From NCBI RefSeq assembly GCF_025231485.1, contig NZ_CP104003.1, positions 3,162,001 to 3,226,000 of the forward strand: a stretch of 64,000 nt of DNA, written 5' to 3'. The position numbers and the translations under genes were made by a program. Under the pieces are notes generated by a model, which did not search any database, had not been told where the DNA came from, and saw only the letters and a list, made by a program, of their open reading frames with translations. The DNA comes from Salinirubellus salinus. GTDB lineage: Archaea; Halobacteriota; Halobacteria; Halobacteriales; Haloarculaceae. Shown here piece by piece: positions 1 to 64,000 of this stretch; the stretch's first letter is position 1, and every line of letters begins with the position of its first letter.

Positions 1-1560
1 GCCCGGCGGTATCGACCCGGCGTCGTCGGTCAGTTCCAGCCCGTCGTCGGTCACGCGGACCCGGACCTCGACCGGCTCACCCTCGTCGACCCGGTCGAGC
101 GACGACTGGAACACCGACCGGAGCAGGATGGCGACCCGGAGCCGGTCGCCGTAGACGACGCCCGGCCGGTCGACCGTCACCCGGAGGGGGTCGTCCTCCA
201 GCAGCGAGCGGGCCGACTCGACGGCCGCCACCACGTCCACGGGCTCGAACGAGGTGACGGTCTTGCTGTCGCGCATCACCCGCAGGAAGTCGCCGACGAT
301 ACCGTCCATCCGTTCGGCGTGCCGGGTCACCTGCGCGAGACTCTCGGACACGAGCGTGTGGTCGTACTCGGCACGCCCCTCCTCGACCGCCTCGAGGTGC
401 GACCCGAGGACGTCGGTGAACCCCGACACCGCGCCCAGCGGGTTCCGGAGGTTGTGCGCCGCGGTCCGGGCGAACTCGTCGAGTTGCTCGTTCTGCCGCT
501 CGAGTTCGCGTCGCGACCGGACCGCCTCGGTCACGTCCCGGAACACGAGCGTGTGGCCGAGCAGGTGGGCGCCGGACTCGACCGGCGAGACCGACAGCGT
601 GTAGCGTCGGTCGTCGCGTTCGTCGGTGACCTCCAGCACCCCCTCCTCCGCTCGCTCTCTCTCGACCGCCTCGGTGACGGCCCCGGCGACGACGGGCGCG
701 ACCGTCTCGACCGGCTCGTAGACCACCGCCTCGCCCGCCTCGGCGTCGGTGAACGTCTCGACGAACGCCGGGTTCACGTCCACCACGCGGCCCGTCTTGT
801 CGACGGTCAGGATGGGGTCCCTGATGGCGGTGACGACGGTCCGGCGGGCGACGGGCGTCACGGTGAACAGGTCGTAGTTGAGCGCCGCGGCGGCCCCGAT
901 GCCGGCCAGCGTCGCCCCGAGCGGCATGTACAGCGGGTTGTGGTCGATGGGGACGGTGACGAGGTACGGGAGGGCGTTGGCTCCGGCGAGCGCCGCCGCC
1001 CCGAACAGCAACGAGAGGATGGCCCGCGAGAGGTAGCGGGTGTCGTAGAGCAGCCTGACGAGCAGGCCGGTCCCGACGACGAACGGGACGTAGGAGGCCA
1101 CCGTGATGGCGTAGTGCAGCGGTCCCTTCACCGGCTCGTAGTGGACGAACGGGGTCGCGGCCAGCTCGAAGGCGGGGTAGACCAGCCCGTGGAGCGGGTT
1201 CGTCAGCGGGACCACCACCGCGACGAGGAGGAAGCCGGCGACGACCGCCTTGGCGGGCCGGTGGTCGCACAGCCAGTGGTCGGTGTACCGCGCGGCGAAC
1301 CACAGCCACCCGACGGCGGCCGCCGCCGGGAGCGCGAGTTCCAGCGCCGTCGCCACCTCGGTCACCGGTCGCGAGGCCGCGGCGGCGACGTGGGTGGCGG
1401 CGACGAGCGCGGACGTGCCCACGACGGCGAAGGTGTAGACGAACGGACGGGTCCCGCGGGCGTCGTAGCGGTCGTGGACCCACCCGACGGTGGCGAAGCT
1501 CACCACGGCGGCCAGTCCGAACGCGACGATGTAGGCGAACTGCGCCGACGTGATGTTCAC
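1..1560 (-). CDS. Sensor histidine kinase with N-terminal 7-TM region and PAS domain (3' end beyond window)
   Basis: Membrane-bound signal-transducing kinase. It reads from a GTG at 1560, with 520 codons in the window. Residues 1-225 hold about seven hydrophobic segments (7TM sensor type), then a PAS-like domain (about 230-340) and a HisKA region with the H-box AHNLRNP (phospho-His near residue 369). The ATPase domain runs off the edge. What can be seen of it is odd: the N-box position reads LLRSVFQSSLDR, without the usual Asn, and the G1 region reads DDAGSIPP rather than DxGxGIP, so ATP binding may be weak. No response regulator is adjacent. A TATA-like TTACTTAA lies about 22 bases before the GTG, suggesting a nearly leaderless transcript. 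Confidence 0.85.
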   Translation of the reverse strand, partial: MNITSAQFAYIVAFGLAAVVSFATVGWVHDRYDARGTRPFVYTFAVVGTSALVAATHVAAAASRPVTEVATALELALPAAAAVGWLWFAARYTDHWLCDHRPAKAVVAGFLLVAVVVPLTNPLHGLVYPAFELAATPFVHYEPVKGPLHYAITVASYVPFVVGTGLLVRLLYDTRYLSRAILSLLFGAAALAGANALPYLVTVPIDHNPLYMPLGATLAGIGAAAALNYDLFTVTPVARRTVVTAIRDPILTVDKTGRVVDVNPAFVETFTDAEAGEAVVYEPVETVAPVVAGAVTEAVERERAEEGVLEVTDERDDRRYTLSVSPVESGAHLLGHTLVFRDVTEAVRSRRELERQNEQLDEFARTAAHNLRNPLGAVSGFTDVLGSHLEAVEEGRAEYDHTLVSESLAQVTRHAERMDGIVGDFLRVMRDSKTVTSFEPVDVVAAVESARSLLEDDPLRVTVDRPGVVYGDRLRVAILLRSVFQSSLDRVDEGEPVEVRVRVTDDGLELTDDAGSIPPG

Positions 1561-1578
1561 GAGCTAGCGCTCGGCCTG

Positions 1579-1590
1579 AAATTAAGTAAG
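1579..1590 (-). promoter_or_regulatory. TATA-like element of the histidine kinase gene
   Basis: Minus-strand CTTACTTAATTT lies 19-30 bases before the GTG start, in otherwise GC-rich sequence. This fits an archaeal TATA box serving a nearly leaderless transcript. Judged by eye only. Confidence 0.35.
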
Positions 1591-1773
1591 CCTTTGTACA
1601 CAGGGTCACGTCGTGACCGGGTTCGCCGGTCGGCCAGCACGAGTCCCCGAGCCGAACAGCCGCACGTGCCGCACGTGTCCCGTCTTCTCTCGCGTGAGGC
1701 GGTGCCACGGCGGGAATACTGACCACTATCGAAACCTACACGGTTCCTACACGAGACGGCCTAGCCGACAGAG

Positions 1774-3087
1774 ATGACTCAGATCGACAAGCGACTCCAC
1801 GACCGGAAGTTCGTCCGGACGTTCTTCACGACGCCCACGGCCGAACAGGGCGACGACGACTCCGCGAAGAAGCTACGGGGCGCCATCGGCCTCCGCGGGA
1901 TGCAGGCCCCCGACGTGTGGGTCCCGGACAACGAGGACGCCACCGCGCCGAACATGCGCGACGAGGGTGCACGCAACATCGCCGAGGTCGTCGCCGAGGG
2001 CGGCGCCGAGTTCCCCGGCGAGATCCACCCCCGCGTCGTCTGGCACCGTGACTCCCCGGAGACGCGCTACAAGGGCTTCCAGCACATGCTCGAGATCGCG
2101 GACCCGGAGAACGGCGCCGTCGAGAACATCGACGGGTTCGTCATCCCCGAGGTCGGTGACCTCGACGACTGGAAGAAGGCCGACGAGTTCATCACCATCG
2201 TCGAGAACGAGCACGGCCTCGAGGAGGGCTCGCTCGCGATGTCCGTCATCATCGAGTCCGGCACCGCCGAACTCGCGATGGGCGACCTCCGCGAGGAGAT
2301 GGGCAAGGCGTCGAACAACCTCCAGCGCCTGTTCCTGCTGGTCGACGGCGAGGTCGACTACACGAAGGACATGCGTGCCATCACGCCGACGGGCGCGCTG
2401 CCGGAGTGGAAGGAGCTCCGTCACAACACCTCGCGCGCCGCCTCGGCGGCCGGTCTCATCGCCGTCGACGGGCCGTTCGACAACATCCGCGACGTCGAGG
2501 GCTACCACGACCGCATCACCGCGAACAACGCGATGGGGATGCTCGGTATCTGGTCGCTCACCCCCGGGCAGGTCGTCGAGGCCAACAAGGCCCCGCTCCC
2601 GCCCGCCGACGGCTACTGGACCATCGACGCCGACGGCCGCACGGTCGAGCTGACTGAGGCGGACGGCGTGCAGGTCTACAGCGGTGACCGCGTCGAACTC
2701 GAGGAAGTCGACGGCGGCTACGAGCTCGAAGTGGGCGCGGACGAGCAGTTCCTCGAGAGCGAGGAGGAGCTCGCGGGCGCGCTGCTGGACGTCCTCGACT
2801 ACGTCCCGAGCATGGACGACATCGTCGACTCGATGGAGGAGTTCGAGGCGGCCAAGGAGGCCGGCCGCGGCGCCATCGCCATCACGCAGGCCGCCACCGT
2901 CCGCATCGACGACGTGGAGGTCGACGTCTCCTCGGACCGCATGTGGGACGAGGCCACGTATCAGGCGATGCAGACGCCCATCACGCTGTTCCAGGACGTC
3001 TACCACAACCGCCCGGACCAGCACGACGACCTCGCGGAACTCTACAGCGAGGACGTCGTCGAGCGGGCCATCCAGGTCGGGAACTGA
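1774..3087 (+). CDS. aceB: Malate synthase, haloarchaeal type
   Basis: Condenses glyoxylate and acetyl-CoA to malate in the glyoxylate bypass, in the cytoplasm. The 437-residue protein matches the short haloarchaeal malate synthase class (about 430 residues), which is distinct from the bacterial A and G isoforms. Recognisable stretches are the N-terminal RLHDRKFVRTFFTTPTAEQG, the RGMQAPDVWVPDNEDATAPN region and the acidic mid-region VIPEVGDLDDWKKADEF. ATG at 1774 is the first in-frame start and gives the expected N terminus. No isocitrate lyase (aceA) lies next to it in this window, so the partner enzyme is upstream or elsewhere. Codon use is typical GC-rich chromosome. Confidence 0.95.
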   Translation: MTQIDKRLHDRKFVRTFFTTPTAEQGDDDSAKKLRGAIGLRGMQAPDVWVPDNEDATAPNMRDEGARNIAEVVAEGGAEFPGEIHPRVVWHRDSPETRYKGFQHMLEIADPENGAVENIDGFVIPEVGDLDDWKKADEFITIVENEHGLEEGSLAMSVIIESGTAELAMGDLREEMGKASNNLQRLFLLVDGEVDYTKDMRAITPTGALPEWKELRHNTSRAASAAGLIAVDGPFDNIRDVEGYHDRITANNAMGMLGIWSLTPGQVVEANKAPLPPADGYWTIDADGRTVELTEADGVQVYSGDRVELEEVDGGYELEVGADEQFLESEEELAGALLDVLDYVPSMDDIVDSMEEFEAAKEAGRGAIAITQAATVRIDDVEVDVSSDRMWDEATYQAMQTPITLFQDVYHNRPDQHDDLAELYSEDVVERAIQVGN

Positions 3088-3180
3088 GCGGTCGACACAC
3101 CCCACTTCTCTCGCGCGCCGGCCGGCGAGCGACGGCACCGTCGGGTGAACGGCTAAGTTCCGGAACGACGAGGGGTGGGT

Positions 3181-3366
3181 ATGGACCTCGACCTGTCCGA
3201 GGCGATGAGCAGCGGTGGCAACCGACTGAAGACCAGTCTGCCGGGCGTCGAAGTCGTCACGCAGGTGCCCGACGCCGACCTCGAGGAACTGGAGGCGCTC
3301 CACGAGCGGCAACTGCAACTGGCGCTCGCCCACGCCGAGGAGGCGAAGGAAGCGACGCGGATGTGA
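3181..3366 (+). CDS. Small conserved haloarchaeal-type protein, 61 residues
   Basis: Function unknown. The protein has a short N-terminal part (MDLDLSEAMSSGGNRLKTS) followed by a charged helix (about residues 30-60, rich in Glu, Leu and Ala) that could form a coiled coil. ATG at 3181 was chosen over a GTG two codons upstream. It has third-position GC like its neighbours, which supports real coding, and stands alone between malate synthase and the AI-2E permease. Confidence 0.55.
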   Translation: MDLDLSEAMSSGGNRLKTSLPGVEVVTQVPDADLEELEALHERQLQLALAHAEEAKEATRM

Positions 3367-3478
3367 CCCGTCTCGGGACGGCATCGTCCCGAACTAAGGA
3401 ACATGTCAACAGTCTTGCTCCCGCCGCGCCTGTAGCTCAGATGCACAGCCGCGCCCTCGGCCCGGCCGTGTAGCATCC

Positions 3479-4777
3479 ATGAGCGACGACCCGACCGCTA
3501 CCCCAGGCTCGGCACCGACAGCGGACGTCTCAGACGGCGGCCTGCGAGCGGCCCTGACGTGGCTGCTCGTCGACCGGAAACGGGCGGCGCTCTGGACCGT
3601 CACGTTCGCGCTCGTCGCCGCCCTCGTCTACGTCGGGTGGCGGTACGTCGGCACGCTGGCGATCGCCCTGTTCGTCTACTACGTGACCCGGCCGGTGTTC
3701 CGGCGCGTCCACGGGCGCATCGAGGGGCGGACGACCGCCGTGGGCGTGACGCTGATCGCGGTGGCGCTGCCGCTCCTGATCATCGTCGGCTGGGCGTTCG
3801 CCATCCTCGCGTCCGCGCTGACCCGGTTCCTCGACTCCGACAGTTTCGACGACCTCGGGGGGGTCTTCGAACCGTACCTCGACGTTCAAGCGTATCTCAC
3901 CGAACTCCCCGGATTCGTCGCCGGGGTGCTGGAGGACCCGTCCACACTCTCTGACATCGGCATCCCGGCGCTCGTCGGGGATGTCTGGGGGTCCCTCGTC
4001 GCTTGGGCCGGGACGGCGTTCAACGCCGGCATCCACGCGTTCATCGTCCTCATCGTCGTCTTCTACCTGCTCCGAGACGACTACCGCATCGCCCGCTGGG
4101 CGCGCACGACGGTCCTCGAGGAGGGGGGCGTCGTCGACCGGTACGTCACGACCGTCGACCGCGACCTCCACAACGTCTACTTCGGCAACATCCTGAACGC
4201 CATCCTGACCGGGGTGCTCGCCTCGGTCGTCTACCTCCTGTTGAACCTCGTCGCCCCGACGGTCACCCGCATCCCCGAGGCGGCGTTCCTCGGCATCCTC
4301 GTCGGCGTCGCCAGCCTCGTCCCCGTCATCGGCATCAAACTCGTCACCTGGCCGGTCGCCGGCTACCTCCTCGCCCGGGCGCTGCTCCTCGACCCCACGA
4401 CGGTCTGGTTCCCGGTCGTGTTCCTCGCCGTCTCGTTCGTCGTCGTCGACTACATCCCCGACCAGTTACTCCGGCCGTACGTCAGTGGCCGCACCCTCCA
4501 CGTCGGCGCGGTGATGCTCGCGTACACGCTCGGGCCGCTCCTGTTCGGCTGGTACGGTATCTTCCTCGCCCCGCTGCTGTTCGTCGTCATCTTCGAGTTC
4601 GGCCGCATCGTGTTCCCGTGGCTGCTCGACCCCGAACGGGTGGAAGCGCGGCTCGCCGAGGAAGGGGCGGGGCCACCCGACGTGGAGCCCGAATCCGAAC
4701 CGGGACCGGAGCCCGAGTCCGGCGAGTCACCGGAGGGCCCCGGCGACGACGCCGTCACCGGCGCCGACGACGACTGA
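3479..4777 (+). CDS. AI-2E family transporter (membrane permease)
   Basis: Polytopic membrane protein of 432 residues in the AI-2E/PerM exporter family. The family is named after a quorum-signal exporter, but members move varied substrates and the substrate here is unknown. Two hydrophobic segments (about residues 38-75), another pair (about 85-115) and a C-terminal set (about 190-390) match the family's layout of some eight membrane spans. Signature-like patches are the VFYLLRDDYRI region and the GILVGVASLVPVIGIKL stretch. The final 45 residues are an acidic, proline-rich tail (repeated ESEPGPEPES-like units), a common haloarchaeal extension. ATG at 3479 follows shortly after a TAG stop. Confidence 0.9.
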   Translation: MSDDPTATPGSAPTADVSDGGLRAALTWLLVDRKRAALWTVTFALVAALVYVGWRYVGTLAIALFVYYVTRPVFRRVHGRIEGRTTAVGVTLIAVALPLLIIVGWAFAILASALTRFLDSDSFDDLGGVFEPYLDVQAYLTELPGFVAGVLEDPSTLSDIGIPALVGDVWGSLVAWAGTAFNAGIHAFIVLIVVFYLLRDDYRIARWARTTVLEEGGVVDRYVTTVDRDLHNVYFGNILNAILTGVLASVVYLLLNLVAPTVTRIPEAAFLGILVGVASLVPVIGIKLVTWPVAGYLLARALLLDPTTVWFPVVFLAVSFVVVDYIPDQLLRPYVSGRTLHVGAVMLAYTLGPLLFGWYGIFLAPLLFVVIFEFGRIVFPWLLDPERVEARLAEEGAGPPDVEPESEPGPEPESGESPEGPGDDAVTGADDD

Positions 4778-4828
4778 CCGGGCCGAGGTGCACGTGGCGT
4801 GGCCTCCCCGTCCCGGTATCCGCTCGCC

Positions 4829-5134
4829 TCAGTCGGCGAACTCGACGACGACGGCGTGTTCCTCGCCGTCGGTCCGGTGGCCGCAGAACGGGCAGTACTC
4901 GTAGTATCGCGCGCCGGGACGGACGTTGTAGCCGCTCGTCCGGTCACAGTCGAGGCGAGTCTTCGCCGTCACTTCCGGCGGGGTATCGCGCGGTCGCACA
5001 CCCACACTCCGGTGGCCCCGGATAAATCCGTGTGGCTCGAATCGGACGATGAAGGCGACCACCGGGCGGTTCGGATGTGTGGATTCGAGGGGCACGCTGA
5101 CCTCGTGGCAAGTGAATCGTTCTCGAGATGTCAT
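4829..5134 (-). CDS. Small putative zinc-ribbon protein, 101 residues
   Basis: Unrecognised. ATG at 5134 ([12 protein letters not shown]...) opens a frame ending ...[25 protein letters not shown]. The CPFCGH near the C terminus and a Cys near residue 9 suggest a zinc-binding ribbon, but the N-terminal half looks less protein-like than the C-terminal third. The start abuts two strong hairpins and a mobile-element remnant (5135-5374), so the original 5' end may have been altered. An upstream in-frame ATG at 5245 lies inside the remnant and is unlikely. Confidence is limited. Confidence 0.45.
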
Positions 5135-5374
5135 CAGAACTCGGAGAGTTCTGATCGGCGAACGAGACACGTAGTGTCTCGTCAACGGCAGACGACGGTA
5201 CCACGGTCGATGGCACGGCCTGTATGCCTCAAGCGGGACGACCATTCATGCTCGGAGTCACTACGCTCAGTTCCCAACGAGGAGCATACGAACCCGCAAG
5301 TTGCCTCCGCGGGTCGGTAAGCGATACCCCCCAGCGCGAGGAATCCCCGGCGTTCACAGCGAGGAGGATATCAC
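5135..5374 (+). mobile_element. Remnant of an IS200/IS605 (TnpB-type) element, no transposase left
   Basis: Two perfect hairpins open the segment: TCAGAACT/AGTTCTGA at 5134-5154 (5-base loop) and ACGAGACAC/GTGTCTCGT at 5162-5182 (3-base loop). It closes at 5341-5374 with GAATCCCCGGCGTTCACAGC then GAGGAGGATATCAC. That is the same right-end signature as the TnpB element at 16625 and the MITE ending at 23371. The text between shares GTCGATGGCACG with the element near 40.6 kb. The terminal TCAC overlaps the stop codon of the sulfatase gene. The left boundary is uncertain because the hairpins differ from the other left ends. Confidence 0.6.
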
Positions 5375-7689
5375 TCTCTTGCCATGATGCGGTCCATCTC
5401 GGCTTCCTCGTGGACGAACTGCTCGCCGCTGACGTCGACGGCCACGCGGGCGATGTCGCCGGTGAACGCGAAGGGAGTCTGCTCACGGTACTGGTCGCTG
5501 ACCGCGTTGATGGCGTCGCGACCACAGCTCAGTCCAGCGGTGAGGCCGGTCGTTATCGGGACGGTCATCGGGATCTCGCCCTCGCCGACCTGCTCGCCGT
5601 CGTAGTAGAGCCGGACGGTACCGGGAGCACCTTCCCCCGCCTGCAGGTTCACCTCGCCGGTGGTCTCGAACTCCATCCGGACGGAGAGCTCGCCCTCGGG
5701 GAGCGGGGCGTCGGCGACGACCTCGTACTCCTCGACGCCCACGTAGTTGTGGACGTACCGGAGGTGGTTGTCCATCACGTACAGCGAGTAGCCACCCTGT
5801 CGTGAGCCGTGGGCGAGCAGGACTCCCTCGGCGCCGCCCTCCGGAACGGTCACGTCGGCGGTGATGGTATGGTCACGGTTGAGCACCTTGACCGCGGCAT
5901 TCTCGGGCACGTGCTGGCCGCCGGGGTAGTAGACGTACTGGTCGCGCGGCTTGCCGGGCTGGGGACGCTCCTCGGCGAAGCGCTGGACGCCGCGGCCGTC
6001 GAGCGGCAGCACGTCGTGCTTGCCGGCTTCGGTCCACCAGAGCTGGGCGAGTTCGAGCACCTTCTCCGGGTGTTCGCTCGCCACGTCGTGGGCCTCCGAG
6101 AAGTCTTCACGGAGGTTGTACAGCTCCCAGCCGGAGTCCTCGAGCGAGGTCGCAGAGAGGTCCTCGGCGGTCATCTCCTTGCCGAACGGCCACGGGCGAA
6201 CTGCGCGCCAGCCGTCGTGGTAGATCGCTCGGGTGCCGATCATCTCGAAGTACTGCGTGACGTGCTGTTCGGGGGCGTCCGGTTCGTCGAAGGAGTAGGC
6301 GAAGCTCGTCCCCTCGATGGGCGATTGGCTGTAGCCGCCCACCTCGTCGGGTGCGTCGATGCCGGTCGCCTCCAGTATCGTCGGGGTGACGTCGATGGCG
6401 TGGACGAACTGCTCGCGCACCTCGCCGCGCGCCTCGATGCCGTTCGGCCACGAGACGACGAGCGGGTCGCTCGCGCCACCGCGGTAGGTCTCGCGCTTCC
6501 AGCGCTGGAACGGCGTGTTGCCGGCCCACGTCCAGCCCCACGGGTAGTGGTTGAAGTACTTCGGCCCACCCAACTCGTCCATCGCCGCGAGGTTCTCCTC
6601 GAGGTCCTCGGGGACGTTGTTGAAGAAGCGGTTCTCGTCGACCGAGCCGGTCGGGCCGCCCTCGGCACTCGCGCCGTTGTCCGAGACCAGCACGACGAGG
6701 GTGTCGTCGAGTTCACCCAGCTCCTCGAGGTAGTCGAGCACCTTCCCGATCTGCGCGTCGGTGTGCTCGAGGAACCCCGCGAACACCTCCATCATCCGAC
6801 TGTAGAGGCGCTGTTCGTCCTCGGAGAGCGTGTCCCACGCCCGGACGTCCGGGTTCTGCGGTGAGAGGTCGGTGCCCTCGGGGACGACACCCATCTCGAT
6901 CTGGCGTTCGAGGATCTGCTCGCGGGCCTCGTCCCAGCCCATGTCGAACTCGCCTTCGTACTTCTCTACCCACTCCTCCGGCACTTGGTGCGGCGCGTGA
7001 CACGCGCCGGGACAGAAGTAGGTGAAGAACGGCTTGTCCGGGTCGACCTGTTTCGCGTCGCCGATGAACTCGATGGTCCGCTGGGCGAGGTCCTCAGTCA
7101 GGTGATAGCCCTCCTCCGGCGTCGACGGCGGGTCCTCCTGGTGGTTGTCGTGGACGAGGTTCGGCGTGTACTGGTCGGTGTCACCGCCGAGGAACCCGTA
7201 GTAGCGCTCGAAGCCGCGGCCGAGCGGCCACTGGTCGTAGGGGCCGGCGGCGCTGGTGGACTCGGCGGGCGTGAGATGCCACTTGCCCAGTGCGTAGGTG
7301 CTGTAGCCCTGCTCGACGAGCATCTCCGAGATCATCCCGTTCTCGTGGGGGATGTGGCCGTTGTAGCCGGGGAAGCCGGTCGAGACTTCGGTGATGCCGG
7401 CCATCGCGTTCGAGTGGTGGTTCCGGCCGGTCAACAGGCACGACCGGGTCGGCGAGCAGAGCGCCGTCGTGTGGAAGTTGTTGTAGCGGAGGCCGTTCTC
7501 GGCGAGTCGGTCGATGTTGGGGGTGTCGACGAGGCCGCCGTAACAGCCTAACTGCCCGAACCCCACGTCGTCGAGGACGATCGTCAGGACGTTCGGGGCG
7601 TCCTCGGGAGCGCGGGTCTGTTCGGGCCACCACGGTTCGGATTCGTCGTACGTTCGGCCGATTCGGCCGTGGAACTCTTGTCTCGGCAT
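5371..7689 (-). CDS. Sulfatase (arylsulfatase A-like)
   Basis: Hydrolyses sulfate esters (substrate unknown) through an active-site formylglycine made from Cys. The 772-residue protein (ATG at 7689, MPRQEFHGRIG...) has the metal-binding start VLDDVGFGQLGC, the sulfatase signature LCSPTRS with the modifiable Cys at about residue 78, and GKWHL near 140. An arylsulfatase-A-type C-terminal region contains the polypeptide end ...MDRIMARE. An ATG at 7755 is possible, but the added residues look non-homologous. The stop TGA at 5371-5373 lies inside the right end of the mobile-element remnant. The gene for the maturing formylglycine-generating enzyme, expected next door, survives only as a pseudogene at 8560-8935. 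No signal peptide is evident. Confidence 0.92.
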   Translation of the reverse strand: MPRQEFHGRIGRTYDESEPWWPEQTRAPEDAPNVLTIVLDDVGFGQLGCYGGLVDTPNIDRLAENGLRYNNFHTTALCSPTRSCLLTGRNHHSNAMAGITEVSTGFPGYNGHIPHENGMISEMLVEQGYSTYALGKWHLTPAESTSAAGPYDQWPLGRGFERYYGFLGGDTDQYTPNLVHDNHQEDPPSTPEEGYHLTEDLAQRTIEFIGDAKQVDPDKPFFTYFCPGACHAPHQVPEEWVEKYEGEFDMGWDEAREQILERQIEMGVVPEGTDLSPQNPDVRAWDTLSEDEQRLYSRMMEVFAGFLEHTDAQIGKVLDYLEELGELDDTLVVLVSDNGASAEGGPTGSVDENRFFNNVPEDLEENLAAMDELGGPKYFNHYPWGWTWAGNTPFQRWKRETYRGGASDPLVVSWPNGIEARGEVREQFVHAIDVTPTILEATGIDAPDEVGGYSQSPIEGTSFAYSFDEPDAPEQHVTQYFEMIGTRAIYHDGWRAVRPWPFGKEMTAEDLSATSLEDSGWELYNLREDFSEAHDVASEHPEKVLELAQLWWTEAGKHDVLPLDGRGVQRFAEERPQPGKPRDQYVYYPGGQHVPENAAVKVLNRDHTITADVTVPEGGAEGVLLAHGSRQGGYSLYVMDNHLRYVHNYVGVEEYEVVADAPLPEGELSVRMEFETTGEVNLQAGEGAPGTVRLYYDGEQVGEGEIPMTVPITTGLTAGLSCGRDAINAVSDQYREQTPFAFTGDIARVAVDVSGEQFVHEEAEMDRIMARE

Positions 7690-7940
7690 GGGTGTCCTCC
7701 CCGAGAGTGCGGCGGCCATCGTCCGGGTCGCGTGACGTGGACGCCGCCGACGCACCGCACTCCTCGTGGAGACAGTAGTTCACGTCGATAGAACAGAAAA
7801 CCCTGCTTCATGACATCCTGACCGTCAGAAGATGGTTCAACGGCCGGTCGGTCTTCGGTTCGGGGCCGCTCGCGGTGACGAGGACGGTCGGTGGCTGTGA
7901 CTGGTCGCCACGAACAGCGTGGTTTCGACGGTCCGGCCGG

Positions 7941-8531
7941 CTACCGCGTCGGGTGTGCCAGCATGTCGATGACGACCGCCGCGGTGAGAATCAGCCCCTC
8001 GTCCATCTCCGGCGACACCTCGACCCCGTAGGTGTCCCGGACTCGGAACCACTTCTTCGAGACTCGCGCGACGGGGTCGCCGTCACGCTCGAACCGGTAC
8101 TCGTGGTCGAGGACGTTCCCCTGGACCTTGAGGTTCGGTCCGCCCGCCACCTGGACGGTGAAGCGGTCGCGCAACGGCGCGACGAGCGCCTTCTTCACCG
8201 TCGCCGCCCGCCGCCCGTTCTTCTCGATGGTCATCGTGTCCTTCACGCGGAGCAGGCGCTCTTTCATCCGGTAGGTGTCGTTCGAGCGCAGGTCTCTCAC
8301 CAGGAGTGTCTCGCGTACTCGGAGTGCTTTCCCGTCGATCTCGAACGCACGAGCGCCGCGCTCGTCCTCGACGGAGAAGTCGTCACCGATGGCGACCAGT
8401 CGCTGCTGGAGTCGGTAGCGGTGCCACGTGTCACCGCCGCCCCGGCCTCGACGCCCCCGAATACCACGCTGTGGTGTCTCCTCGCCCGTCTCTCCTCGAC
8501 CGCGTCGTCCAATGCGCCGCTCTCTCGGCAT
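7941..8531 (-). CDS. LURP-one-related family protein (Tubby C-terminal-like fold)
   Basis: A 196-residue protein of the LURP-one-related (DUF567) family, which folds as a Tubby-like barrel. Its role in archaea is unknown; scramblase-like or phospholipid-binding functions have been proposed for relatives. The N-terminal 30 residues are an Arg/Gly-rich basic tail (RRIGRRGRGE...), followed by the domain from about residue 38 (HRYRLQQRLVAIGDDFSVED...) to the end. A long open frame continues upstream to 9203, but that part is a shadow of other sequence, so ATG at 8531 was chosen. It follows the broken FGE gene on the same strand. Confidence 0.85.
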   Translation of the reverse strand: MPRERRIGRRGRGETGEETPQRGIRGRRGRGGGDTWHRYRLQQRLVAIGDDFSVEDERGARAFEIDGKALRVRETLLVRDLRSNDTYRMKERLLRVKDTMTIEKNGRRAATVKKALVAPLRDRFTVQVAGGPNLKVQGNVLDHEYRFERDGDPVARVSKKWFRVRDTYGVEVSPEMDEGLILTAAVVIDMLAHPTR

Positions 8532-8559
8532 CGTCCCCTCTCGTAGTCCTCCGGACCGA

Positions 8560-8935
8560 TTAGCCGTTTCCACCAGTGGGGGGACTGTCACGACCGACGC
8601 CGTCCACCTCGGTGTTCTCCCACGGGAACGTCCCCTGCCACGCGTTCGCCATCGGTTCGCCGTCGGGTTCGAACGCCCGGTCGGCGACGTCGCTGTCGGG
8701 GCCGAACGGGTGTCGCCAGTCCGCGCCGGAGACGTACGTCCGCCGTTGCTCGGGTCCCGGCGGTCGACCGGTTCCACGGGCGGGGTGAACACCGCGGCCC
8801 CCGGGACGAGCAGGCCCGGGTCGGCGCCTCCCCGGGGGAGTGCTGGTCGGAGCCGATCGTGAACGTCCCACCGGGGACACGGACCATCCCGTCGTCCGGG
8901 AGTGCGTTCCGCGGGTCGGTCGTCGTGTCGGCCAT
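8560..8935 (-). pseudogene. Decayed formylglycine-generating enzyme (SUMF1/FGE family)
   Basis: An intact FGE oxidises the sulfatase active-site Cys to formylglycine. Here three pieces of the family appear in three different frames on one strand. They are VPGGTFTIGSDQHSPGEAP after an ATG at 8935; then VFTPPVEPVDR; then SGADWRHPFGP and GEPMANAWQGTFPWENTEVD before a TAA at 8560. The region between the first and second pieces, most of the body (including WAGKRLPTEAEWE-type sequence) and the catalytic Cys-containing C terminus are missing. The remains are about 375 bases against a usual 900 or more. Several frameshifts and internal deletions are required, so it cannot be active. Confidence 0.8.
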
Positions 8936-9004
8936 CGTCGCTCCACCACAGTCGTCGGACTCCCGTGGTAACGTGCCGTCGGACGGGACGGCCAAGGCGG
9001 CGAG

Positions 9005-9100
9005 TCAGACGAAGATGGCGAGCGGCACGCAGCCGGCCACGCCACCGAGGAACCACGGGAGCCGGTTCGACCCGACCGACGAATCGGGAGCCGAGCTTCG
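9005..9100 (-). pseudogene. Possible tail of a lost small membrane protein
   Basis: One minus-strand frame ends ...SNRLPWFLGGVAGCVPLAIFV then TGA at 9005-9007. It is a single hydrophobic segment with no obvious start codon. The 8936-9261 gap holds nothing else recognisable apart from the promoter of the next gene. It may be debris from the same decay that broke the FGE gene. Confidence 0.25.
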
Positions 9101-9261
9101 GTGCTGAACACGTGGCAGAAGTGGGCTGGGTGCGCGAGAACACGACCGCAGCACTCGCTCGAACGCCCCGAATCCCCCCGTTTCGGGACGGTTTTGGCTC
9201 CAACGACGTTCGGCCCGGAACTACATACGTCGCTTATCTTTTCACCTCGCTTCCACTTCCT

Positions 9262-10617
9262 ATGCGTCTCGTACAGGTGCTGGTGCCGGAGGGGAAGAGT
9301 GAGGATGTGCTCGAGGCGCTCGACGGGCAGGGCATCGACTACGCGCTGTTCGAGGAGCGAGGCCGTGGGGAGTTCGAGGCGATGGTCCAGTTCCCCGTCC
9401 CGCCGGAGGGGGTCGAGGAGATACTCGACAGCATCTACGCGGCGGGAATCCGCGAGGACGCCTACACCATCGTCCTGCCGACCGAGACGGTCGTCTCCTC
9501 GCGGCTGGCGATGCTCTCGGAACGGTTCGGCGGGACGCGCATCTCGCGCGAGGAACTCCTCGCCCGAGCGCGGGACGCCTCCCCGGTCAACTCGACGTTC
9601 TTCGCGTTCCTCGTGCTGAGCACCGTCATCGCCACCGCCGGCCTCCTGTTGAACTCCGCGGCGACCATCATCGGGGCGATGGTGGTGGCGCCGCTGATGG
9701 GGCCGGCCATCTCCGCCAGCGTCGGCACCGTCCTGAACCGACAGGAGCTCGTCCGCCGCGGCGTGTTCCTGCAGGTGGCCGGCTTGATCGCGGCCATCGC
9801 CACGGGCGCCCTGTTCGGCCTGGTCGTCCAGGGGACACAGCTCATCCCGCCGAACCTCGACATCCGCGAGGTCGCCCAGATCGCCGAGCGGACGAGTCCG
9901 AACTTCCTCTCGCTGTTCCTCGCGCTCGGCTCCGGTATCGCGGGCGCCATCAGTATCATGCGCAACGCCGGCTCCGCACTCGTGGGGGTGGCCATCGCCG
10001 TCGCGCTGGTGCCGCCAGCCGCCACCTCGGGGCTCGGCATCGCGTGGGGGCTCCCCGGCGTCGCGCTCGCCGGAGCGGTGCTGGTCGTGGTCAATCTGCT
10101 CGCCATCAACCTCACCGCGATGTTGCTGTTCTACTTCGCGGGCTACCGGCCGGAGGAGGCCGGCCGGGGCGAGGGTGCCGGCGCGACGACCCGGCGGGCG
10201 GTCCGCTCCCGTGCCGCGTTCCTCGTCGGCGCACTCGCCGCCCTCTCCGTCGTCCTCGGCCTCGTCACGCTCACCTCGTTCCAGGCGGCCGCCTACGAGG
10301 CCGACGTGAACCGCGCGGCACAGTCGTTCGTCGACCAGCTCCCCGCGGACCAGCGGGTCTCGTTCGAGCGTGCCGAGGTCGACTACCGACCCGCCGACAT
10401 CCTGCTGGGCGAGCGCCCACGCGTCGACGTCTACATCGGGGTCCGGTTCGGCGACACCATCCCGGAGGACTTCGCCGACCGGATGGACGCCCACCTGACC
10501 GAGCAGACCGGCCGGGAGGTCGTCACCCGCGTCGGCGTCATCGAAGGACAGACCGCCACGGAGGACCAGGGTGTCACAGCTCGACTGCCTCGCCCGAACA
10601 CGCTCGTAGCCGTCTGA
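9262..10617 (+). CDS. DUF389 / TIGR00341 family membrane protein
   Basis: Function unknown; the family is common in haloarchaea and bacteria. The 451-residue protein has a soluble N-terminal domain (about 1-110) starting MRLVQVLVPEGKSEDVLEAL, then the DUF389 core with five to six membrane spans (about 118-320). Within it are the conserved stretch NSAATIIGAMVVAPLMGP and MRNAGSALVGVAIAVALVPP. The C-terminal domain (about 345-451) is soluble and acidic. ATG at 9262 gives the family's typical N terminus. The upstream TTATCTTTT at about 9234-9242 could be a TATA element. Confidence 0.9.
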   Translation: MRLVQVLVPEGKSEDVLEALDGQGIDYALFEERGRGEFEAMVQFPVPPEGVEEILDSIYAAGIREDAYTIVLPTETVVSSRLAMLSERFGGTRISREELLARARDASPVNSTFFAFLVLSTVIATAGLLLNSAATIIGAMVVAPLMGPAISASVGTVLNRQELVRRGVFLQVAGLIAAIATGALFGLVVQGTQLIPPNLDIREVAQIAERTSPNFLSLFLALGSGIAGAISIMRNAGSALVGVAIAVALVPPAATSGLGIAWGLPGVALAGAVLVVVNLLAINLTAMLLFYFAGYRPEEAGRGEGAGATTRRAVRSRAAFLVGALAALSVVLGLVTLTSFQAAAYEADVNRAAQSFVDQLPADQRVSFERAEVDYRPADILLGERPRVDVYIGVRFGDTIPEDFADRMDAHLTEQTGREVVTRVGVIEGQTATEDQGVTARLPRPNTLVAV

Positions 10618-10708
10618 CCGCCTGGAGCGTATCCGGCGAGAGACCGTCCCGAGGACCGCGAAAAAGGGTTAACTCGTTGTCAAACGTCCCACCGCCCGGA
10701 GAGACACA

Positions 10709-11206
10709 ATGTCCTCACTAGTCGTACTGGCGTTCGAGGGAAGAGACACCGCAGAGCAGATGCGTGAGAAGATGTTCGACCTCCAGAAGCGTGAGCTCAT
10801 CACGATCGACGACGCCGCCGTCGTCGTCCGGAAGCCCAACGGACAGGTGAAGGTGAAACAGGCCCGGAGCCTCGTCGGGGCGGGCGCGCTCGGTGGTGCG
10901 TTCTGGGGACTGCTCATCGGCGTCATCTTCTGGATGCCGTGGCTCGGGATGGCCGTCGGTGCGCTGACCGGTGCGCTCAGCGGGAAACTGACCGACTACG
11001 GCATCGACGACAAGTTCATCAAGGAGGTGGGGGAGACGGTCGAACCGGACTCCTCCGCGCTGTTCCTGCTCGCCCACGACGCCGTGATGGACCGGATCAC
11101 CGAGGAGCTCTCGGAGTTCGAGTTCGAGATCATCGAGACGAACCTCTCGCCGGAGGACGAGGACCGGCTCCGCGAGGCGTTCGGCGCCGACGAGATCGCC
11201 GCCTGA
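10709..11206 (+). CDS. DUF1269 domain protein
   Basis: A 165-residue protein of unknown role. It has an N-terminal soluble domain (SSLVVLAFEGRDTAEQMREKM), a Gly/Ala-rich hydrophobic hairpin at about residues 52-92 (GAGALGGAFWGLLIGVIFW...), and a C-terminal domain with KFIKEVGETVEPDSSALFLL, all typical of DUF1269. It is the last chromosome-like gene before the left edge of the metal island. It is transcribed toward the orphan mutS tail at 11287, so it was probably convergent with the ancestral mutS 3' end. Confidence 0.9.
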   Translation: MSSLVVLAFEGRDTAEQMREKMFDLQKRELITIDDAAVVVRKPNGQVKVKQARSLVGAGALGGAFWGLLIGVIFWMPWLGMAVGALTGALSGKLTDYGIDDKFIKEVGETVEPDSSALFLLAHDAVMDRITEELSEFEFEIIETNLSPEDEDRLREAFGADEIAA

Positions 11207-11286
11207 ACGGACCACTGACCACCACCCGCTTCTTTCGACGCCGACCGAACCGTGAGCGGTCCGCCCCCCGACGGGAACCGGCCGCC

Positions 11287-11480
11287 TCACTCCCCGTCCA
11301 GCCGCCGGTTCCACTCCTGCACTTTCGCTATCGCCGCCACGAGCGGCGTCTCGTTCACGTCCGGCCCGCGGAGTTCCTCCAGCACCGATTCGGTGGCGGA
11401 GTCGACAAGGTGTTTCTTTCCACCGCCGGTCGCGTCGCTCGACACCTTTCGGGGCAACTCTGTCCCCCGACAGAGATGTC
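11287..11480 (-). pseudogene. Orphan 3' tail of mutS
   Basis: Minus-strand reading gives ...TGGGKKHLVDSATESVLEEL, RGPDVNETPLVAAIAKVQEW, NRRLDGE, then TGA (11287-11289). It closely parallels the end of the intact MutS at 41002 (PATESVLDELRGTDVNETPP... KVQEWQSRLEEE). By eye, about two thirds of the bases agree over the last 120 or so. The rest of MutS is absent here. The orphan copy is GC-rich like the chromosome, whereas the tail now attached to full-length mutS looks more like the island. That suggests this is the ancestral end displaced by the island. Confidence 0.8.
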
Positions 11481-11494
11481 GTCGACTCGTCTCC

Positions 11495-11962
11495 TATCCA
11501 AACTCGATTTGAAAGCCTCTTCGCGGGCTTTCTCAGCCCTCTACGGTCGGAACGCCGAATCCAAACTCGGACGAGTCTCCGGGAGGTTGTCTGTGGATAC
11601 GGTGTTTGGATTCGCAGCACGGAGGATATCCCATACCAGAGAATAAGGCCTAGGAGGGCTGCCGGGCCTGCTAAGCGGCTATTACTGGTTTGGGTGTCGG
11701 TGTTCATTTGGCCCGAAACGAGCCTGTTTGCTATCCAAACACGGTTGCCGTATAGCGGTTTTGCCTGTTTCGAGGGGGAGTGCTGCGCTCGTCGCCCCGC
11801 GAGCCTGTTTCCGCGAAAGTCGGTATTCCTCCTCGTGAGCCGCTCTTGTGGCTGTTCTCTTCGAGACGTGCAGAGCGAGTCGACGACGGTCGACGCCCGT
11901 TTCAGCCGAATCCAAACTCCGTTTAGACACCCTACGTCCCGGATTGAAACCGAGTTTGGACG
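11495..11962. repeat. Six dispersed copies of an ATCCAAAC-centred motif
   Basis: TATCCAAACTCG (11495), GAATCCAAACTCGG (11557), GTGTTTGGATTCG (11602, inverted), TATCCAAACACGG (11732), GAATCCAAACTCCG (11909) and CGAGTTTGGAC (11951, inverted). Spacing is irregular and both orientations occur. A related TATCCAAATACG lies at 40236 near the other end of the island. No gene can be supported in 11480-12190. The segment is the left junction of the island. Confidence 0.55.
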
Positions 11963-12189
11963 ATTTGGGGTGGGAATTGCCGTTCGTTCTCGTCCATTCA
12001 CCAGCGGGTCGGTTCGAGACGGGTGTCTCTTTGGCCGCCGAGGAGCCCCGCTTGGCCGAACGCATCGTGGGGAGGACTCGGCCGCCCCACGATCCGACCA
12101 CGGTGAGCCGAGCACTATGAGGTCGATGCCCGGACGTGAAGCGTCTCAAAGGCGCGGTTTGAACGGATTCGAGCGACCTGCTGCGGAGC

Positions 12190-12746
12190 GTCCGCCCTGT
12201 TACCAGCACAAACTCACGACGTGGTTCGTCAAGGAGCATAACGCCGTGTTCGTTGAAGACCTGAACGTCCAGAGTATGCTTCAGGGCGACGGGGATGCTC
12301 GGAACAAGCAGGCTGCGGCGTGGCGACAGTTCATCACCTTGCCCGAATACAAAGCCGACCTGTACGGCTGTCACGTCGTTCAGGTCGAAGTCCGAGGCAC
12401 CACCAAAGAGTGCGCGTCGTGTGGTGTAGAGACAGCGAAACTGGTCTGGGTGCGTGAACATTCGTGTCCGGCGTGTGGGTTCGAGTGTGACCGTGATGCG
12501 AACGCTTCGTTGAACGTCTTGCAGAGAGGTTTTTCTGAATTAGGGTTGGGATGGCCCGAATCAACGCCCGTGGAGACTGCGCTCCCTACGGCTACCCACT
12601 CGGTATCTGCAAAGCGCGTCGTGGAAACGGGAAGCCTCGGGGCTCGACCCCGAGGCGACTCACCGACGCCGTCAGAACGACCTGTCCCCCAATCGGTCAT
12701 CAGTAGTAGCATACAGGCGTCCACCGGCCTAAGCACGCTCTACTGA
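12190..12746 (+). pseudogene. tnpB: C-terminal half of a TnpB (IS200/IS605 OrfB), 5' truncated
   Basis: TnpB is an RNA-guided nuclease carried by IS200/IS605 elements. Only the C-terminal half is here, from about CYQHKLTTWFVKEHNAVFVE. Visible are the RuvC-II Glu (AVFVEDLNV), the zinc finger CASCGVET...CPACGFEC, and the RuvC-III Asp (CDRDANASLNVL). The N-terminal domain and the first RuvC Asp are missing. Its frame runs on through the element's right-end hairpin (12634-12656) to a TGA at 12744. No start codon or left end was recognised. It cannot be catalytically active. Left-junction debris of the island. Confidence 0.75.
12634..12656 (+). repeat. Right-end hairpin of the truncated TnpB element
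   Basis: Perfect 9-bp stem GCCTCGGGG / CCCCGAGGC with loop CTCGA, followed by GACTCAC. It occupies the place where the other TnpB-type elements of this window have a stem before a terminal TCAC. Confidence 0.6.
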
Positions 12747-12906
12747 ATCGTGCTATCCGCAGCAGAGTTGTACGAAACCTACGGCCGGTCGTCCGCGCGA
12801 ATAGACTACGCATGATGAGCGTTCTGGTGGACGAAGCAGTCTCACTTGCGCAACGGAGCCGAGAAGAATAATAACTCTTAATATTTTTTGAAGGCTGTAT
12901 TGCTAT

Positions 12907-13335
12907 ATGAGCGTCGTCAGTGTCTCGATGCCAGAAGAACTGCTCGAACGAATCGACCAATTCGCGGACGATCACGGGTACACGGGCCGGAGTGAGGTAG
13001 TCCGGGAAGCGAGCCGTAACCTCCTTGGTGAGTTCGAGGATAAGAAACTCGAAGATCGAGACTTGATGGGTGTCGTTACGGTGGTCTTCGACTACGAGAC
13101 GACGAGCGTCGAGGAGAAGATGATGCACCTCCGTCACGAGCACGAGGACATCGTCGCTTCGAACTTCCACAGTCACGTCGGCGGGCATCACTGTATGGAG
13201 CTGTTCGTGCTAGAAGGGTCGCTCCAGGAGATCTCGACGTTTGTCGGGAAGATTCGAGCGACGAAGGACACGCTCACGGTCGACTACTCCGTGCTGCCGG
13301 TGGACGACTTCGGCCCGCTCGCCGATATGAACTGA
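12907..13335 (+). CDS. NikR-like metal-responsive regulator 1 (canonical metal site)
   Basis: A 142-residue ribbon-helix-helix (CopG/NikR) transcription factor that would bind DNA as a tetramer when loaded with nickel or a similar metal. Residues 1-45 form the RHH domain ([25 protein letters not shown]). Residues 55-135 form the ACT-like metal domain, with a His in RHEHED and the full HxHx5C motif in [10 protein letters not shown]. It lies just upstream of, and codirectional with, an NMT1-like ABC cassette that it may control. The upstream DNA (12860-12906) is AT-rich (AATAATAACTCTTAATATTTTTTG) and serves as promoter. Confidence 0.9.
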
Positions 13336-13421
13336 TTCTGGTCGCCCTTCTCGCTTCATTCACGCCAACTTTAGCAATATCTCTGCTCTTCATCCCTTTT
13401 GAATATTAATCTGGGGCACCC

Positions 13422-13463
13422 AAATCACAGCTATTATTAGAAACGCATTCAAAGTTAGCAACA
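13422..13463 (+). promoter_or_regulatory. Promoter of the NMT1-like ABC operon, same layout as the Znu-like operon
   Basis: AAATCACAGCTATTATTA, then after 14 bases GTTAGCAACA ending 3 bases before the ATG. The Znu-like operon at 28327 has AAATCATAGCTCTTATTA and the same GTTAGCAACA, with exactly 32 bases between the starts of the two elements in both. The TTATTA part fits a TATA box about 25 bases before a start site in GTTAGCAACA. Confidence 0.6.
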
Positions 13464-13466
13464 CTG

Positions 13467-14498
13467 ATGGTTCAAATCTCGCGCCGAAGACTGCTCCAGA
13501 CGGGGACGGCCACGATTGCGACGGCTGGAATCGCTGGCTGTCTCGGTCAGCTCGGTCGAGGGGGCGGGTCGCTCGATTCCGTCACGGTCGCGTACGTCCC
13601 GATCTATCCGAACATGCAACACTACGTGATGGAACTGGAGGGCTTCTACGAGAACGTTCCAACGGACGTCTCCATCGAACGATTCAGCTCTGGTCCCAGC
13701 GTCGTCAAGGCGTTCGCCAGTGGGGACGTCGACGTCGCGCTCTTCGGCATCACCCCTGCGATGGTCCTCGTCGACAAGGGCACCGACGCCGGTGTCCTCG
13801 CGGCGAACTCGAGAAACGGCTTCAAAGTCATGGGGACGACCGAACTCGCCGATCTCTACGAACAGGAGGGGGCGGCCACGTTCGAGCGCTTCGAAAAAGA
13901 GCGCGGCCGCAAGGTCCGGTTCGGTGCCCCACCGGACGGGAGCGTCCCCGACATCGTCCTCCGATACTGGCTCCAGGAGGACCTCGGGGTCGGTGAGATG
14001 GAGTCCACGATCAACAAGTCGAAAGTTCCGCCCGCGAAGGCCGTCCAGACGATCCAGTCGGGCGACATCGACGCGACGATCATCCAGGAGCCGTTCGCGA
14101 CGATCATCGGACAGGACGATGGGTTCGGCGAACTCGCCTGGTCCGGAGAGATACTGGACAACCACCCCGTCACGGTGCTGTTCGCGAACCAGCGAGTGCT
14201 CGACGACAGCGCGGTCGCCCAGTCGCTCGTCGAACAGCACATCTCGGCGACCGAGTTCACGGCGGACTCACCGGACGTCGCCGCAGCCCACGCCGCGTCG
14301 GTGATCGGATCCGGCGTGAGCGAGGAGCTCGCGAAGGCCGCTATGGACTCGACGGCGTCGGAGTTCGTCTCGGACCCGCACGCGATCACCGATCAGGCCG
14401 CGACGATGGGTGAGTTCGTCGCCAACGTCGGCAACATTGAGGAGCCGGTCGCGACTGAGGACCTGTTCGCGTTCGACCCCTACGACGCACTCCAGTAA
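13467..14498 (+). CDS. ABC transporter substrate-binding lipoprotein, NMT1/SsuA-like
   Basis: Extracellular solute-binding protein of 343 residues. The N terminus has a twin-arginine signal ([10 protein letters not shown]) and a lipobox AGC with Cys at about residue 25, so it should be exported folded and lipid-anchored. From about residue 35 the periplasmic-binding fold of the nitrate/sulfonate/taurine (NMT1, SsuA, TauA) type follows, with [20 protein letters not shown] and [24 protein letters not shown]. The substrate cannot be read from sequence. Its position after NikR1 and its promoter shared with the Znu-like operon suggest a metal or metal-chelate. It begins a three-gene operon with 1-10 base overlaps. 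Confidence 0.88.
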
Positions 14499-15340
14499 TG
14501 GCTACGCAGACCGACACCGGTTCCAGCGTAGTCGTCGCCGGCAGCTTCGAGGGGGACCTGCGGCGGTATCTGCGCGGCCTGGGTGGTCTCCTCGTGTTCC
14601 TGCTGATCTGGTGGGTCGGCGCGATGACGACCCAGCCATCGTATCTGGTGCCGGGACCGCTCGACTCGGCGCGTGCGTTCGTCGACCTGTTCACGACCTC
14701 GACTGCGATCGTGGTTCCCGTACTGGGGTCGAGTCTGGTGTTGCCGACCGGGCTCGCACATCTCACCCAGACGTTGTTTCACTACGTGCCTGGCCTCCTC
14801 CTCGGTGCGGGCTGTGGGATCGGACTCGGACTGGGGATGGGCTGGAACGGGGCACTCGACGACTGGCTCCGGCCGCTCGTCCGGGTGCTGCGGCCGATTC
14901 CGCCACTGGCGTGGATCGTCTTCGCCATCGTCTGGTTCGGCATTCACCACACCGGCGCGGCGTTCATCGTCTTCGTGGGGGCGTTCTGGATCAACTTCTA
15001 CGGCGCCTACGGTGGCGTCGAAGGCGTCTCCAGCGACCTGACCGATGCGGCGTCGACGCTCGGTGTGGAGCGCGACCTCTCGATGCTGAAACTCGTCGCG
15101 CTCCCGAGCGCCGCGCCCCAGGTCCTGACGGGGTTCCGGACGAGTATCGGTCGCTGCTGGATGATCGTCGTCGGCGCCGAGTTGTTCGGCGCACCGGGCG
15201 TCGGCTACGAGATTATCAACGCCTCCAACAACCTCGCGATGGCGACCAGCGTCGCGTACATGTTCCTGATCAGTCTGGCGTTCCTCTGTATGGACGTCGG
15301 GTTCCGACTCGTCGAAGGGAGGGTGCTCGCGTGGCGCTGA
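14498..15340 (+). CDS. ABC transporter permease, SsuC/TauC-like
   Basis: Inner-membrane component (280 residues) of the NMT1-like importer. It has about six hydrophobic segments and the EAA-type cytoplasmic loop around residues 180-205 ([24 protein letters not shown]), which contacts the ATPase. ATG overlaps the stop of the binding-protein gene by one base (TAATG), so translation is probably coupled. BPD_transp_1 family by overall look. Confidence 0.88.
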
Positions 15341-16119
15341 GTACGGACTTCTCCAGCAGTCAGGAGTCAACGGAGAAGATCAGTGTACAGAACGTCAGCA
15401 AGGCGTACGAGTCGACGCGCGCGCTCGACGACGTCTCGTTCTCGGTGTCGGAAGGCGAGTTCTGCTGTATCGTAGGTCCCTCGGGGTGTGGAAAGACGAC
15501 GCTGTTGCGGGCGATCGCGGGCCTCGACGACCCGGACAGTGGGTCGATTCTGATCGACGGCGACCCGGTTACTGGCCCGGGGCTGGACCGGGGAATGGTC
15601 TTTCAGGAGTACGCGCTGTTCCCCTGGCGAACCGTCCGTGGGAACGTCCGATTCGGTCTCGACCGGCCCGCGTGCGACTGTGCGGACTGCGAGGCGCGAG
15701 TCCGGGAGCTGGTCGACCTCGTCGGGCTCGGCGGCTTCGAGGACGCGTATCCGAAGGAGCTGTCCGGCGGTATGAAACAGCGCGTCGGGATCGCTCGCGC
15801 GCTCGCCCCCGATCCGGAGACCCTCCTGATGGACGAACCGTTCGCCAGCGTCGACGCGCGGACTCGTGACCGCCTCCACGCAGAACTGCTCGATATCTGG
15901 ACACAGACCGAACAGACCGTCGTGTTCGTCACGCACGACATCGACGAAGCGGTGACGCTGGCCGACCGGGTCATCGTGATGGGCACTGATCCGGGGAGTG
16001 TGCAGTCGACGTTCTCGATCGACTTGGAACGTCCACGCGAACGAACGGACCACGACTTCGTGGAGTACGTCGCGCGCATTCGCGATGAACTCGGGAGTCC
16101 GGGCGACACTAACAGCTGA
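15331..16119 (+). CDS. ABC transporter ATPase, SsuB/TauB-like, with a cysteine cluster
   Basis: Energises the NMT1-like importer. The protein has 262 residues from a GTG at 15331 that overlaps the permease end by 10 bases. Motifs in order are Walker [10 protein letters not shown] (about 49-57), Q-loop FQEYALFPW (91-99), signature LSGGMKQR (about 142-149), Walker B LLMDEPF and switch His in VTHDID. Odd point: just after the Q-loop segment there is CDCADC (Cys at about 115, 117 and 120), a CxCxxC cluster not expected in this family, which could bind a metal or respond to redox. Confidence 0.9.
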
Positions 16120-16196
16120 CGAACTCTTGTGAGAAAATTATTAACCTAAATCTATCTAACCACCATATCTATTATCTTTGAGTTTGTTTTTAATAT

Positions 16197-16628
16197 ATGC
16201 CAATCGTGAGCTCCTCGATGCCGGAGCGACTCCGGGACGACCTCGATACGTTCGCGGAAGAACACGGCTACACTGGACGAAGTGAGGTCATCCGTGAGGC
16301 GTGCGAGTCGCTGCTCGACGAGTACCGGGAGACGGACTACGAGGGGCAGCGGGTATTGGCGACAGTTACCGCCGTTTTCGGTTACGACGAACCGGAGATC
16401 GAACGCCGCATGATGGATATCCGCCACGAGTTCGACGCGTCGATCCGGTCGAACTCTCACAACTGCCTCGAGGATAACGCTGGCTGTGTCGAGATGTTCG
16501 TCCTCGAAGCGGCGTACGAGGACGCCTTACGGTTCATCGGGACCGTCCGTGGAGCAGACGAGTCCGTCTCGGTCGAGTACACGATGGTGCCCGCCGATGT
16601 CATGAGCGCGGAGATCGGCCAGCAGTGA
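16197..16628 (+). CDS. NikR-like regulator 2 (altered metal site)
   Basis: A 143-residue RHH/ACT regulator. The DNA-binding part is intact (SSSMPERLRDDLDTF, GRSEVIREA). In the metal domain the expected HxHx5C is changed to SHNCLEDNAGC: the second His is Cys and the final Cys is one residue further away. Metal preference may differ from NikR1 and NikR4 (inference). The TnpB element at 16625-18074 was inserted exactly at the stop: the last codon is CA|G and TGA comes from the element. Without the insert the flanks would read CAG CAA TAG, so the protein is unchanged. Before insertion the gene stood about 140 bases from cbiM, its likely target. Confidence 0.88.
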   Translation: MPIVSSSMPERLRDDLDTFAEEHGYTGRSEVIREACESLLDEYRETDYEGQRVLATVTAVFGYDEPEIERRMMDIRHEFDASIRSNSHNCLEDNAGCVEMFVLEAAYEDALRFIGTVRGADESVSVEYTMVPADVMSAEIGQQ

Positions 16629-16687
16629 CATCCTCCCCGGGGTAAACGCCGGGGCTTCCCGTACCGCAAGTTGGGATATTTGACGGT

Positions 16688-17773
16688 CTACGACACGACC
16701 TGTTCTCGCGGGGCGAACACCCCACTGTCTGAATCGAACAGGTGTACCGATGGCTGTGCCACACAGCCGTTACTCCTATCCTCGCCACGAGGACTCGGAG
16801 TTATCTTCTGCCTCATATTCTCCGCCCCGTTACAATCCGCATTCCCGACTAACCCACACGACGAGCACACGTACAATCCACGGTGCTTGCGGTTCGATTT
16901 CGTGTCGTCACCACACTTTGAGCAGGTCTTCGACGTGTTCCACTCGTTTTCTTTCAGCACCTCGACGCCACGAATCTCGCCTTTGTATTCGAGGTACTGG
17001 TAGATGCGGTCGAACGCCCACGTATGGAGTTTCTTGTTGCCGGTCTTACCCCAATCAGACTCACGCACGTCTTCGGGCCAACTCACCGCAAGCGTGCCCA
17101 CACCGCGTTCGACACATTCGGTGATGATGGTGTCCGTGAGCGTGTGGTAGAAGTGCGTTTCGCGCTCTGTGAGTTTCCGGCGTGCCCCCATCGACTTCTC
17201 GGACGGGCCGTTCTCACCTTCGGTGTCGTACTCGGCACGTTTGAAGTAGTGCTTGTCTTGCTTGAGCGAGTTACCGGGGTAGAGAACGTACTCGTCGGGG
17301 AAGGCGACCGTGGCGATGTTTTTGATGCCAAGGTCGACTCCAGCAACACCGTTGCCTGCTGAGTCGTTGGTTTCGACGTTGACTTTGCAGACAAAGTGCA
17401 GTTCCCATTCATCACCGTTCCAGACGGCGCGAACGTTCTGCACCGAGTTGACTTCCGAAAGGTCAACCTCGGGACGGGTCTGGTACTCGCAGAGCAAGAA
17501 GTCCGAGAAGTGTTCTTTGAGGTTCGAGCCTTTTGAGAGTCGAACGCGGTTGTTGTCGGGGTCGTGTTTGAAGCCGTCTTCTTTGAACGTGACCGTACTT
17601 TTGGGTCGGGTGTCGCCGTGTTTGCGGTAGCCGGGCGGATTCGCCTCGTCGAGCTTGTGTCGCAGGTCGAACCACGACTGGAAAGCGTCAGAAAGTTCTT
17701 CGATGACTTTCTGACTGGATTGTGCGTTCAAGTCTTTCCAGCACGACTGGTTCTTCATATACGATTTCAGCAC
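16688..17773 (-). CDS. tnpB: TnpB RNA-guided nuclease; conserved N terminus cut off by an amber codon
   Basis: RNA-guided DNA nuclease of IS200/IS605 elements. The open frame from GTG 17773 has 361 residues, with RuvC-I Asp (VDLGIKNIATV), a RuvC-II region (VSWPEDV), the zinc finger CSKCGDD...CSSCGL and RuvC-III Asp (NADCNGAENM). Coding similarity continues upstream in frame: ATG GCG ATC TAG at 17938-17927, then VTRTYVGSIQNHRQVYEGLD and on into the frame. The full gene therefore starts at 17938 but has a TAG at codon 4. Either the gene is dead, or a protein lacking about 50 N-terminal residues is made from GTG 17773. The 3' end of tnpB would also be the omega-RNA scaffold. Confidence 0.8.
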   Translation of the reverse strand: MLKSYMKNQSCWKDLNAQSSQKVIEELSDAFQSWFDLRHKLDEANPPGYRKHGDTRPKSTVTFKEDGFKHDPDNNRVRLSKGSNLKEHFSDFLLCEYQTRPEVDLSEVNSVQNVRAVWNGDEWELHFVCKVNVETNDSAGNGVAGVDLGIKNIATVAFPDEYVLYPGNSLKQDKHYFKRAEYDTEGENGPSEKSMGARRKLTERETHFYHTLTDTIITECVERGVGTLAVSWPEDVRESDWGKTGNKKLHTWAFDRIYQYLEYKGEIRGVEVLKENEWNTSKTCSKCGDDTKSNRKHRGLYVCSSCGLVGNADCNGAENMRQKITPSPRGEDRSNGCVAQPSVHLFDSDSGVFAPREQVVS

Positions 17774-18027
17774 GCCCTCGTCCGGTACTTCGCCGGTTGC
17801 ATCCCATACGCGGTCGGCTGTCCATCGGGCGACGTTCCAGATTTTCGAGGCGGAGTCTCCGAGCGAGTCAAGGCCCTCGTAGACCTGTCGGTGGTTCTGG
17901 ATGGAACCAACGTAGGTGCGAGTGACCTAGATCGCCATACATAGCCTATGTAGGTAGATTTAGTTAATCGTGTGGATTAGCGTTGAATATCCTGTTTGCT
18001 ATCGACGGTGGACTGTGGAGGACTTGT

Positions 18028-18074
18028 CGGATTCCCTCCCGCCGTAAACGGCGGGATTCTCTCCTCGAAGAAAG
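18028..18074 (-). repeat. Left-end palindrome of the TnpB element
   Basis: Plus-strand GGATTCCCTCCCGCCGTAAA then CGGCGGGATTCTCTCCTCG. The CCCGCCG/CGGCGGG stem is repeated, in the opposite orientation, at 23010 (MITE left end), and as CCCGCCG TTCA CGGCGGG at 40385. Confidence 0.7.
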
Positions 18075-18180
18075 ATAGACGTGAGACTGCTCTGGCCAGA
18101 GGCCGTGTCGGGCACTGCTGTTAACGTACAATAGCGCCCTATGCTATGATTATTATCTGCGAAGAGAAGCTACAGCAACT

Positions 18181-18200
18181 TTATTATATTTGGTACCAAA
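18181..18200 (+). promoter_or_regulatory. cbiM operon promoter with a 12-bp palindrome
   Basis: TTATTATATT (TATA-like) is followed directly by the perfect palindrome TTTGGTACCAAA (18189-18200), 15 bases before the cbiM ATG. Its place over or next to the start site suits a repressor site, for example for NikR2 just upstream. The rest of 18075-18180 is AT-rich and holds no gene. Confidence 0.45.
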
Positions 18201-18215
18201 ATTGGCAATCCACGC

Positions 18216-18896
18216 ATGGCGCACATTCACCTCGGAGAAGGCTCGTTCCCGCTGTGGGCACTGGTACTCTGGACGCTGCTCGGCGTCGGACTGATCAGCG
18301 CCGTCGTCTACCGGGTCCGGAAAGGCGGTATCAAGACCCATCAGATCGCGCTCGCGGGCATCGGCGCGGCGGCGAGTTTCGCGATCTTCCAGTTGAACAT
18401 CCCCGTGTGGGGTGGCATCCACATGAACCTCACCGGCCTCGTCGGCATCCTCGCCGGCCCGCTACTCGGCGCGCTCATCGCACTGGTGGTGAACATCTTC
18501 TCGGCAGCGCTCGGGCACGGTGCAGTCGGCCTGCTCGGGGCGAACACGCTCGTCAACGCCTCTGAAGCTATCGTCGCCTACTACGCGTTCAAGACCCTGA
18601 TGGGGATGGACTGGGACGTCTTCCCGGCCAGCGCCAGTGCTGCGACGCTGGGCCTCTCGGCAGGCGCGTTCCTGATGGGAGCGATCATCGTCATCAGCGG
18701 TGTGAACGGGAGTGCACTGCCGCGTGGTGACCTGACGGTCGCGGTCGCTGGCCTCGTCGGCCTCAACCTCGGCGTCGCCGTCATCGAAGGCCTGCTCACG
18801 GGATTCATCGTCCAGTTCCTCGCCTCTGTCCGCCCCGACCTCGTCGGACTCACCGACCGCGATACCCGCGAGGAGACCACCGGGGTGACGGCCTGA
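18216..18896 (+). CDS. cbiM: ECF nickel/cobalt transporter S component, CbiM/NikM-like
   Basis: Substrate-binding membrane subunit of a nickel/cobalt energy-coupling-factor importer. It has 226 residues and about seven hydrophobic segments. The N terminus MAHIHLGEGSFP keeps the His-rich start needed for metal coordination in CbiM/NikM, though with Ala inserted after Met. WGGIHMNLTGLVGILAGPLLGALIA and GHGAVGLLGANTLVNA are family-typical patches. It heads an operon with CbiN-like, CbiQ and CbiO genes, the next ATG overlapping its stop by one base. NikR2 upstream is the obvious candidate regulator. Confidence 0.9.
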   Translation: MAHIHLGEGSFPLWALVLWTLLGVGLISAVVYRVRKGGIKTHQIALAGIGAAASFAIFQLNIPVWGGIHMNLTGLVGILAGPLLGALIALVVNIFSAALGHGAVGLLGANTLVNASEAIVAYYAFKTLMGMDWDVFPASASAATLGLSAGAFLMGAIIVISGVNGSALPRGDLTVAVAGLVGLNLGVAVIEGLLTGFIVQFLASVRPDLVGLTDRDTREETTGVTA

Positions 18897-19216
18897 TGCA
18901 GCGCTGGAAGCAGTACGGCGGCCTCGTCGGGCTGTTCGCGGCCTTCCTCGCCGCTGGGTACTGGGGCTTCACCGCGACTGGCGGCGCCCTGCCGTGGGCG
19001 AAGCGCTCCGCGAAAGCACTCCAGCGCGGCGTCCAAGAGAGTGGCGGCGCGCTCGTCGACCTCGGGCGCGGCATCGTCGTCGCTGGCCCCATCCGCAAAG
19101 GTGGGTTGATGCTCGAGTTCGGCGGGCTCGTCCTCCTCATGGTCGTGCTCGGTGTCGGTGTGTACGTCTACGTCGACCGCTACGGCGGCTTCGAGGACGG
19201 GGAACGCTCCGCTTAA
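18896..19216 (+). CDS. Small two-TM CbiN/NikN-like component
   Basis: A 106-residue membrane protein with hydrophobic segments at about residues 9-28 and 72-95 and a soluble loop between. Placed between cbiM and cbiQ with overlapping ends, it occupies the CbiN/NikN position, whose role is to help load metal into CbiM. Sequence similarity to CbiN is weak by eye, so the assignment rests on size, topology and position. Confidence 0.7.
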   Translation: MQRWKQYGGLVGLFAAFLAAGYWGFTATGGALPWAKRSAKALQRGVQESGGALVDLGRGIVVAGPIRKGGLMLEFGGLVLLMVVLGVGVYVYVDRYGGFEDGERSA

Positions 19217-19218
19217 CT

Positions 19219-20031
19219 GTGACGACACTCTCGAATCACGTTCCCGACCCGCGGCTCATCACGGCGTTCGCCGAACGGCGAGACGGGCCGCTGCACCGCG
19301 TCAATCCATGGACGAAGATCGGGGTCGTCGGCGCGCTCGTCCTCGCCGTCACGGTGTTCGACCGGCTCGCACTCCTGGCCGGACTGTACGGAGCCGTACT
19401 GGTGGTCTACGGACTCGCAGGGCTGCCCTTTCGGCGGCTCGCTGGCTGGTACACGCTCCCGATGCTGTTCATCGTCTCGGTCGCCGGGCCGCTGGCGTTT
19501 CTCGAACCGGGAACGCCGATCGGAGGCGCGCTCGCGACACCGCTCGGTGAACTCTCTGTCACGTGGGCAGGGCTCGTGCTCTTCGGGGAACTCACCTGCC
19601 GGTCACTCACGGTCGTCACGTTCGCCCTGACGGCGTCGATGACGACCAAATACACCCACGTCGCGTACATGCTCGGTCGATTGCTCCCGCGGCCGATCGA
19701 CCAGATCGCGCTGCTCACCTACCGGTTCACGTTCGTGATGATCGAGACACTCGAGGACTTGGTCAAAGCCGCGCTCTCCCGCGGCGCGAACTTCTCGGAG
19801 TTCTGGTCGAACAAGCGGCTGTACGCGAGAATCCTCGGGATGACGATGCTGTCGGCGATCGAGCAGTCGGAACGACTCGTCAAATCCATGGAAGCCCGTG
19901 GCTACAACGGCGACATCACGCTGTACGGCGACGTCTCGCGGCCCCCCGTCCACGAACTGTTCATCGTGGTGGGTTCGTACGTTGCCGTCGTCGGCTACGC
20001 CGCGGTCGCGGTCTACGGGGTGGGACTGTGA
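19219..20031 (+). CDS. cbiQ: ECF transporter T component CbiQ
   Basis: Membrane coupling subunit linking CbiM to the ATPase. It has 270 residues from a GTG at 19219, three bases after the previous stop. It contains RVNPWTKI near the N terminus, several membrane spans, the coupling-helix motif region LSRGANFSEF, and the second conserved Ala-Arg-Gly motif in SMEARGYNGDI. CbiQ/EcfT family. Confidence 0.9.
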   Translation: MTTLSNHVPDPRLITAFAERRDGPLHRVNPWTKIGVVGALVLAVTVFDRLALLAGLYGAVLVVYGLAGLPFRRLAGWYTLPMLFIVSVAGPLAFLEPGTPIGGALATPLGELSVTWAGLVLFGELTCRSLTVVTFALTASMTTKYTHVAYMLGRLLPRPIDQIALLTYRFTFVMIETLEDLVKAALSRGANFSEFWSNKRLYARILGMTMLSAIEQSERLVKSMEARGYNGDITLYGDVSRPPVHELFIVVGSYVAVVGYAAVAVYGVGL

Positions 20032-20903
20032 GCCGAGACCAGGTGCCGCTGGTGAACCTCCGGTGTGAGGCCCACACATACCCGGACGGGACGGTCGGGA
20101 TGCACGATGTCGACTTCTCGGTGTATCCCGACGAGGTCCTCGCACTCGTCGGGGGCAACGGTGCCGGGAAGTCGACCCTTCTCGAGCACTTGAACGCCAC
20201 GCTCGTTCCCGACGACGGCGAACTCGTCGTCGACGGCACGCCGATTACCGAAGACAACAAGGCATACGCGCGGACGGAAGTTGGTTTCGTCTTTCAGGAC
20301 GCCGATACGCAACTCGTCGCGCCCACGGTCCTCGATGACGTGATGTTCGGCCTCCAGAACTACGGCGTCCCCGGTGACGAGGCGAAACAGCGCGCTCGTG
20401 AGGCACTCGCGACCGTCGACGCGAGCCACCTCGAAGACCGAATCCCACACTACCTGAGCGGTGGCGAGAAACGCCTCGTCGGCCTCGCTGGCGTGCTGGT
20501 CCTCGAACCGAGCGTAATCGTGCTGGACGAACCCCTCGCGGGCCTCGACCCCGAGCGCTCTCGACTGGTCGCCGAGCGAATCGAGCAGATTCACCGAGAC
20601 GGTATCAGCGTCGTCCTGTCGACGCACGACCTCGAATTCGCCGCTGACGTTGCAGACCGTATCTGCGTGATGACTGATGGCAACGTCGTCGGGAACGGGA
20701 CGCCACGAGAGGTGTTCTACAACGACGCGTTGTTGGCGGAGGCGAACCTCCACCCACCGAGTGCAGTTCGTGTGGCTCGCGAGGCGGGGTTGGAGACGAC
20801 GGCACAGCCGGTGACGGAGGCGGATCTCGTGTCGCTCCTCACGGAAGCCACCGACGTGGCAACCACACAGACACCCTCTCCAGATGGGCGCGGACACGAC
20901 TGA
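20028..20903 (+). CDS. cbiO: ECF transporter ATPase CbiO
   Basis: ATP-hydrolysing subunit of the nickel/cobalt importer. It has 291 residues from a GTG that overlaps the cbiQ stop. Walker A is GGNGAGKST (near residue 44), the Q-loop VFQDADTQL is typical of CbiO/EcfA, the signature is LSGGEKRL, and Walker B is VIVLDEP with a D-loop AGLDPE. The C-terminal extension after residue 240 is variable. The next gene begins inside its last 20 bases. Confidence 0.92.
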   Translation: MSRDQVPLVNLRCEAHTYPDGTVGMHDVDFSVYPDEVLALVGGNGAGKSTLLEHLNATLVPDDGELVVDGTPITEDNKAYARTEVGFVFQDADTQLVAPTVLDDVMFGLQNYGVPGDEAKQRAREALATVDASHLEDRIPHYLSGGEKRLVGLAGVLVLEPSVIVLDEPLAGLDPERSRLVAERIEQIHRDGISVVLSTHDLEFAADVADRICVMTDGNVVGNGTPREVFYNDALLAEANLHPPSAVRVAREAGLETTAQPVTEADLVSLLTEATDVATTQTPSPDGRGHD

Positions 20904-21633
20904 GCGGCTCCCCCGGTATCTCGCGCCACTTCCTCGGCGGATCGAGACCGTTGCGTTGCGATACGCGTGGGTGATTGTCGCGATCAATGTCGCGGGAACG
21001 GCGTTCGGCTTCTGGTACTACATCCCACAGTTCCAACTCGAACCGGTCGTCGCGTGGCCAGTCGTCCCAGACAGTCCGACGGCTACGCTGTTCATCGCCT
21101 GCTCGCTGGCGCTGTACAAACTCGGCCGGTCGAACGAGTATCTGAATATGCTGGCGTTTTTCGGCTGCATCAAGCTCGGTCTCTGGACGCCGTACGTCCT
21201 GACAGTGTTCGCAGACGCGTTTCTCGCGACGGTCACGCCACCACCGCAGGTCGTTCCACTACTGGGACGAGAGTTCGCGTCGAACGCGATGTACGCGTTC
21301 CTGTTCGTCTCGCACCTCGGGATGGTCGTCCAGGCGTTCCTCATCCATCGCTACAGTGACTTTCCCAGTCGAGCGATTCTCGTTGCGCTGCTCTGGTACG
21401 GGTTCAACGACCTCGTCGACTATTTCGTTCCGATTGTCGGGACACCGCATCACACCCTGCTGCCGGTCGAACCGATTGTGAACGGCACCGTCCAGCACGT
21501 CTCCCCAGCACACGAGATCGCCGCCACGGGTGCCGTCGCGCTGACGGTGCTGGCGACAGTGGTTGCAGTTCTGACTCGCCGAGAGAAACAGCGTATTCGG
21601 GCGAGAACCGCTTCAGCGCCCGGCAGCCAGTAA
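20884..21633 (+). CDS. DUF1405 family membrane protein
   Basis: A 249-residue polytopic protein, function unknown. Recognisable DUF1405 features are FWYYIPQF and PVVPDSPTATLFIA, followed by six or so hydrophobic segments. A His-containing loop GTPHHTLLPVEPIVNGTVQH might bind metal. It overlaps the end of cbiO by 20 bases and so belongs to the transporter operon, although DUF1405 genes usually stand elsewhere. It converges on the PDGLE gene with a 21-base overlap. Confidence 0.8.
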   Translation: MGADTTERLPRYLAPLPRRIETVALRYAWVIVAINVAGTAFGFWYYIPQFQLEPVVAWPVVPDSPTATLFIACSLALYKLGRSNEYLNMLAFFGCIKLGLWTPYVLTVFADAFLATVTPPPQVVPLLGREFASNAMYAFLFVSHLGMVVQAFLIHRYSDFPSRAILVALLWYGFNDLVDYFVPIVGTPHHTLLPVEPIVNGTVQHVSPAHEIAATGAVALTVLATVVAVLTRREKQRIRARTASAPGSQ

Positions 21634-21924
21634 CCGTCCAAGTCCCAGCGCGAGGGTGAGCGTGAGCAGAGTGCCGAGGAATGCACCACCCAGTGTTCCA
21701 GCGTGTGGTCCGAGCCCCGGTAGTGCGTATCCCGAAAAGAGGCTTATACTGGTCGGCACAGCTCCGGAGGCAGCACCGGCGAGCGCAGCGGCGTTGTCCA
21801 TCGGCTCCGCGTACCTGGTCTGTCCAGCTGCCCACGCGAACGCTGGTGCGAGTACCACGAGTCCGAGGAGCCCGGCAAGCGAGCGTCGTTGCCACGGTGT
21901 CCGGACAAACGATCGGGCGCTCAT
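21613..21924 (-). CDS. PDGLE/CbiN-like accessory subunit of the second CbiM
   Basis: A 103-residue protein with two hydrophobic segments (about 17-33 and 78-95) separated by an extracytoplasmic loop, matching the PDGLE-domain partner of CbiM proteins in layout. The start ATG overlaps the stop of the upstream cbiM-like gene by 4 bases, implying translational coupling. The exact PDGLE tetrapeptide is not present: the corresponding loop reads RYAEPMDNAAALAG. The assignment therefore relies on context. Confidence 0.65.
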   Translation of the reverse strand: MSARSFVRTPWQRRSLAGLLGLVVLAPAFAWAAGQTRYAEPMDNAAALAGAASGAVPTSISLFSGYALPGLGPHAGTLGGAFLGTLLTLTLALGLGRLLAAGR

Positions 21925-22559
21925 GCGCGGATACCCTCCGGCTGGAGCTGTTCGGATTCGACGCCGGCGCGGTCGAGAAGCCACACTCCCGCGAGGGTGA
22001 GTACACCTTCACCGATACCGAGGATGAAGTGCCCACCGGTCATGATGGCGACGACCGCGATGAACTCACCGGTGAAGCCAGGTGAGACGCCCAGTTGCAG
22101 CCCGGCAGAGGCAGCAGCGACGGTGATCCCGATCCACCCGCTGGAGACGATTGCCAGCAGTTCGTTGCGGTCCGCGAGCGTCGTGTAAACTGCATACCCG
22201 ACGTAGGCTTGGACGATCGCCATGTTCCAGATGTTGGCCCCGAGTGCGAGTGCCCCTCCGTCACCGAAGACGAGCGCCTGGACGGCAACGACCAGTGCGA
22301 CGGCGAGTGCCCCCAGGTGAGGGCCGAGTACGATCGCGGCGAACGCACCGCCGACGAAGTGCGCACTCGTCCCGCCGGGGATCGGCCAGTTGAGCATCTG
22401 TGCGGCGAACACGGCTGCGGCGACGACGGCGAACAATTGAATCCGATACTCGGTCAGCGAGTCACGTACTCGCATTGTGGCGACGGCCAATACCGCGCCG
22501 GTGAGCAGGATGAACGCGCCTGCCATCCACGGATGTAAGAATCCATCTGGTGTGTGCAT
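21921..22559 (-). CDS. cbiM: Second ECF nickel/cobalt S component, CbiM-like
   Basis: A 212-residue membrane protein with the classical metal-binding N terminus MHTPDG (N-terminal amine and His2 coordinate Ni or Co in the family). About six hydrophobic segments follow, including GGTSAHFVGGAFAAIVLGPHLGALA and GANIWNMAIVQAYVGYAV. Only a small PDGLE-like gene follows and no second CbiQ/CbiO is present. It may therefore share the CbiQO encoded convergently next to it, or act alone as some CbiMN proteins do. It is divergent from NikR3. Confidence 0.88.
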   Translation of the reverse strand: MHTPDGFLHPWMAGAFILLTGAVLAVATMRVRDSLTEYRIQLFAVVAAAVFAAQMLNWPIPGGTSAHFVGGAFAAIVLGPHLGALAVALVVAVQALVFGDGGALALGANIWNMAIVQAYVGYAVYTTLADRNELLAIVSSGWIGITVAAASAGLQLGVSPGFTGEFIAVVAIMTGGHFILGIGEGVLTLAGVWLLDRAGVESEQLQPEGIRA

Positions 22560-22610
22560 CGATTCCGAGTTCCGTAGGTCGGGATATATGACTTCGGAAA
22601 CGAATCATAA

Positions 22611-22632
22611 TCTAGTCACCACAGTTACTAGA
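22611..22632. promoter_or_regulatory. Inverted repeat TCTAGT-N10-ACTAGA between cbiM-2 and nikR-3
   Basis: A perfect 6-bp inverted repeat lies in the divergent promoter. The same hexamer occurs at 28345 (Znu-like promoter, TCTAGT followed by ACTAGT) and at 36162 (ACTAGA, between cobW-3 and the FAD gene). It is a candidate operator; short enough to be chance. Confidence 0.35.
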
Positions 22633-22995
22633 CACTCATATGAATTCAGTTCTGATTAATACCCGATGCGCACGAGCTTCAATATCCCCGACGACCTCCT
22701 CTCCGAGTTCGATGAGACGTGGCAGGCAGAGGGATTAGATTCGCGTTCCCGTGGCGTCCGCGAGGCGATGCAGGAGTACATCGAGGCCCACACCAGACTG
22801 GAGGATATCGAAGGCGATGTCGTCGTTATCATCGCTTTCGATTACGAACACGAAGCGGTTATCGAAGAGATTCACGACGTACAGCATCAGTTTCAGGACG
22901 TTATCACGACCACGAATCGTATTCACGAAGGAGAGTGGTGTCTCGAGACGCTCTTCTGCAGCGGACCGGCACCGCGTGTCCGGGACCTCACCTAT

Positions 22996-23371
22996 CTTTC
23001 TACAAGGAGAGAATCCCGCCGTAAACGGCGGGCGTGAATCCGACAACGCACACACGGACCACGTTCTGACGCTACTACGGATATTTAAGCAGATGCGTGT
23101 TGTAGCATCACGTACACCGAGGCGGTTTCACCGCCACCTAAATGCACAATATCGGGACTCCGAGAACCAGTACGTTCGAGACACCCTCTCGAACCGCTGT
23201 GGTGTCTCGGTCAAGATAACTCCGAGTCCCCCTACCGGGGATAGGAGTAACGGCGGTGTGGCCCCGCCATCGGCCCGTCATGCCGACGAGTCGTCAACCA
23301 GCAACTATCCCAAACCAACGTTGCGGTGCGGACGTGGGAATCCCCGTCGTAAACGACGGGGAGGAGGTCAC
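22996..23371 (+). mobile_element. 376-bp TnpB-type MITE carrying the tnpB 3' end
   Basis: The left end CTTTCTACAAGGAGAGAATC plus stem CCCGCCG/CGGCGGG, and the right end GAATCCCCGTCGTAAACGAC then GGGGAGGAGGTCAC, match the ends of the TnpB element at 16625-18074. It lies directly after CTAT, like that element. It has no transposase or tnpB start. The interior from about 23215 matches the 3' end of that tnpB (shared CTCCGAGTCC and GGATAGGAGTAACGGC). Non-autonomous and presumably mobilised in trans. Confidence 0.78.
23200..23371 (+). ncRNA. Putative stand-alone omega-RNA (TnpB guide RNA) scaffold
   Basis: In TnpB systems the guide RNA scaffold comes from the 3' end of tnpB and the right end, and the guide is the sequence just outside the right end. 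This MITE keeps precisely that part (shared GGATAGGAGTAACGGC, then the right-end stem) without the gene. A transcript running past 23371 would carry CGCTTGCGTGATTTCG as guide. Joined to the inferred TAM CTAT, that is the uninterrupted nikR-3 sequence. Transcription is not shown by sequence. Confidence 0.35.
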
Positions 23372-23507
23372 CGCTTGCGTGATTTCGATGCGGTGAGTCG
23401 GGTCAAACTGATGCTCCTCGCGGAGCACTGAGCTGTTCTCACGGCTGACTCTGTTGAGGCCCTGGATTGATGGCGGTTTCCAACGAGCGTGCTGAATGCA
23501 GGGCGCA

Positions 23508-23648
23508 AGCCTTGTTTAGACGCTCCTGAAGGCGTTAGTCAGTGATTCTATCGACTGAACAGAATCTACCGACGAGTGCTTCTCCTCCCGATTTCATTCT
23601 TTGAGCAACGACCGTCTCGGGCGATCTACACCGCGTCTAAACAAGGCC
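23508..23648. mobile_element. 141-bp MITE with terminal inverted repeats and 9-bp target duplication
   Basis: The ends AGCCTTGTTTAGACGC (23508-23523) and GCGTCTAAACAAGGCC (23633-23648) are inverted repeats matching at 15 of 16 positions. They are flanked by identical CAGGGCGCA at 23499-23507 and 23649-23657. There is no coding capacity. It belongs to a cut-and-paste family, unlike the TnpB-type elements here; the source IS is not identified. Confidence 0.8.
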
Positions 23649-23714
23649 CAGGGCGCATTTTCAGCAGTTCAATTTCTCTGGTTGCCGGGGGTCCAGTAGA
23701 ACGTCTTTGGCGAA

Positions 23715-24089
23715 TCAGACCCGATCAAGAGCATCATCAATAGTCAGCGGGACTTCCTCGCCACTCACATCGAACCTTTGGAACCAACTCTCTTTCATTT
23801 CTCGTTTGAGCGTCATCCTGACCTCGGCGTGTGGGTTGCTCTCCACGAAGTTTTGGAGTGGCTCGTCACTTTCCCAGGCAGCAACCGCCCAGAACTTCTT
23901 CTGGGCTAATTTGGCGCGCAGGGCATAGCCGACCAACCCACCCGACTCCGCAAGTTGTGCTTCTATCTTCCGGGTATGCCAGAGAACTCTTGGCACTGTC
24001 CGGTACTGTGAAGGGTGCAGATACCCGACGACGCCTCGGAGTTCGGATTCCGGGTCAGGTTCAACGAACGATTGCCAGTCAAACTCCAT
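23715..24089 (-). CDS. Dimeric alpha/beta-barrel monooxygenase-like protein (DUF3291/CrtA-like)
   Basis: A 124-residue protein from ATG 24089 (MEFDWQSFVEPDPESELRGV); an upstream ATG at 24113 is possible. The pattern RVLWHTRKIEAQLAESGGLV, GYALRA and KKFWAVAAWESDEPLQNFVE resembles haem-binding or small-molecule monooxygenase-type dimeric barrels, including DUF3291 and spheroidene-monooxygenase-like proteins. No catalytic residue can be named. It stands alone between a MITE and nikR-4. Confidence 0.65.
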   Translation of the reverse strand: MEFDWQSFVEPDPESELRGVVGYLHPSQYRTVPRVLWHTRKIEAQLAESGGLVGYALRAKLAQKKFWAVAAWESDEPLQNFVESNPHAEVRMTLKREMKESWFQRFDVSGEEVPLTIDDALDRV

Positions 24090-24270
24090 GGTATGTGTTA
24101 TCGTACACTGCAATTCGAGATAACCGTTCCGTCACTGCTACACCTACACTGGTTCTGAAAGGTCCAGTTACTTGCGTGATGACACGGGTAGCTCGTGGAA
24201 CCCAGCGCTAAATTCAGCCTCTGTATGCAGCAGACGGCTCCTTTCAATTCCTGAGGATTTCAACACGGAA

Positions 24271-24702
24271 TCACGACTCGATGGGCTGATCAAGGGGGTC
24301 TTCGCCCAGCGAGGTAATCGAGTAATCCACTGCCCGGACATCCGGCACTGCCCGGACGGTGTTGACGAATCCGGATAGTACCTCCGTAGTTCCCTCTACG
24401 ACGAACAGTTCCATGCAGTACCGGTCCTGCACGTGTGCATGCGTGGTCGCGGAGACGATAGTATCGTACTCGTGGCGGACTCCTGTGAGACGCTGTTGAA
24501 CCCTCGGTTGACAGTACTCGAAGACCACTGTGACTGTACACATGTGCTTCTGCCCGTCGATATTTCGCCCCTGAAACTCTTCGAGCAGTGTGCGTGTGCC
24601 TTCGCGTACGACCTCGCTCCGGCCACTGTAGCCGTGTTCGCCGGCGAACTCGTCGATGCGCTCGAGTAACGCTTCGGGCATCGAGATGCTCACGACGCTC
24701 AT
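24271..24702 (-). CDS. NikR-like metal-responsive regulator 4 (canonical metal site)
   Basis: A 143-residue RHH/ACT regulator very similar to NikR1. It has VSISMPEALLERIDEF and GRSEVVREG in the DNA-binding part, a His in GVRHEYD, and the complete HxHx5C motif in THAHVQDRYC. It is divergently transcribed from the cobW-1/cobW-2/moaB operon with a 98-base shared promoter region, so it probably controls that operon and itself. Its metal could be nickel, cobalt or, in this zinc-chaperone setting, something else; sequence alone does not decide. Confidence 0.9.
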   Translation of the reverse strand: MSVVSISMPEALLERIDEFAGEHGYSGRSEVVREGTRTLLEEFQGRNIDGQKHMCTVTVVFEYCQPRVQQRLTGVRHEYDTIVSATTHAHVQDRYCMELFVVEGTTEVLSGFVNTVRAVPDVRAVDYSITSLGEDPLDQPIES

Positions 24703-24735
24703 ATACCAAGATTCTATTCTGGATTATTAGTATCT

Positions 24736-24794
24736 GTTATGACTGTCGACACTGAAACGTAATAATTAGTATTTTAGTAGAGCAAGTTCATAAC
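24736..24794. promoter_or_regulatory. Divergent nikR-4/cobW-1 promoter region with GTTATGA...TCATAAC
   Basis: GTTATGA at 24736-24742 and TCATAAC at 24788-24794 form a perfect 7-bp inverted repeat with 45 bases between, spanning the intergenic DNA. The half-sites recall the NikR half-sites GTATGA/TCATAC of E. coli, but with a much larger spacing. The right half is also part of GTTCATAAC, the GTTNNNAAC motif seen before other metal genes here. Confidence 0.4.
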
Positions 24795-24800
24795 TTCAGT

Positions 24801-26018
24801 ATGCCGTTCAACAACGACCCGATTCCGGTGACAATCCTCAGCGGAAGCCTCGGTGCTGGCAAGACGACGACGCTCAACCACATTCTCGGTAGTGAGCGAG
24901 AACTGAACGCCGCCGTCGTCGTCAACGACATGGGGGAGGTGAACGTTGACGCTGACCTCGTCGAACGCGAGTCGGAGCTCACCCAGAACGACGAGGAGAT
25001 CATCGAGCTGTCGAATGGCTGCATCTGCTGCCGTCTCCGTGGCGACATGCTCGACGAAGTGGGACGACTGGTCGAAGAGCGAGACTTCGAATACCTCCTC
25101 GTGGAATCGTCTGGAATCAGCGAACCGATTCCGGTCGCCCAGACGTTCGCCCGCGGATTCGAGGACGCCGAGTTCGACCCCACAGGCGTGTACGAACTCG
25201 ACACGATGGTCAGCGTCGTCGACGCACACAGCTTCTGGCAGGGTTTCGACTCCGGACAGGTGCTCACTGACGATGAAATGGAGCCGCAGGGCAATCGTGT
25301 CCCCGAGGAAGCCCTCATGGACCAGATCGAGTTCTGCGACGTCCTCCTGTTGAACAAGTGTGACCTCGTCCCGGACGACGAACTTGAGGAGATGGAGGCC
25401 GTCCTGAAGACGCTCCAACCGCGAGCGAAGATCATCCGGACCGAACACGGCGCCGTCGATCCCGAGGAGATCCTGAACACGGGTCGATTCGACTTCGACG
25501 CGGCGAGTCAGTCTGCTGGATGGAAGCGTGAACTCCAGCACGGACACCACCACGAGTCAGCCGCCGACGAACACGGGGTCACGTCCTTCGTCTTCGACGC
25601 CGACCGACCGTTCCATCCCGAGCGAATCGCTCGTCTCTTTACCGATCTTCCCGACGGCATCGTTCGCGCAAAGGGCTTTTTCTGGTCCGCCGGTCGCGAA
25701 GACATCGCGATGGGGCTTGACAAAGCAGGTCAGTCGGTCCGGGCCGGTCCGAAAGGGACGTGGATCGCCACGCTCCCGAAAGCCCAACAGGAGCGCTACT
25801 TCGCCGCTCGTCCCGGCATCAAAGAGGACTGGGACGACCAGTGGGGCGACCGCGGGACCCAACTCGTGTTCATCGGCCGCGAATTCGATCAGGAGACACT
25901 AATCGAACGACTGGAAGACTGTGTCCTCTCGGACGCAGAGATGGAGGAAGACTGGAGTGTGTACCCGGACCCGTTCGGTTTCGAGGACCAGCGCGAACTG
26001 GCGCTGGCCGACGACTGA
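24801..26018 (+). CDS. COG0523 (CobW/ZNG1) GTPase, putative metallochaperone 1
   Basis: G3E-family P-loop GTPase of 405 residues that uses GTP to deliver a metal (zinc, cobalt or iron-type, by paralogue) to target proteins. It has Walker A GSLGAGKTT (residues 15-23), the metal-binding CICC of NGCICC at residues 74-77, NKCD at about 190 and a C-terminal CobW_C domain (from about 265, TSFVFDADRPFHPERIARLF). Between the domains there is a short His patch HGHHHE. It starts an operon with cobW-2 (1-base overlap) and moaB, divergent from nikR-4. Confidence 0.93.
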   Translation: MPFNNDPIPVTILSGSLGAGKTTTLNHILGSERELNAAVVVNDMGEVNVDADLVERESELTQNDEEIIELSNGCICCRLRGDMLDEVGRLVEERDFEYLLVESSGISEPIPVAQTFARGFEDAEFDPTGVYELDTMVSVVDAHSFWQGFDSGQVLTDDEMEPQGNRVPEEALMDQIEFCDVLLLNKCDLVPDDELEEMEAVLKTLQPRAKIIRTEHGAVDPEEILNTGRFDFDAASQSAGWKRELQHGHHHESAADEHGVTSFVFDADRPFHPERIARLFTDLPDGIVRAKGFFWSAGREDIAMGLDKAGQSVRAGPKGTWIATLPKAQQERYFAARPGIKEDWDDQWGDRGTQLVFIGREFDQETLIERLEDCVLSDAEMEEDWSVYPDPFGFEDQRELALADD

Positions 26019-27328
26019 TGGCCGTCGACGACCAACCCCCGGTCACGATCCTCAGTGGTGGGCTCGGCGCCGGCAAGACGACCCTGCTCAACCACCTCCT
26101 CACCGTCGGCGGCGAACAGTACGACATCGCCGTTCTCGTCAACGACGTCGGCGAGGTGAACATCGACGCTGGCCTCATCGAAAGCGGCTCCAAGCTCTCG
26201 ATGGACGACGACGGGGTCACGGAGCTGTCGAACGGCTGTATCTGCTGTGGACTACAGAACGAACTCGATCGAGAGCTGAAACGTCTCGCGTTCGAAGCGG
26301 AGTTCGACTATCTGGTCATCGAGGCCTCGGGTATTAGCGATCCGGTCCCCATCGCACAGCGGTTCGTCTCACCCAAGCGTGCCTCCTTACTGTACGAGCT
26401 CGACACGACGGTCACCGTCGTCGATGCCAACCAGTTCCATCAGGCGTTCGTCCTTGAGGAACCTCTCAAATCGAGCGATGACGACACTCGACCACTGTCG
26501 GATCTACTCGCCGAGCAGGTCGAGTTCTGTAATATCGTCATCCTCAACAAGTGTGATCTCATCACTAACGAGGAGCGTGAGGCGGTCGAACGCGTCATCC
26601 GAACACTCCACCCCGGAGTAGACATCGTCCGGACGACCGAAAGCGCCGTCGACCCGGATCGAATCCTCGGAACGGGGCAATTCGACAAGGATGAGGCGAG
26701 TAACGCCGCCCGATGGAGACAAGTGCTCTCCGGCGACCACGGGGACAGCACGGATGCCGAGTTGCACGAGCATGACCATACCGAGGCAGAGACAGATCAC
26801 AACGACCACGAACACGAACATGGCGACGACCACGAACACGACCATCGTCACCCACCGGAGGAGTTCGGTGTCGACTCGTTCGTCTACGAGCGCCACCGGC
26901 CGTTCCATCCCGAACGCTTCAGCGAGTGGCTCCGCTCGTTCCCCGATTCCGTCGTCAGAGCCAAGGGCCACCTGTGGGTCGCTGGCCGCGAGCGCTACGC
27001 CCTCGACCTGAGCCAGGCGGGAACACAGACCCACGTCGGGGTCAACGGCCGGTGGGCGGTCACACTCCCCGAGTTCCAGCGCGAGTCCTACCGCGAATCG
27101 CGGTCGGACCTCCACTGGGACGAACAGTGGGGTGACCGCGAAGTGAAACTCGTCTTCATCGGGGCTGGGATGGACGAATCCAGTATCACCGACGGCCTTG
27201 ACGATTGCCTCGTCTCACAGACGGAGATGGAAGACGACTGGGAGGCGTTCGAGAATCCATTCCCAGGGACGATGGAGTGGTCGCAGCCCCCGATGGAACA
27301 GCGCTTCGTCGTGGGGGAACGACAGTGA
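26018..27328 (+). CDS. COG0523 (CobW/ZNG1) GTPase, putative metallochaperone 2, His-rich
   Basis: The second G3E GTPase of the operon, 436 residues, ATG overlapping the previous stop by one base. It has Walker A GGLGAGKTT, CICC at residues 74-77 and NKCD near 178. A long His/Asp/Glu linker at about residues 245-290 (HEHDHTEAETDHNDHEHEHG and on) lies before the CobW_C domain. Such His-rich stretches store or sense zinc or nickel in the family. Divergent enough from cobW-1 to suggest a different client or metal. Confidence 0.93.
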   Translation: MAVDDQPPVTILSGGLGAGKTTLLNHLLTVGGEQYDIAVLVNDVGEVNIDAGLIESGSKLSMDDDGVTELSNGCICCGLQNELDRELKRLAFEAEFDYLVIEASGISDPVPIAQRFVSPKRASLLYELDTTVTVVDANQFHQAFVLEEPLKSSDDDTRPLSDLLAEQVEFCNIVILNKCDLITNEEREAVERVIRTLHPGVDIVRTTESAVDPDRILGTGQFDKDEASNAARWRQVLSGDHGDSTDAELHEHDHTEAETDHNDHEHEHGDDHEHDHRHPPEEFGVDSFVYERHRPFHPERFSEWLRSFPDSVVRAKGHLWVAGRERYALDLSQAGTQTHVGVNGRWAVTLPEFQRESYRESRSDLHWDEQWGDREVKLVFIGAGMDESSITDGLDDCLVSQTEMEDDWEAFENPFPGTMEWSQPPMEQRFVVGERQ

Positions 27329-27897
27329 TCCGGAATCGTCGGGAACTCCCACCACGGGAGGACCGACGGACGACGGATTCCGACGGTCACGACTGTCTCG
27401 ATCCGCTGGGCGTGGCCATCGTAACCGTGTCCTCGTCCCGCGGGGATAGCGTCGAAAAGACGCCACCCGATCCCAGTGGTGACGCCGCTGCGAGTATCCT
27501 CATCGAAGCGGGTCACGTCGTCACGTCACGCCAGATGGTTCCGGACGACTACGTCCGGATCAAGACCACAGTGAGCGAGTGCCTGGATCGGCCGGACGTC
27601 GACCTCGTCGTCACCACGGGCGGGACGGGCGTCACCGTCGACGACGTTACTCCGGACGCGGTGAGCGAGCTCTTCGACCGCGAACTGCCGGGCTTCGGCG
27701 AGGCGTTCAGATGGCTCTCGTGGGAGGAGGTTGGGACGCGTATCGTTTCGACTCGTGCGACAGCGGGCATCGCCCGCGACGTACCGGTGTTCGTCCTACC
27801 GGGAAGTGTGAATGCCGTCAAGCTCGCCACGGCAGAGATTATCGTCGAAGAAGCCCCGCATCTCGCCGGACTCGCAACCCGACACAAGGTGGAGTAG
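27325..27897 (+). CDS. moaB: MoaB/MogA-like molybdopterin adenylyltransferase family protein
   Basis: Family members adenylylate molybdopterin before Mo or W insertion. The protein has 190 residues from a GTG at 27325 overlapping the cobW-2 stop. It contains LGVAIVTVSSSR, the substrate-binding TTGGTGVTVDDVTPDA, and ELPGFGEAFRWLSWEEVGT, the usual MoaB pattern. The N-terminal 30 residues are an extra hydrophilic stretch. Its translational coupling to two CobW genes is unusual; it may be a metal-conditional paralogue of the housekeeping MoaB (inference). Confidence 0.85.
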   Translation: MIRNRRELPPREDRRTTDSDGHDCLDPLGVAIVTVSSSRGDSVEKTPPDPSGDAAASILIEAGHVVTSRQMVPDDYVRIKTTVSECLDRPDVDLVVTTGGTGVTVDDVTPDAVSELFDRELPGFGEAFRWLSWEEVGTRIVSTRATAGIARDVPVFVLPGSVNAVKLATAEIIVEEAPHLAGLATRHKVE

Positions 27898-28230
<333 letters not shown>

Positions 28231-28326
28231 CAACGATTAGCAATTCCGGGGCCCACGTTAGTTACCCCGGCAACGGTTAGTAAGAATCTATCTCGCTTAG
28301 TCAAATGTTATTAAAACCATTGTAAA

Positions 28327-28368
28327 AAATCATAGCTCTTATTATCTAGTCTACTAGTGTTAGCAACA
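28327..28368 (+). promoter_or_regulatory. Promoter of the Znu-like operon
   Basis: AAATCATAGCTCTTATTA (28327-28344) and GTTAGCAACA (28359-28368), the latter one base before the ATG. The two elements and their spacing match the promoter at 13422-13463. TGTTAGCAACA is a near-palindrome centred on the probable transcription start. Confidence 0.6.
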
Positions 28369-28369
28369 G

Positions 28370-29968
28370 ATGTCTCGATACACCCGACGACGACTCGTCG
28401 CAACTGGACTCGGATTCACCACCATCGGCTCCCTCGCTGGCTGTCTCCCGAACGACGCCAGCTCCAATGATTCAGGTGGAGGCGGGCCGGAAGCCCAGTC
28501 TTCGTTCTTCGTATTCGGGGACTTGGCCAGCCAGGTTGCAGGCGACACCGCGACCGCAGAGACGCTCGTCCCGATTGGCCAACACGGCCACGGGTGGGAA
28601 CCAGGCTCCAAAATACAGGGAACGGTCCTCGAATCTGACCTCTTCCTCTACGGGATGGAGGGTTTCCAGCCGTGGGCTGACGACCTCGTGGCGAGTCTCC
28701 GTGACGACGACGCCGACGTCGACATCGTCGCTGCCGGTGCTGGTATCGACCTCATCGAAGGCGGACACGACCACGATCACGGTCACGAGGAAGGCCACGA
28801 CAGTGAAGGAGAACACGACCACGACGAACACGAGGAGGGAGACCACGAGGACCACAACGGCGAATCGGCTCCGTGGGAGTGGGCCGGTCTCTACCACCTC
28901 GAAGCTGGCACCTACACGTACACGTTCCACGAGGGTCCAGACCCCGAGATGCACCTCGCCGTCCTCGAGACCGAAGAGGGCGGTGACCACGGAATTCACC
29001 ACGTCGAGGAGACGGCAACGCACCTCTATGGCACCGACCACGACTCGCACACGGAGGTCGAGAACGACGGGGCGCTCACACCCTCCAGCGAGACGCTCTA
29101 TCACCTCCTGTTCGCGGATTCCGGCGAGACGACGTTTACCCTCGACATCGAAACGGAGGGCCACTACGTCTTCTTCGCCCAGCACGTTCCCGCGGAGTTC
29201 GACGCGACGCTCACCGACGGCAGTGGGTCGGCCATCGAACCCGAAGTGACCGAGACTGCCGGCGAACACGGACACGAGGGTGATGGCGAGCACGAAGGTG
29301 AACACGACCACGAGAGTGGGGACGACCACGAAGACGAGCACGACCACGAGAGTGGGGACGACCACGAAGACGAGCACGAGGGAGAAAGCGAACACGAAGG
29401 CGAGGAGGGACACAGCCACGACCACTCCGGCGGAACGGACCCGCACTTCTGGCTAGACCCGGAGCGAGCGAAGCAGGCGGTCGACAACATCCGGAGCGGG
29501 TTCGTCGATGTCGACAGCGACAATGCCAGTACCTACGCCGAGAACGCCGAGTCGTACCGTAATCGTCTGGACGAACTCGACGAGTCGTTCCAGTCCGCGC
29601 TGGAGAACGCCTCGAAAGACGTCGTGTTCGTCGCGGGCCACAACGCCTTCCAGTACCTCGGCCAGCGCTATGGCTTCGAAGTCCAGACGCTGACGGGACT
29701 GTCACCTGACGACCAGCCGACCCCGAAGGACATCGAGCGGGCCCAGGAGATAATTGCCGAGCACGACCTCCAGTACGTCTGTGCGGATCCGCTCGAATCC
29801 CAGACGGCGGCGAACCAGCTCGTCGAAGAAACCGACGCCACCGAAGTCCTGCCGCTGACGCCGATCCCCGGACAGACTCAGGAGTGGGCCGACGAGGACT
29901 GGGGCTACGTCGAGATCATGGAGAATATCAACCTCGAGACGCTGACGCAGGCCCTCGACGCAGCATGA
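28370..29968 (+). CDS. ZnuA-like metal-binding lipoprotein of an ABC importer, with inserted domain
   Basis: Captures zinc (or a similar divalent metal) outside the cell. It has 532 residues; typical ZnuA is about 310-350. A Tat signal (YTRRRLVATG) and lipobox Cys at about 25 lead into the N-terminal lobe (to about 125). Then come a first His/Glu-rich run, an extra beta-rich segment at about 165-300 (WEWAGLYHLEAGTYTYTFHE..., GHYVFFAQHVPAEFDA), a second His-rich run holding a 12-residue tandem repeat, then GTDPHFWLDPE and the C-terminal lobe (FVAGHNAFQYLGQRYG). The extra segment sits in the family's flexible metal loop. It heads a five- or six-gene operon. Confidence 0.9.
   Translation: MSRYTRRRLVATGLGFTTIGSLAGCLPNDASSNDSGGGGPEAQSSFFVFGDLASQVAGDTATAETLVPIGQHGHGWEPGSKIQGTVLESDLFLYGMEGFQPWADDLVASLRDDDADVDIVAAGAGIDLIEGGHDHDHGHEEGHDSEGEHDHDEHEEGDHEDHNGESAPWEWAGLYHLEAGTYTYTFHEGPDPEMHLAVLETEEGGDHGIHHVEETATHLYGTDHDSHTEVENDGALTPSSETLYHLLFADSGETTFTLDIETEGHYVFFAQHVPAEFDATLTDGSGSAIEPEVTETAGEHGHEGDGEHEGEHDHESGDDHEDEHDHESGDDHEDEHEGESEHEGEEGHSHDHSGGTDPHFWLDPERAKQAVDNIRSGFVDVDSDNASTYAENAESYRNRLDELDESFQSALENASKDVVFVAGHNAFQYLGQRYGFEVQTLTGLSPDDQPTPKDIERAQEIIAEHDLQYVCADPLESQTAANQLVEETDATEVLPLTPIPGQTQEWADEDWGYVEIMENINLETLTQALDAA
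29303..29374 (+). repeat. 36-bp tandem repeat, two copies, in the His-rich loop
   Basis: Two identical 36-base units (29303-29338 and 29339-29374) each encode HDHESGDDHEDE. A recent in-frame duplication that lengthens the metal-binding loop of the ZnuA-like protein. Confidence 0.85.
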
Positions 29969-30186
29969 GCGACACCACGTCTGGCGACACGGAACCGGAG
30001 TGGGACGGGAACGCCGAGCCCGGTCCGTCCGAGACCCCTCGCTCGAGGTTGATGGCACTGGTCGTCGGCCCAGCGGAGAGGCCCGTCTGTACGATTTTCC
30101 CGCCGGACGTGGCCGTTCCGTATCGGACGACGACCTGGATTACGGCGTACGGGAACTCGTTCGTCGACCTCGACGACTGCCGATGA
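29965..30186 (+). CDS. Small conserved haloarchaeal protein in the Znu-like operon
   Basis: A 73-residue soluble protein whose ATG overlaps the znuA-like stop (ATGA) and whose TGA overlaps the next ATG. The core VCTIFPPDVAVPYRTTTWIT, AYGNSFVDL resembles a small haloarchaeal domain family of unknown function (possibly DUF7511, from memory). Position implies co-translation with the importer; role unknown. Confidence 0.7.
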   Translation: MSDTTSGDTEPEWDGNAEPGPSETPRSRLMALVVGPAERPVCTIFPPDVAVPYRTTTWITAYGNSFVDLDDCR

Positions 30187-30956
30187 CGACAGCAACGACG
30201 GAGAGGGAACGGTCGGGGAACCCTCTCATCAGCGTCGAAGACGTCACGTTCGGCTACGGAGAGATTCCGGTTCTCGAGTCGGTGTCGATCGACGTCGAAC
30301 CCGGATCCTTCCTCGGACTGATCGGGCCGAACGGCAGCGGCAAGAGCACGCTGCTCGACCTGATGCTCGGTCTCCGACGGCCCGACAGTGGGACGGTTTC
30401 GCTGTTCGGCGACCCCGCCCACGAGTTCGACGCCGGTGAGCGGATTGGATACGTCGCACAGGACGCGACGAAGGCGGCGCGCGATATGCCGGTCACCGTT
30501 CGGGAGGTGGTCGAGATGGGGCGGTACCCGCGGCGGCTCTTCAGCCGATTCTCGACAGCGGACCGGCGAGCGGTCGAGGGGGCCCTGGAACAGGTCGGAA
30601 TCACAGACCTCGCGTCTCGGCGGGTCGGCCGACTGTCCGGTGGCCAACGCCAACGGGTCTTCATCGCCCGTGCGCTCGCCTCGGAGGCCGACCTGCTCGC
30701 ACTCGACGAACCGACGGTCGGTGTCGATGCCGAATCCAGAGAGGAGTTCTACAGCCTCCTGCACGATCTGAATGCGACTGGGCTGACCGTCATCCTCATC
30801 GAACACGACATCGGCGTCGTCACCACCTACGCGACGGACATCGCGTGTCTCAACCGCGAACTGTACTTCGACGGTGACCCGAGTACGTTCGTCGAAACGG
30901 ACGCCCTCACGCAAGCGTACGGGACCAATCAGCACGTCCTCCACCACGACCACTGA
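30183..30956 (+). CDS. ZnuC-like ABC transporter ATPase
   Basis: ATPase of the Znu-like metal importer, 257 residues. Walker A is GPNGSGKST (about 49-57), Q-loop region YVAQDATKAARDMPVTVREV (metal-transporter type), signature LSGGQRQR, Walker B LLALDEPTVGVD and switch His in LIEHD. The ATGA overlap with the preceding small gene and a 2-base gap to the permease show one operon. Confidence 0.92.
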   Translation: MTTATTERERSGNPLISVEDVTFGYGEIPVLESVSIDVEPGSFLGLIGPNGSGKSTLLDLMLGLRRPDSGTVSLFGDPAHEFDAGERIGYVAQDATKAARDMPVTVREVVEMGRYPRRLFSRFSTADRRAVEGALEQVGITDLASRRVGRLSGGQRQRVFIARALASEADLLALDEPTVGVDAESREEFYSLLHDLNATGLTVILIEHDIGVVTTYATDIACLNRELYFDGDPSTFVETDALTQAYGTNQHVLHHDH

Positions 30957-30958
30957 CC

Positions 30959-32014
30959 ATGATTCAATCCTCCTCTCTGGACGCCAGCGTGCTATTCGAC
31001 GAATCGATCGCCGTTCTATGGATTGGTGGCTTACTCCTCGATGGCATCGAGTGGTTCCTCGACCACGTCTTCGGTGCCGGAATGGACGTGTTGGCCGACC
31101 TGCTCGGCACGCCGATGCTCGGGTATCCCTACATGCAGCGAGCCTATCTCGCTGCGGTGTGTATCGCCGTCATCGGGCCAGTCGTCGGAACGTTCCTCGT
31201 CCATCGAGAGATGGCGATGATCGGCGACACCCTCGCACACACCGCCTTCGCCGGCGTCGCCGTCGGCCTGTTCCTCAATTCGGCCCTCTCGCTCACGCTG
31301 TCCCCGCTGCTCACCGCGTTCGTGGTCGCAGTCGTCACGGCACTACTCGTGGAGTTGCTCGTCGAACACGCCGGGGCGTACAGTGACACCTCGCTGGCGA
31401 TCGTCCTGACAGGAGGATTCGCCGTCGGCAGTATCCTCATCACGGCGACTGACGGCGGCATCGCGGTCGGCATCGACGCCTACCTCTTCGGCAGTCTGGC
31501 GACCGTCTCGACGGAGAACGTCGGGATTCTCGTGTTGATGAGCGTCATCGTCGGCAGCCTCGTCACGCTGGCGTATCGGCCACTCCTGTACGTCACGTTC
31601 GATGCGACGGCCGCTCGCGCGGCGCGGCTGAACGTTCACCTGTACAAACGCCTCATGGTCGTTCTCACGGCACTGGTCGTCGTCAGCGCGATGCAGATCA
31701 TGGGCGTCATCCTCGTCGCCGCGATGCTCGTCGTTCCGGTCGCCGCCGCGGCGAAGGTCGCCCAGAGTTTCAAGCAGTCCATCTTGCTGGCGATCTTCGC
31801 TGCCGAGTTCGCGGCGATAGCCGGTGTGACACTATCGTACGTCTACGGGATCGCGGCCGGTGGCTCGATCGTCGTCGCGGCGATTGCTGTGTACGCCGCC
31901 ACCTTCGGCTTCCAGGGGGTGGTGCAACGTCTCCTAACCGTTTGGCGACTCCGCAGCCGACGGCTCGGACAGACCCGAGAAGGACTCGAAGCCGACGGAG
32001 GCGAGCGAGAGTGA
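30959..32014 (+). CDS. ZnuB-like metal ABC transporter permease
   Basis: Membrane subunit of the importer, 351 residues, ABC-3 (ZnuB/MntB/TroC) family. After an amphipathic N-terminal extension of about 60 residues come eight or so membrane spans, with GTFLVHREMAMIGDTLAHTAFAG, SLATVSTENV and MQIMGVILVAAMLVVPVAAA as family landmarks. The N-terminal extension is longer than in bacterial ZnuB. Confidence 0.92.
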   Translation: MIQSSSLDASVLFDESIAVLWIGGLLLDGIEWFLDHVFGAGMDVLADLLGTPMLGYPYMQRAYLAAVCIAVIGPVVGTFLVHREMAMIGDTLAHTAFAGVAVGLFLNSALSLTLSPLLTAFVVAVVTALLVELLVEHAGAYSDTSLAIVLTGGFAVGSILITATDGGIAVGIDAYLFGSLATVSTENVGILVLMSVIVGSLVTLAYRPLLYVTFDATAARAARLNVHLYKRLMVVLTALVVVSAMQIMGVILVAAMLVVPVAAAAKVAQSFKQSILLAIFAAEFAAIAGVTLSYVYGIAAGGSIVVAAIAVYAATFGFQGVVQRLLTVWRLRSRRLGQTREGLEADGGERE

Positions 32015-32043
32015 CCGTCGATGGACTGGACACCAATCACACG

Positions 32044-33303
32044 ATGAGCGGGCCACAGTCCTACGAGTACGCGATTATCGGTGGCGGTATTCACGGAACC
32101 TGCCTGGCGAACTATCTCCTCGCCGAAGGTGGATGTACGCACCAGGACCTCTGTCTCGTCGAACCTCGAGAGCAGTTGCTCGCGTCGTTCGAGACGAAGG
32201 CTCGCCAGTGCGGAATGCAAACGCTTCGATCCACCTTCGTTCACCACATCGGCACAGAGCCGTTCTCGCTCGAATCGTTCGCGGAAGGTGCGAATCGAGA
32301 GGACGAACTCGTCTCGACGGAGAACTACCCGAACCGACCGACACTCGAACTCTTTCTCGATCACGCTCGAGACGTCATCGGCCGGCGTGATATCGACGAG
32401 TGTCACCGCCAGTCGAGGGCGACGGGAGTTACCGGGACTGGGGCAGGTGACCGACTCGAAGTCCAGACGGATGTCGGGTCGCTCGACGCTCGCCACGTCG
32501 TGCTGGCCATCGGACTCGGTGGCTCGCGAACGCTCCCCACGTGGGGGACGTCACTTCCCGATGACGCTCCGCTCGTTCACGTCTGGGACGACGAGTTCGA
32601 CCCGACGACAGCAGCGGAATTTTCGGGGCCGACGTTCGTCGTTGGGGGCGGTATCACCGCTGGGCAACTTGCCTGTCGCCTCTCGGAACACACTGACGTG
32701 ACACTCCTCTCGCGTCACGACATCGATATCGAACTGACCGAAGCCGACCCGTACTGGATCAACTGGCGACACATCGAACAGGAGATCCACACGCTCCCGC
32801 CGGGGTCGAAGGCCCGTCGTGACCAGATTCGGGCCGCCCGCAACGACGCGACGATCCCTCCGTACGTCGAGCGTCGACTGGACGAGGCCCGCGACTGTGG
32901 CGACCTCGATATCCAACGCGGCGAGATCGCGTCTGCATACGCGACAGACGAGGGATTACTGGTGCGGTTCGACGACGGTACGACCGCAACGAATGCGCAA
33001 GTCGTCCTCGCGACCGGACTGGATCCGGTCCCAGAGCACCCACTAGTTGGATCCGTCGCCGAGTCGTTGTCACTCGAACGCGGGGCCGGCGGCTTTCCGG
33101 TCCTCGACGACCGGACGCTCGCGTGGCGAGGGACCGATGGCACCGATTCTGCGGTGTACGTTTCGGGAGCGCTCGCAGAACTCAGTGTCGGTCCGTTTGC
33201 CCGGAACGTCGTCGGCGCTCGTCGAGTCGCAGAACGGCTCCTCGAATCACGAGCCCGGGCCGGTTCAAAGAGAGCGCTGTCGGCTCCCAGAGGAAAGTCC
33301 TAA
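32044..33303 (+). CDS. FAD/NAD(P)-binding oxidoreductase in the Znu-like operon
   Basis: A 419-residue flavoprotein with an N-terminal dinucleotide fold (YAIIGGGIHGTCLANYL) and a second GGGITAGQLACRL near residue 200. ATG-less second motif and VLATGLDP near 330 are typical of the group that includes N-hydroxylating monooxygenases (lysine/ornithine type) and related proteins. ATG 32044 was chosen; a GTG at 32011 overlapping the permease stop is possible. Its linkage to metal uptake could mean metallophore-like chemistry or redox control, but no partner synthase is present, so the substrate is unknown. Confidence 0.8.
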   Translation: MSGPQSYEYAIIGGGIHGTCLANYLLAEGGCTHQDLCLVEPREQLLASFETKARQCGMQTLRSTFVHHIGTEPFSLESFAEGANREDELVSTENYPNRPTLELFLDHARDVIGRRDIDECHRQSRATGVTGTGAGDRLEVQTDVGSLDARHVVLAIGLGGSRTLPTWGTSLPDDAPLVHVWDDEFDPTTAAEFSGPTFVVGGGITAGQLACRLSEHTDVTLLSRHDIDIELTEADPYWINWRHIEQEIHTLPPGSKARRDQIRAARNDATIPPYVERRLDEARDCGDLDIQRGEIASAYATDEGLLVRFDDGTTATNAQVVLATGLDPVPEHPLVGSVAESLSLERGAGGFPVLDDRTLAWRGTDGTDSAVYVSGALAELSVGPFARNVVGARRVAERLLESRARAGSKRALSAPRGKS

Positions 33304-33686
33304 TGCCTTCGAACGACCTCACGCTCGCCTTCTCGCTACAGGCACTCGAGAAGCTCACACGACCGGAACGAGCGTTCGACGACGCCGCAACGTGGAGCAG
33401 CTACATCGGAATCGTTTCCTCCGAATCGTCCTTCGTCGAACGACGGCGAGTACGTGAGGCGGGATACCAGCAGGACTTCTTATCGGGTCCGCGTTCGATC
33501 GAAGAGGCACTCTCGAGTATTCGAAGTCACTTTGAGACGGACCGGTATGTGTTCGTCGGGACGGACGAGACCGACGGGATCGCAGAGACAGTGCCTGAGT
33601 GGACCTTCCAATCAGTGACCGACGCTGCAACGGCTGCGGACTGGCAGCTTGGGACCACGCCGTCAACTAGCGACGACTGGCCTTAG
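33303..33686 (+). CDS. Small conserved protein A, paralogue of the one at 39260
   Basis: A 127-residue soluble protein: LTLAFSLQALEKLTRPERAF then an Asp/Ala-rich middle, QDFLSGPRSIEEALSSIRSH, FETDRYVFVGTDET. It resembles a haloarchaeal family of unknown function (DUF7124, from memory). Its ATG overlaps the stop of the FAD gene by one base (TAATG). A diverged second copy (39260-39670) ends the other FAD-containing operon, which suggests a shared task with these metal operons. Confidence 0.75.
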   Translation: MPSNDLTLAFSLQALEKLTRPERAFDDAATWSSYIGIVSSESSFVERRRVREAGYQQDFLSGPRSIEEALSSIRSHFETDRYVFVGTDETDGIAETVPEWTFQSVTDAATAADWQLGTTPSTSDDWP

Positions 33687-33746
33687 CGAGTCACTTCTGG
33701 GACCGAATGTCCGGTCCAAGTCATCCACGAGTAGCGGCCGGCAGCC

Positions 33747-34238
33747 TCAGAGAAACCGCCTGTCGGCCTGTTCTGATCGGATCGTCGATTCCGACGCATC
33801 AAGCCAGCCCGTCTGCACCTCGGACGGGATATCGAACTCGGGAACGAACGGTTTGATATCCAGCAATGGTGTCCCGTCGACGACGTCGAGACCGCTCACG
33901 GTCAGTTCCTGTTCGGTGACGGACTCGATTGCCACAACAGAGAGGCCGATCGAATTCGGACGTTGTGGCGCCCGTGTCGAGAAGACTCCTCGTCGTTCGT
34001 CATCGAGAAACGGTTCGACCCGCAGAGGAGCGTCATCGCTAGATGCGTGAAAATGGTACAATAGAATACAGTGCGAGAACTCGGCAAGATCCGCTAATCC
34101 ATCCGCATACGACGCCTTGATCTCGACAGTTCCTGTGACTGAATCCGCTCCGATCGGTTGAATCGGCATTCCTTCTGGTGATTCGAACGGCGTCCGAACC
34201 ACCCCAATCGATTCGTAGTTGAACGTGTCTTCGGGCAC
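33747..34238 (-). CDS. TrmO/TsaA-like tRNA methyltransferase family protein
   Basis: TrmO-type proteins (YaeB/VirR family) use S-adenosylmethionine to N6-methylate t6A37 in some tRNAs. The frame gives 163 residues from a GTG at 34238 (start uncertain; another GTG at 34259). Landmarks are the N-terminal YESIGVVRTPF, LADLAEFSHCILLYHFH, and the diagnostic FSTRAPQRPNSIGLSVV and LLDIKPFVPEFD. It is complete but shorter at the C terminus than bacterial TrmO. Its link to metal genes is unclear. Confidence 0.82.
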   Translation of the reverse strand: MPEDTFNYESIGVVRTPFESPEGMPIQPIGADSVTGTVEIKASYADGLADLAEFSHCILLYHFHASSDDAPLRVEPFLDDERRGVFSTRAPQRPNSIGLSVVAIESVTEQELTVSGLDVVDGTPLLDIKPFVPEFDIPSEVQTGWLDASESTIRSEQADRRFL

Positions 34239-34312
34239 GTTCGTGGCTTCGTCTCGCACCGAAAAATCAGTATCGTGGCCGAGACAGATCTGTTCCGTGG
34301 CGTAGTGATTGC

Positions 34313-34465
34313 TCAGTGATTCTCGTGGATGTGGTTGCGCAGCGAATCGGTGTCGTCGAACTTCTCGTCGCACTCGGCACACGTGTTGTGGTGAAGCGCG
34401 ACGTGCTGGGTCACGCCAGCAGCGCTCTGGAACTGTGCATCGCAGCTGGAGCAGGTGTACGACAT
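34313..34465 (-). CDS. Small two-finger zinc-binding protein, 50 residues
   Basis: ATG 34465 to TGA 34313 encodes MSYTCSSCDAQFQSAAGVTQ, HVALHHNTCAECDEKFDDTD, SLRNHIHENH: two C2H2-type fingers (CxxC...HxxxH and CxxC...HxxxH). Such micro-fingers are common in haloarchaea and may bind nucleic acid or buffer zinc. AT-rich DNA upstream (34466-34520) serves as promoter. Downstream lies the TrmO-like gene on the same strand. Confidence 0.75.
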   Translation of the reverse strand: MSYTCSSCDAQFQSAAGVTQHVALHHNTCAECDEKFDDTDSLRNHIHENH

Positions 34466-34603
34466 TACATTAACAACCGAGTCTCCGAGACACTAAAAGG
34501 GTTATTAAAAATGGGGCCAGAGTGATTGATACGGACTAGTAAATCGACTCTCCAGCTAACTAAGATTGACCGGGTGGGACGTCCAAAAAGCCCGGCCCGA
34601 CCA

Positions 34604-34619
34604 GAGCTAAGTCAGCTCT
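34604..34619. terminator. Small hairpin after the cobW-3 unit
   Basis: AGAGCT AAGTC AGCTCT (perhaps 6-bp stem, 5-base loop within 34604-34620) overlaps the stop codon of the HEAT-like gene. A terminator role is possible but no T-run follows. Confidence 0.25.
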
Positions 34620-34873
34620 GTTGCCCGTTCACGGAGGGGCTGTGCGAGGCTTCTGTCGTCGGCCAGCGTCTCGAGTTCGTTCTTCGCTCGGCACTGACCG
34701 AGAGCATTCAGTGCTCGGCGGCGATACCGCCCGTCGAGGCCACTCATGACGACGACGAGGCGAAGTTGAGTGGTTGCCCTTGCTGCCGCGAGTCCGTCGA
34801 CGGCGTCTTCCCGAGCGTCCCGCGGTACGTTCTTGCCGACGACTGTCTGAAAGAGCGAGCGTGGTGAGGACAT
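34607..34873 (-). CDS. Small HEAT-repeat-like protein downstream of cobW-3
   Basis: An 88-residue protein starting two bases after the cobW-3 stop. The C-terminal half YRRRALNALGQCRAKNELET, LADDRSLAQPLRERA looks like one or two HEAT-type helical repeats. It is cotranscribed with cobW-3 and may be a binding partner. No known family could be named with confidence. Confidence 0.6.
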   Translation of the reverse strand: MSSPRSLFQTVVGKNVPRDAREDAVDGLAAARATTQLRLVVVMSGLDGRYRRRALNALGQCRAKNELETLADDRSLAQPLRERATELT

Positions 34874-34875
34874 CG

Positions 34876-36150
34876 TCAGTCGGCGAGGCCGACCTCTTCG
34901 GCACTGTTCTCGGCCGCTTCGGTGTCGTCGCTCTCCGCCGCTTCATCGTCGGAGTCGAACGTCGGGAAGCGGTCTTCGAATGCGCCCCAGTCGCCGTCCA
35001 TCTCCTCGTCGGTCAGCGTCGCTGCATCGAGATCTGTTCGGAGCGCGTCGTGGTCCATGTCGGTGCCGATGAGGACGAGTCGTGTTCCTCTGTCACCCCA
35101 CTCCTCGTCCCACGCTTCCTCCAGCTGAGGGTTCGTCTCGAAGTAGACCTCGCGCTCCTCGGTCGGAAGGGCCGCAATCCACCCGCCTGCAGGTGCGATT
35201 CGGATAGAGTGGCCAGCAGCATCTACCCCGAGTGTCATATCCTCACGCCCCGCGAGCCAGAAGTGGCCCTTCGATCTGACGACGTTCGTCGGAAACTCGT
35301 CCAGCAGCTCGGCGAATCGTTCGGGGTGGAACGGTCGGCGGGATTCGAAAACGAACGAGGTGACGCCGTGTTCCTCCTCCGCAGAGGCGTGCGGCTCCTG
35401 AAGTTCGCGTATCCAGCCGGCGGACCGACTCGCTGCTTCGAAATCGAACCGACCGGTGTCGACGATCGCTTCGGGGTCGACGGCGCCGTGTTCGGTTCGG
35501 AGGATCTCCGCGCGTGGTTGCAGCACCTCGATCATCTCTTCGATTTCTTCGAGCGTCTCCTCGTCGACGAGGTCACACTTGTTCAACAGGAGGACGTCAC
35601 AGAACTCGATCTGTTCGACTAAGAGACTTCCAAGCTCCTTCTCGGTGTCGCCGTCCATCAGCGATTCCTTCGAATCGAACGTCGTCCAGAACTGGTGGGC
35701 GTCGACCACGGTGACCGTCGTATCGAGGTCGTAGTAGTCCATCGCCTCGATACCGGTCTCCTCGTAGAACTCCGTGGGATCGAGGTCGCCCTGGTCGAAT
35801 CCCATGGTGAGCGTCTGGGCGACGGGCAACGGTTCGGCGACGCCAGTCGACTCGATGACCAGGTAGTCGAACTCGCGAGCTTGTGCGAGCTTCGCGAGCG
35901 CGTCCAGCAGGTCGCCGCGCAACTCACAACAGATGCAGCCGTTCGACAGTTCGATTAGATCCTCGTCGTCCTCCGAGATGTCCGAGTGTTCGGCCACACG
36001 CTCGGCGTCGACGTTCACTTCCCCCATGTCGTTGACGAGGACCGCGACGTCCAGGTCCGTTCGCGTGTTCAGGAGGTTGTTCAGCACGGTCGTCTTGCCC
36101 GCACCGAGGTTGCCGCTCAGCACGGTGACGGGAATCGTATCTCGACTCAT
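34876..36150 (-). CDS. COG0523 (CobW/ZNG1) GTPase, putative metallochaperone 3
   Basis: The third G3E GTPase of the window, 424 residues: Walker A GNLGAGKTT, CICC at residues 72-75, NKCD at about 182, and a CobW_C domain from about 262 (TSFVFESRRPFHPERFAELL). The C-terminal 25 residues are an acidic tail. It lacks the His linker of cobW-2. It is divergent from the FAD-uS14-FeoB operon through a 64-base bidirectional promoter, which argues for shared regulation. Confidence 0.93.
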   Translation of the reverse strand: MSRDTIPVTVLSGNLGAGKTTVLNNLLNTRTDLDVAVLVNDMGEVNVDAERVAEHSDISEDDEDLIELSNGCICCELRGDLLDALAKLAQAREFDYLVIESTGVAEPLPVAQTLTMGFDQGDLDPTEFYEETGIEAMDYYDLDTTVTVVDAHQFWTTFDSKESLMDGDTEKELGSLLVEQIEFCDVLLLNKCDLVDEETLEEIEEMIEVLQPRAEILRTEHGAVDPEAIVDTGRFDFEAASRSAGWIRELQEPHASAEEEHGVTSFVFESRRPFHPERFAELLDEFPTNVVRSKGHFWLAGREDMTLGVDAAGHSIRIAPAGGWIAALPTEEREVYFETNPQLEEAWDEEWGDRGTRLVLIGTDMDHDALRTDLDAATLTDEEMDGDWGAFEDRFPTFDSDDEAAESDDTEAAENSAEEVGLAD

Positions 36151-36152
36151 CT

Positions 36153-36213
36153 GTTATTAAGACTAGAGCGTATATTATTTATAATTGGCTATCTACTACC
36201 TCGTGTTGTTAAC
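36153..36213. promoter_or_regulatory. Bidirectional promoter with two GTTNNNAA[C/G] sites
   Basis: GTTATTAAG at 36153-36161 stands 2 bases from the cobW-3 start, and GTTGTTAAC at 36205-36213 stands one base from the FAD-gene GTG. Between them is TATATTATTTATAATT (36170-36185), which offers TATA boxes in both directions. Both transcripts would be nearly leaderless with the motif over the start sites. Confidence 0.5.
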
Positions 36214-36214
36214 A

Positions 36215-37366
36215 GTGACAGCAGAAGAAGCACGTAAACACGAGTCGCTCGACGTCGCAATCGTCGGTGCAGGCGCTGCTGGCGTCGGTGTTGGGGCCGT
36301 CCTCGCGGACCTTGGTCTCGACTCGTACGCCATCCTCGAGCGAGACGAAGTCGGAGCGTCGTTCCAACAGTGGCCAGCGGAGATGCGGTTCATCACGCCA
36401 TCGTTTCCCAGCAACAACTTCGGTTGCCGGGATCTCAACGCCGTCACTACTGACACCTCACCGGCATTTGCGCTCGACCGTGAACACCCGACCGGCAGAG
36501 AGTACGCCGAATATCTCCAAGGAGTCGCCGAGTTTCACGACCTACCCGTCCGGACCGGTGTCGAAGTGGAGTCGGTACAGCGACACGACGACGGGTTCGT
36601 CCTTCATATGTCGACTGGCGCTGTCATCCAGAGCAGGTTCGTCGTCTGGGCGGCCGGCCAGTTCGGGCAACCGAACGACGAGCCGTTCCCCGGCGCGAGT
36701 CACTGCGTCCACAACGCCCGAGTCGAGTCCTGGAGTACGTTCGTCGACGAGTGTGTCGAGGACCCCATCGTCATCGTCGGCGGGTACGAGAGCGGTATCG
36801 ACGCGGCCCTCGCACTCGCCGACCTGGGTCAGAACGTGCTCGTCGTCGACGAGGACGGGCCGTGGCAGTTCCGAGGACCAGATCCGAGCGAAGTGCTCTC
36901 CCCGTATACGAGCCAGCGGCTGCGGAAGGCACTCGAAGACGACGCACCGATCGCCCTCGAAGACGGAATCCGCGTCGAGCGCGTCGACATCGAGGAAGGG
37001 ACGTTCGATCTACTCGGTACCGACGGAAGCTCGTTTACGACACGGAATCGACCGGTGCTCGCAACTGGATTCGAGCGCGGACTCGGTCTCGTCGACGAAC
37101 ACTTCGAATCCGAGAATGGCCAGCTACGGTTGACCGAACGGGACGAGTCGACCATTACCCCCGGCTTGTTCCTTGCCGGTCCACAGGTCGCGCACAACGG
37201 CCAGCAGTTCTGCTTCATCTACAAGTTCAGACAGCGCTTCGCCGTCGTCGCCGACGAAATCGCCACCAGACTCGACGTCGACCGAACTCCTCTCGACGAG
37301 TATCGTGAGAAGAGCATGTTCCTCGACGATTTGTCTTGCTGCGAACCCGACATGTGCGACTGCTAA
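36215..37366 (+). CDS. FAD-dependent oxidoreductase with Cys-rich tail
   Basis: A 383-residue flavoprotein of the flavin-monooxygenase/thioredoxin-reductase-like superfamily. It has [20 protein letters not shown] near the N terminus, the [18 protein letters not shown] motif, a second nucleotide fold [20 protein letters not shown] at about 190, and VLATGFE. It ends [10 protein letters not shown], four Cys in the last nine residues, a possible metal or disulfide site. GTG 36215 was chosen because the promoter lies just before it; a TTG at 36185 is also open. First gene of an operon with the uS14-like, FeoB-like and small protein genes. Confidence 0.82.
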
Positions 37367-37368
37367 TC

Positions 37369-37554
37369 ATGACCCGAGATACTCCGAAGAGAGACAGCCG
37401 AACCGAGCAAGCAAACGAGGCGAGAGACGACGACCGACACGTCTGTCGGATGACGGGCCGCGAACAGGGTCTCGTCGGGAAGTACGACATCTGGCTCTGT
37501 CGGCAGTCGTTCCGTGAACTGGCTCCGAAGATGGGATTCACAAAATATGACTGA
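37369..37554 (+). CDS. Ribosomal protein uS14 paralogue lacking two zinc cysteines (C-minus form)
   Basis: A 61-residue protein whose C-terminal part [20 protein letters not shown], then [11 protein letters not shown], is unmistakably archaeal uS14 (30S subunit, decoding-site side). Archaeal and eukaryotic uS14 normally has CxxC...CxxC binding one zinc. Here it reads C26-R-M-T29 and C44-R-Q-S47, so two of four ligands are lost. The N-terminal 24 residues are a variable acidic/basic extension. It lies between a FAD gene and a FeoB-like gene (8-base overlap with the latter), not in a ribosomal operon. By analogy with bacterial Zur-regulated C-minus paralogues it probably replaces the zinc form under zinc shortage (inference). 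Confidence 0.85.
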
Positions 37555-39256
37555 CACACCGGGCCTCACAGGTAACGTCCCATCGACGGACGACGACGGA
37601 AAGGAAACCGTCGTGGTCGTCGGTAAAGAGAGCGTCGGGAAGTCGGAACTCGTCGCTGGCCTCTCCGGGACGACGCCGAAGACTGGGAACTTCCGGGGAA
37701 CGACCGTCGACGTCGAGCGATACGAGTCGGACGAGTTCGTCTTCGTCGATACACCCGGCATCCTGCTCGGGACGGACACCGAGACCACCCGAACGGCGAT
37801 CAGCGCCGTCGAAGCAACCGAGACCGTGTTACTCGTCGTTCGCGCGACGAACATCGACGACGACCTCGGAGACCTGCTGCCGCTGGTGCAGGGAAAAGTC
37901 GGCGCGATCGCGGTGACGTTCTGGGACAAGGTCGAGAATCAGCCAGAGGCGCGTGAAAAATTGAACGCGCTCGCCGACGATCTCGGCGTCCCGCTCGCGC
38001 CGGTGGACGCGCGAAACGTCTCCCCCGTCGCAACTGACGGCGGGGACGCTGCGATCGACGGAGGTGACCGAAATCAACTGGTCAGCGTGCTTCACGACGC
38101 CGACGAGTTCCCAGGTCGGGTCGACCGGCAAACGGGAATTCATCTCGATCCCCCGGAGACGGTTCTCGAGCATCCGCTTCTCGGCCCGTTAGTCAGTATT
38201 GCCTTGCTCCTGTTGCCCGCCGCGGCCGCAGTCCACTTCGCAAACGCTGCGGCGGCCGAACTCTCCCCCCGAGTGGGTACGCTCTTGGAACCCGCGGTCC
38301 AGTGGGCCAACGCTCTTCCAGGACCGCTCGCAGCAGTTCTGGGTGGCGACTACGGCCTGCTCTCGATGGGACCGTTCCTGTTCGTCTGGGCTGGGCCGAC
38401 CATCCTCATCTTCGCGGTCTTCATGGCCGTCTACAAGCAGAGCGGACTCGTCACGCGAATCACCGCCTCACTCCATCCACACCTTCGGCGCGTGGGGCTC
38501 ACCGGTCGGGACCTCGTTCGTGTGGTGATGGGATTCGGGTGTAACGTCCCGGCGGTCACCAGCACTCGAGGCTGTTCGGATTGTACGCGCCGAACGACCG
38601 TCTCGGCGATCGGGTTCGGGTCGGCCTGTTCCTACCAGTTCCCAGCGACGCTCGCCGTGTTCGCAGCCGTCGAGATGCCGTGGCTCGTCCTCCCGTATCT
38701 CGGGGTTCTCACGACCACGACGCTCGTCTACGCGCGTCTAATCGCACCCGAGCGTGCGCGAACGTCGTCACTCGCAACCGAGAACCGTGCGTTCCTCCAG
38801 TGGCCGACCTGGCAGTCAGTATGGCGCGAGACCAGAACCGTGATTCGGAGTTTCTTCCTGAAGGCGCTCCCTGTCTTCGCCGGGATCGTCCTCGCCGCAT
38901 CACTGCTCGATTATCTCGGCGTCTTAGACGTGATTGGAGAGGCACTCGGACCAGTGATGGGGCTGTTCAACCTCCCCGGTGAGACAGCACTCGTCGTGGT
39001 TCTGGGGTCGATCCGCAAGGACGGTTTGCTCCTGTTACAGTCGGATGGCCTCAGCGCGACGCTGTCCGCGATGACGCCCGTGCAGGTACTGACGGCCGTC
39101 TACCTCGCGGGAGTATTGCTTCCGTGTCTGGTGACGGCGATCACGGTCGCGAAGGAACTCTCCCCGAGGTACGCTGGTCGGATGCTGCTCCGGCAGGCAG
39201 CAGCTGCGACCGGCTTCTCGCTACTCATCGGATGGGGCGGTGCTGTCCTCTTCTAG
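37547..39256 (+). CDS. FeoB-like GTPase-coupled metal permease
   Basis: Membrane transporter of the FeoB family (569 residues) with an N-terminal G domain and a C-terminal nucleoside-recognition/gate region. The G1 motif is GKESVGKS rather than the usual FeoB NPNVGKS, and G3 is DTPG. The membrane part has the paired gates ([20 protein letters not shown] with two Cys, and [13 protein letters not shown]) and about eight spans. It has no FeoA partner. The operon contains a zinc-sparing uS14 paralogue and faces cobW-3, so the cargo may be zinc or another divalent metal instead of iron (inference). Confidence 0.85.
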
Positions 39257-39259
39257 TCG

Positions 39260-39670
39260 ATGACCACCGACACTATGACGCTCGCGTTCGAGCTTGCGGC
39301 GCTTCGGCAGGTTCGTGAGCCACAGGCGGTGGTCGTCGATGCACGCCGATGGGCGCGAAACGTCGGTCTCGTCTCGACCGGGTCCTGCACCGCTCACGCC
39401 TTCAGTGCCGAGCACCTCATTCGTCGAGACTTCCAGGTCGCGCCGACCACCTCGAGCTTCCAGCACCTCTCTAGCCGGCACACGACCGAGAGACATGTTC
39501 TGGTCGGAGAGGCTCCCGACCGTCCCGATTACCTCCCTCAGCATCACTGGGAGTATTTCGCTCTCGCAGACGCTGCGAGTGCTGCTGGCTGGGAAATCGA
39601 GAATAAAGAAACCACGTCACGGATACAATTGACCTCCTGGTTGGCTCGTGTACTCAGGAGCTTAGGATGA
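39260..39670 (+). CDS. Small conserved protein B, paralogue of the one at 33303
   Basis: A 136-residue protein with MTLAFELAALRQVREPQAVV, GLVSTGSC..., RRDFQVAPTTSSFQHLSSRH and ERHVLVGEAP aligning with the protein at 33303. It starts three bases after the FeoB-like stop. Function unknown; its place at the end of the second metal operon repeats the arrangement of the first. Confidence 0.72.
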   Translation: MTTDTMTLAFELAALRQVREPQAVVVDARRWARNVGLVSTGSCTAHAFSAEHLIRRDFQVAPTTSSFQHLSSRHTTERHVLVGEAPDRPDYLPQHHWEYFALADAASAAGWEIENKETTSRIQLTSWLARVLRSLG

Positions 39671-39736
39671 GAGATACCGGTAGGAGAGTGCCTCAAGAGT
39701 GGGGATAATCGAGTATCAGAGATCCTACGTCCGGAA

Positions 39737-40114
39737 CTATCCGTTGACCCCAGTGATGTCCCAGGCATCACCCGAACTCCCGGAGGAATCAAATTCGGGG
39801 GCGCTAATCAGGACGAAGGCACTTTCTTCCTCACCGTTCCTGATCTGCCTCGTTGCCTCGGGCGCGATCCAGACGGCATCTCCCTCTTCAACAGGCACCG
39901 ATTCTTGATCGATTTGGACTTCTGCAGCCCCGCTGACCAGCACGTAAACTTCCTCGTGCTCATCATCGACGTGGTCGTGCGGTTCACTGTTCCATCCTGG
40001 AGGGCATCGAGAGAACGTCACGCCAACCTGTCGACAGCCGAGCGGTTCACTGAGGAAATGCTTCGCATCCGAAACCTGTTCGACGTCCTCGTAGTTCACC
40101 TTCCGATAGCTCAT
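39737..40114 (-). CDS. Cupin domain protein
   Basis: A 125-residue single-domain cupin. Motif 1 is PHDHVDDEHEEVYVLVSGAAE (metal ligands His, His, Glu) and motif 2 is GDAVWIAPEATRQIRN, where the usual last His is missing. Cupins range from enzymes to sensors; no specific role can be given. It is convergent with the metal operon and lies near the right end of the island. Confidence 0.85.
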   Translation of the reverse strand: MSYRKVNYEDVEQVSDAKHFLSEPLGCRQVGVTFSRCPPGWNSEPHDHVDDEHEEVYVLVSGAAEVQIDQESVPVEEGDAVWIAPEATRQIRNGEEESAFVLISAPEFDSSGSSGDAWDITGVNG

Positions 40115-40370
40115 GTACGCAGTCCCGAGTTCGAAGTATTAATATTTCATGTAGAATTAGCTATCATTGGTAACAATGGGGCAAATAGTAACAGTCTCTT
40201 TTCCGGTAGGGCGAGATATTCGTCTACACGAGTAGTATCCAAATACGCAGGTAGCGCCACAGAACGGCCGTTTCCGCGGCCACATCCATCGCGCCTCTCC
40301 TACCTGGAATTAATGGCGGAATCGCTCTCGGCTTCCTCCACCGGCGCGCATCTCCACGCGTACTACCTGA

Positions 40371-40934
40371 TTCGAGGAGAGAGTCCCGCCGTTCACGGCG
40401 GGCGTGAATCCAACCACTTACAGTCCGAACCACGCGCTTATGCCCGCCTGGGTCATCTCTCCGGTAACTCAACGCGGAAAAGTGGAGGTGGTTTGGCGTT
40501 CCTCCCGTCGGCGTGGTCGATAACAGACCTTCGACCGGGCCACGCCCACCGACGCACCTGCCGAAAGGCGGGTATCAACAACGCGAGCCTGCCGCGATTG
40601 AGCCTGTCCACCGTGGCAGAAAGGACAGGCGTGTCGATGGCACGACCCGTGCCCGGACGCGGAGCAATCGGCGTCCGGGGGCATCCCCCAACCCCTTCGC
40701 GGGCGACGGGGATGCACGGTGCAAGGAGATACCGCGTCCCTCGGGACGCGCAACCCGCCACATCCCTCACGGGACTCACGTATCGCGCACAAACCGAGAC
40801 ACCCCGCTCACGCGGGTGGATTTGCCCCCGTCGGACGCACCGGAGTCCCATGCACCGTTTTCAGTGGTGCGATGGCCGGAGCGGCCCCGAGCGCGGATGG
40901 GGAACCCTCGTCGTTCACGACGAGGAGGATGTCA
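40371..40934 (+). mobile_element. TnpB-type MITE of about 560 bp beside mutS
   Basis: The left end TTCGAGGAGAGAGTCCCGCC with stem CCCGCCG TTCA CGGCGGG and GCGTGAATCC matches the other left ends of this window. The right end GGAACCCTCGTCGTTCACGA then CGAGGAGGATGTCA matches the right ends. The interior has a coding-like tail in one frame (GGFAPVGRTGVPCTVFSGAM then SADGEPSSFTTRRMS) typical of haloarchaeal TnpB C termini, but no RuvC domain. It shares GTCGATGGCACG with the remnant at 5195. 40115-40370 holds no gene. Confidence 0.65.
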
Positions 40935-41001
40935 TGAAGACATCGAGTCACGCTACCGTGAGCGAATCTATCGCCTCTTCCAGCCGAGAGGAGACACGTC
41001 G

Positions 41002-43695
41002 TCACTCCTCTTCTAGCCGGGACTGCCACTCCTGCACTTTTGCGAGCAGTTCTACCGGGGGTGTTTCGTTGACATCCGTCCCACGAAGTTCATCTAGCAC
41101 GGATTCGGTCGCCGGGTCGAGTGCGTCATCTTTCCCCCCATCAGCGGTCGCCGCTCGTCCGTCCGGCGGCGCGTCGCGCCGCCCGCCGCCCGAGAACTGG
41201 CCGGTCCCGAGGTCGAACACGACCTGCTGGGTCTCACCGCCCTCGCGCTCGCTGCCGAGGACGTCGATCGCTTCGTCCTCGCGGAGCCGGCGGAGCACCT
41301 CGCGGGCTCGTGAGACGACCGGGTCGGGGACACCGGCCAGCTCCGCGACGTGAATCCCGTACGAGCGGTCCGTCGCCCCGTCGACGACCGACCGGAGGAA
41401 GGTGACGTCCCCGTCGCGCTCTTCGGCGGCGACGTGGACGTTCTCGACGCCGTCGATGTGTTCTGCGAGCCCGGTCAGTTCGTGATAGTGCGTGGCGAAC
41501 AGCACCTTCGGCGAGGCGACGTTCGACTGGGCGGACGAGAGGTACTCGGTCGCGGCCCACGCGATACTGATGCCGTCGTACGTCGCGGTCCCTCTGCCCA
41601 CCTCGTCCAGAATTACCAGTGAGTCCTCGGTCGCGGAGTGCAGGATGTTCGAGAGCTCCTGCATCTCGACCATGAACGTCGAGCGGCCCTGTGCGAGTTC
41701 GTCGAGCGCGCCGACGCGGGTGTAGATGCCGTCGACGAGCCCCACCGTCGCGCGGTCGGCAGGGACGAAACTACCCACCTGCGCGAGCAGCACGATCAGC
41801 GCCGACTGGCGCATGTAGGTCGACTTCCCGCTCATGTTCGGCCCGGTGACGACGAGGAAGCGGCGCTCGTCGTCGGTATCCGTACACATCCGGAGGTCGT
41901 TCGGCACGAACTCGACGTCCTGCTCCACGACCGGGTGCCGACCGGCGGTCACGTCCAGGTCGTCACTGTCCGTCAACTCGGGGCGGGTCCAGTCGTTGCG
42001 CACGGCGTGGGTCGCCAGCGACGCCAGCGTGTCCAGTTCCGCGACGGCCCGACCGACCGACTGGAGCAGGTCGGCCCGCTCGGCCACCCGCTCGCGCAGT
42101 TCCCGAAAGAGTTCGTACTCCAGTTCCCCGCGGGCCTCCTCCAGCCTGAGTATCTCGCGTTCTTTCTCCCGGAGTTCGGGCGTGACGAACCGCTCTGAGT
42201 TCTTCAGCGTCTTGATGGCCTCGTACCGTTCGGGGACGTCGTCGGCCTGACTCTTGCCCACCTGCACGTAGTAGCCGTCCGTCTTGTTCCGGTCGACCGA
42301 GAGCCGCGAGAGGCCTGTCTCGCGTTTCTCGCGCTCGGCGAGCGTCTCTACCCACTCCAGCGCGCTCTCGTGGCGCTCGACCAGCTCGTCGAGTTCGTCG
42401 TCGAACCCGCGGCACAGGAGGCCACCCTGCGTCACCGTGTTCGGGGGGTCCTCGGCCAGCGCCTCGGCCAGCGTCTCACGCAGGTCGGCGGCGGCCTCGC
42501 GGTCGACCGATTCGAGGACGCCCGCGGCCGGGGACTCGCGGAGTCGCTCGGTGTCCAGCGCGGCGTCCAGTTCTGGGAGGAGCGCCAGCGTGTCCCGGAC
42601 CCGCAACAGCGCGCCGGCGTCGGCGCTCCCGCTCACCGACCGGGAGGCCAGTCGTTCGAGGTCCGAGGCCCCCGAGAGGAGTTCGTGGAGTCGCTCGCGG
42701 GCCATCGCGTCGGCCGCCAGCGCGGCCACGCCGGACTGCCGGCGGGCGAGTTCACCGCGACGCTGGAGCGGCCGGGTGAGCCACTCCTTCAGCAGGCGAC
42801 CGCCCGCTGCCGTCTCGGTGTGGTCGACCGTGTCGAGGAGGGACTGCCCCGCCCCGGTCATCGTCTCGACGAGTTCGAGGTTGCGCTGGGTGGTGGCGTC
42901 GAGCGTCACCTGCTCGTCCGGGTCGTACGTGCCGATGCGGGTGACCGAGGCGAGCACCCCGACGCCCGTCTCGTCGACGTACGCGAGCGCCGCGCCGGCG
43001 GCCCGCGTCGCCACCGCATCGGCGCCCGAAGCGTCGTCGAGGCCGACGCTCTCGGCGGCCGCCCCGAACTGCTCGCGGAGGGTGTGACGCGCCCGTCCCG
43101 GCGCGAACGCCTCGGCGTCGTGGAGGGTGAGGGTGGTGTCGACGCGCTCTCTGGCGCGAGTGAGGAACGCGTCGTCGTTGCGCAACTCGGGGCCGGGGAG
43201 GAGTTCCGTGGGGGCGAATCGGTAGAGCTCGGTCAGGGCGCGCTCGCGGGCGTCCGGGCCGGTCACGGCCGTCGCCCGGAACTGCCCTGTCGTCACGTCG
43301 AGGAACGCGAGACCGACGCGGTCGCCCTCGCGGACGACGGTGGCGAGGTAGCGCGCGTCGGTGTCCGTGGGGTCGACCAGCGTCCCCGGGGTCACGACCC
43401 GTGCGACGCGGCGCTCGATGTCCCCGCCGTCCTCGAACTGGTCCGCGACGGCGACCCGGTAGCCACGCTCGACCAGCGCCTTCAGGTACGGCGTGAGGTC
43501 GTCGACCGGCACGCCGGCCATCGAGTAGTTCTCGCCGCCCGAGGAGCGTTTCGACACCTTCAGGTCCAACTCGGCGCCGACCGTCTCGGCGTCGTCACCG
43601 AAGAACTCGTAGAAGTCGCCCATCTGCATCGCCAGCAGGTCCGCCTCGGCCCCCTGTTTCAGGTCGAAGAACTCGCCGACGATACCGTCTGCCAT
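41002..43695 (-). CDS. mutS: DNA mismatch repair protein MutS
   Basis: Recognises mismatches as a dimer. The protein has 897 residues from ATG 43695 (MADGIVGEFFDLKQGAEADL). It has the mismatch-contacting MGDFYEFFGDDA (Phe-x-Glu), connector and lever domains, Walker A GPNMSGKSTYMRQ, Walker B LVILDEVGRGT and the helix-turn-helix end. The upstream open frame to 43845 is not conserved-looking. The last 50 codons or so (41002 to about 41150) use less GC than the rest and have a diverged homologue stranded at 11287, which indicates that the 3' end was replaced when the metal island arrived. Confidence 0.95.
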   Translation of the reverse strand: MADGIVGEFFDLKQGAEADLLAMQMGDFYEFFGDDAETVGAELDLKVSKRSSGGENYSMAGVPVDDLTPYLKALVERGYRVAVADQFEDGGDIERRVARVVTPGTLVDPTDTDARYLATVVREGDRVGLAFLDVTTGQFRATAVTGPDARERALTELYRFAPTELLPGPELRNDDAFLTRARERVDTTLTLHDAEAFAPGRARHTLREQFGAAAESVGLDDASGADAVATRAAGAALAYVDETGVGVLASVTRIGTYDPDEQVTLDATTQRNLELVETMTGAGQSLLDTVDHTETAAGGRLLKEWLTRPLQRRGELARRQSGVAALAADAMARERLHELLSGASDLERLASRSVSGSADAGALLRVRDTLALLPELDAALDTERLRESPAAGVLESVDREAAADLRETLAEALAEDPPNTVTQGGLLCRGFDDELDELVERHESALEWVETLAEREKRETGLSRLSVDRNKTDGYYVQVGKSQADDVPERYEAIKTLKNSERFVTPELREKEREILRLEEARGELEYELFRELRERVAERADLLQSVGRAVAELDTLASLATHAVRNDWTRPELTDSDDLDVTAGRHPVVEQDVEFVPNDLRMCTDTDDERRFLVVTGPNMSGKSTYMRQSALIVLLAQVGSFVPADRATVGLVDGIYTRVGALDELAQGRSTFMVEMQELSNILHSATEDSLVILDEVGRGTATYDGISIAWAATEYLSSAQSNVASPKVLFATHYHELTGLAEHIDGVENVHVAAEERDGDVTFLRSVVDGATDRSYGIHVAELAGVPDPVVSRAREVLRRLREDEAIDVLGSEREGGETQQVVFDLGTGQFSGGGRRDAPPDGRAATADGGKDDALDPATESVLDELRGTDVNETPPVELLAKVQEWQSRLEEE

Positions 43696-43917
43696 ACCGA
43701 CCGAATCGCGGGCCGGCGGACAAGAACGTGTGGGTTCCGGGCCGGAACTGACCGCCGTGGTCACGGACCCCTCGCCTTCGGGTCGAACTCCCCGGCCGCC
43801 GGGGTGTCCGACCGTCAGGGTCGCGTTCGCGCCCGACGGCTCCACTTCCGCCCCGGACTCACGGGCCGCTCCGGCGTCGGGGCAAGACGGATACGCCCCG
43901 GCTTCGTCGCCCCGTAC

Positions 43918-44655
43918 ATGACCGAGGGACCCCTCTCAGCGCAGACGGCGGTGGTGACGGGCGCGAGTTCCGGTATCGGGCGGGAGACGGCCCGCGTCCT
44001 CGCCCGTGAGGGCGCGAACGTGGTGCTGGCGGCCCGTCGTGAGGAGCGCCTACACGAGGTGGCCGACGACCTTGAGGCGGCCCACGACGCCGAGACGCTC
44101 GTCGTCCCCACGGACGTCCGCGACGAGGACGCGGTCGCCGACCTCGTGGACGCCGCAGCCGCCCAGTTCGGTGACCTCGACGTGGTGGTCGCCAACGCCG
44201 GGCTCGCCCGCGGGAGCGACGTCGAGTCGATGACGAGCGAGGCGTACCGCGCGATGCAGGACACCAACACCGACGGGGTGTTCTTCCTCACCCGCGCGGC
44301 CATCCCGTACCTGAAGGAGTCCGGTGGCCACCTGATCTACGTCGGGTCGTACGCCGGCGAGTACCCACGGCCGTACAACCCGGTGTACGCGGCGACGAAG
44401 TGGTGGCTACGCGGGTTCGCCAAGTCCGTCTCCGGGCAGGTCGGCGAGGACGACGTGGGCGTCACCGTCGTCAACCCCGCCGCGGTGCGGACGGAGTTCG
44501 ACCTCGACGGGACGAGTCAGGCCGAACGGTTCGCCCCCGGCGAGGTGGTCGAACCCGCCGAGGTGGCCGAGGCCATCGCGTTCGCCGCCGAGCAGTCGCC
44601 GTCGATGGTCCACGAACTGAGCCTCTACGAGCGCGACAAGCTCACCGGGCTCTGA
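43918..44655 (+). CDS. Short-chain dehydrogenase/reductase (SDR)
   Basis: NAD(P)-dependent oxidoreductase of 245 residues, substrate unknown. It has the cofactor motif TGASSGIGR (residues 14-22), NAG in VVANAGLARG, catalytic Ser in YVGSYAG, and YAATK with the Tyr/Lys pair (YxxxK). ATG 43918 matches the usual SDR N terminus. Its 3' end overlaps the convergent gene by 14 bases. Confidence 0.92.
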   Translation: MTEGPLSAQTAVVTGASSGIGRETARVLAREGANVVLAARREERLHEVADDLEAAHDAETLVVPTDVRDEDAVADLVDAAAAQFGDLDVVVANAGLARGSDVESMTSEAYRAMQDTNTDGVFFLTRAAIPYLKESGGHLIYVGSYAGEYPRPYNPVYAATKWWLRGFAKSVSGQVGEDDVGVTVVNPAAVRTEFDLDGTSQAERFAPGEVVEPAEVAEAIAFAAEQSPSMVHELSLYERDKLTGL

Positions 44656-45067
44656 ACTCGACCGAGACGGCCGACTCCGGGTCGGTCGGCCCGCGCACGT
44701 AGCGCGGCCGCTCGCCGGTCCGGTCCACCGCGAACGCCCGGAGCGTCACGACCAGTCGCCCCCCGTCGAGCGTCGCGCGCAGGACCACCCCCTCGCTGGT
44801 GACGACGACGTAGGGTGGGGCCGCGACGGGGGGAGCCGACAGCGTGGTACCCGCCCGGTCGACACACTCGGCGAGCAGGGCCGGCGACGCCTCGGCCAGC
44901 CCCGACCGCTCCAGAAACGACTCGAACGGGTCGACCACGGCCGTCCGGTCGGTGGTCCCGTCGCCGGCCCAGCCGTCGGCGACCCGGTCCGCGCAGGCCA
45001 GCACCCCCTCGACGAACGCGCGGCGCTCGCCCAGCAGGTGCTCGCGGGCGCCGGCGGGGTCGACCAT
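44642..45067 (-). CDS. Conserved haloarchaeal hypothetical protein, 141 residues
   Basis: Not recognised. The N-terminal half is helical and acidic (RAFVEGVLACADRVADGWAG), the C-terminal half beta-rich (PPYVVVTSEGVVLRATLDGG, RLVVTLRAFAVDRTG). It starts immediately before the stop of the upstream rhodanese-MBL gene on the same strand (no gap), implying one transcript. Confidence 0.65.
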   Translation of the reverse strand: MVDPAGAREHLLGERRAFVEGVLACADRVADGWAGDGTTDRTAVVDPFESFLERSGLAEASPALLAECVDRAGTTLSAPPVAAPPYVVVTSEGVVLRATLDGGRLVVTLRAFAVDRTGERPRYVRGPTDPESAVSVEFRAR

Positions 45068-46216
45068 TCAGTCCGCGGCGGCCGCGCAGTTGTTCGGTCC
45101 CAGCTCCACCTCGAACGCCTCGTCGGCGGCCAGCTCCGCACGGCCGAGGTTCGCCTCGATTATCTCCTCGAAGTTGGCCGGCCGCGGCGGTACGTCCGCG
45201 AGCACGCGCTCAACGAACGCCTCGCGGTCCTCGGAGAACACCGAGAGCGACTCGCGAAGGTCGCCGAGGCGGGCGGTGTAGCTCCCGTCCGCGCTGGGCA
45301 CGTCGCCGGGCGTGTAGTGCCCCGGCGCGACGAGGGTTCCGTCGTCGAACCGTGCCAGTCGCTCCGTGAGCGTGCGGTGGAGTTCGCGGGCGTACTCCTC
45401 GGCACCCTCCGCGCCCTCCTGCAGGTCCGGCCGCGGCACGCCACGCGCGAACAGGCCGTCGCCGGTGAGGAGCACCTCGCCGACCCGCAGCGAGACCATC
45501 CCGGTCGTGTGGCCGGGCGTGGCGACCACCTCGACCTCGGTCTCTCCGATTCGGAGCGTGTCGCCGTCCCCGACCGTCTCGACGTCGAAGGTGACGCCAC
45601 GCTCGACGGCGCGGGCGGACATCACGGGCGCCGCACCGGTCGCCGCGGCCACGTCGCGCAGGCCGGAGACGTGGTCGGCGTGGACGTGCGTGTCGACGGC
45701 GTAGCGGAGCTCGGCGCCGTAGTCGGTCGCGTCCGCGGCGTAGCGGTCGGCGAACGCGCGCAGTGGGTCGACGACGAGCGCGTCGCTCCCCGAGACGACG
45801 AGGTACGCGAGACACCCCGAGGAGGGCCGGCGGTACTGGACGACCGTGGCGTCGCCCGTCGCGTCGCTCGGCAGCTCGGTCGCCTCGTAGACGCGAGCGT
45901 AGGCCTCCATCCCGCCCGCGAGGTTGACGGCGTCGACGCCGGCCTCGCGGAGCATCGCGGCCACCTCGTCGCTGGCCTCGCCGCGCGGACAGACCGCGAC
46001 GAGCGGTCCCTCGACGTCGGGGACGAGGTCCGTGACACCGCCGGTCACCTGCGCGGAGACGAACTTCACGTACGGCACCTCGACCCGGTCGACGGTCGGG
46101 CCGTCGAGCTTCCAGGCGTCGACCTCCTCGCGGTTCCTGATGTCGAGCAGCGTCACCTGCTCGCCGGCGTCCAGCCGTCGCTGGAGGTCGGCCGCGGTGA
46201 TGGCGTCGTCGCTCAT
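45068..46216 (-). CDS. Rhodanese-metallo-beta-lactamase fusion (persulfide dioxygenase-like)
   Basis: A 382-residue two-domain protein. Residues 1-105 form a rhodanese with active-site loop CPRGEAS (sulfur transfer through Cys). Residues 125-345 form an MBL-fold hydrolase of the ETHE1/persulfide dioxygenase type, with the iron-binding THVHADHVSG and the later His in VVATPGHTTGM and VAPGHYTPGD. The order rhodanese then MBL is less common than the reverse. Likely role: oxidation of glutathione-like or protein persulfides in sulfide detoxification. Confidence 0.9.
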   Translation of the reverse strand: MSDDAITAADLQRRLDAGEQVTLLDIRNREEVDAWKLDGPTVDRVEVPYVKFVSAQVTGGVTDLVPDVEGPLVAVCPRGEASDEVAAMLREAGVDAVNLAGGMEAYARVYEATELPSDATGDATVVQYRRPSSGCLAYLVVSGSDALVVDPLRAFADRYAADATDYGAELRYAVDTHVHADHVSGLRDVAAATGAAPVMSARAVERGVTFDVETVGDGDTLRIGETEVEVVATPGHTTGMVSLRVGEVLLTGDGLFARGVPRPDLQEGAEGAEEYARELHRTLTERLARFDDGTLVAPGHYTPGDVPSADGSYTARLGDLRESLSVFSEDREAFVERVLADVPPRPANFEEIIEANLGRAELAADEAFEVELGPNNCAAAAD

Positions 46217-46292
46217 GGCCTCCGGTAGGCGGCCGAGGCGGATAACTTCGGGTGGGGGAAAGGCTACCCGGCTCGGCGACCACGGGTCGCTC

Positions 46293-46937
46293 ATGAACGG
46301 CGAGGCACTCGTGGACGCGGTCCGTGAGAGCGAGGCGACGGCACTGGAGCGACTCGGGAAGGAGAAGGCACTCATCGCGGAGACGGACGCGTCGCTCGAG
46401 CGGGGCGACGTGCTCCGGGCGGCCGCCGCGGCCGAGGCGCGCGCGGAGGCGACGTTCGCGGCGTGGGCGGCCGACGAGCCGGACGACACCGCCCGCGAGG
46501 TGTTCGAGTCCGTCGCCGAGACGGAGGCCGACCACCGCGAGCGCATCGAGGCCCTGCTCGGCGAGTCGGTCGCCGACCCGGACCCGGACCCGGACCCGGA
46601 CCCACTCCACGGGTACCTCCGGGGGCTGGAGTCGACCGCCGAGCGGGCGGGCGCGGGGCTGATCGGCCGGCCGCTGGCGGCCGAGCGCACGCTCCTGCAG
46701 GTGGTCAACTTCTTCGTCAACGAGGCGGAGAACGCCGCTGCCGACGAGTTCCGGACCATCCGGAGCGAGACGCAGGCCACCGTCGAGACGGGCGCGGAGG
46801 TGCTCGACGCGGTCTGTGTGGCCGACGGTGACTGGGTGCGCGCGCAGAAGGCCGCCGAGGACGCCATCGGGACGGCGTACGACGACTACGCCGAGACGCT
46901 CACCGGGATGGGACTGGACCCGAAGCCGGTCTGCTAG
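46293..46937 (+). CDS. Rubrerythrin-like (ferritin-like fold) protein
   Basis: A 214-residue, mostly helical protein. AEARAEATFAAWA and VAETEADHRERIEALL (ExxxH-like) recall haloarchaeal rubrerythrin-family proteins, but a complete di-iron site (two ExxH) is not evident and there is no rubredoxin domain. The centre has a DPDPDPDPDP linker. The second half (RTLLQVVNFFVNEAENAAAD) is another helical bundle. Confidence 0.65.
   Translation: MNGEALVDAVRESEATALERLGKEKALIAETDASLERGDVLRAAAAAEARAEATFAAWAADEPDDTAREVFESVAETEADHRERIEALLGESVADPDPDPDPDPLHGYLRGLESTAERAGAGLIGRPLAAERTLLQVVNFFVNEAENAAADEFRTIRSETQATVETGAEVLDAVCVADGDWVRAQKAAEDAIGTAYDDYAETLTGMGLDPKPVC
46575..46604 (+). repeat. GACCCG hexanucleotide microsatellite
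   Basis: Four copies of GACCCG followed by GACCCA encode the (Asp-Pro)5 linker of the rubrerythrin-like protein. Length changes by whole units would keep frame. Confidence 0.85.
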
Positions 46938-47070
46938 CGCTGGCGTGGTGGGCTGACAGGCGGGACCCGCTCGGTCGCTCTCCGGAGGCGGCGCCCCGCA
47001 CAACGACCTCGACCGACCCCCGGCGACGGTCTGGTGATAGCCGGAAGTGGTCCCGGCTCCCCACTTCAAC

Positions 47071-47439
47071 CTACGTCCGGACCGTCGAGAGGACGAGCGT
47101 CGAGAAGTCCGTCTCCGAGAGGTACCCCTCCTCCAGCGCGTACAGCCACCCCTCGCGGGCCTCCCAGCGGCCCTTCGGGTCCCGGTCGGAGACCGGTCCG
47201 TCCTCGATGTCGTACACCCACGCGTTCACGTCGCGCGGCTCCCAGCCGTCCTCGCGGGCGTCGAGCAGGACGTTCAGCAGGCGCCCGATCTCGCTCTTCG
47301 CCACGCCCTCTCCCTTCGTCGCCGTCTCGTAGGCGACGTGCAACGCCCCCTCGGACTCGGTGTAGTCGACCACGTACACCCCGTGACTCATCAGTCGCTC
47401 CTCCAGTCGTTCGGCCAGCTCGTCGTCCGAGACACTCAT
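47071..47439 (-). CDS. Conserved haloarchaeal hypothetical protein, 122 residues
   Basis: Not recognised. An acidic soluble protein with mixed alpha/beta pattern: LMSHGVYVVDYTESEGALHV, GRLLNVLLDAREDGWEPRDV, EGWLYALEEGYLSETDFSTL. ATG 47439 was chosen over an upstream in-frame start at 47541, which adds unlikely sequence. It lies just downstream of the response regulator on the same strand. Confidence 0.65.
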   Translation of the reverse strand: MSVSDDELAERLEERLMSHGVYVVDYTESEGALHVAYETATKGEGVAKSEIGRLLNVLLDAREDGWEPRDVNAWVYDIEDGPVSDRDPKGRWEAREGWLYALEEGYLSETDFSTLVLSTVRT

Positions 47440-47461
47440 ACCGCTCCCTGGGGGCTCCGTG

Positions 47462-47899
47462 CTATTCGGTGTTCCCGTCGCGTGCCTCGACCACCCCCCG
47501 GACCGTCGAGGCGAGTTCGTCGTACCGCTCGGTCCCCACACCCTTCCGGACGTAGGCGGTGTCGTCGAGACGCCCCACCCGGTCTTCCAGTTCGTCCGAC
47601 CCCTTGTTCGTGAACATGACGAACGGGACGTCCTCCGTCTCCCGGATGGTCTCGAGCAGGTCCATGCCGTCGACGGCGGGCATCCGGTAGTCGCTGACGA
47701 CGCAGTCGACCCGCTCCTCCCGGAGGACGCGACAGGCGTCCAGCGCGTTCTCGGCCGTCGCCACCTCGAACCCGTCCTCGCGCGACAGGAACTGGTCGGC
47801 GATGGTGAGGAGGTGCGGGTCGTCGTCGACCACCAGTACGTGTATCGGTGTCGTGGACCCGTCGGACGGTTTCCGTCTGGCCGGCGTCTCTGTCGTCAT
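47462..47899 (-). CDS. Stand-alone response regulator receiver domain
   Basis: Signal-receiving protein of 145 residues with only a REC domain: acidic pocket VVDDDPH, phospho-acceptor Asp in CVVSDYRMP, Thr in FVMFTNKGS and Lys in YVRKG. There is no output domain, as is common in haloarchaea. Its kinase is not adjacent. Confidence 0.92.
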   Translation of the reverse strand: MTTETPARRKPSDGSTTPIHVLVVDDDPHLLTIADQFLSREDGFEVATAENALDACRVLREERVDCVVSDYRMPAVDGMDLLETIRETEDVPFVMFTNKGSDELEDRVGRLDDTAYVRKGVGTERYDELASTVRGVVEARDGNTE

Positions 47900-48006
47900 G
47901 GCGTGGGGAGCGTCGGGCCGCCCCGACGGATGGGGAGCGTATGTGCTCGGTGGTCTTGTGTGTTTGTGTCACTCACACTGGACCCGCTGGCGGCACTCCC
48001 TCCGGC

Positions 48007-48474
48007 TCAGACCGGGTCCGGTGCGACCGACTGGAAGCCGACGACGGCGTCGCGAAACGAGTCCGGAACCCGCACCGACCCTCCGCCCTCGGCGTCGACG
48101 GCGACGTGGGTGGCCGTCCCCGACGCGAGTGTCTCCTCGCCCCGACGACACCGCCACTCGAACGTGAGGCTACTGTTCCGGATGGCGCCGACGTAGGTAC
48201 CGCAGACGAGGTCGTCGGGGAACCTCGCGGCGCCGTGGTAGTCCACGTCGACGTTCACGACGTGCGTCTCCCAGCCCTCCGCGACGAGCTGGTCGTAGGG
48301 GTAGTCGATCGCCTCGAGGAACGCCGCGAACGTCTCGTCGAGGTAGGTGAGGTACTCGCCGAAGAACACCACGCCCTGCGCGTCCGTCTCGGCGAACCGG
48401 ACCCGCGTCTCCCACACGTCGTGGTACGGATCGGCCGCCTCGTCCGCGTCGCTCGAATCGAGTTCGTCTGCCAT
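48007..48474 (-). CDS. Acyl-CoA thioesterase, YbgC/FadM-type hotdog fold
   Basis: A 155-residue 4HBT-family enzyme hydrolysing acyl-CoA thioesters. VRFAETDAQGVVFFGEYLTY contains the catalytic Asp in the TDAxGVVxxxxY pattern; the rest matches the single-hotdog layout (VNVDVDYHGAARFPDDLVCG). The N terminus has an acidic tail. ATG 48474. Confidence 0.9.
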   Translation of the reverse strand: MADELDSSDADEAADPYHDVWETRVRFAETDAQGVVFFGEYLTYLDETFAAFLEAIDYPYDQLVAEGWETHVVNVDVDYHGAARFPDDLVCGTYVGAIRNSSLTFEWRCRRGEETLASGTATHVAVDAEGGGSVRVPDSFRDAVVGFQSVAPDPV

Positions 48475-48525
48475 ACCCCGAGGGGTCGCCGGGTGCGGAT
48501 AAGCCTACGCCCCCCGGCGGATTCG

Positions 48526-49233
48526 TCAGTCGTGGTCGTGGTCGTGGCCACCGCTGCCACCGGGCGCGTCGAAGTCGAAATCCCCCTCGTAGCCGCCGGC
48601 CACGTCCACGTCGAGCGCGCCCGAGTCGAACAGCGAGGCGCCGAAGTACGTCTCGCGCATCGTCGTCGCGAGGACGCCGTCCCGGTCGAACGCGAGCACC
48701 ACCGCGAGGAACGGCAGGTCGTGGTGGTCGACGACGAACGCGGCGAACGGCGGGTCCTCGGCCTCGGTGAGTCGTTCGAGCAGGGGTTCGAGCGGCTTCA
48801 CGCCGTCGCGGAACTCCTCGAACAGGTCGCGCTGGCCCGGCTGGTCGGCGAAGGTGTAGACGACGCCGACCGGCTGGCCGCCCTGTTGCCCGACCAGCAC
48901 CCGCGACCCCATCGGCTGGCCGGCCTCCTCCGCGTCGCGCCACGCTCCGTGGGCGTCGCCGAACAGGTCCTCCCGCGTGCGGGTGAACGCGACCGTCGTC
49001 TCCTCGATGACCTCGAGGTCGTCGAACCGCGGGTCACCGTCGTCCCACACGAGCTCGGCCCGGAGGCGGTTGCCCGCCGTCACCCCGTCGACGGCCGACT
49101 GCAACGGCTCGTCGTACCCCTCGCGGGCCACGTACGTTGGGTCGGCGCTCTCGACGTCGAGCAGGAGCCACTCCGCCCGGTCGCGTGTCGACTCCAGCAC
49201 GCGGTACTCTCCCTCGGTGGTCTGCTCGGTCAC
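48526..49233 (-). CDS. Conserved haloarchaeal hypothetical protein, 235 residues
   Basis: Function unknown (possibly the DUF6663 family, from memory). Soluble, acidic, ending in a Gly/His/Asp tail (GGSGGHDHDHD) that could bind metal. GTG 49233 (VTEQTTEGEYRVLESTRDRA) was preferred to ATG 49260. It has regular alternation of strands and helices throughout, and chromosome-type codon use. Divergent from msrB. Confidence 0.7.
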   Translation of the reverse strand: MTEQTTEGEYRVLESTRDRAEWLLLDVESADPTYVAREGYDEPLQSAVDGVTAGNRLRAELVWDDGDPRFDDLEVIEETTVAFTRTREDLFGDAHGAWRDAEEAGQPMGSRVLVGQQGGQPVGVVYTFADQPGQRDLFEEFRDGVKPLEPLLERLTEAEDPPFAAFVVDHHDLPFLAVVLAFDRDGVLATTMRETYFGASLFDSGALDVDVAGGYEGDFDFDAPGGSGGHDHDHD

Positions 49234-49334
49234 GCCCGCCCGTAGGAGGGGCCCGTACAAGTCGGTGTGGCTTCGTGGTCGGTGGGCACGTCCGCGAGGC
49301 CAACGGCCAAGAGCCTGCAGTGCCTACTCGGAGT

Positions 49335-49733
49335 ATGAGCAACGAACCGCGCGAGATGCCCCAGACCGACGAGGAGTGGCGGGAACTGCTGACCGACGAG
49401 GAGTACCGCATCCTCCGCGAGAAGGGGACCGAGCCGAAGTTCTCCTCGGACCTCATCGACTACGAGGGCGAGGGGACGTTCACCTGCGCCGGCTGTGGCA
49501 CCGAACTGTTCGACTCGGACACGAAGTTCGGCTCCGGAACCGGGTGGCCCTCCTTCTACGACGCGAAGGAGGGCGCCGTCGAGTTCGAGGAGGACCGCTC
49601 GCACGGGATGGTCCGCACGGAGGTCCTCTGTGCGAACTGTGGTGGCCACCTCGGCCACGTCTTCGACGACGGGCCGAACCCGACGGGCCAGCGGTTCTGC
49701 ATCAACGGGGCGGCGCTGGACGTCGAGGAGTGA
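49335..49733 (+). CDS. msrB: Peptide-methionine (R)-S-oxide reductase MsrB
   Basis: Reduces methionine-R-sulfoxide in proteins. It has 132 residues and the full family pattern: zinc-binding CAGC and CANC pairs, GSGTGWPSFYD, and the catalytic Cys in RFCINGAAL near the C terminus. ATG 49335 stands near a likely TATA element further up. No msrA is adjacent. Confidence 0.95.
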   Translation: MSNEPREMPQTDEEWRELLTDEEYRILREKGTEPKFSSDLIDYEGEGTFTCAGCGTELFDSDTKFGSGTGWPSFYDAKEGAVEFEEDRSHGMVRTEVLCANCGGHLGHVFDDGPNPTGQRFCINGAALDVEE

Positions 49734-49886
49734 CGTCGGGCACGCTCCCCCGACCCACCACGCTTTTCTGAACGCCCGGTCAGCGACTATCCGATGCCTG
49801 TCGCCCTCCACGAGCACCGTCGCCCCCGTCGACCAGTATCGTCCGCCCGCCAGTTCCCCCCTTCCCCCCACGGTGGTGTGTGGTAG

Positions 49887-50396
49887 ATGGGTCGTGACTC
49901 CGGCCTGCAGATCGACAGCGTCGGCGGGCCGAAGACGCTCGCGGGTGCCGTCGGCTTCCTGCTCGTCGGCCTCGCCATCACCGGCTACGGCGTCTACGAC
50001 TACACCCAGCAGTCGGACGCCATCGACGACGCCGTCGAGGTGGACGCCACCGTCACGGAGGTGGGCATCGAGAGCCAGTCGAGCAGTTCGACCCGCGGCG
50101 TGAACTACGAACCGCAGGTCCGGTTCACGTACCAGTACGACGGGGAGACCTACGAGGGGACACGGCTGTTCCCCGCGACGACGGCCCCCGAGTACGAGAC
50201 CGAGTCGGCCGCCCGCGACGCCGTGCGCGAGTACGAGGCCGGCGAGAACGTCACCGCGTACGTCGTGCCCGACGACCCGGACGGGGCGTTCCTCCGGGCC
50301 CAGCGCTCGGACACACCGCTGACACTCGCGGGTATCGGCGGGGTCCTGTCGCTGCTCGGCGGCGTGCTGACGGTGAAGCGCTACCGCGAACCCTGA
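49887..50396 (+). CDS. DUF3592 domain membrane protein
   Basis: A 169-residue protein with a hydrophobic segment at each end (about residues 18-36 and 143-160) and an extracytoplasmic domain between: VEVDATVTEVGIESQSSSST, YEPQVRFTYQYDGETYEGTR, VTAYVVPDDPDGAFL. This is the DUF3592 layout. Role unknown. Confidence 0.85.
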   Translation: MGRDSGLQIDSVGGPKTLAGAVGFLLVGLAITGYGVYDYTQQSDAIDDAVEVDATVTEVGIESQSSSSTRGVNYEPQVRFTYQYDGETYEGTRLFPATTAPEYETESAARDAVREYEAGENVTAYVVPDDPDGAFLRAQRSDTPLTLAGIGGVLSLLGGVLTVKRYREP

Positions 50397-50400
50397 CGCG

Positions 50401-50664
50401 CTACTCGAACACCCGGCTCTCCGCCTCCAGTTCCTCGATGCCACGAGCCACCTCGCTCGCCTGCTCCGGGAACAGCGCCACCTCCACCTCGTTCCCGTCC
50501 GCGTCGGCGAACGCGAGTTTCACCCGGTTGTCGCCGAACTCCCGGACCTCCACCTCGTCGACGTCGTAGAGTTTCGCCGTCGCCGACTGGTTCGACGGGC
50601 CGACGTGCTTGAGCGCGCCCTCGTCGAGTTCGAACAGGAACCGGTCCATGTCGAGCGTGAACAT
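50401..50664 (-). CDS. Small conserved haloarchaeal protein, 87 residues
   Basis: Unrecognised acidic protein: MFTLDMDRFLFELDEGALKH then KLYDVDEVEVREFGDNRVKL, EVALFPEQASEVARGIEELE. ATG 50664. Regular beta pattern with a C-terminal helix. It ends just after the DUF3592 gene, convergent. Confidence 0.65.
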   Translation of the reverse strand: MFTLDMDRFLFELDEGALKHVGPSNQSATAKLYDVDEVEVREFGDNRVKLAFADADGNEVEVALFPEQASEVARGIEELEAESRVFE

Positions 50665-50815
50665 GGGAGAGGCGACGGCGCCCGTGGAGATAGGCACTCG
50701 GGTGGGCCGGTCGAGCGTTCGGCGGGTGGCCGAGACGCGGCCGCCGCTCGGGACGTGCTGCCTCGAAAGAACGGTATCGTCGTCTATCGCGTGACGCGAC
50801 GGACGAGTGTCGGTG

Positions 50816-51022
50816 TTACTGGCGGACGACGTTCGACGCGCGCGGTCCCTTGGGGGACGATTCGATGTCGAACTCGACCTCTTGGCCCTCCTCGAGGTCC
50901 GGACCGCCCACGTCCTCCATGTGGAAGAACACGTCCTCGTCGTCGTCGACCGCGTCGTCGTCAGTCGAGATGAAACCGTAGCCGCCTGTGTCGTTGAAGA
51001 AGTCAACTTTACCGGTTGCCAT
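50816..51022 (-). CDS. cspA: Cold-shock protein (CspA family)
   Basis: A 68-residue single cold-shock domain with RNA-binding motifs GGYGFIS (RNP1) and DVFFHMED (RNP2). It binds single-stranded nucleic acid and acts as RNA chaperone. The loop DDDAVDDDED between them is more acidic than in bacteria, a salt adaptation. ATG 51022. Confidence 0.93.
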   Translation of the reverse strand: MATGKVDFFNDTGGYGFISTDDDAVDDDEDVFFHMEDVGGPDLEEGQEVEFDIESSPKGPRASNVVRQ

Positions 51023-51233
51023 TACAGACGAACGTTGTGTGGTCCGGGGGATAACGCTTGCGAGGGTCGAGGTACCACGACCCGCCACCGGGGCGGTGGA
51101 GCTTCGACGCACCTGCCGGCCCACCGCGAGGCACCGGAAACCGGGCGACTGAGCGGGGGCGGTACCGGCAACCACGTCCTGTTCGATCACGTAGGTATAT
51201 GTGCTGTGTTCACATAGTACAATCTGTACCGAC

Positions 51234-51500
51234 ATGAAACAGTGTCACCGCTGTCTGGCGGTCGTCGACGAGTACACTCTGGACAAACAACTCGAGCCCC
51301 TGCGCGACCTGACGGTCGACGACTTCAACCTCTGTGCGGACTGTACGACCATCGTCCCGGACGCGTGTGTGGACTGCGGCGGTGCGGTGTACGTCCCGCG
51401 CGGGTCGACCGACCCCGACATCTGCCCTGCCTGCCGGGTCGACCGCATCCGGCACACCGGCGAGGACCCCGGCTGGACCTGCGACACGGTGTCGAGCTGA
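51234..51500 (+). CDS. Small zinc-ribbon protein, 88 residues
   Basis: Four CxxC pairs (CHRC, CADC, CVDC, CPAC) point to two zinc ribbons. MKQCHRCLAVVDEYTLDKQL...; function unknown, family common in haloarchaea. ATG 51234; AT-rich TATATGTGCTGTGTTCACAT just upstream contains a promoter-like TATA sequence. Confidence 0.78.
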   Translation: MKQCHRCLAVVDEYTLDKQLEPLRDLTVDDFNLCADCTTIVPDACVDCGGAVYVPRGSTDPDICPACRVDRIRHTGEDPGWTCDTVSS

Positions 51501-51532
51501 GCGGGCACCGGTTCGGCCGGCCAGCTCTCCGT

Positions 51533-52804
51533 TCACCAACTCGTGAGCGCCTGCCGGCCGAAGGTCCGGGTCAGCAGGCCGACGAACGTCACCGCAGCCG
51601 ACACCGCCGCGGCACCGCCGACGAAGAACACCCACGCCATCCCCGGCCCGGCCATCAGGAGGCCGCCGAGGATGGGCGCGCCGACGCTGCCGGGGCGCCA
51701 GACGATCTCGCGGATGCCGAACGAGGAGGCCACGCCCGAGGAGTCGCTGTCGGCTCCCTCGTCGGCGAACAGCGCCATGCTCGCGGGTTCGCGGAAGGCG
51801 TCGGCCACACCGAGCAGACCGTTCAGCGCGAGCAGGGGGAGGAACGCGGGCGAGAGCGCACCGACGACGGGGAAGGCGACGGGCGCGCCGAGCGCCGCGC
51901 CGATGGCCGGCGAGAACGGCACGCACAGCGCCACCAGCCCGTAGGCCCCGCCGCCGGCGAAGACGAACACGGAGCGACCGAAGCGGTCGGAGAGCCGCCC
52001 GGTGTAGGGCTGGGCGAGCATGTTCGTCACCTTCTCGGCGGCGATGACGACGCCGACGACGAGGCCGCCCGCCGCGAGCGTGGAGTAACCGAGACCGCCG
52101 CGAGCCACCTCGACGCCGGCGTAGATGGGCACCCACGTCCGGACGAGGGTCACGGCGACGGCGTACTGGGCGCGGAAGCCGGTGAGCGTGAGGATGCGGT
52201 CGTTGAACGCGAGGCCGGTGAACGGCGCGCCGTGGATGCGCGTCTCGTCGCGGGGGACGAACAGCGCGACGCCGAGGAACGCGAGCGCAAACAGGGCCAC
52301 GAGGATGGCGTAGACGACCTCGAAGCCGTAGACGGAGTAGATGGCACCCGCCGCGATGGGGCCACCGACGCCGGCGGCCAGCCGGGCGGCGTTGGCCTTC
52401 CCGATGTGGTTCGCCCGCTCGGTCGTCGGCGAGAGTTCGCCCACCGTCGAGAGCGCGATGAGTGACGTGCCGGTGATGGCCGCGCCCTGCAGGCCGCGGA
52501 CGAGGACGAACGAGAACGAGCCGTCGACGAGCGCGAACGCGACGTAGGTGAGGAGCGAGAGCGCGAGCGAGCCGAGCAGGACGAGCCGCTTGTCGTACCG
52601 GTCGCCGGCCCACGCCAGCGGGACGATGGCGGCGGCCTGCCCCAGCGTCAGCCCGGCGGTGAACAGCCCGACGACGAAGTCCGAGGGCTGGAAGAGGTTG
52701 ATGTAGTCGGGCAGGAGCGTGGCGAGGGTGACGAGGCCGAAGCCGCCGGCGAACCGCGTGACGTAGAGCGCGAGGAACTGCAAGCGGCGGTCGGTGTCGG
52801 ACAC
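51533..52804 (-). CDS. Major facilitator superfamily transporter
   Basis: A 423-residue, 12-span MFS permease, substrate unknown. GTG 52804 (VSDTDRRLQFLALYVTRFAG). It has AGDRYDKRLVLLGS between spans 2 and 3 and the equivalent GRLSDRFGRSVFVF in the second half (MFS loop motif), with SFVLVRGLQG near span 4. The much longer open frame upstream overlaps the halocyanin gene and is not coding. Confidence 0.9.
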   Translation of the reverse strand: MSDTDRRLQFLALYVTRFAGGFGLVTLATLLPDYINLFQPSDFVVGLFTAGLTLGQAAAIVPLAWAGDRYDKRLVLLGSLALSLLTYVAFALVDGSFSFVLVRGLQGAAITGTSLIALSTVGELSPTTERANHIGKANAARLAAGVGGPIAAGAIYSVYGFEVVYAILVALFALAFLGVALFVPRDETRIHGAPFTGLAFNDRILTLTGFRAQYAVAVTLVRTWVPIYAGVEVARGGLGYSTLAAGGLVVGVVIAAEKVTNMLAQPYTGRLSDRFGRSVFVFAGGGAYGLVALCVPFSPAIGAALGAPVAFPVVGALSPAFLPLLALNGLLGVADAFREPASMALFADEGADSDSSGVASSFGIREIVWRPGSVGAPILGGLLMAGPGMAWVFFVGGAAAVSAAVTFVGLLTRTFGRQALTSW

Positions 52805-52918
52805 GGCTCGAACGGCGGGTGGCCCGGGCAAGGCGGTTGTGGTTCGCGGTGCTGCCCCCGTGCGCTCCCGGTGTGGCGATTCGACAGGCCCTTTATCTCC
52901 GCCCCGGAAACGCGATGC

Positions 52919-53647
52919 ATGAACTCGGACGCCGACATGGGTCGGAGGGCGTTCCTCCGGACGAGCGCGGGTGCCGCGGCCGCGACGGCCGCCGCCGCGA
53001 GCGCGGGGACTGCCGCCGCACAGGACGAGGTCGACTACGGTGGCTGGTTCGACGACGTCTCCAACTTCGAGGGGACCGAGGACTTCACCGGGCAGGACAC
53101 GGTCCGCGTCGAGGTGGGCGCGCAGGGCAACGGCGGCGCGTTCGCGTTCGAGCCGCCGGCCATCCGCGTCGACCCCGGCACCACCGTCGTCTTCGAGTGG
53201 ACCGGCGAGGGCGGCCAGCACAACGTCCTCGAGGACGGCGGGGGTTACGAGTCCGAACTGATACAGGAGGCCGGCGTCCACTTCGCCGTCCAGTTCGAGG
53301 GCGAGGGCATCTCGAAGTACGTCTGTCAACCCCACGAGACCCTCGGGATGAAGGGGGCCGTCGTCGTCGGGAGCGGCGAGGGCGACGCCACCGGCAGCGC
53401 CGTCGAACCCCCGGCGGCGACCGAGGCGCCGGGCGGGAACGGCGGTGGTGGCGGCGGTGGCGAGGGCGGCGATGGCGGCACGGGTGGCGAGGGTGGTGAG
53501 GGCGGCGGCGAAGGAGGCGAGTTCGCCATCACCGACCTCGTCAGCGGCCCGGCGGGGCTGGCGATGCTCGCGATGGTGATGGCGCTGTTCTCGCCCATCG
53601 TGTTCGCCGTCGTCCTCTCGCTCGTCTACCGCGACCGCGAGGAGTAG
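52919..53647 (+). CDS. Halocyanin-like blue copper protein with C-terminal membrane anchor
   Basis: Extracellular electron carrier of 242 residues. A Tat signal (MGRRAFLRTSAGAAAATAAA) precedes a plastocyanin-like domain (about 38-150), with copper ligands His in GGQHNV, Cys in YVCQP, His in PHETLG and Met in LGM. A low-complexity Gly/Glu linker (about 165-205) leads to a C-terminal membrane segment (about 212-235), so the domain is tethered to the outside of the membrane. ATG 52919; an internal ATG at 52937 is possible. Confidence 0.9.
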   Translation: MNSDADMGRRAFLRTSAGAAAATAAAASAGTAAAQDEVDYGGWFDDVSNFEGTEDFTGQDTVRVEVGAQGNGGAFAFEPPAIRVDPGTTVVFEWTGEGGQHNVLEDGGGYESELIQEAGVHFAVQFEGEGISKYVCQPHETLGMKGAVVVGSGEGDATGSAVEPPAATEAPGGNGGGGGGGEGGDGGTGGEGGEGGGEGGEFAITDLVSGPAGLAMLAMVMALFSPIVFAVVLSLVYRDREE

Positions 53648-53764
53648 GGAACGTTCTCCAGTCGCTCGAACGCCCCTGTCGTGACCGGCGAGCAGACGGG
53701 CGAGTCGCGGTACGACTGTACCGCACCGCTGTACTGCCGGTCGGCTCCGAGCGCGTCTGCCCGA

Positions 53765-54823
53765 CTACGCCACCCGCCAGACGCCCTCCACCCGGTCCAT
53801 CAGCGACACCACGACGACGTGTGGGAGCGTCAGCACCGCGATGAGGACGAGGTAGAGCCCCACCGTCTCCGGGAGCGTCCCCGGCCGGACGGGGACGAGC
53901 CAGTAGAACCCCGCGAGGAACGCGAGCGAGACGAGCGTGAGCGGTGCGGCGTCGCGGTAGAACCCCGCCAGCGCCGCGACGGCGTCCCCCCGGCGGAGCG
54001 CCCGCTCGCCGTCCGAGTCGAGCGTCACCAGCCGAGCGACGTGTCGCACCGCGTGCCAGAGACAGAAGTAGACACCCACAGCGAGTATCGGCGGGACCGC
54101 GAGGAAGAACGCCCACAACAGCGTGGTCTCGCCGGCGTCGCGGCGCCACCCGGCGTCCGCGAGGCCGCCCGGCGCCCGCGCGAGGCCGACTGCCAGCGTC
54201 GCCACGGTGAGCAGCGCGAACCCGACCCCCAGCGCGAGTCGCGTCTCGACACGAAACAGGGGGTCGAGCGCGGCCGCTTCGACGCCGAATCGCCCGACCA
54301 GCAGGGTCGCCACCTCGCGGTACTGGTCGACGCCGAGGAGGAGCGGGACGAGCATCGGCAGCCCACCACGGACGACCAGCGTGGCGACGCGCTGCCCGGT
54401 CGTCCGGAGGTGTTCGACCCCCTCCAGCGCGACGAGCGCGTGCACGTCGCCCTGTCCCCAGTGTGCCCACGTCATCGCGATGAAGAAGCCGAACGAGGCG
54501 ACGGGTGCGAGGAACCACGCGGCGAGGTACGCGCCGCCCAGGACGCCGTAGAGCACGCCCACCCCGGCGAGCGACCGGAGCGTGGGTGCCTCACCGCGGA
54601 CGCGCGTCGGCGCGAGGTGGTCGACGGCGCCGTGGGGCAGGCCGAGGAGGAGCGCGCTCACCGCGAGCGGGACGTACTGGACGACGAGCGGCACCTCGAG
54701 GCCGAGCGCGAACGGGAGGACGACCAGCGCGTGGAGCACCCAGACGGGCCGGATGGCGGTCCCGTCGAGCGTCTCTCGGACGGCGGCGTACCGGCCGTCG
54801 AACGCCGACCCGACTAGCGCCAC
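53765..54823 (-). CDS. blh: Brp/Blh family beta-carotene 15,15'-dioxygenase
   Basis: Integral-membrane oxygenase cleaving beta-carotene to retinal, the chromophore of bacteriorhodopsin. It has 352 residues from GTG 54823. The family's His ligands are seen in LPHGAVDHL, TWAHWGQGDVHAL and LWHAVRHV, and about ten hydrophobic segments fit the family. It overlaps the end of crtY by 10 bases, so the order bop-crtY-blh on one strand places pigment and opsin synthesis together. Confidence 0.92.
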   Translation of the reverse strand: MALVGSAFDGRYAAVRETLDGTAIRPVWVLHALVVLPFALGLEVPLVVQYVPLAVSALLLGLPHGAVDHLAPTRVRGEAPTLRSLAGVGVLYGVLGGAYLAAWFLAPVASFGFFIAMTWAHWGQGDVHALVALEGVEHLRTTGQRVATLVVRGGLPMLVPLLLGVDQYREVATLLVGRFGVEAAALDPLFRVETRLALGVGFALLTVATLAVGLARAPGGLADAGWRRDAGETTLLWAFFLAVPPILAVGVYFCLWHAVRHVARLVTLDSDGERALRRGDAVAALAGFYRDAAPLTLVSLAFLAGFYWLVPVRPGTLPETVGLYLVLIAVLTLPHVVVVSLMDRVEGVWRVA

Positions 54824-55554
54824 CGGCGGATCACCCACTCCCAGAGGACGAGCCCCTGGACGACGAACACGTTCGTCACGAGGAAGAACACGGCCTCCTC
54901 GATGGGGAGTCCGAGCCCCGGCAGGTCGACCCCGAGGGTGTAGCGGTCGGAGATGTGCCAGATACCCGTCCGGATGGCGTAGGTGTCCAGTATCCAGAGG
55001 TAGAGCGTCGGCACCCCGACGGCGACGGTGACGGTCCGCCAGTGCCGGACGAGGTAGGTCCAGCCGAACCCCCACTGGAGCGCGAGCACCGGCCCGGCCC
55101 AGATAAGCAGGGTACCGAGGTAGAACCCGGCGTCCGTGGCGGCGAACCACCAGCCGACGACGCTGACGACACCGCCCGCGCCGACACCCAGGGCTCGTTG
55201 CGGCGCCGTGATGCGCAGGTCCGAGACGTCCACCCCGACGGTGTAGAGCCAGAGTGCGGTCAGCACCGTCTGGACGACGAAGAAGAGGTACTCGCCGAGC
55301 GGCGCGTGCCCGAAGGTGGCGAAGACGGCCCCCTCACCGTACCCCCAGACGCCCTGTGCGATGAGGTAGTTGTCCCACGGGGTGGTGTAGACGAACGCGG
55401 CGACGGCGAGGATGCCAATCCCGACCGCACGGGCGTCGAACCCGTAGAGCGAGGGCACCTCGACCCTGGTCCGGGCCCGTCGGGCGGTCACCCCGAGCAC
55501 GGCCAGTGCGGGGAGCAGGAACAGCGCGTGGAACTGCAGGTAGGTGAGTGTCAT
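54814..55554 (-). CDS. crtY: Lycopene beta-cyclase (CarR/CrtYcd-type)
   Basis: Converts lycopene to beta-carotene. It has 246 residues and about seven membrane spans, and carries the two halves of the heterodimeric CrtYc/CrtYd type: TPWDNYLIAQGVWGYGEG in the first half, LDTYAIRTGIWHISDRY and the conserved PIEEAVFFLVTN in the second. It lies between bop and blh, all minus strand. Confidence 0.93.
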   Translation of the reverse strand: MTLTYLQFHALFLLPALAVLGVTARRARTRVEVPSLYGFDARAVGIGILAVAAFVYTTPWDNYLIAQGVWGYGEGAVFATFGHAPLGEYLFFVVQTVLTALWLYTVGVDVSDLRITAPQRALGVGAGGVVSVVGWWFAATDAGFYLGTLLIWAGPVLALQWGFGWTYLVRHWRTVTVAVGVPTLYLWILDTYAIRTGIWHISDRYTLGVDLPGLGLPIEEAVFFLVTNVFVVQGLVLWEWVIRRWR

Positions 55555-55629
55555 CGTCAGTCGTGACTGTGGGGTCGTCGTCGGCCGAAAAATGGTCGTC
55601 GTCGGTTCACGAAGCGCACGGCCGCCCGC

Positions 55630-56364
55630 TCAGTCCGCAGCCTGTGCGGACGGAGCGGAGGCCTGGTCGAGGACGTCACGGCTGCGCAGCAGGATGAACC
55701 CGAACCCGACCTTCGCGGCCAGGTCGAGCACCATGAACGCGGCCGTCTCGACGCCCAGCGGAATCAGTCCGAGCGTCCCCTCGGTCCCGATGATCCACAC
55801 GATGGGATAGGCGGTCCAGAGGACGATGACGAGATTCCGGAGTGTGCTGAACAGCGCAGCGACGTCGCCCGACTTCTGGGCGGCGTTCTTGCTCAGCGTG
55901 CTGACGAGGAAGTACAGCAGGACCACGAAGAAGCCCGTGCTGATACCCCACCACGCGATGCGCATCGCCGCGCCCTCGGTCGCGAGTGCACCGACGAGGC
56001 CGGTGATGATCATCGCCACGTCGAGCCCGACGAGTGTCGCGATGGTGTTACGGCTCGCCCCCGCGAGCAACGCGAGGTCGAGCAACAGAAGCGGGGTCGT
56101 GAACAGCCAGTCGGCGTAGCGAGCCCAGTATATCACCAGGGCTTCGCCGTCCACCACCACCTCGATGACGCCGAACCCCATGAACATCGAGAAGTACGAC
56201 ACCGCGGCGATGGCCGCGATGAAGATGGTGATGATGTAGAACTCCTGTTTCTTCTCGTTCGTCTCGCCCGCGCCCATCGCGATGAACGCGAGGGTACCGA
56301 GTGCCATCCCGAGGGTCCCGATCCCCAGCGCGATGGTTTCCAAGCCTGGTGCAGGTTGCGCCAT
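55630..56364 (-). CDS. bop: Bacteriorhodopsin-type light-driven proton pump
   Basis: A seven-helix retinal protein of 244 residues. In this protein's own numbering the pump residues are D85 ([10 protein letters not shown]), T89, D96 (LLLLDLALL) and K218 (DLAAKVGFG), with E195 and E206 in the proton-release region; the DTD pattern indicates an outward proton pump, not halorhodopsin or a sensor. ATG 56364. A TATA box TTTTATACTA lies about 27-36 bases upstream, so the transcript is almost leaderless. Confidence 0.96.
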
Positions 56365-56390
56365 GATGCATCTCCAAGTACGCACCAAGG

Positions 56391-56400
56391 TAGTATAAAA
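56391..56400 (-). promoter_or_regulatory. bop TATA box
   Basis: Minus-strand TTTTATACTA, about 27-36 bases before the bop ATG. The expected transcription start would fall a few bases before the ATG. No Bat-type activator gene was seen in the window. Confidence 0.55.
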
Positions 56401-56589
56401 GCAGGTGGAAAGAACCGGCAAAGCAGTGGCTGTCGGGTGACACCCCGGCGTGTGCGTCCGGAAGTTCTCGTACTAGGTGATAAACCTTGTGCTGTACAGT
56501 GCCGGGTCCGGCGCTCACGCGCGCTCCTCGCACATCCCCGTTCCACTCCCGCCCCGTCGGCTTATGCCGGCGGCCCGCCAACGCCGCGT

Positions 56590-57408
56590 ATGAGCCTCGA
56601 CCTCTCGCCCGACCAACTCGACCGCTACTCCAGACACATCATCATGGACGACGTGGGGCCGGCCGGGCAGGCGAAACTGCTCGACGGACGGGTGCTCGTC
56701 GTCGGCGCCGGCGGGCTCGGCTCGCCCGTCCTGCAGTACCTCGCGGCCGCGGGCGTCGGGACGCTCGGTATCGTCGACGACGACACCGTCGAGCGGTCGA
56801 ACCTCCAGCGACAGGTCGTCCACCGCGACGCGGACGTGGGCCGCCCCAAGGTCGAGTCGGCACGCGACTTCGTGAACGCTCAGAACCCGGACGTGACCGT
56901 CGAGACCCACGAGACACGCTTCGAGGTGGGGAACGCCGAGGGGTTCGTGGACGACTACGACGTGGTCGTCGACTGCTCGGACAACTTCGCCACCCGCTAC
57001 CTCGTCAACGACGTCTGCACGCTCGCCGGGGTCCCGTTCTCCCACGGCGCCATCCTCCGCTTCGAGGGGCAGCTGACCACCTTCGAGGCCAACGAGGGTG
57101 GCCCCTGCTACCGCTGTCTGTTCCCCTCCGCCCCCGAACCGGGCACGGTGCCGGACTGCGCGACCGCCGGGGTACTGGGCGTCCTCCCGGGGACCGTCGG
57201 CACCATCCAGGCCACCGAGACCATCAAGCTCCTGCTGGAGTACGGCGAGACGCTCGACGGCCGGTTCCTCGTCTACGACGCCGCCGACACGACCTTCGAG
57301 GAGATCCCGATTCAGCCCCGGCCGGACTGCCCGGTCTGTCAGGAAGGGGGTATCGACTCCATCCACGACGTGACCTACGAGTCCACCTGCGGGATTCAGG
57401 CCGACTGA
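56590..57408 (+). CDS. ubaA: E1-like SAMP-activating enzyme (MoeB/ThiF family)
   Basis: Adenylates ubiquitin-like SAMPs for protein sampylation, tRNA thiolation and molybdopterin synthesis. It has 272 residues. GAGGLGSPVLQYLAAAGVG is the nucleotide-binding motif, then RSNLQRQ, DCSDNFATRY, the adenylation-site Cys at about 190 in VPDCATAGVLG, and two CxxC pairs (CYRC, CPVC) binding structural zinc. It converges with a JAMM desampylase gene, overlapping by 13 bases. Confidence 0.93.
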   Translation: MSLDLSPDQLDRYSRHIIMDDVGPAGQAKLLDGRVLVVGAGGLGSPVLQYLAAAGVGTLGIVDDDTVERSNLQRQVVHRDADVGRPKVESARDFVNAQNPDVTVETHETRFEVGNAEGFVDDYDVVVDCSDNFATRYLVNDVCTLAGVPFSHGAILRFEGQLTTFEANEGGPCYRCLFPSAPEPGTVPDCATAGVLGVLPGTVGTIQATETIKLLLEYGETLDGRFLVYDAADTTFEEIPIQPRPDCPVCQEGGIDSIHDVTYESTCGIQAD

Positions 57409-57827
57409 ACCCGCACCGTCTCGGCCACGAATCCCTCCTCCTCCCCCGTCCACCGCCAGCTCCCCACCGTCGGCTCCGCGTCCGCCAGCGAGACGATACA
57501 GTAGGCGTATCCCACCCACGTCGCCTGCGCTTCGTCCACCCCGCTCGGCCGGGCCGGGCCCCGAGGATGTGAGTGGTAGAACCCGAGCACCTCGTGGCCG
57601 GCGTCCTCCAGCGCGTCCATCGCCCGCACCTGTTCGGCCGGGTCGAGTTCGTACCGGCTCTCCGGCGTGGCCGCGACGTTCGGGACCCGCCGCGTCTCGG
57701 TGACGCGCCCCCGGTCGCCCTCCCGCGTCCCGGCCAGCACCCCACACACCTCTTCGGGTGCGCCCTCGCGTGCGTGCGTGACGACGGCCTCCCACGCCGA
57801 CCGCTCGAAGACGAGGTCAGTCGTCAT
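57396..57827 (-). CDS. JAMM/MPN+ metalloprotease (desampylase-like)
   Basis: Zinc isopeptidase of 143 residues expected to remove SAMPs from proteins, reversing the activity of the adjacent E1. It has the JAMM signature: Glu in PEEVCGVL, then GFYHSHPRGPARPSGVDEAQ (HxHPx7Sx2D). It is the usual compact haloarchaeal length. Its start lies inside the end of the BtuF-like gene upstream. Confidence 0.9.
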   Translation of the reverse strand: MTTDLVFERSAWEAVVTHAREGAPEEVCGVLAGTREGDRGRVTETRRVPNVAATPESRYELDPAEQVRAMDALEDAGHEVLGFYHSHPRGPARPSGVDEAQATWVGYAYCIVSLADAEPTVGSWRWTGEEEGFVAETVRVQSA

Positions 57828-58755
57828 CCGACGGGTGTCGCGCGGGCCGCCCGAGCGAGCGGACCGCCTCGTCCGCCGGAGCGTCGAACCGCTCCGGGTG
57901 TATCACGCCCGCGAGGTACTCCAGCGTCTCCACGAGCCGCGGTCCCGGCCGGTTCACGTAGTGGTGTCCGTCCATCGCGTACGCGCGGCCCTCGCGGACC
58001 GCGGTCAGGTCGGCCCACCCCTCGCGCTCGGTGAGCGTGTCGAGGTGCTCCAGCGTCTGGTCCAGCCCGAACCCGCAGGGCGCCACGACGAGCACCTCGG
58101 GGTCGTACTCACGTATCTCCGACCACTCCCGCGGGCGCGAGCGCCCCTCGGGTTCCTCCAGTCCGTACGCGCCACCGGCCGTCTCCACGAGACCGGGGAC
58201 CCAGTGGCCCGCGACCATCACCGGGTCCGTCCAGTCGAGGACGGCCACGCGGGGCCGGTCGAGGTCGACGGCGCGTTCGCGCACCGCCTCCACGCGTGAC
58301 CGGAGGTCGGCCAGCAGCTCCGTGGCGGCCGCCTCGCGTCCGAGCGCCGCCCCGATGCGCTCGACGTCGTCGAACACGTCCTCGAGCGAGTGGGGGTCCG
58401 TCGTGAGCACCTCGCAGTCGAGGCCGAGTTCGTCGACGGCCTCGCGGACGAGGACGGCGTCGACCGCGCACACGTCACAGATGCCCTGCGAGACGACGAT
58501 GTCGGGGTCGGCGCGTTCCAGCGCCGCGAGGTCGATCTCGTAGACGCCGCCCGCCTGCTCGGCCTGCACGACCTGCTCGTCGATGGAGGCGGGTGAGGCC
58601 TCGGGGTCCACGTTCGAGCGGTTGACCGCCGGGAGGGCGGCGGCCTCGGGCGGGTAGTCACACTCGTGGGAGGTAGCGACCGGTTCGACGCCGAGGGCGT
58701 AGACGAGCTCCGTCGCCGACGGCAGGAGCGTGACGACGCGAGGGGTGTCGGACAT
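57817..58755 (-). CDS. BtuF/FepB-like cobalamin-binding (helical backbone) protein
   Basis: A 312-residue class-III periplasmic-binding fold: RVVTLLPSATELVYALGVEP at the N terminus, EIDLAALERADPDIVVSQGI, and WADLTAVREGRAYAMDGHHY in the second lobe. No signal peptide or lipobox is present, so it would be cytoplasmic as translated, like other haloarchaeal 'cobalamin-binding' proteins of this type. ATG 58755. It overlaps the JAMM gene by 11 bases. Confidence 0.85.
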   Translation of the reverse strand: MSDTPRVVTLLPSATELVYALGVEPVATSHECDYPPEAAALPAVNRSNVDPEASPASIDEQVVQAEQAGGVYEIDLAALERADPDIVVSQGICDVCAVDAVLVREAVDELGLDCEVLTTDPHSLEDVFDDVERIGAALGREAAATELLADLRSRVEAVRERAVDLDRPRVAVLDWTDPVMVAGHWVPGLVETAGGAYGLEEPEGRSRPREWSEIREYDPEVLVVAPCGFGLDQTLEHLDTLTEREGWADLTAVREGRAYAMDGHHYVNRPGPRLVETLEYLAGVIHPERFDAPADEAVRSLGRPARHPSDDD

Positions 58756-58805
58756 ACCACCCGGTACGGGGTGCGGGAGTGTAAAGCGGGGTGTCGCGCG
58801 GCCGG

Positions 58806-59270
58806 TCAGTCGTCGTCGGCCTCCAGTTCCTCGGGGGCCGCCTCGGCCAGCTCCGCCCCGACGACGTTCGCGATCTCGGCCGAGGAGAGCCGCGATCCGC
58901 CCGCGCCCCAGTGGCGCGACGGCACCTCGTCGACGACGACCCAGCAGGCCATCGGGACGAACGCGTCCTCGCCGACCACCTCGCGGACGGCGTCGGTCAT
59001 CCCCGCGACGAGGTGGTCCTTCCCCGCCTCGTCGGCGATACCCGCGGCGAGGTGGGCGTGTATCAGGTACCGCGGGTCGTCGCTGCGCTCGCCTCCGACC
59101 TGCCAGTGGCCCCGGTCGTACTCGTCGACGGTGACCCACGTCACCGGCTTGGCCTTCTCGAGGTCCGAGCCCTCGGCGTCGCTCGCGACCTCGGTCAGCC
59201 GCGTGGCGAGGTCGTCCAGTTGCTCGTCGCTCAGTGCGCCACGCTGGACCTTCGCCTCGATGAGTGGCAT
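58806..59270 (-). CDS. Tautomerase-superfamily (4-oxalocrotonate-like) protein
   Basis: A 154-residue protein built of two tautomerase-like halves: MPLIEAKVQRGALSDEQLDD and LIHAHLAAGIADEAGKDHLV. The catalytic N-terminal Pro (Pro2) is present in the first half. The C-terminal tail is acidic. Substrate unknown. Confidence 0.75.
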   Translation of the reverse strand: MPLIEAKVQRGALSDEQLDDLATRLTEVASDAEGSDLEKAKPVTWVTVDEYDRGHWQVGGERSDDPRYLIHAHLAAGIADEAGKDHLVAGMTDAVREVVGEDAFVPMACWVVVDEVPSRHWGAGGSRLSSAEIANVVGAELAEAAPEELEADDD

Positions 59271-59355
59271 AGCCGTGTGCTAGCTGTCCACGCACCTTAC
59301 TGTTGTGTCGGCGACGGGCCCTCACCGCTTTGTCCCGCCGGACCCACGGCCCACC

Positions 59356-59865
59356 GTGCCGTACAACTTCGCCCCCGCCACGCCCGACGAACCGACGGTG
59401 TTCGGTGCCTGCCGGCCCGGTCACCGCCGCGCGCCGCCGGACGACACCGTGGTCGACTGGCTCTCGTTCGCCGACGACCGGGGCATCGACCGGGTCTGCT
59501 GTCTCCTCGACGGGGCGCACCTGTCACACTACGACGACCTGCTCGGGACCTACCGCGACCACTTCGGGGCCGACCGCGTCCTGCACGCCCCGGTGACGGA
59601 CTTCGAGCCCATCGACCGCGACCTGTTCTGTGACGAGGTCCTGCCGTTCCTCCAGGAGGCCGACGCCGCGGGCGAACGCGTCCTCGTCCACTGTTCGGCC
59701 GGCATCGGGCGGACGGGCCACGTCCTCGCGCTGTGGCTCGTCCACGAGCGTGGCTACGGCCTCGAGGCGGCGATAGGGGCCGTCGAGGCGGCCGACGCGA
59801 CCCGCGCACCGCTGGAGGGTGGCAAGCGCCTCGCCGACCTCCGGGACCTCCGCTGTGCGGACTGA
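59356..59865 (+). CDS. Dual-specificity/tyrosine phosphatase
   Basis: A 169-residue phosphatase with the signature loop HCSAGIGRTG (catalytic Cys and Arg) and a general-acid Asp candidate in APVTDFEPIDRD. GTG 59356 (VPYNFAPATPDEPTVFGACR) gives the expected N terminus; an upstream ATG at 59305 is less likely. The substrate may be a phosphoprotein or small molecule. Confidence 0.87.
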   Translation: MPYNFAPATPDEPTVFGACRPGHRRAPPDDTVVDWLSFADDRGIDRVCCLLDGAHLSHYDDLLGTYRDHFGADRVLHAPVTDFEPIDRDLFCDEVLPFLQEADAAGERVLVHCSAGIGRTGHVLALWLVHERGYGLEAAIGAVEAADATRAPLEGGKRLADLRDLRCAD

Positions 59866-59928
59866 GCGGGCCGACCACTCCCACCGCGAACCGACTCCTC
59901 AAGTGCGAGCGACCCCTGCGTTCCACCA

Positions 59929-61980
59929 ATGAGCAACACCGGCGGCGCGCTCCAGCCGGACCGGCCCGAGGCGGCGGTACCGTTCCGGGTCGAGGCCCCG
60001 TTCGACCCCGCGGGCGACCAGCCCGAGGCCATCGAGCAACTCGTCTCCGGCTACGAGTCCGGGATGCGCGAGCAGACCCTGCTCGGCGTGACCGGGTCGG
60101 GCAAGACCAACACCGTCTCGTGGGTGGTCGAGGAGACCCAGCAGCCCACGCTCGTCATCGCCCACAACAAGACCCTCGCCGCACAGCTCTACGAGGAGTT
60201 CCGCAACCTGTTCCCGGACAACGCGGTCGAGTACTTCGTCAGCTACTACGACTACTACCAGCCGGAGGCCTACGTCGAGCAGACGGACACCTACATCGAC
60301 AAGGACGCGAGCATCAACGACGAGATCGACCGCCTGCGCCACTCCGCGACCCGGTCGCTCCTGACCCGCGACGACGTCATCGTGGTCGCCTCGGTCTCGG
60401 CCATCTACGGGCTGGGTGACCCGCGGAACTACGTCGACATGGCGATGCGGCTGGAGGTCGGCCAGCAGATCGATCGCGACGAACTGCTCTCGCGGCTGGT
60501 GGACCTGAACTACGAGCGCAACGACGTGGACTTCACGAACGGCACGTTCCGGGTCCGGGGCGACACCGTCGAGGTGTTCCCGATGTACGGCCGTTACGCT
60601 GTCCGCGTGGAGTTCTGGGGCGACGAGGTCGACCGGATGAGCAAGCTCGACCCGCTGGAGGGGGAACTCAAGTCCGAGGAGCCCGCGGTGTTGTTCCACC
60701 CCGCGGAGCACTACTCCATCCCCGAGGAGCGACTGGAGCGGGCCATCGAGGAGATCGAGGAGCAGATGGAGCGCCGGGTCCGCTACTTCGAGCGCAAGGG
60801 TAATCTCGTGGCGGCCCAGCGCATCGAGGAGCGCACCACGTTCGACCTCGAGATGATGCGCGAGACGGGCTACTGCTCGGGTATCGAGAACTACTCGCTG
60901 CACCTGAGCGACCGCGAGAGCGGGGAAGCGCCCTACACCCTGCTCGACTACTTCCCCGACGAGTTCCTCACCGTCGTGGACGAGTCCCACCAGACGCTCC
61001 CACAGGTTCGGGGCCAGCTCGCCGGCGACAAGGCCCGCAAGGAGTCGCTCGTCGAGAACGGCTTCCGGCTCCCCACCGCGTTCGACAACCGACCCCTGTC
61101 GTTCGAGGAGTTCACGGCGAAGACCGACCGGATGCTCTACGTGAGCGCGACGCCCGGGGACTACGAGCGCGAGCACTCCGAGCAGATCGTCGAGCAGATC
61201 GTCCGGCCCACGCACCTCGTCGACCCGAAGGTCGAGGTGACCGACGCGCAGGGACAGGTCGAGGACCTCATGGAGCGCATCGACGAGCGCATCGACCGCG
61301 GCGAGCGAACGCTCGTCACCACCCTCACCAAGCGGATGGCCGAGGACCTCACCGAGTACCTCGAGGAGGCGGGCGTCGCCGTCGAGTACATGCACGACGA
61401 GACGGACACACTCGAACGCCACGAACTCGTCCGCGGCCTGCGCAAGGGGGAGTTCGACGTGCTCGTCGGCATCAACCTCCTGCGAGAGGGGCTGGACATC
61501 CCCGAGGTGTCGCTCGTCGCCATCCTCGACGCCGACCAGCAGGGGTTCCTCCGCTCCAGAACGACGCTCATCCAGACGATGGGCCGGGCCGCCCGGAACG
61601 TCAACGGCGAGGTCGTCCTCTACGCCGACGAGGTGACCGACGCCATGCGCGAGGCCATCGACGAGACCCAGCGCCGTCGCCGCATCCAGACGGAGTTCAA
61701 CGAGGAACACGGCCACGAGCCGACGACCATCGAGAAGGCCATCGGCGAGACGAACCTCCCCGGCTCGAAGACGGACACGGGCGGCGTCTCCGGGCTGGAG
61801 GCGGACGACCCCGAGGAGGCCGAGATACTGATAGAGCAGCTGGAGGAGCGGATGAGCGCGGCCGCGGACAACCTCGAGTTCGAACTCGCGGCGGACATCC
61901 GCGACCGTATCCGGAAGCTCCGAGAGGAGTTCGAGATGGACGCTGACGACGGGGTACCGGCGCCGGTGGACGAGTTCTAG
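59929..61980 (+). CDS. uvrB: Excinuclease ABC subunit B
   Basis: Damage-verifying helicase of bacterial-type nucleotide excision repair, as found in haloarchaea. It has 683 residues: Walker A TGSGKTNT near residue 55, the beta-hairpin region [26 protein letters not shown] (Walker B), [33 protein letters not shown], and a C-terminal UVR motif ([20 protein letters not shown]) for UvrA/UvrC contact. ATG 59929. Confidence 0.96.
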
Positions 61981-62054
61981 AGGACAGCGTCTCGCTGTTG
62001 GCTCGTGGAGTCGGAGTGTACGTGGGTGTGCGTGGAGTCGAGCGGGGAGCCGAG

Positions 62055-62193
62055 CGCGGTACAACTGGACCCCACCGTTGGACTCGCTACGCTCGGCCAG
62101 CGAGGCTCGCCTCACCTCGTTCGGCTCGCCACCGCTCAGCACCGCAGCGCGACCGCCGCCGGCGGCCGTGCTTGGCGGTCCAGTTGTACCGCG
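62055..62193. repeat. 139-bp segment bounded by perfect 17-bp inverted repeats
   Basis: CGCGGTACAACTGGACC (62055-62071) and GGTCCAGTTGTACCGCG (62177-62193) are perfect inverted repeats in the intergenic region 61981-62289, which has no gene. No clear target duplication was seen. A related palindrome, GCGGTACGACTGTACCGC, lies at about 53707-53724. It could be a MITE or a long hairpin after uvrB. Confidence 0.6.
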
Positions 62194-62289
62194 ATTCGTG
62201 GGTCTGCTCGTCGGTCGAACCGCTGTCACGCCGCGGTTCGTACGCGTCCGCTGGACCTGCTAGTGGCACACGCCCTCGGTGGCCACGTC

Positions 62290-63078
62290 TCACCCTACCA
62301 GTTCGTCGACGTGGCGCTTCCCCAGCGCAATGGTGTCGTAGTCGTGGGTCCCGACTTCGAGCGTCGCCGTCCCCTTCCACCCTGCCAGCCCCTCGAACAC
62401 CGTCGCGAAGTCGATGCGGCCCATCCCCACCGGCAGGTGTTCGTCCCCGCTCCGGGTGTCGACGAGGTGGAGGTGGGCGATGCGGTCTGTCCACTCGCGG
62501 CAGAACGCGGCCATCTCGGCCTCGTCCATCCCGGCGAGCAGGGCGTGGCTGGTGTCGAACGTCATCGCCATCTCCGGGTAGCGCTCGAGCAGGTCCGGGA
62601 AGCCGTGGACGTCGTAGTAGCCGTTCACGATGTTCTCGACGCACGGCGTGAGGCCGCGCTCGCGGGCCGCCGGCACCAGTTCGTCCAGTCCGGCGTGGAC
62701 GAACTCGCGGGTCTCGGCCTCGGTCCAGCCGCGCTCCCACGCGTCCGAGTCGGGGTGGAAGACGACCCGGTCCGCGCCCAGGTCGACGGCGAGGTCCATC
62801 CCGGCGACGAACTCTCGGACGACGCCCTCGCGGACCGATTCGAACGGGGACCCCACGGCGACGGCGAACGGGAGGTGGACCGCGCAGTCGACGCCGTGCG
62901 CCTCGAGCGTCTCGCGCATCGCGTCGGCGTGCGACTCGATTCGGTGGCGGGCGTAGGGCCCGTCGAGCAGTATCTCGACGAACGCGAACCCCTCCCGGGC
63001 GGCGAACGCGACGCTGGTCTCGAAGTCGAGGCCGAGCCCGACGGTGTAGCCCACTGAGAGGGTGGGAGGGCTGTCCAT
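62290..63078 (-). CDS. Sugar phosphate isomerase/epimerase (xylose isomerase-like TIM barrel)
   Basis: A 262-residue TIM-barrel protein of the AP-endonuclease-2/xylose-isomerase-like family. It has metal-ligand candidates in RVVFHPDSDAW, CVENIVNGYYDVHGF, MTFDTSHAL, HLHLVDTRSGDEHLPVG and GTATLEVGTHDYD. ATG 63078 (MDSPPTLSVGYTVGLGLDFE). Substrate not predictable. Confidence 0.87.
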   Translation of the reverse strand: MDSPPTLSVGYTVGLGLDFETSVAFAAREGFAFVEILLDGPYARHRIESHADAMRETLEAHGVDCAVHLPFAVAVGSPFESVREGVVREFVAGMDLAVDLGADRVVFHPDSDAWERGWTEAETREFVHAGLDELVPAARERGLTPCVENIVNGYYDVHGFPDLLERYPEMAMTFDTSHALLAGMDEAEMAAFCREWTDRIAHLHLVDTRSGDEHLPVGMGRIDFATVFEGLAGWKGTATLEVGTHDYDTIALGKRHVDELVG

Positions 63079-63163
63079 GGCGGCCTTGCGACGTGCTCCC
63101 GGAAATGGATTCGGGGCTGCCGGGGGACAGGGAGTTATGCCGCCGCCCCGCGTCCGGTGGGGC

Positions 63164-63400
63164 ATGGAACTGCGACTCACCCGGACCGAGCGGCGAGTGC
63201 TCGCCGTCGGGGCGTTGCTGAACGGCCTCGCGCACCTCGCCTTCCCCGGCCTGCTGACCGACCTCGTACGGATGGTGTACGACGCGGCGCTCGACGTCTC
63301 GTTCGTCCCGCGCGACGAGACGGACCGGCGGGTCCGCGCGCTGGGCGTGCTCTCGTGTCTGCTGGTCCCGCTGCTGTTCCTCGTGCCGCTGGAGGAGTAG
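63164..63400 (+). CDS. Small membrane protein, 78 residues
   Basis: Two hydrophobic segments (about residues 12-30 and 60-75), the second ending at the C terminus (GVLSCLLVPLLFLVPLEE). ATG 63164. No family recognised; short conserved-looking haloarchaeal protein. Confidence 0.6.
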   Translation: MELRLTRTERRVLAVGALLNGLAHLAFPGLLTDLVRMVYDAALDVSFVPRDETDRRVRALGVLSCLLVPLLFLVPLEE

Positions 63401-63472
63401 CGGGCGACCCGGGCGGGGTCCCTCGCGAGCCGTGCTTTCGGGCGGCCTAAAATTCGACGGATTCTTGTATCC

Positions 63473-63486
63473 TTAGGCTGGCCTAA
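63473..63486. promoter_or_regulatory. DtxR/IdeR-type palindrome before a siderophore-type binding protein
   Basis: TTAGGCTGGCCTAA (6-bp arms, 2-base centre) lies 5 bases before the ATG at 63492. A half-site GGCCTAAAA occurs at 63444-63452 and again at 63480-63488. TTAGGC/GCCTAA arms resemble sites of DtxR-family iron regulators, which would switch the gene off when iron is plentiful. Confidence 0.6.
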
Positions 63487-63491
63487 AACTC

Positions 63492-64000
63492 ATGGAACGA
63501 CCGACGCGACGAGGCCTGCTGGCCGGTGGTGCGGCGGCCACGGCGCTCCTCGCTGGCTGTACGAGTACCGACACCGGCGACGACGGGACACCGACGAGTA
63601 CACCCGCGGACACGGCGACCGAGACGGCGACACCCGACTCGTCGTACGACGTCGAGATGGCACCGGCCGGGACGGTGACGTTCGACGCCCCGCCCGAGTC
63701 GGTCACGCACTACTTCCCCGACTACGGCGACATGGCGGTGGCGCTCGGCCACGGCGACTCGGTCGTCTCGATGGGGCTCCCCTCCCGGTTCCACACGAGC
63801 CACTACGACGAACTGGACGGGGTGCGCTTCGACGTCGACTCGCTGACGAAGTTGAACGGCGACAGCGGCATCGACAAGGAGGTGTTCTACGAACTGGACG
63901 CGGACCTCCACCTCGTCGACCCGCAGTGGCTCGTGCACAACTCCTTCTTCGGCCTGGACGAGGCCGACGTCGCGGAGGTGCGCGAGAACGTCGCGCCGTT
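63492..64000 (+). CDS. Iron-siderophore/haem-type ABC binding lipoprotein (3' end beyond window)
   Basis: N-terminal 169 residues of a class-III binding protein. It has a Tat signal (RPTRRGLLAGG), lipobox LAGC with Cys near residue 23, a Thr/Asp-rich linker (about 24-50), and then the start of the fold (MAPAGTVTFDAPPESVTHYF, FYELDADLHLVDPQWL) as in FecB/FhuD-like proteins. It is preceded by a DtxR-type palindrome, which supports iron regulation. Cargo unknown. Confidence 0.85.
   Translation, partial: MERPTRRGLLAGGAAATALLAGCTSTDTGDDGTPTSTPADTATETATPDSSYDVEMAPAGTVTFDAPPESVTHYFPDYGDMAVALGHGDSVVSMGLPSRFHTSHYDELDGVRFDVDSLTKLNGDSGIDKEVFYELDADLHLVDPQWLVHNSFFGLDEADVAEVRENVAP

Follow-up and report, generated by a model that had tools for sequence, protein, structure and literature searches.

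A probable decayed integrative element in the 3' part of mutS of the haloarchaeon Salinirubellus salinus

The mutS gene of Salinirubellus salinus carries a 3' part that it shares with haloarchaea of other genera, and a second mutS 3' end lies at the far side of an island of metal genes next to it. We are confident, though short of certain, that this island is the decayed form of an integrative element belonging to a group that targets mutS in haloarchaea, and that a tyrosine recombinase inserts these elements in a conserved stretch of the gene. The DNA analysed, referred to below as the window, is a stretch of 64,000 nucleotides (G000:C1:3162001-3226000) from a genome of 4.38 Mb, which is the sole member of its genus among the genomes compared. 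Its features are collected in Table 1.

The mutS gene of the window is intact and codes for a protein of 897 amino acids that matches the mutS1 model of NCBIfam with an E-value of 1e-248. Its last 45 codons, together with the stop codon, are present a second time, 29.7 kb downstream in the same orientation. The two tails are 73% identical over 119 nt (repeat family D9), a protein search recovers the orphan tail with 59% identity and an E-value of 4e-11, and no further mutS tail exists elsewhere in the genome. A first-pass annotation, made from the letters of the window alone, had described a duplicated mutS 3' tail whose two copies bracket an island in the same orientation, and the protein and nucleotide matches confirm this. 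The coordinates that it gave were right to within a few codons, except at one end: homology of the orphan is recognisable to about 11424-11433 and not to 11480.

Table 1. Features of the mutS locus and the adjoining island, with positions counted from the first letter of the window
Feature	Position	Strand	Remarks
Stranded native mutS 3' end	11287..11424	-	45 codons plus stop
TnpB C-terminal fragment (Cas12f1-like TNB), near orphan	12120..12746	+	
Cargo: NikR, NMT1-like binding protein, permease, ABC ATPase, NikR-like	12907..16628	+	
TnpB (OrfB_IS605)	16688..17773	-	
Cargo, nickel/cobalt ECF transporter: CbiM, small ORF, CbiQ, ABC ATPase, DUF1405	18216..21633	+	
Cargo: CbiM (minus), NikR-like (plus), NikR (minus)	21921..24702		
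Cargo: two CobW GTPases, MoCF-domain protein, ZnuA, ABC ATPase, ABC-3 permease	24801..32014	+	
Cargo: two flavin oxidoreductases, CobW (minus), FeoB-like protein, DUF7124, cupin (minus)	32044..40114		
IS605/IS1341-type end, hairpin plus GAGGATGTCA (I18)	40893..40934	+	abuts integrase stub
Tyrosine recombinase C-terminal stub HEDIESRYRERIYRLFQPRGDTSSLLF	40933..41016	+	convergent with mutS; stop TAG 41014-41016
mutS, chimeric, intact	41002..43695	-	897 codons, TIGR01070
Low-GC final 45 mutS codons	41002..41139	-	GC3 0.60; perhaps exchanged separately and later
mutS 3' module	41002..41538	-	codons 720-897; shared with element-bearing genomes of other genera
FATHYHEL motif, conserved	41476..41499	-	orphans of other elements start around here
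Native host 5' part of mutS	41539..43695	-	codons 1-719, ends AWAATEYL; outside module grouping

The two tails differ in composition. The one now on mutS has a GC content of 59%, and its GC3 lies below that of every 45-codon window in the 5' part of the gene (minimum 0.78), a part with a GC content of 70% and a GC3 of 0.91. The corresponding values for the orphan are 66% and 0.82, and GC3 in the middle of the 3' module is 0.89. The first reading had proposed to map the composition shift inside mutS near 41140: GC3 falls to 0.60 in the last 45 codons, precisely the stretch of mutS that the orphan duplicates. The island itself has a GC content of 61%, against 70% in its flanks.

The earlier statement that no integrase gene is visible is right in that no PF00589 match, and hence no intact integrase, was found in the island. 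It missed a remnant beside mutS, the C-terminal stub of a tyrosine recombinase with about 27 residues left, whose reading frame stops 12 nt inside mutS. Several facts of the window are weak singly, among them this stub by BLAST alone (E 0.58). Against a C-terminal motif built from 28 members of the integrase family, the window excluded, the stub scores 41.7 bits: in 5.7 million translated positions, which comprise all the sequence fetched, all others scoring at least 41.7 bits are integrases of the family. The best score otherwise outside an integrase context, 26.9 bits, belongs to a stub beside mutS in G095, and the next is 21.6. The genomes G096 and G048 have a recombinase gene that converges on mutS, its frame ending at the mutS stop codon. 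The G096 recombinase scores 36.8 bits with PF00589, above the cut-off; that of G048 is 54% identical to it and scores 22.4 bits, below the cut-off, with candidates for the catalytic R, HxxR and Y, read by eye, in GLRVGE, HFGRH and a Y near the C-terminus. Over its catalytic C-terminal half the G048 integrase matches archaeal XerA (NF040815, E 5.8e-9; PDB 4a8e, E 0.0022), but its NF040815 score is far below the XerA cut-off, 35.9 against 220 bits. A stub of 74 residues, 64% identical and joined to a TnpB gene, lies beside mutS in G431, and recombinase stubs are also present there in G095 and, very short, in G092. An integrase or its stub thus stands beside mutS in six lineages. In the window, the IS605/IS1341-type end directly before the stub, of which there is a matching copy at 16626-16667, means together with the stub that the integrase was lost and was not absent from the start. 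Presumably the IS605-type element removed it.

No tRNA gene was found beside any of 30 members of the integrase family. Four members with a possible gene target lack a duplicate gene end in the stretches fetched, and for this reason we make no general claim that the family targets protein genes. At L176, L179 and L185, relatives of the mutS-site integrase end near histidine-kinase-like genes and converge on them, hinting at other coding-gene targets; in the stretches fetched there, no duplicate gene end was found.

The 29.6 kb between the two mutS tails contain mostly metal genes, plus TnpB genes. The former encode NikR-type regulators, CbiM/CbiQ/ATPase transporters, CobW GTPases, ZnuA with an ATPase and a permease, and a FeoB-like protein. 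Among those cargo genes of the window that were scanned with Pfam there were no relaxase, conjugation or capsid genes. The TnpB fragment next to the orphan tail is likely to be the agent that eroded the orphan's end. Several smaller features of the island may be mentioned. Three CobW paralogues and four NikR-type regulators occur in this one island between 12907 and 36150, so that its metal genes look like several modules merged. Beside the orphan tail, at 11490-11960, a TCCAAACTCG-like motif occurs about six times within 500 bp, in either orientation; the copies lie in DNA without a clear gene and are possibly a left-end feature of the element. A CCCGCCGTAAACGGCGGG-type hairpin is repeated, again in both orientations, at 18026-18069, 23005-23052, 28158-28204 and 40371-40422, and looks like the ends of IS605-type or small nonautonomous elements.

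The arrangement is not confined to S. salinus. When the 44-residue tail was used as a query in 148 genomes of the family, nearly all gave a single match and a few gave two. In Haloglomus irregulare (G048, L116), Halorarius litoreus (G068, L042), Halorientalis regularis (G081, L056), G095 and G096 the extra match lies 2.5 to 54 kb downstream of mutS and on its strand; a sample of the whole order adds G250 and G431, and over all seven the distance ranges from 1.7 to 54 kb. At least seven haloarchaeal genomes besides that of S. salinus have mutS, an island and a stranded end in this arrangement. Except for TnpB, none of the window's cargo proteins was found in the other mutS islands. The orphans of G048, G095, G096 and G250 are long, each starting within a few codons before KTLFATHYHEL, and a conserved stretch is shared in these four; on the orphan side of the window the FATHYHEL-region site is absent. 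The native sequence on the stranded side starts about 20-25 nt further upstream in G048 and G250 than in G095, G096 and G092. One clean identical core between the L and R sides of an element is seen only in G092 (L166), where a near-identical second copy of the mutS integration stretch, about 50 bp long, lies 4.1 kb downstream of mutS. With the residual integrase C-terminus beside its mutS, G092 is a nearly erased element.

Some candidates were set aside. Second full-length mutS matches in several genomes of the order are paralogues and not orphans, and G345 and G373, singled out at first for their short frames, lack a second end: each has a single mutS, split across frames. A separate case is G249 (L204, L205; G249:C1 3455501 and 9101), with two mutS copies about 37 kb apart across contig ends, one of them split over two frames; about 2.7 kb separate one copy from a recombinase gene. 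No free circular form of a mutS element and no attP were found in the viral contigs, phages or plasmids searched: the matches in viral contigs are whole bacterial mutS genes beside prophages, the phages gave no match, and the plasmids gave distant integrases only.

The linker between AATEYL and FATHYHEL usually has 11 residues including YL (YLHNEVRAKTL and similar). The 3' module of the window opens with a rare linker of 15 residues, having SSAQSNVASPKVL in place of the usual HNEVRAKTL. Linkers of this SSAQ...SPKVL type are shared by the window, G068, G048, G049, G085, G087, G089 and two Haloquadratum genomes, while the congeners G067, G047, G050, G088 and G090 have the usual one. In a tree of the sequence after AATEYL, the window, G048, G049, G068, G085, G087, G089 and Haloquadratum J07HQW1 form one group (0.987); in a tree of the sequence before it, each of these module carriers sits with its own genus, in conflict with the 3' tree. 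When the groupings are crossed, the AU test rejects both: the host grouping does not fit the 3' part of mutS (p 1.2e-4), nor the module grouping its 5' part (p 2.8e-5). In Haloquadratum walsbyi J07HQW1 and J07HQW2 (L098, L119) the SSAQ-type linker occurs with no orphan found nearby, suggesting an old exchange of the mutS end in that lineage.

If the stranded ends are the native ones, they should resemble the mutS ends of relatives. In the window, the tails of all 107 relatives are closer by protein identity to the 41-kb copy than to the orphan, and when nucleotides are compared, the two copies are equally near to the closest genus (0.77 against 0.75). The first-pass annotation had set store by this comparison, but since an orphan is free to drift, the result is expected under either reading. 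The comparison in the window cannot decide, nor can a tree, for which the window orphan is too short, and the decision therefore rests on orphans that are better preserved elsewhere. That of G048 groups with its congeners G047 and G050 (support 0.995) and that of G250 with Halobellus (0.955), whereas no such grouping with the genes of island-free relatives is seen for the 3' ends that mutS has today. Furthermore, the DNA following the G250 orphan aligns from its start with the DNA following mutS of Halobellus salinus (2.86 kb, 78%); the same holds for G068 with G067 and, in part, for G096 with G094. The genomes compared contain no empty site for the window itself, none of them being close enough; its left flank has no synteny with the DNA after mutS of related genera, and DUF1269, which had been proposed as the former neighbour of mutS, was not found near any mutS locus read. 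For this class of loci, comparison with relatives supports what was first proposed for the window, namely that an incoming segment brought its own mutS tail, restored the reading frame and stranded the native end.

The following sequence of events could account for these observations. The target would be the stretch around the MutS motif ATEYL...KTLFATHYHEL, and a circular element would use a copy of the mutS 3' part beside its integrase gene as attachment site. Recombination would join the 5' part of the host gene to the 3' part from the element, so that mutS stays open, and the host's own 3' end would be left at the far end of the element, behind its nickel, cobalt, zinc and iron genes. In the window the integrase would later have been removed, leaving an IS605-type end against its last 27 or so codons, and the stranded end would have been shortened. 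Site-specific integration by a tyrosine recombinase is very probably the mechanism. With its integrase removed and its stranded end shortened, the element of the window is probably immobile now. As for mutS, the exchange may extend beyond the last 50 codons of the first reading, from the stop codon to about codon 720, or the gene may have been hit twice.

If it was hit twice, an older element would have given the SSAQ-type 3' module from codon 720 on, and the present island would have come later with a junction at about codon 850. This second arrival would have brought the low-GC last 45 codons alone and stranded the tail that was then current. We take this to be a serious possibility that falls somewhat short of probable. 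The drop in GC3 relative to the middle of the module occurs exactly in the 45 codons covered by the orphan, and the middle most resembles that of other module carriers; the tail shows no specific likeness to theirs, 45 codons being few for a test of affinity. Yet none of the other genomes shows a further site around codon 850, and the orphans of G068, G081 and G431 are short too and begin at differing points, as erosion would give; an IS605-type end lies close above that of G068. Either there was a double exchange, or the orphan was eroded and matches the extent of the low-GC tail by chance.

Other explanations dispense with the integrase or with the element altogether. Haloarchaea freely exchange DNA and the island has no intact integrase, so homologous or homology-assisted recombination with a donor that had the island after its mutS might be considered. 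This is improbable: nearly one breakpoint is common to independent lineages with unrelated cargo, integrase or stub recurs beside mutS in those six lineages, and among the loci read no relative has the window's cargo next to mutS. Local duplication of the mutS end with subsequent divergence gains some room from there being a single genome of the genus, and still appears very improbable, as the copies differ in sequence as much as copies from different genera do and also in GC3, they bracket an island of deviating GC, and the pattern recurs elsewhere with mobile modules. That an assembly artefact fused the mutS genes of two organisms is scarcely credible; mixed composition is all that speaks for it, the contig is 4.13 Mb long, and the arrangement recurs in complete genomes. 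Insertion of a mutS-targeting element thus remains our preferred reading.

Events of this general kind are already known. In Escherichia coli, the element e14 in icd brings a substitute 3' end for the host gene and strands the native end. The haloarchaeal elements likewise supply a replacement gene end; e14 differs in gene, domain of life and recombinase. In thaumarchaea, integrated elements occupy 3'-distal parts of protein genes (Krupovic et al. 2019, PMC6563490). Protein genes are the target of 14 of 68 elements with defined sites, and an AsnC-type regulator and dihydroxy-acid dehydratase are among the products of the target genes named there; a review covers further coding-gene targets of archaea (PMC8371274). 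Those elements too are archaeal tyrosine-recombinase elements inside the 3' part of a protein gene, but mutS is absent from the text of PMC6563490, and in the haloarchaea an exchanged end of about 45-178 codons can be traced across genera by phylogeny. In bacteria, the islands GI8c of Burkholderia pseudomallei, a putative prophage, and Bt-GI4 of B. thailandensis are situated at mutS, and their opposite end holds a partial copy of the gene, as in our case; their discoverers regarded mutS-specific recombination as a first report and mutS 3' ends as a hotspot (PMC2612704). They have a 15-bp direct repeat, ACGCCGATGATGCAG, and recombinases of no known relation to ours. The SpyCI islands of Streptococcus pyogenes also integrate site-specifically into a mismatch-repair gene, but at the 5' end of mutL, reversibly turning the gene off (PMC4689407, PMC3430984), whereas the haloarchaeal insertions replace the 3' end of mutS. 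Since the mutS frame is kept, no mutator switch comparable to that of SpyCI is predicted.

Given integration into the 3' part of archaeal protein genes, the Burkholderia islands at mutS, the S. pyogenes islands at mutL and e14 in icd, the present case is a variant. What is new is that the target is an archaeal mutS, that the integrase lineage is a distinct one and that genera have exchanged a gene end; no report of integration into an archaeal mutS was found in the literature searched, most subscription journals lying outside its scope. One further speculation can be made. If the mutS end borne by the element alters MutS in its helicase-side ATPase and C-terminal region, carriers would differ in mismatch repair or in their tolerance of recombination with diverged DNA, and this would favour the uptake of such islands. 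We think it unlikely.

With this finding, mutS joins the list of integration targets seen in archaea. A review of 2021 pointed out that integration into archaeal coding genes still awaited testing, both in vivo and in vitro (PMC8371274), and the mutS elements, with two apparently intact integrases at hand, offer a testable case. They also explain how a multi-metal island could enter a core gene without breaking it. In these haloarchaea a housekeeping repair gene is a mosaic, its last fifth exchanged between genera by mobile elements, and this is a warning against phylogenies of haloarchaea that are based on the whole of mutS.
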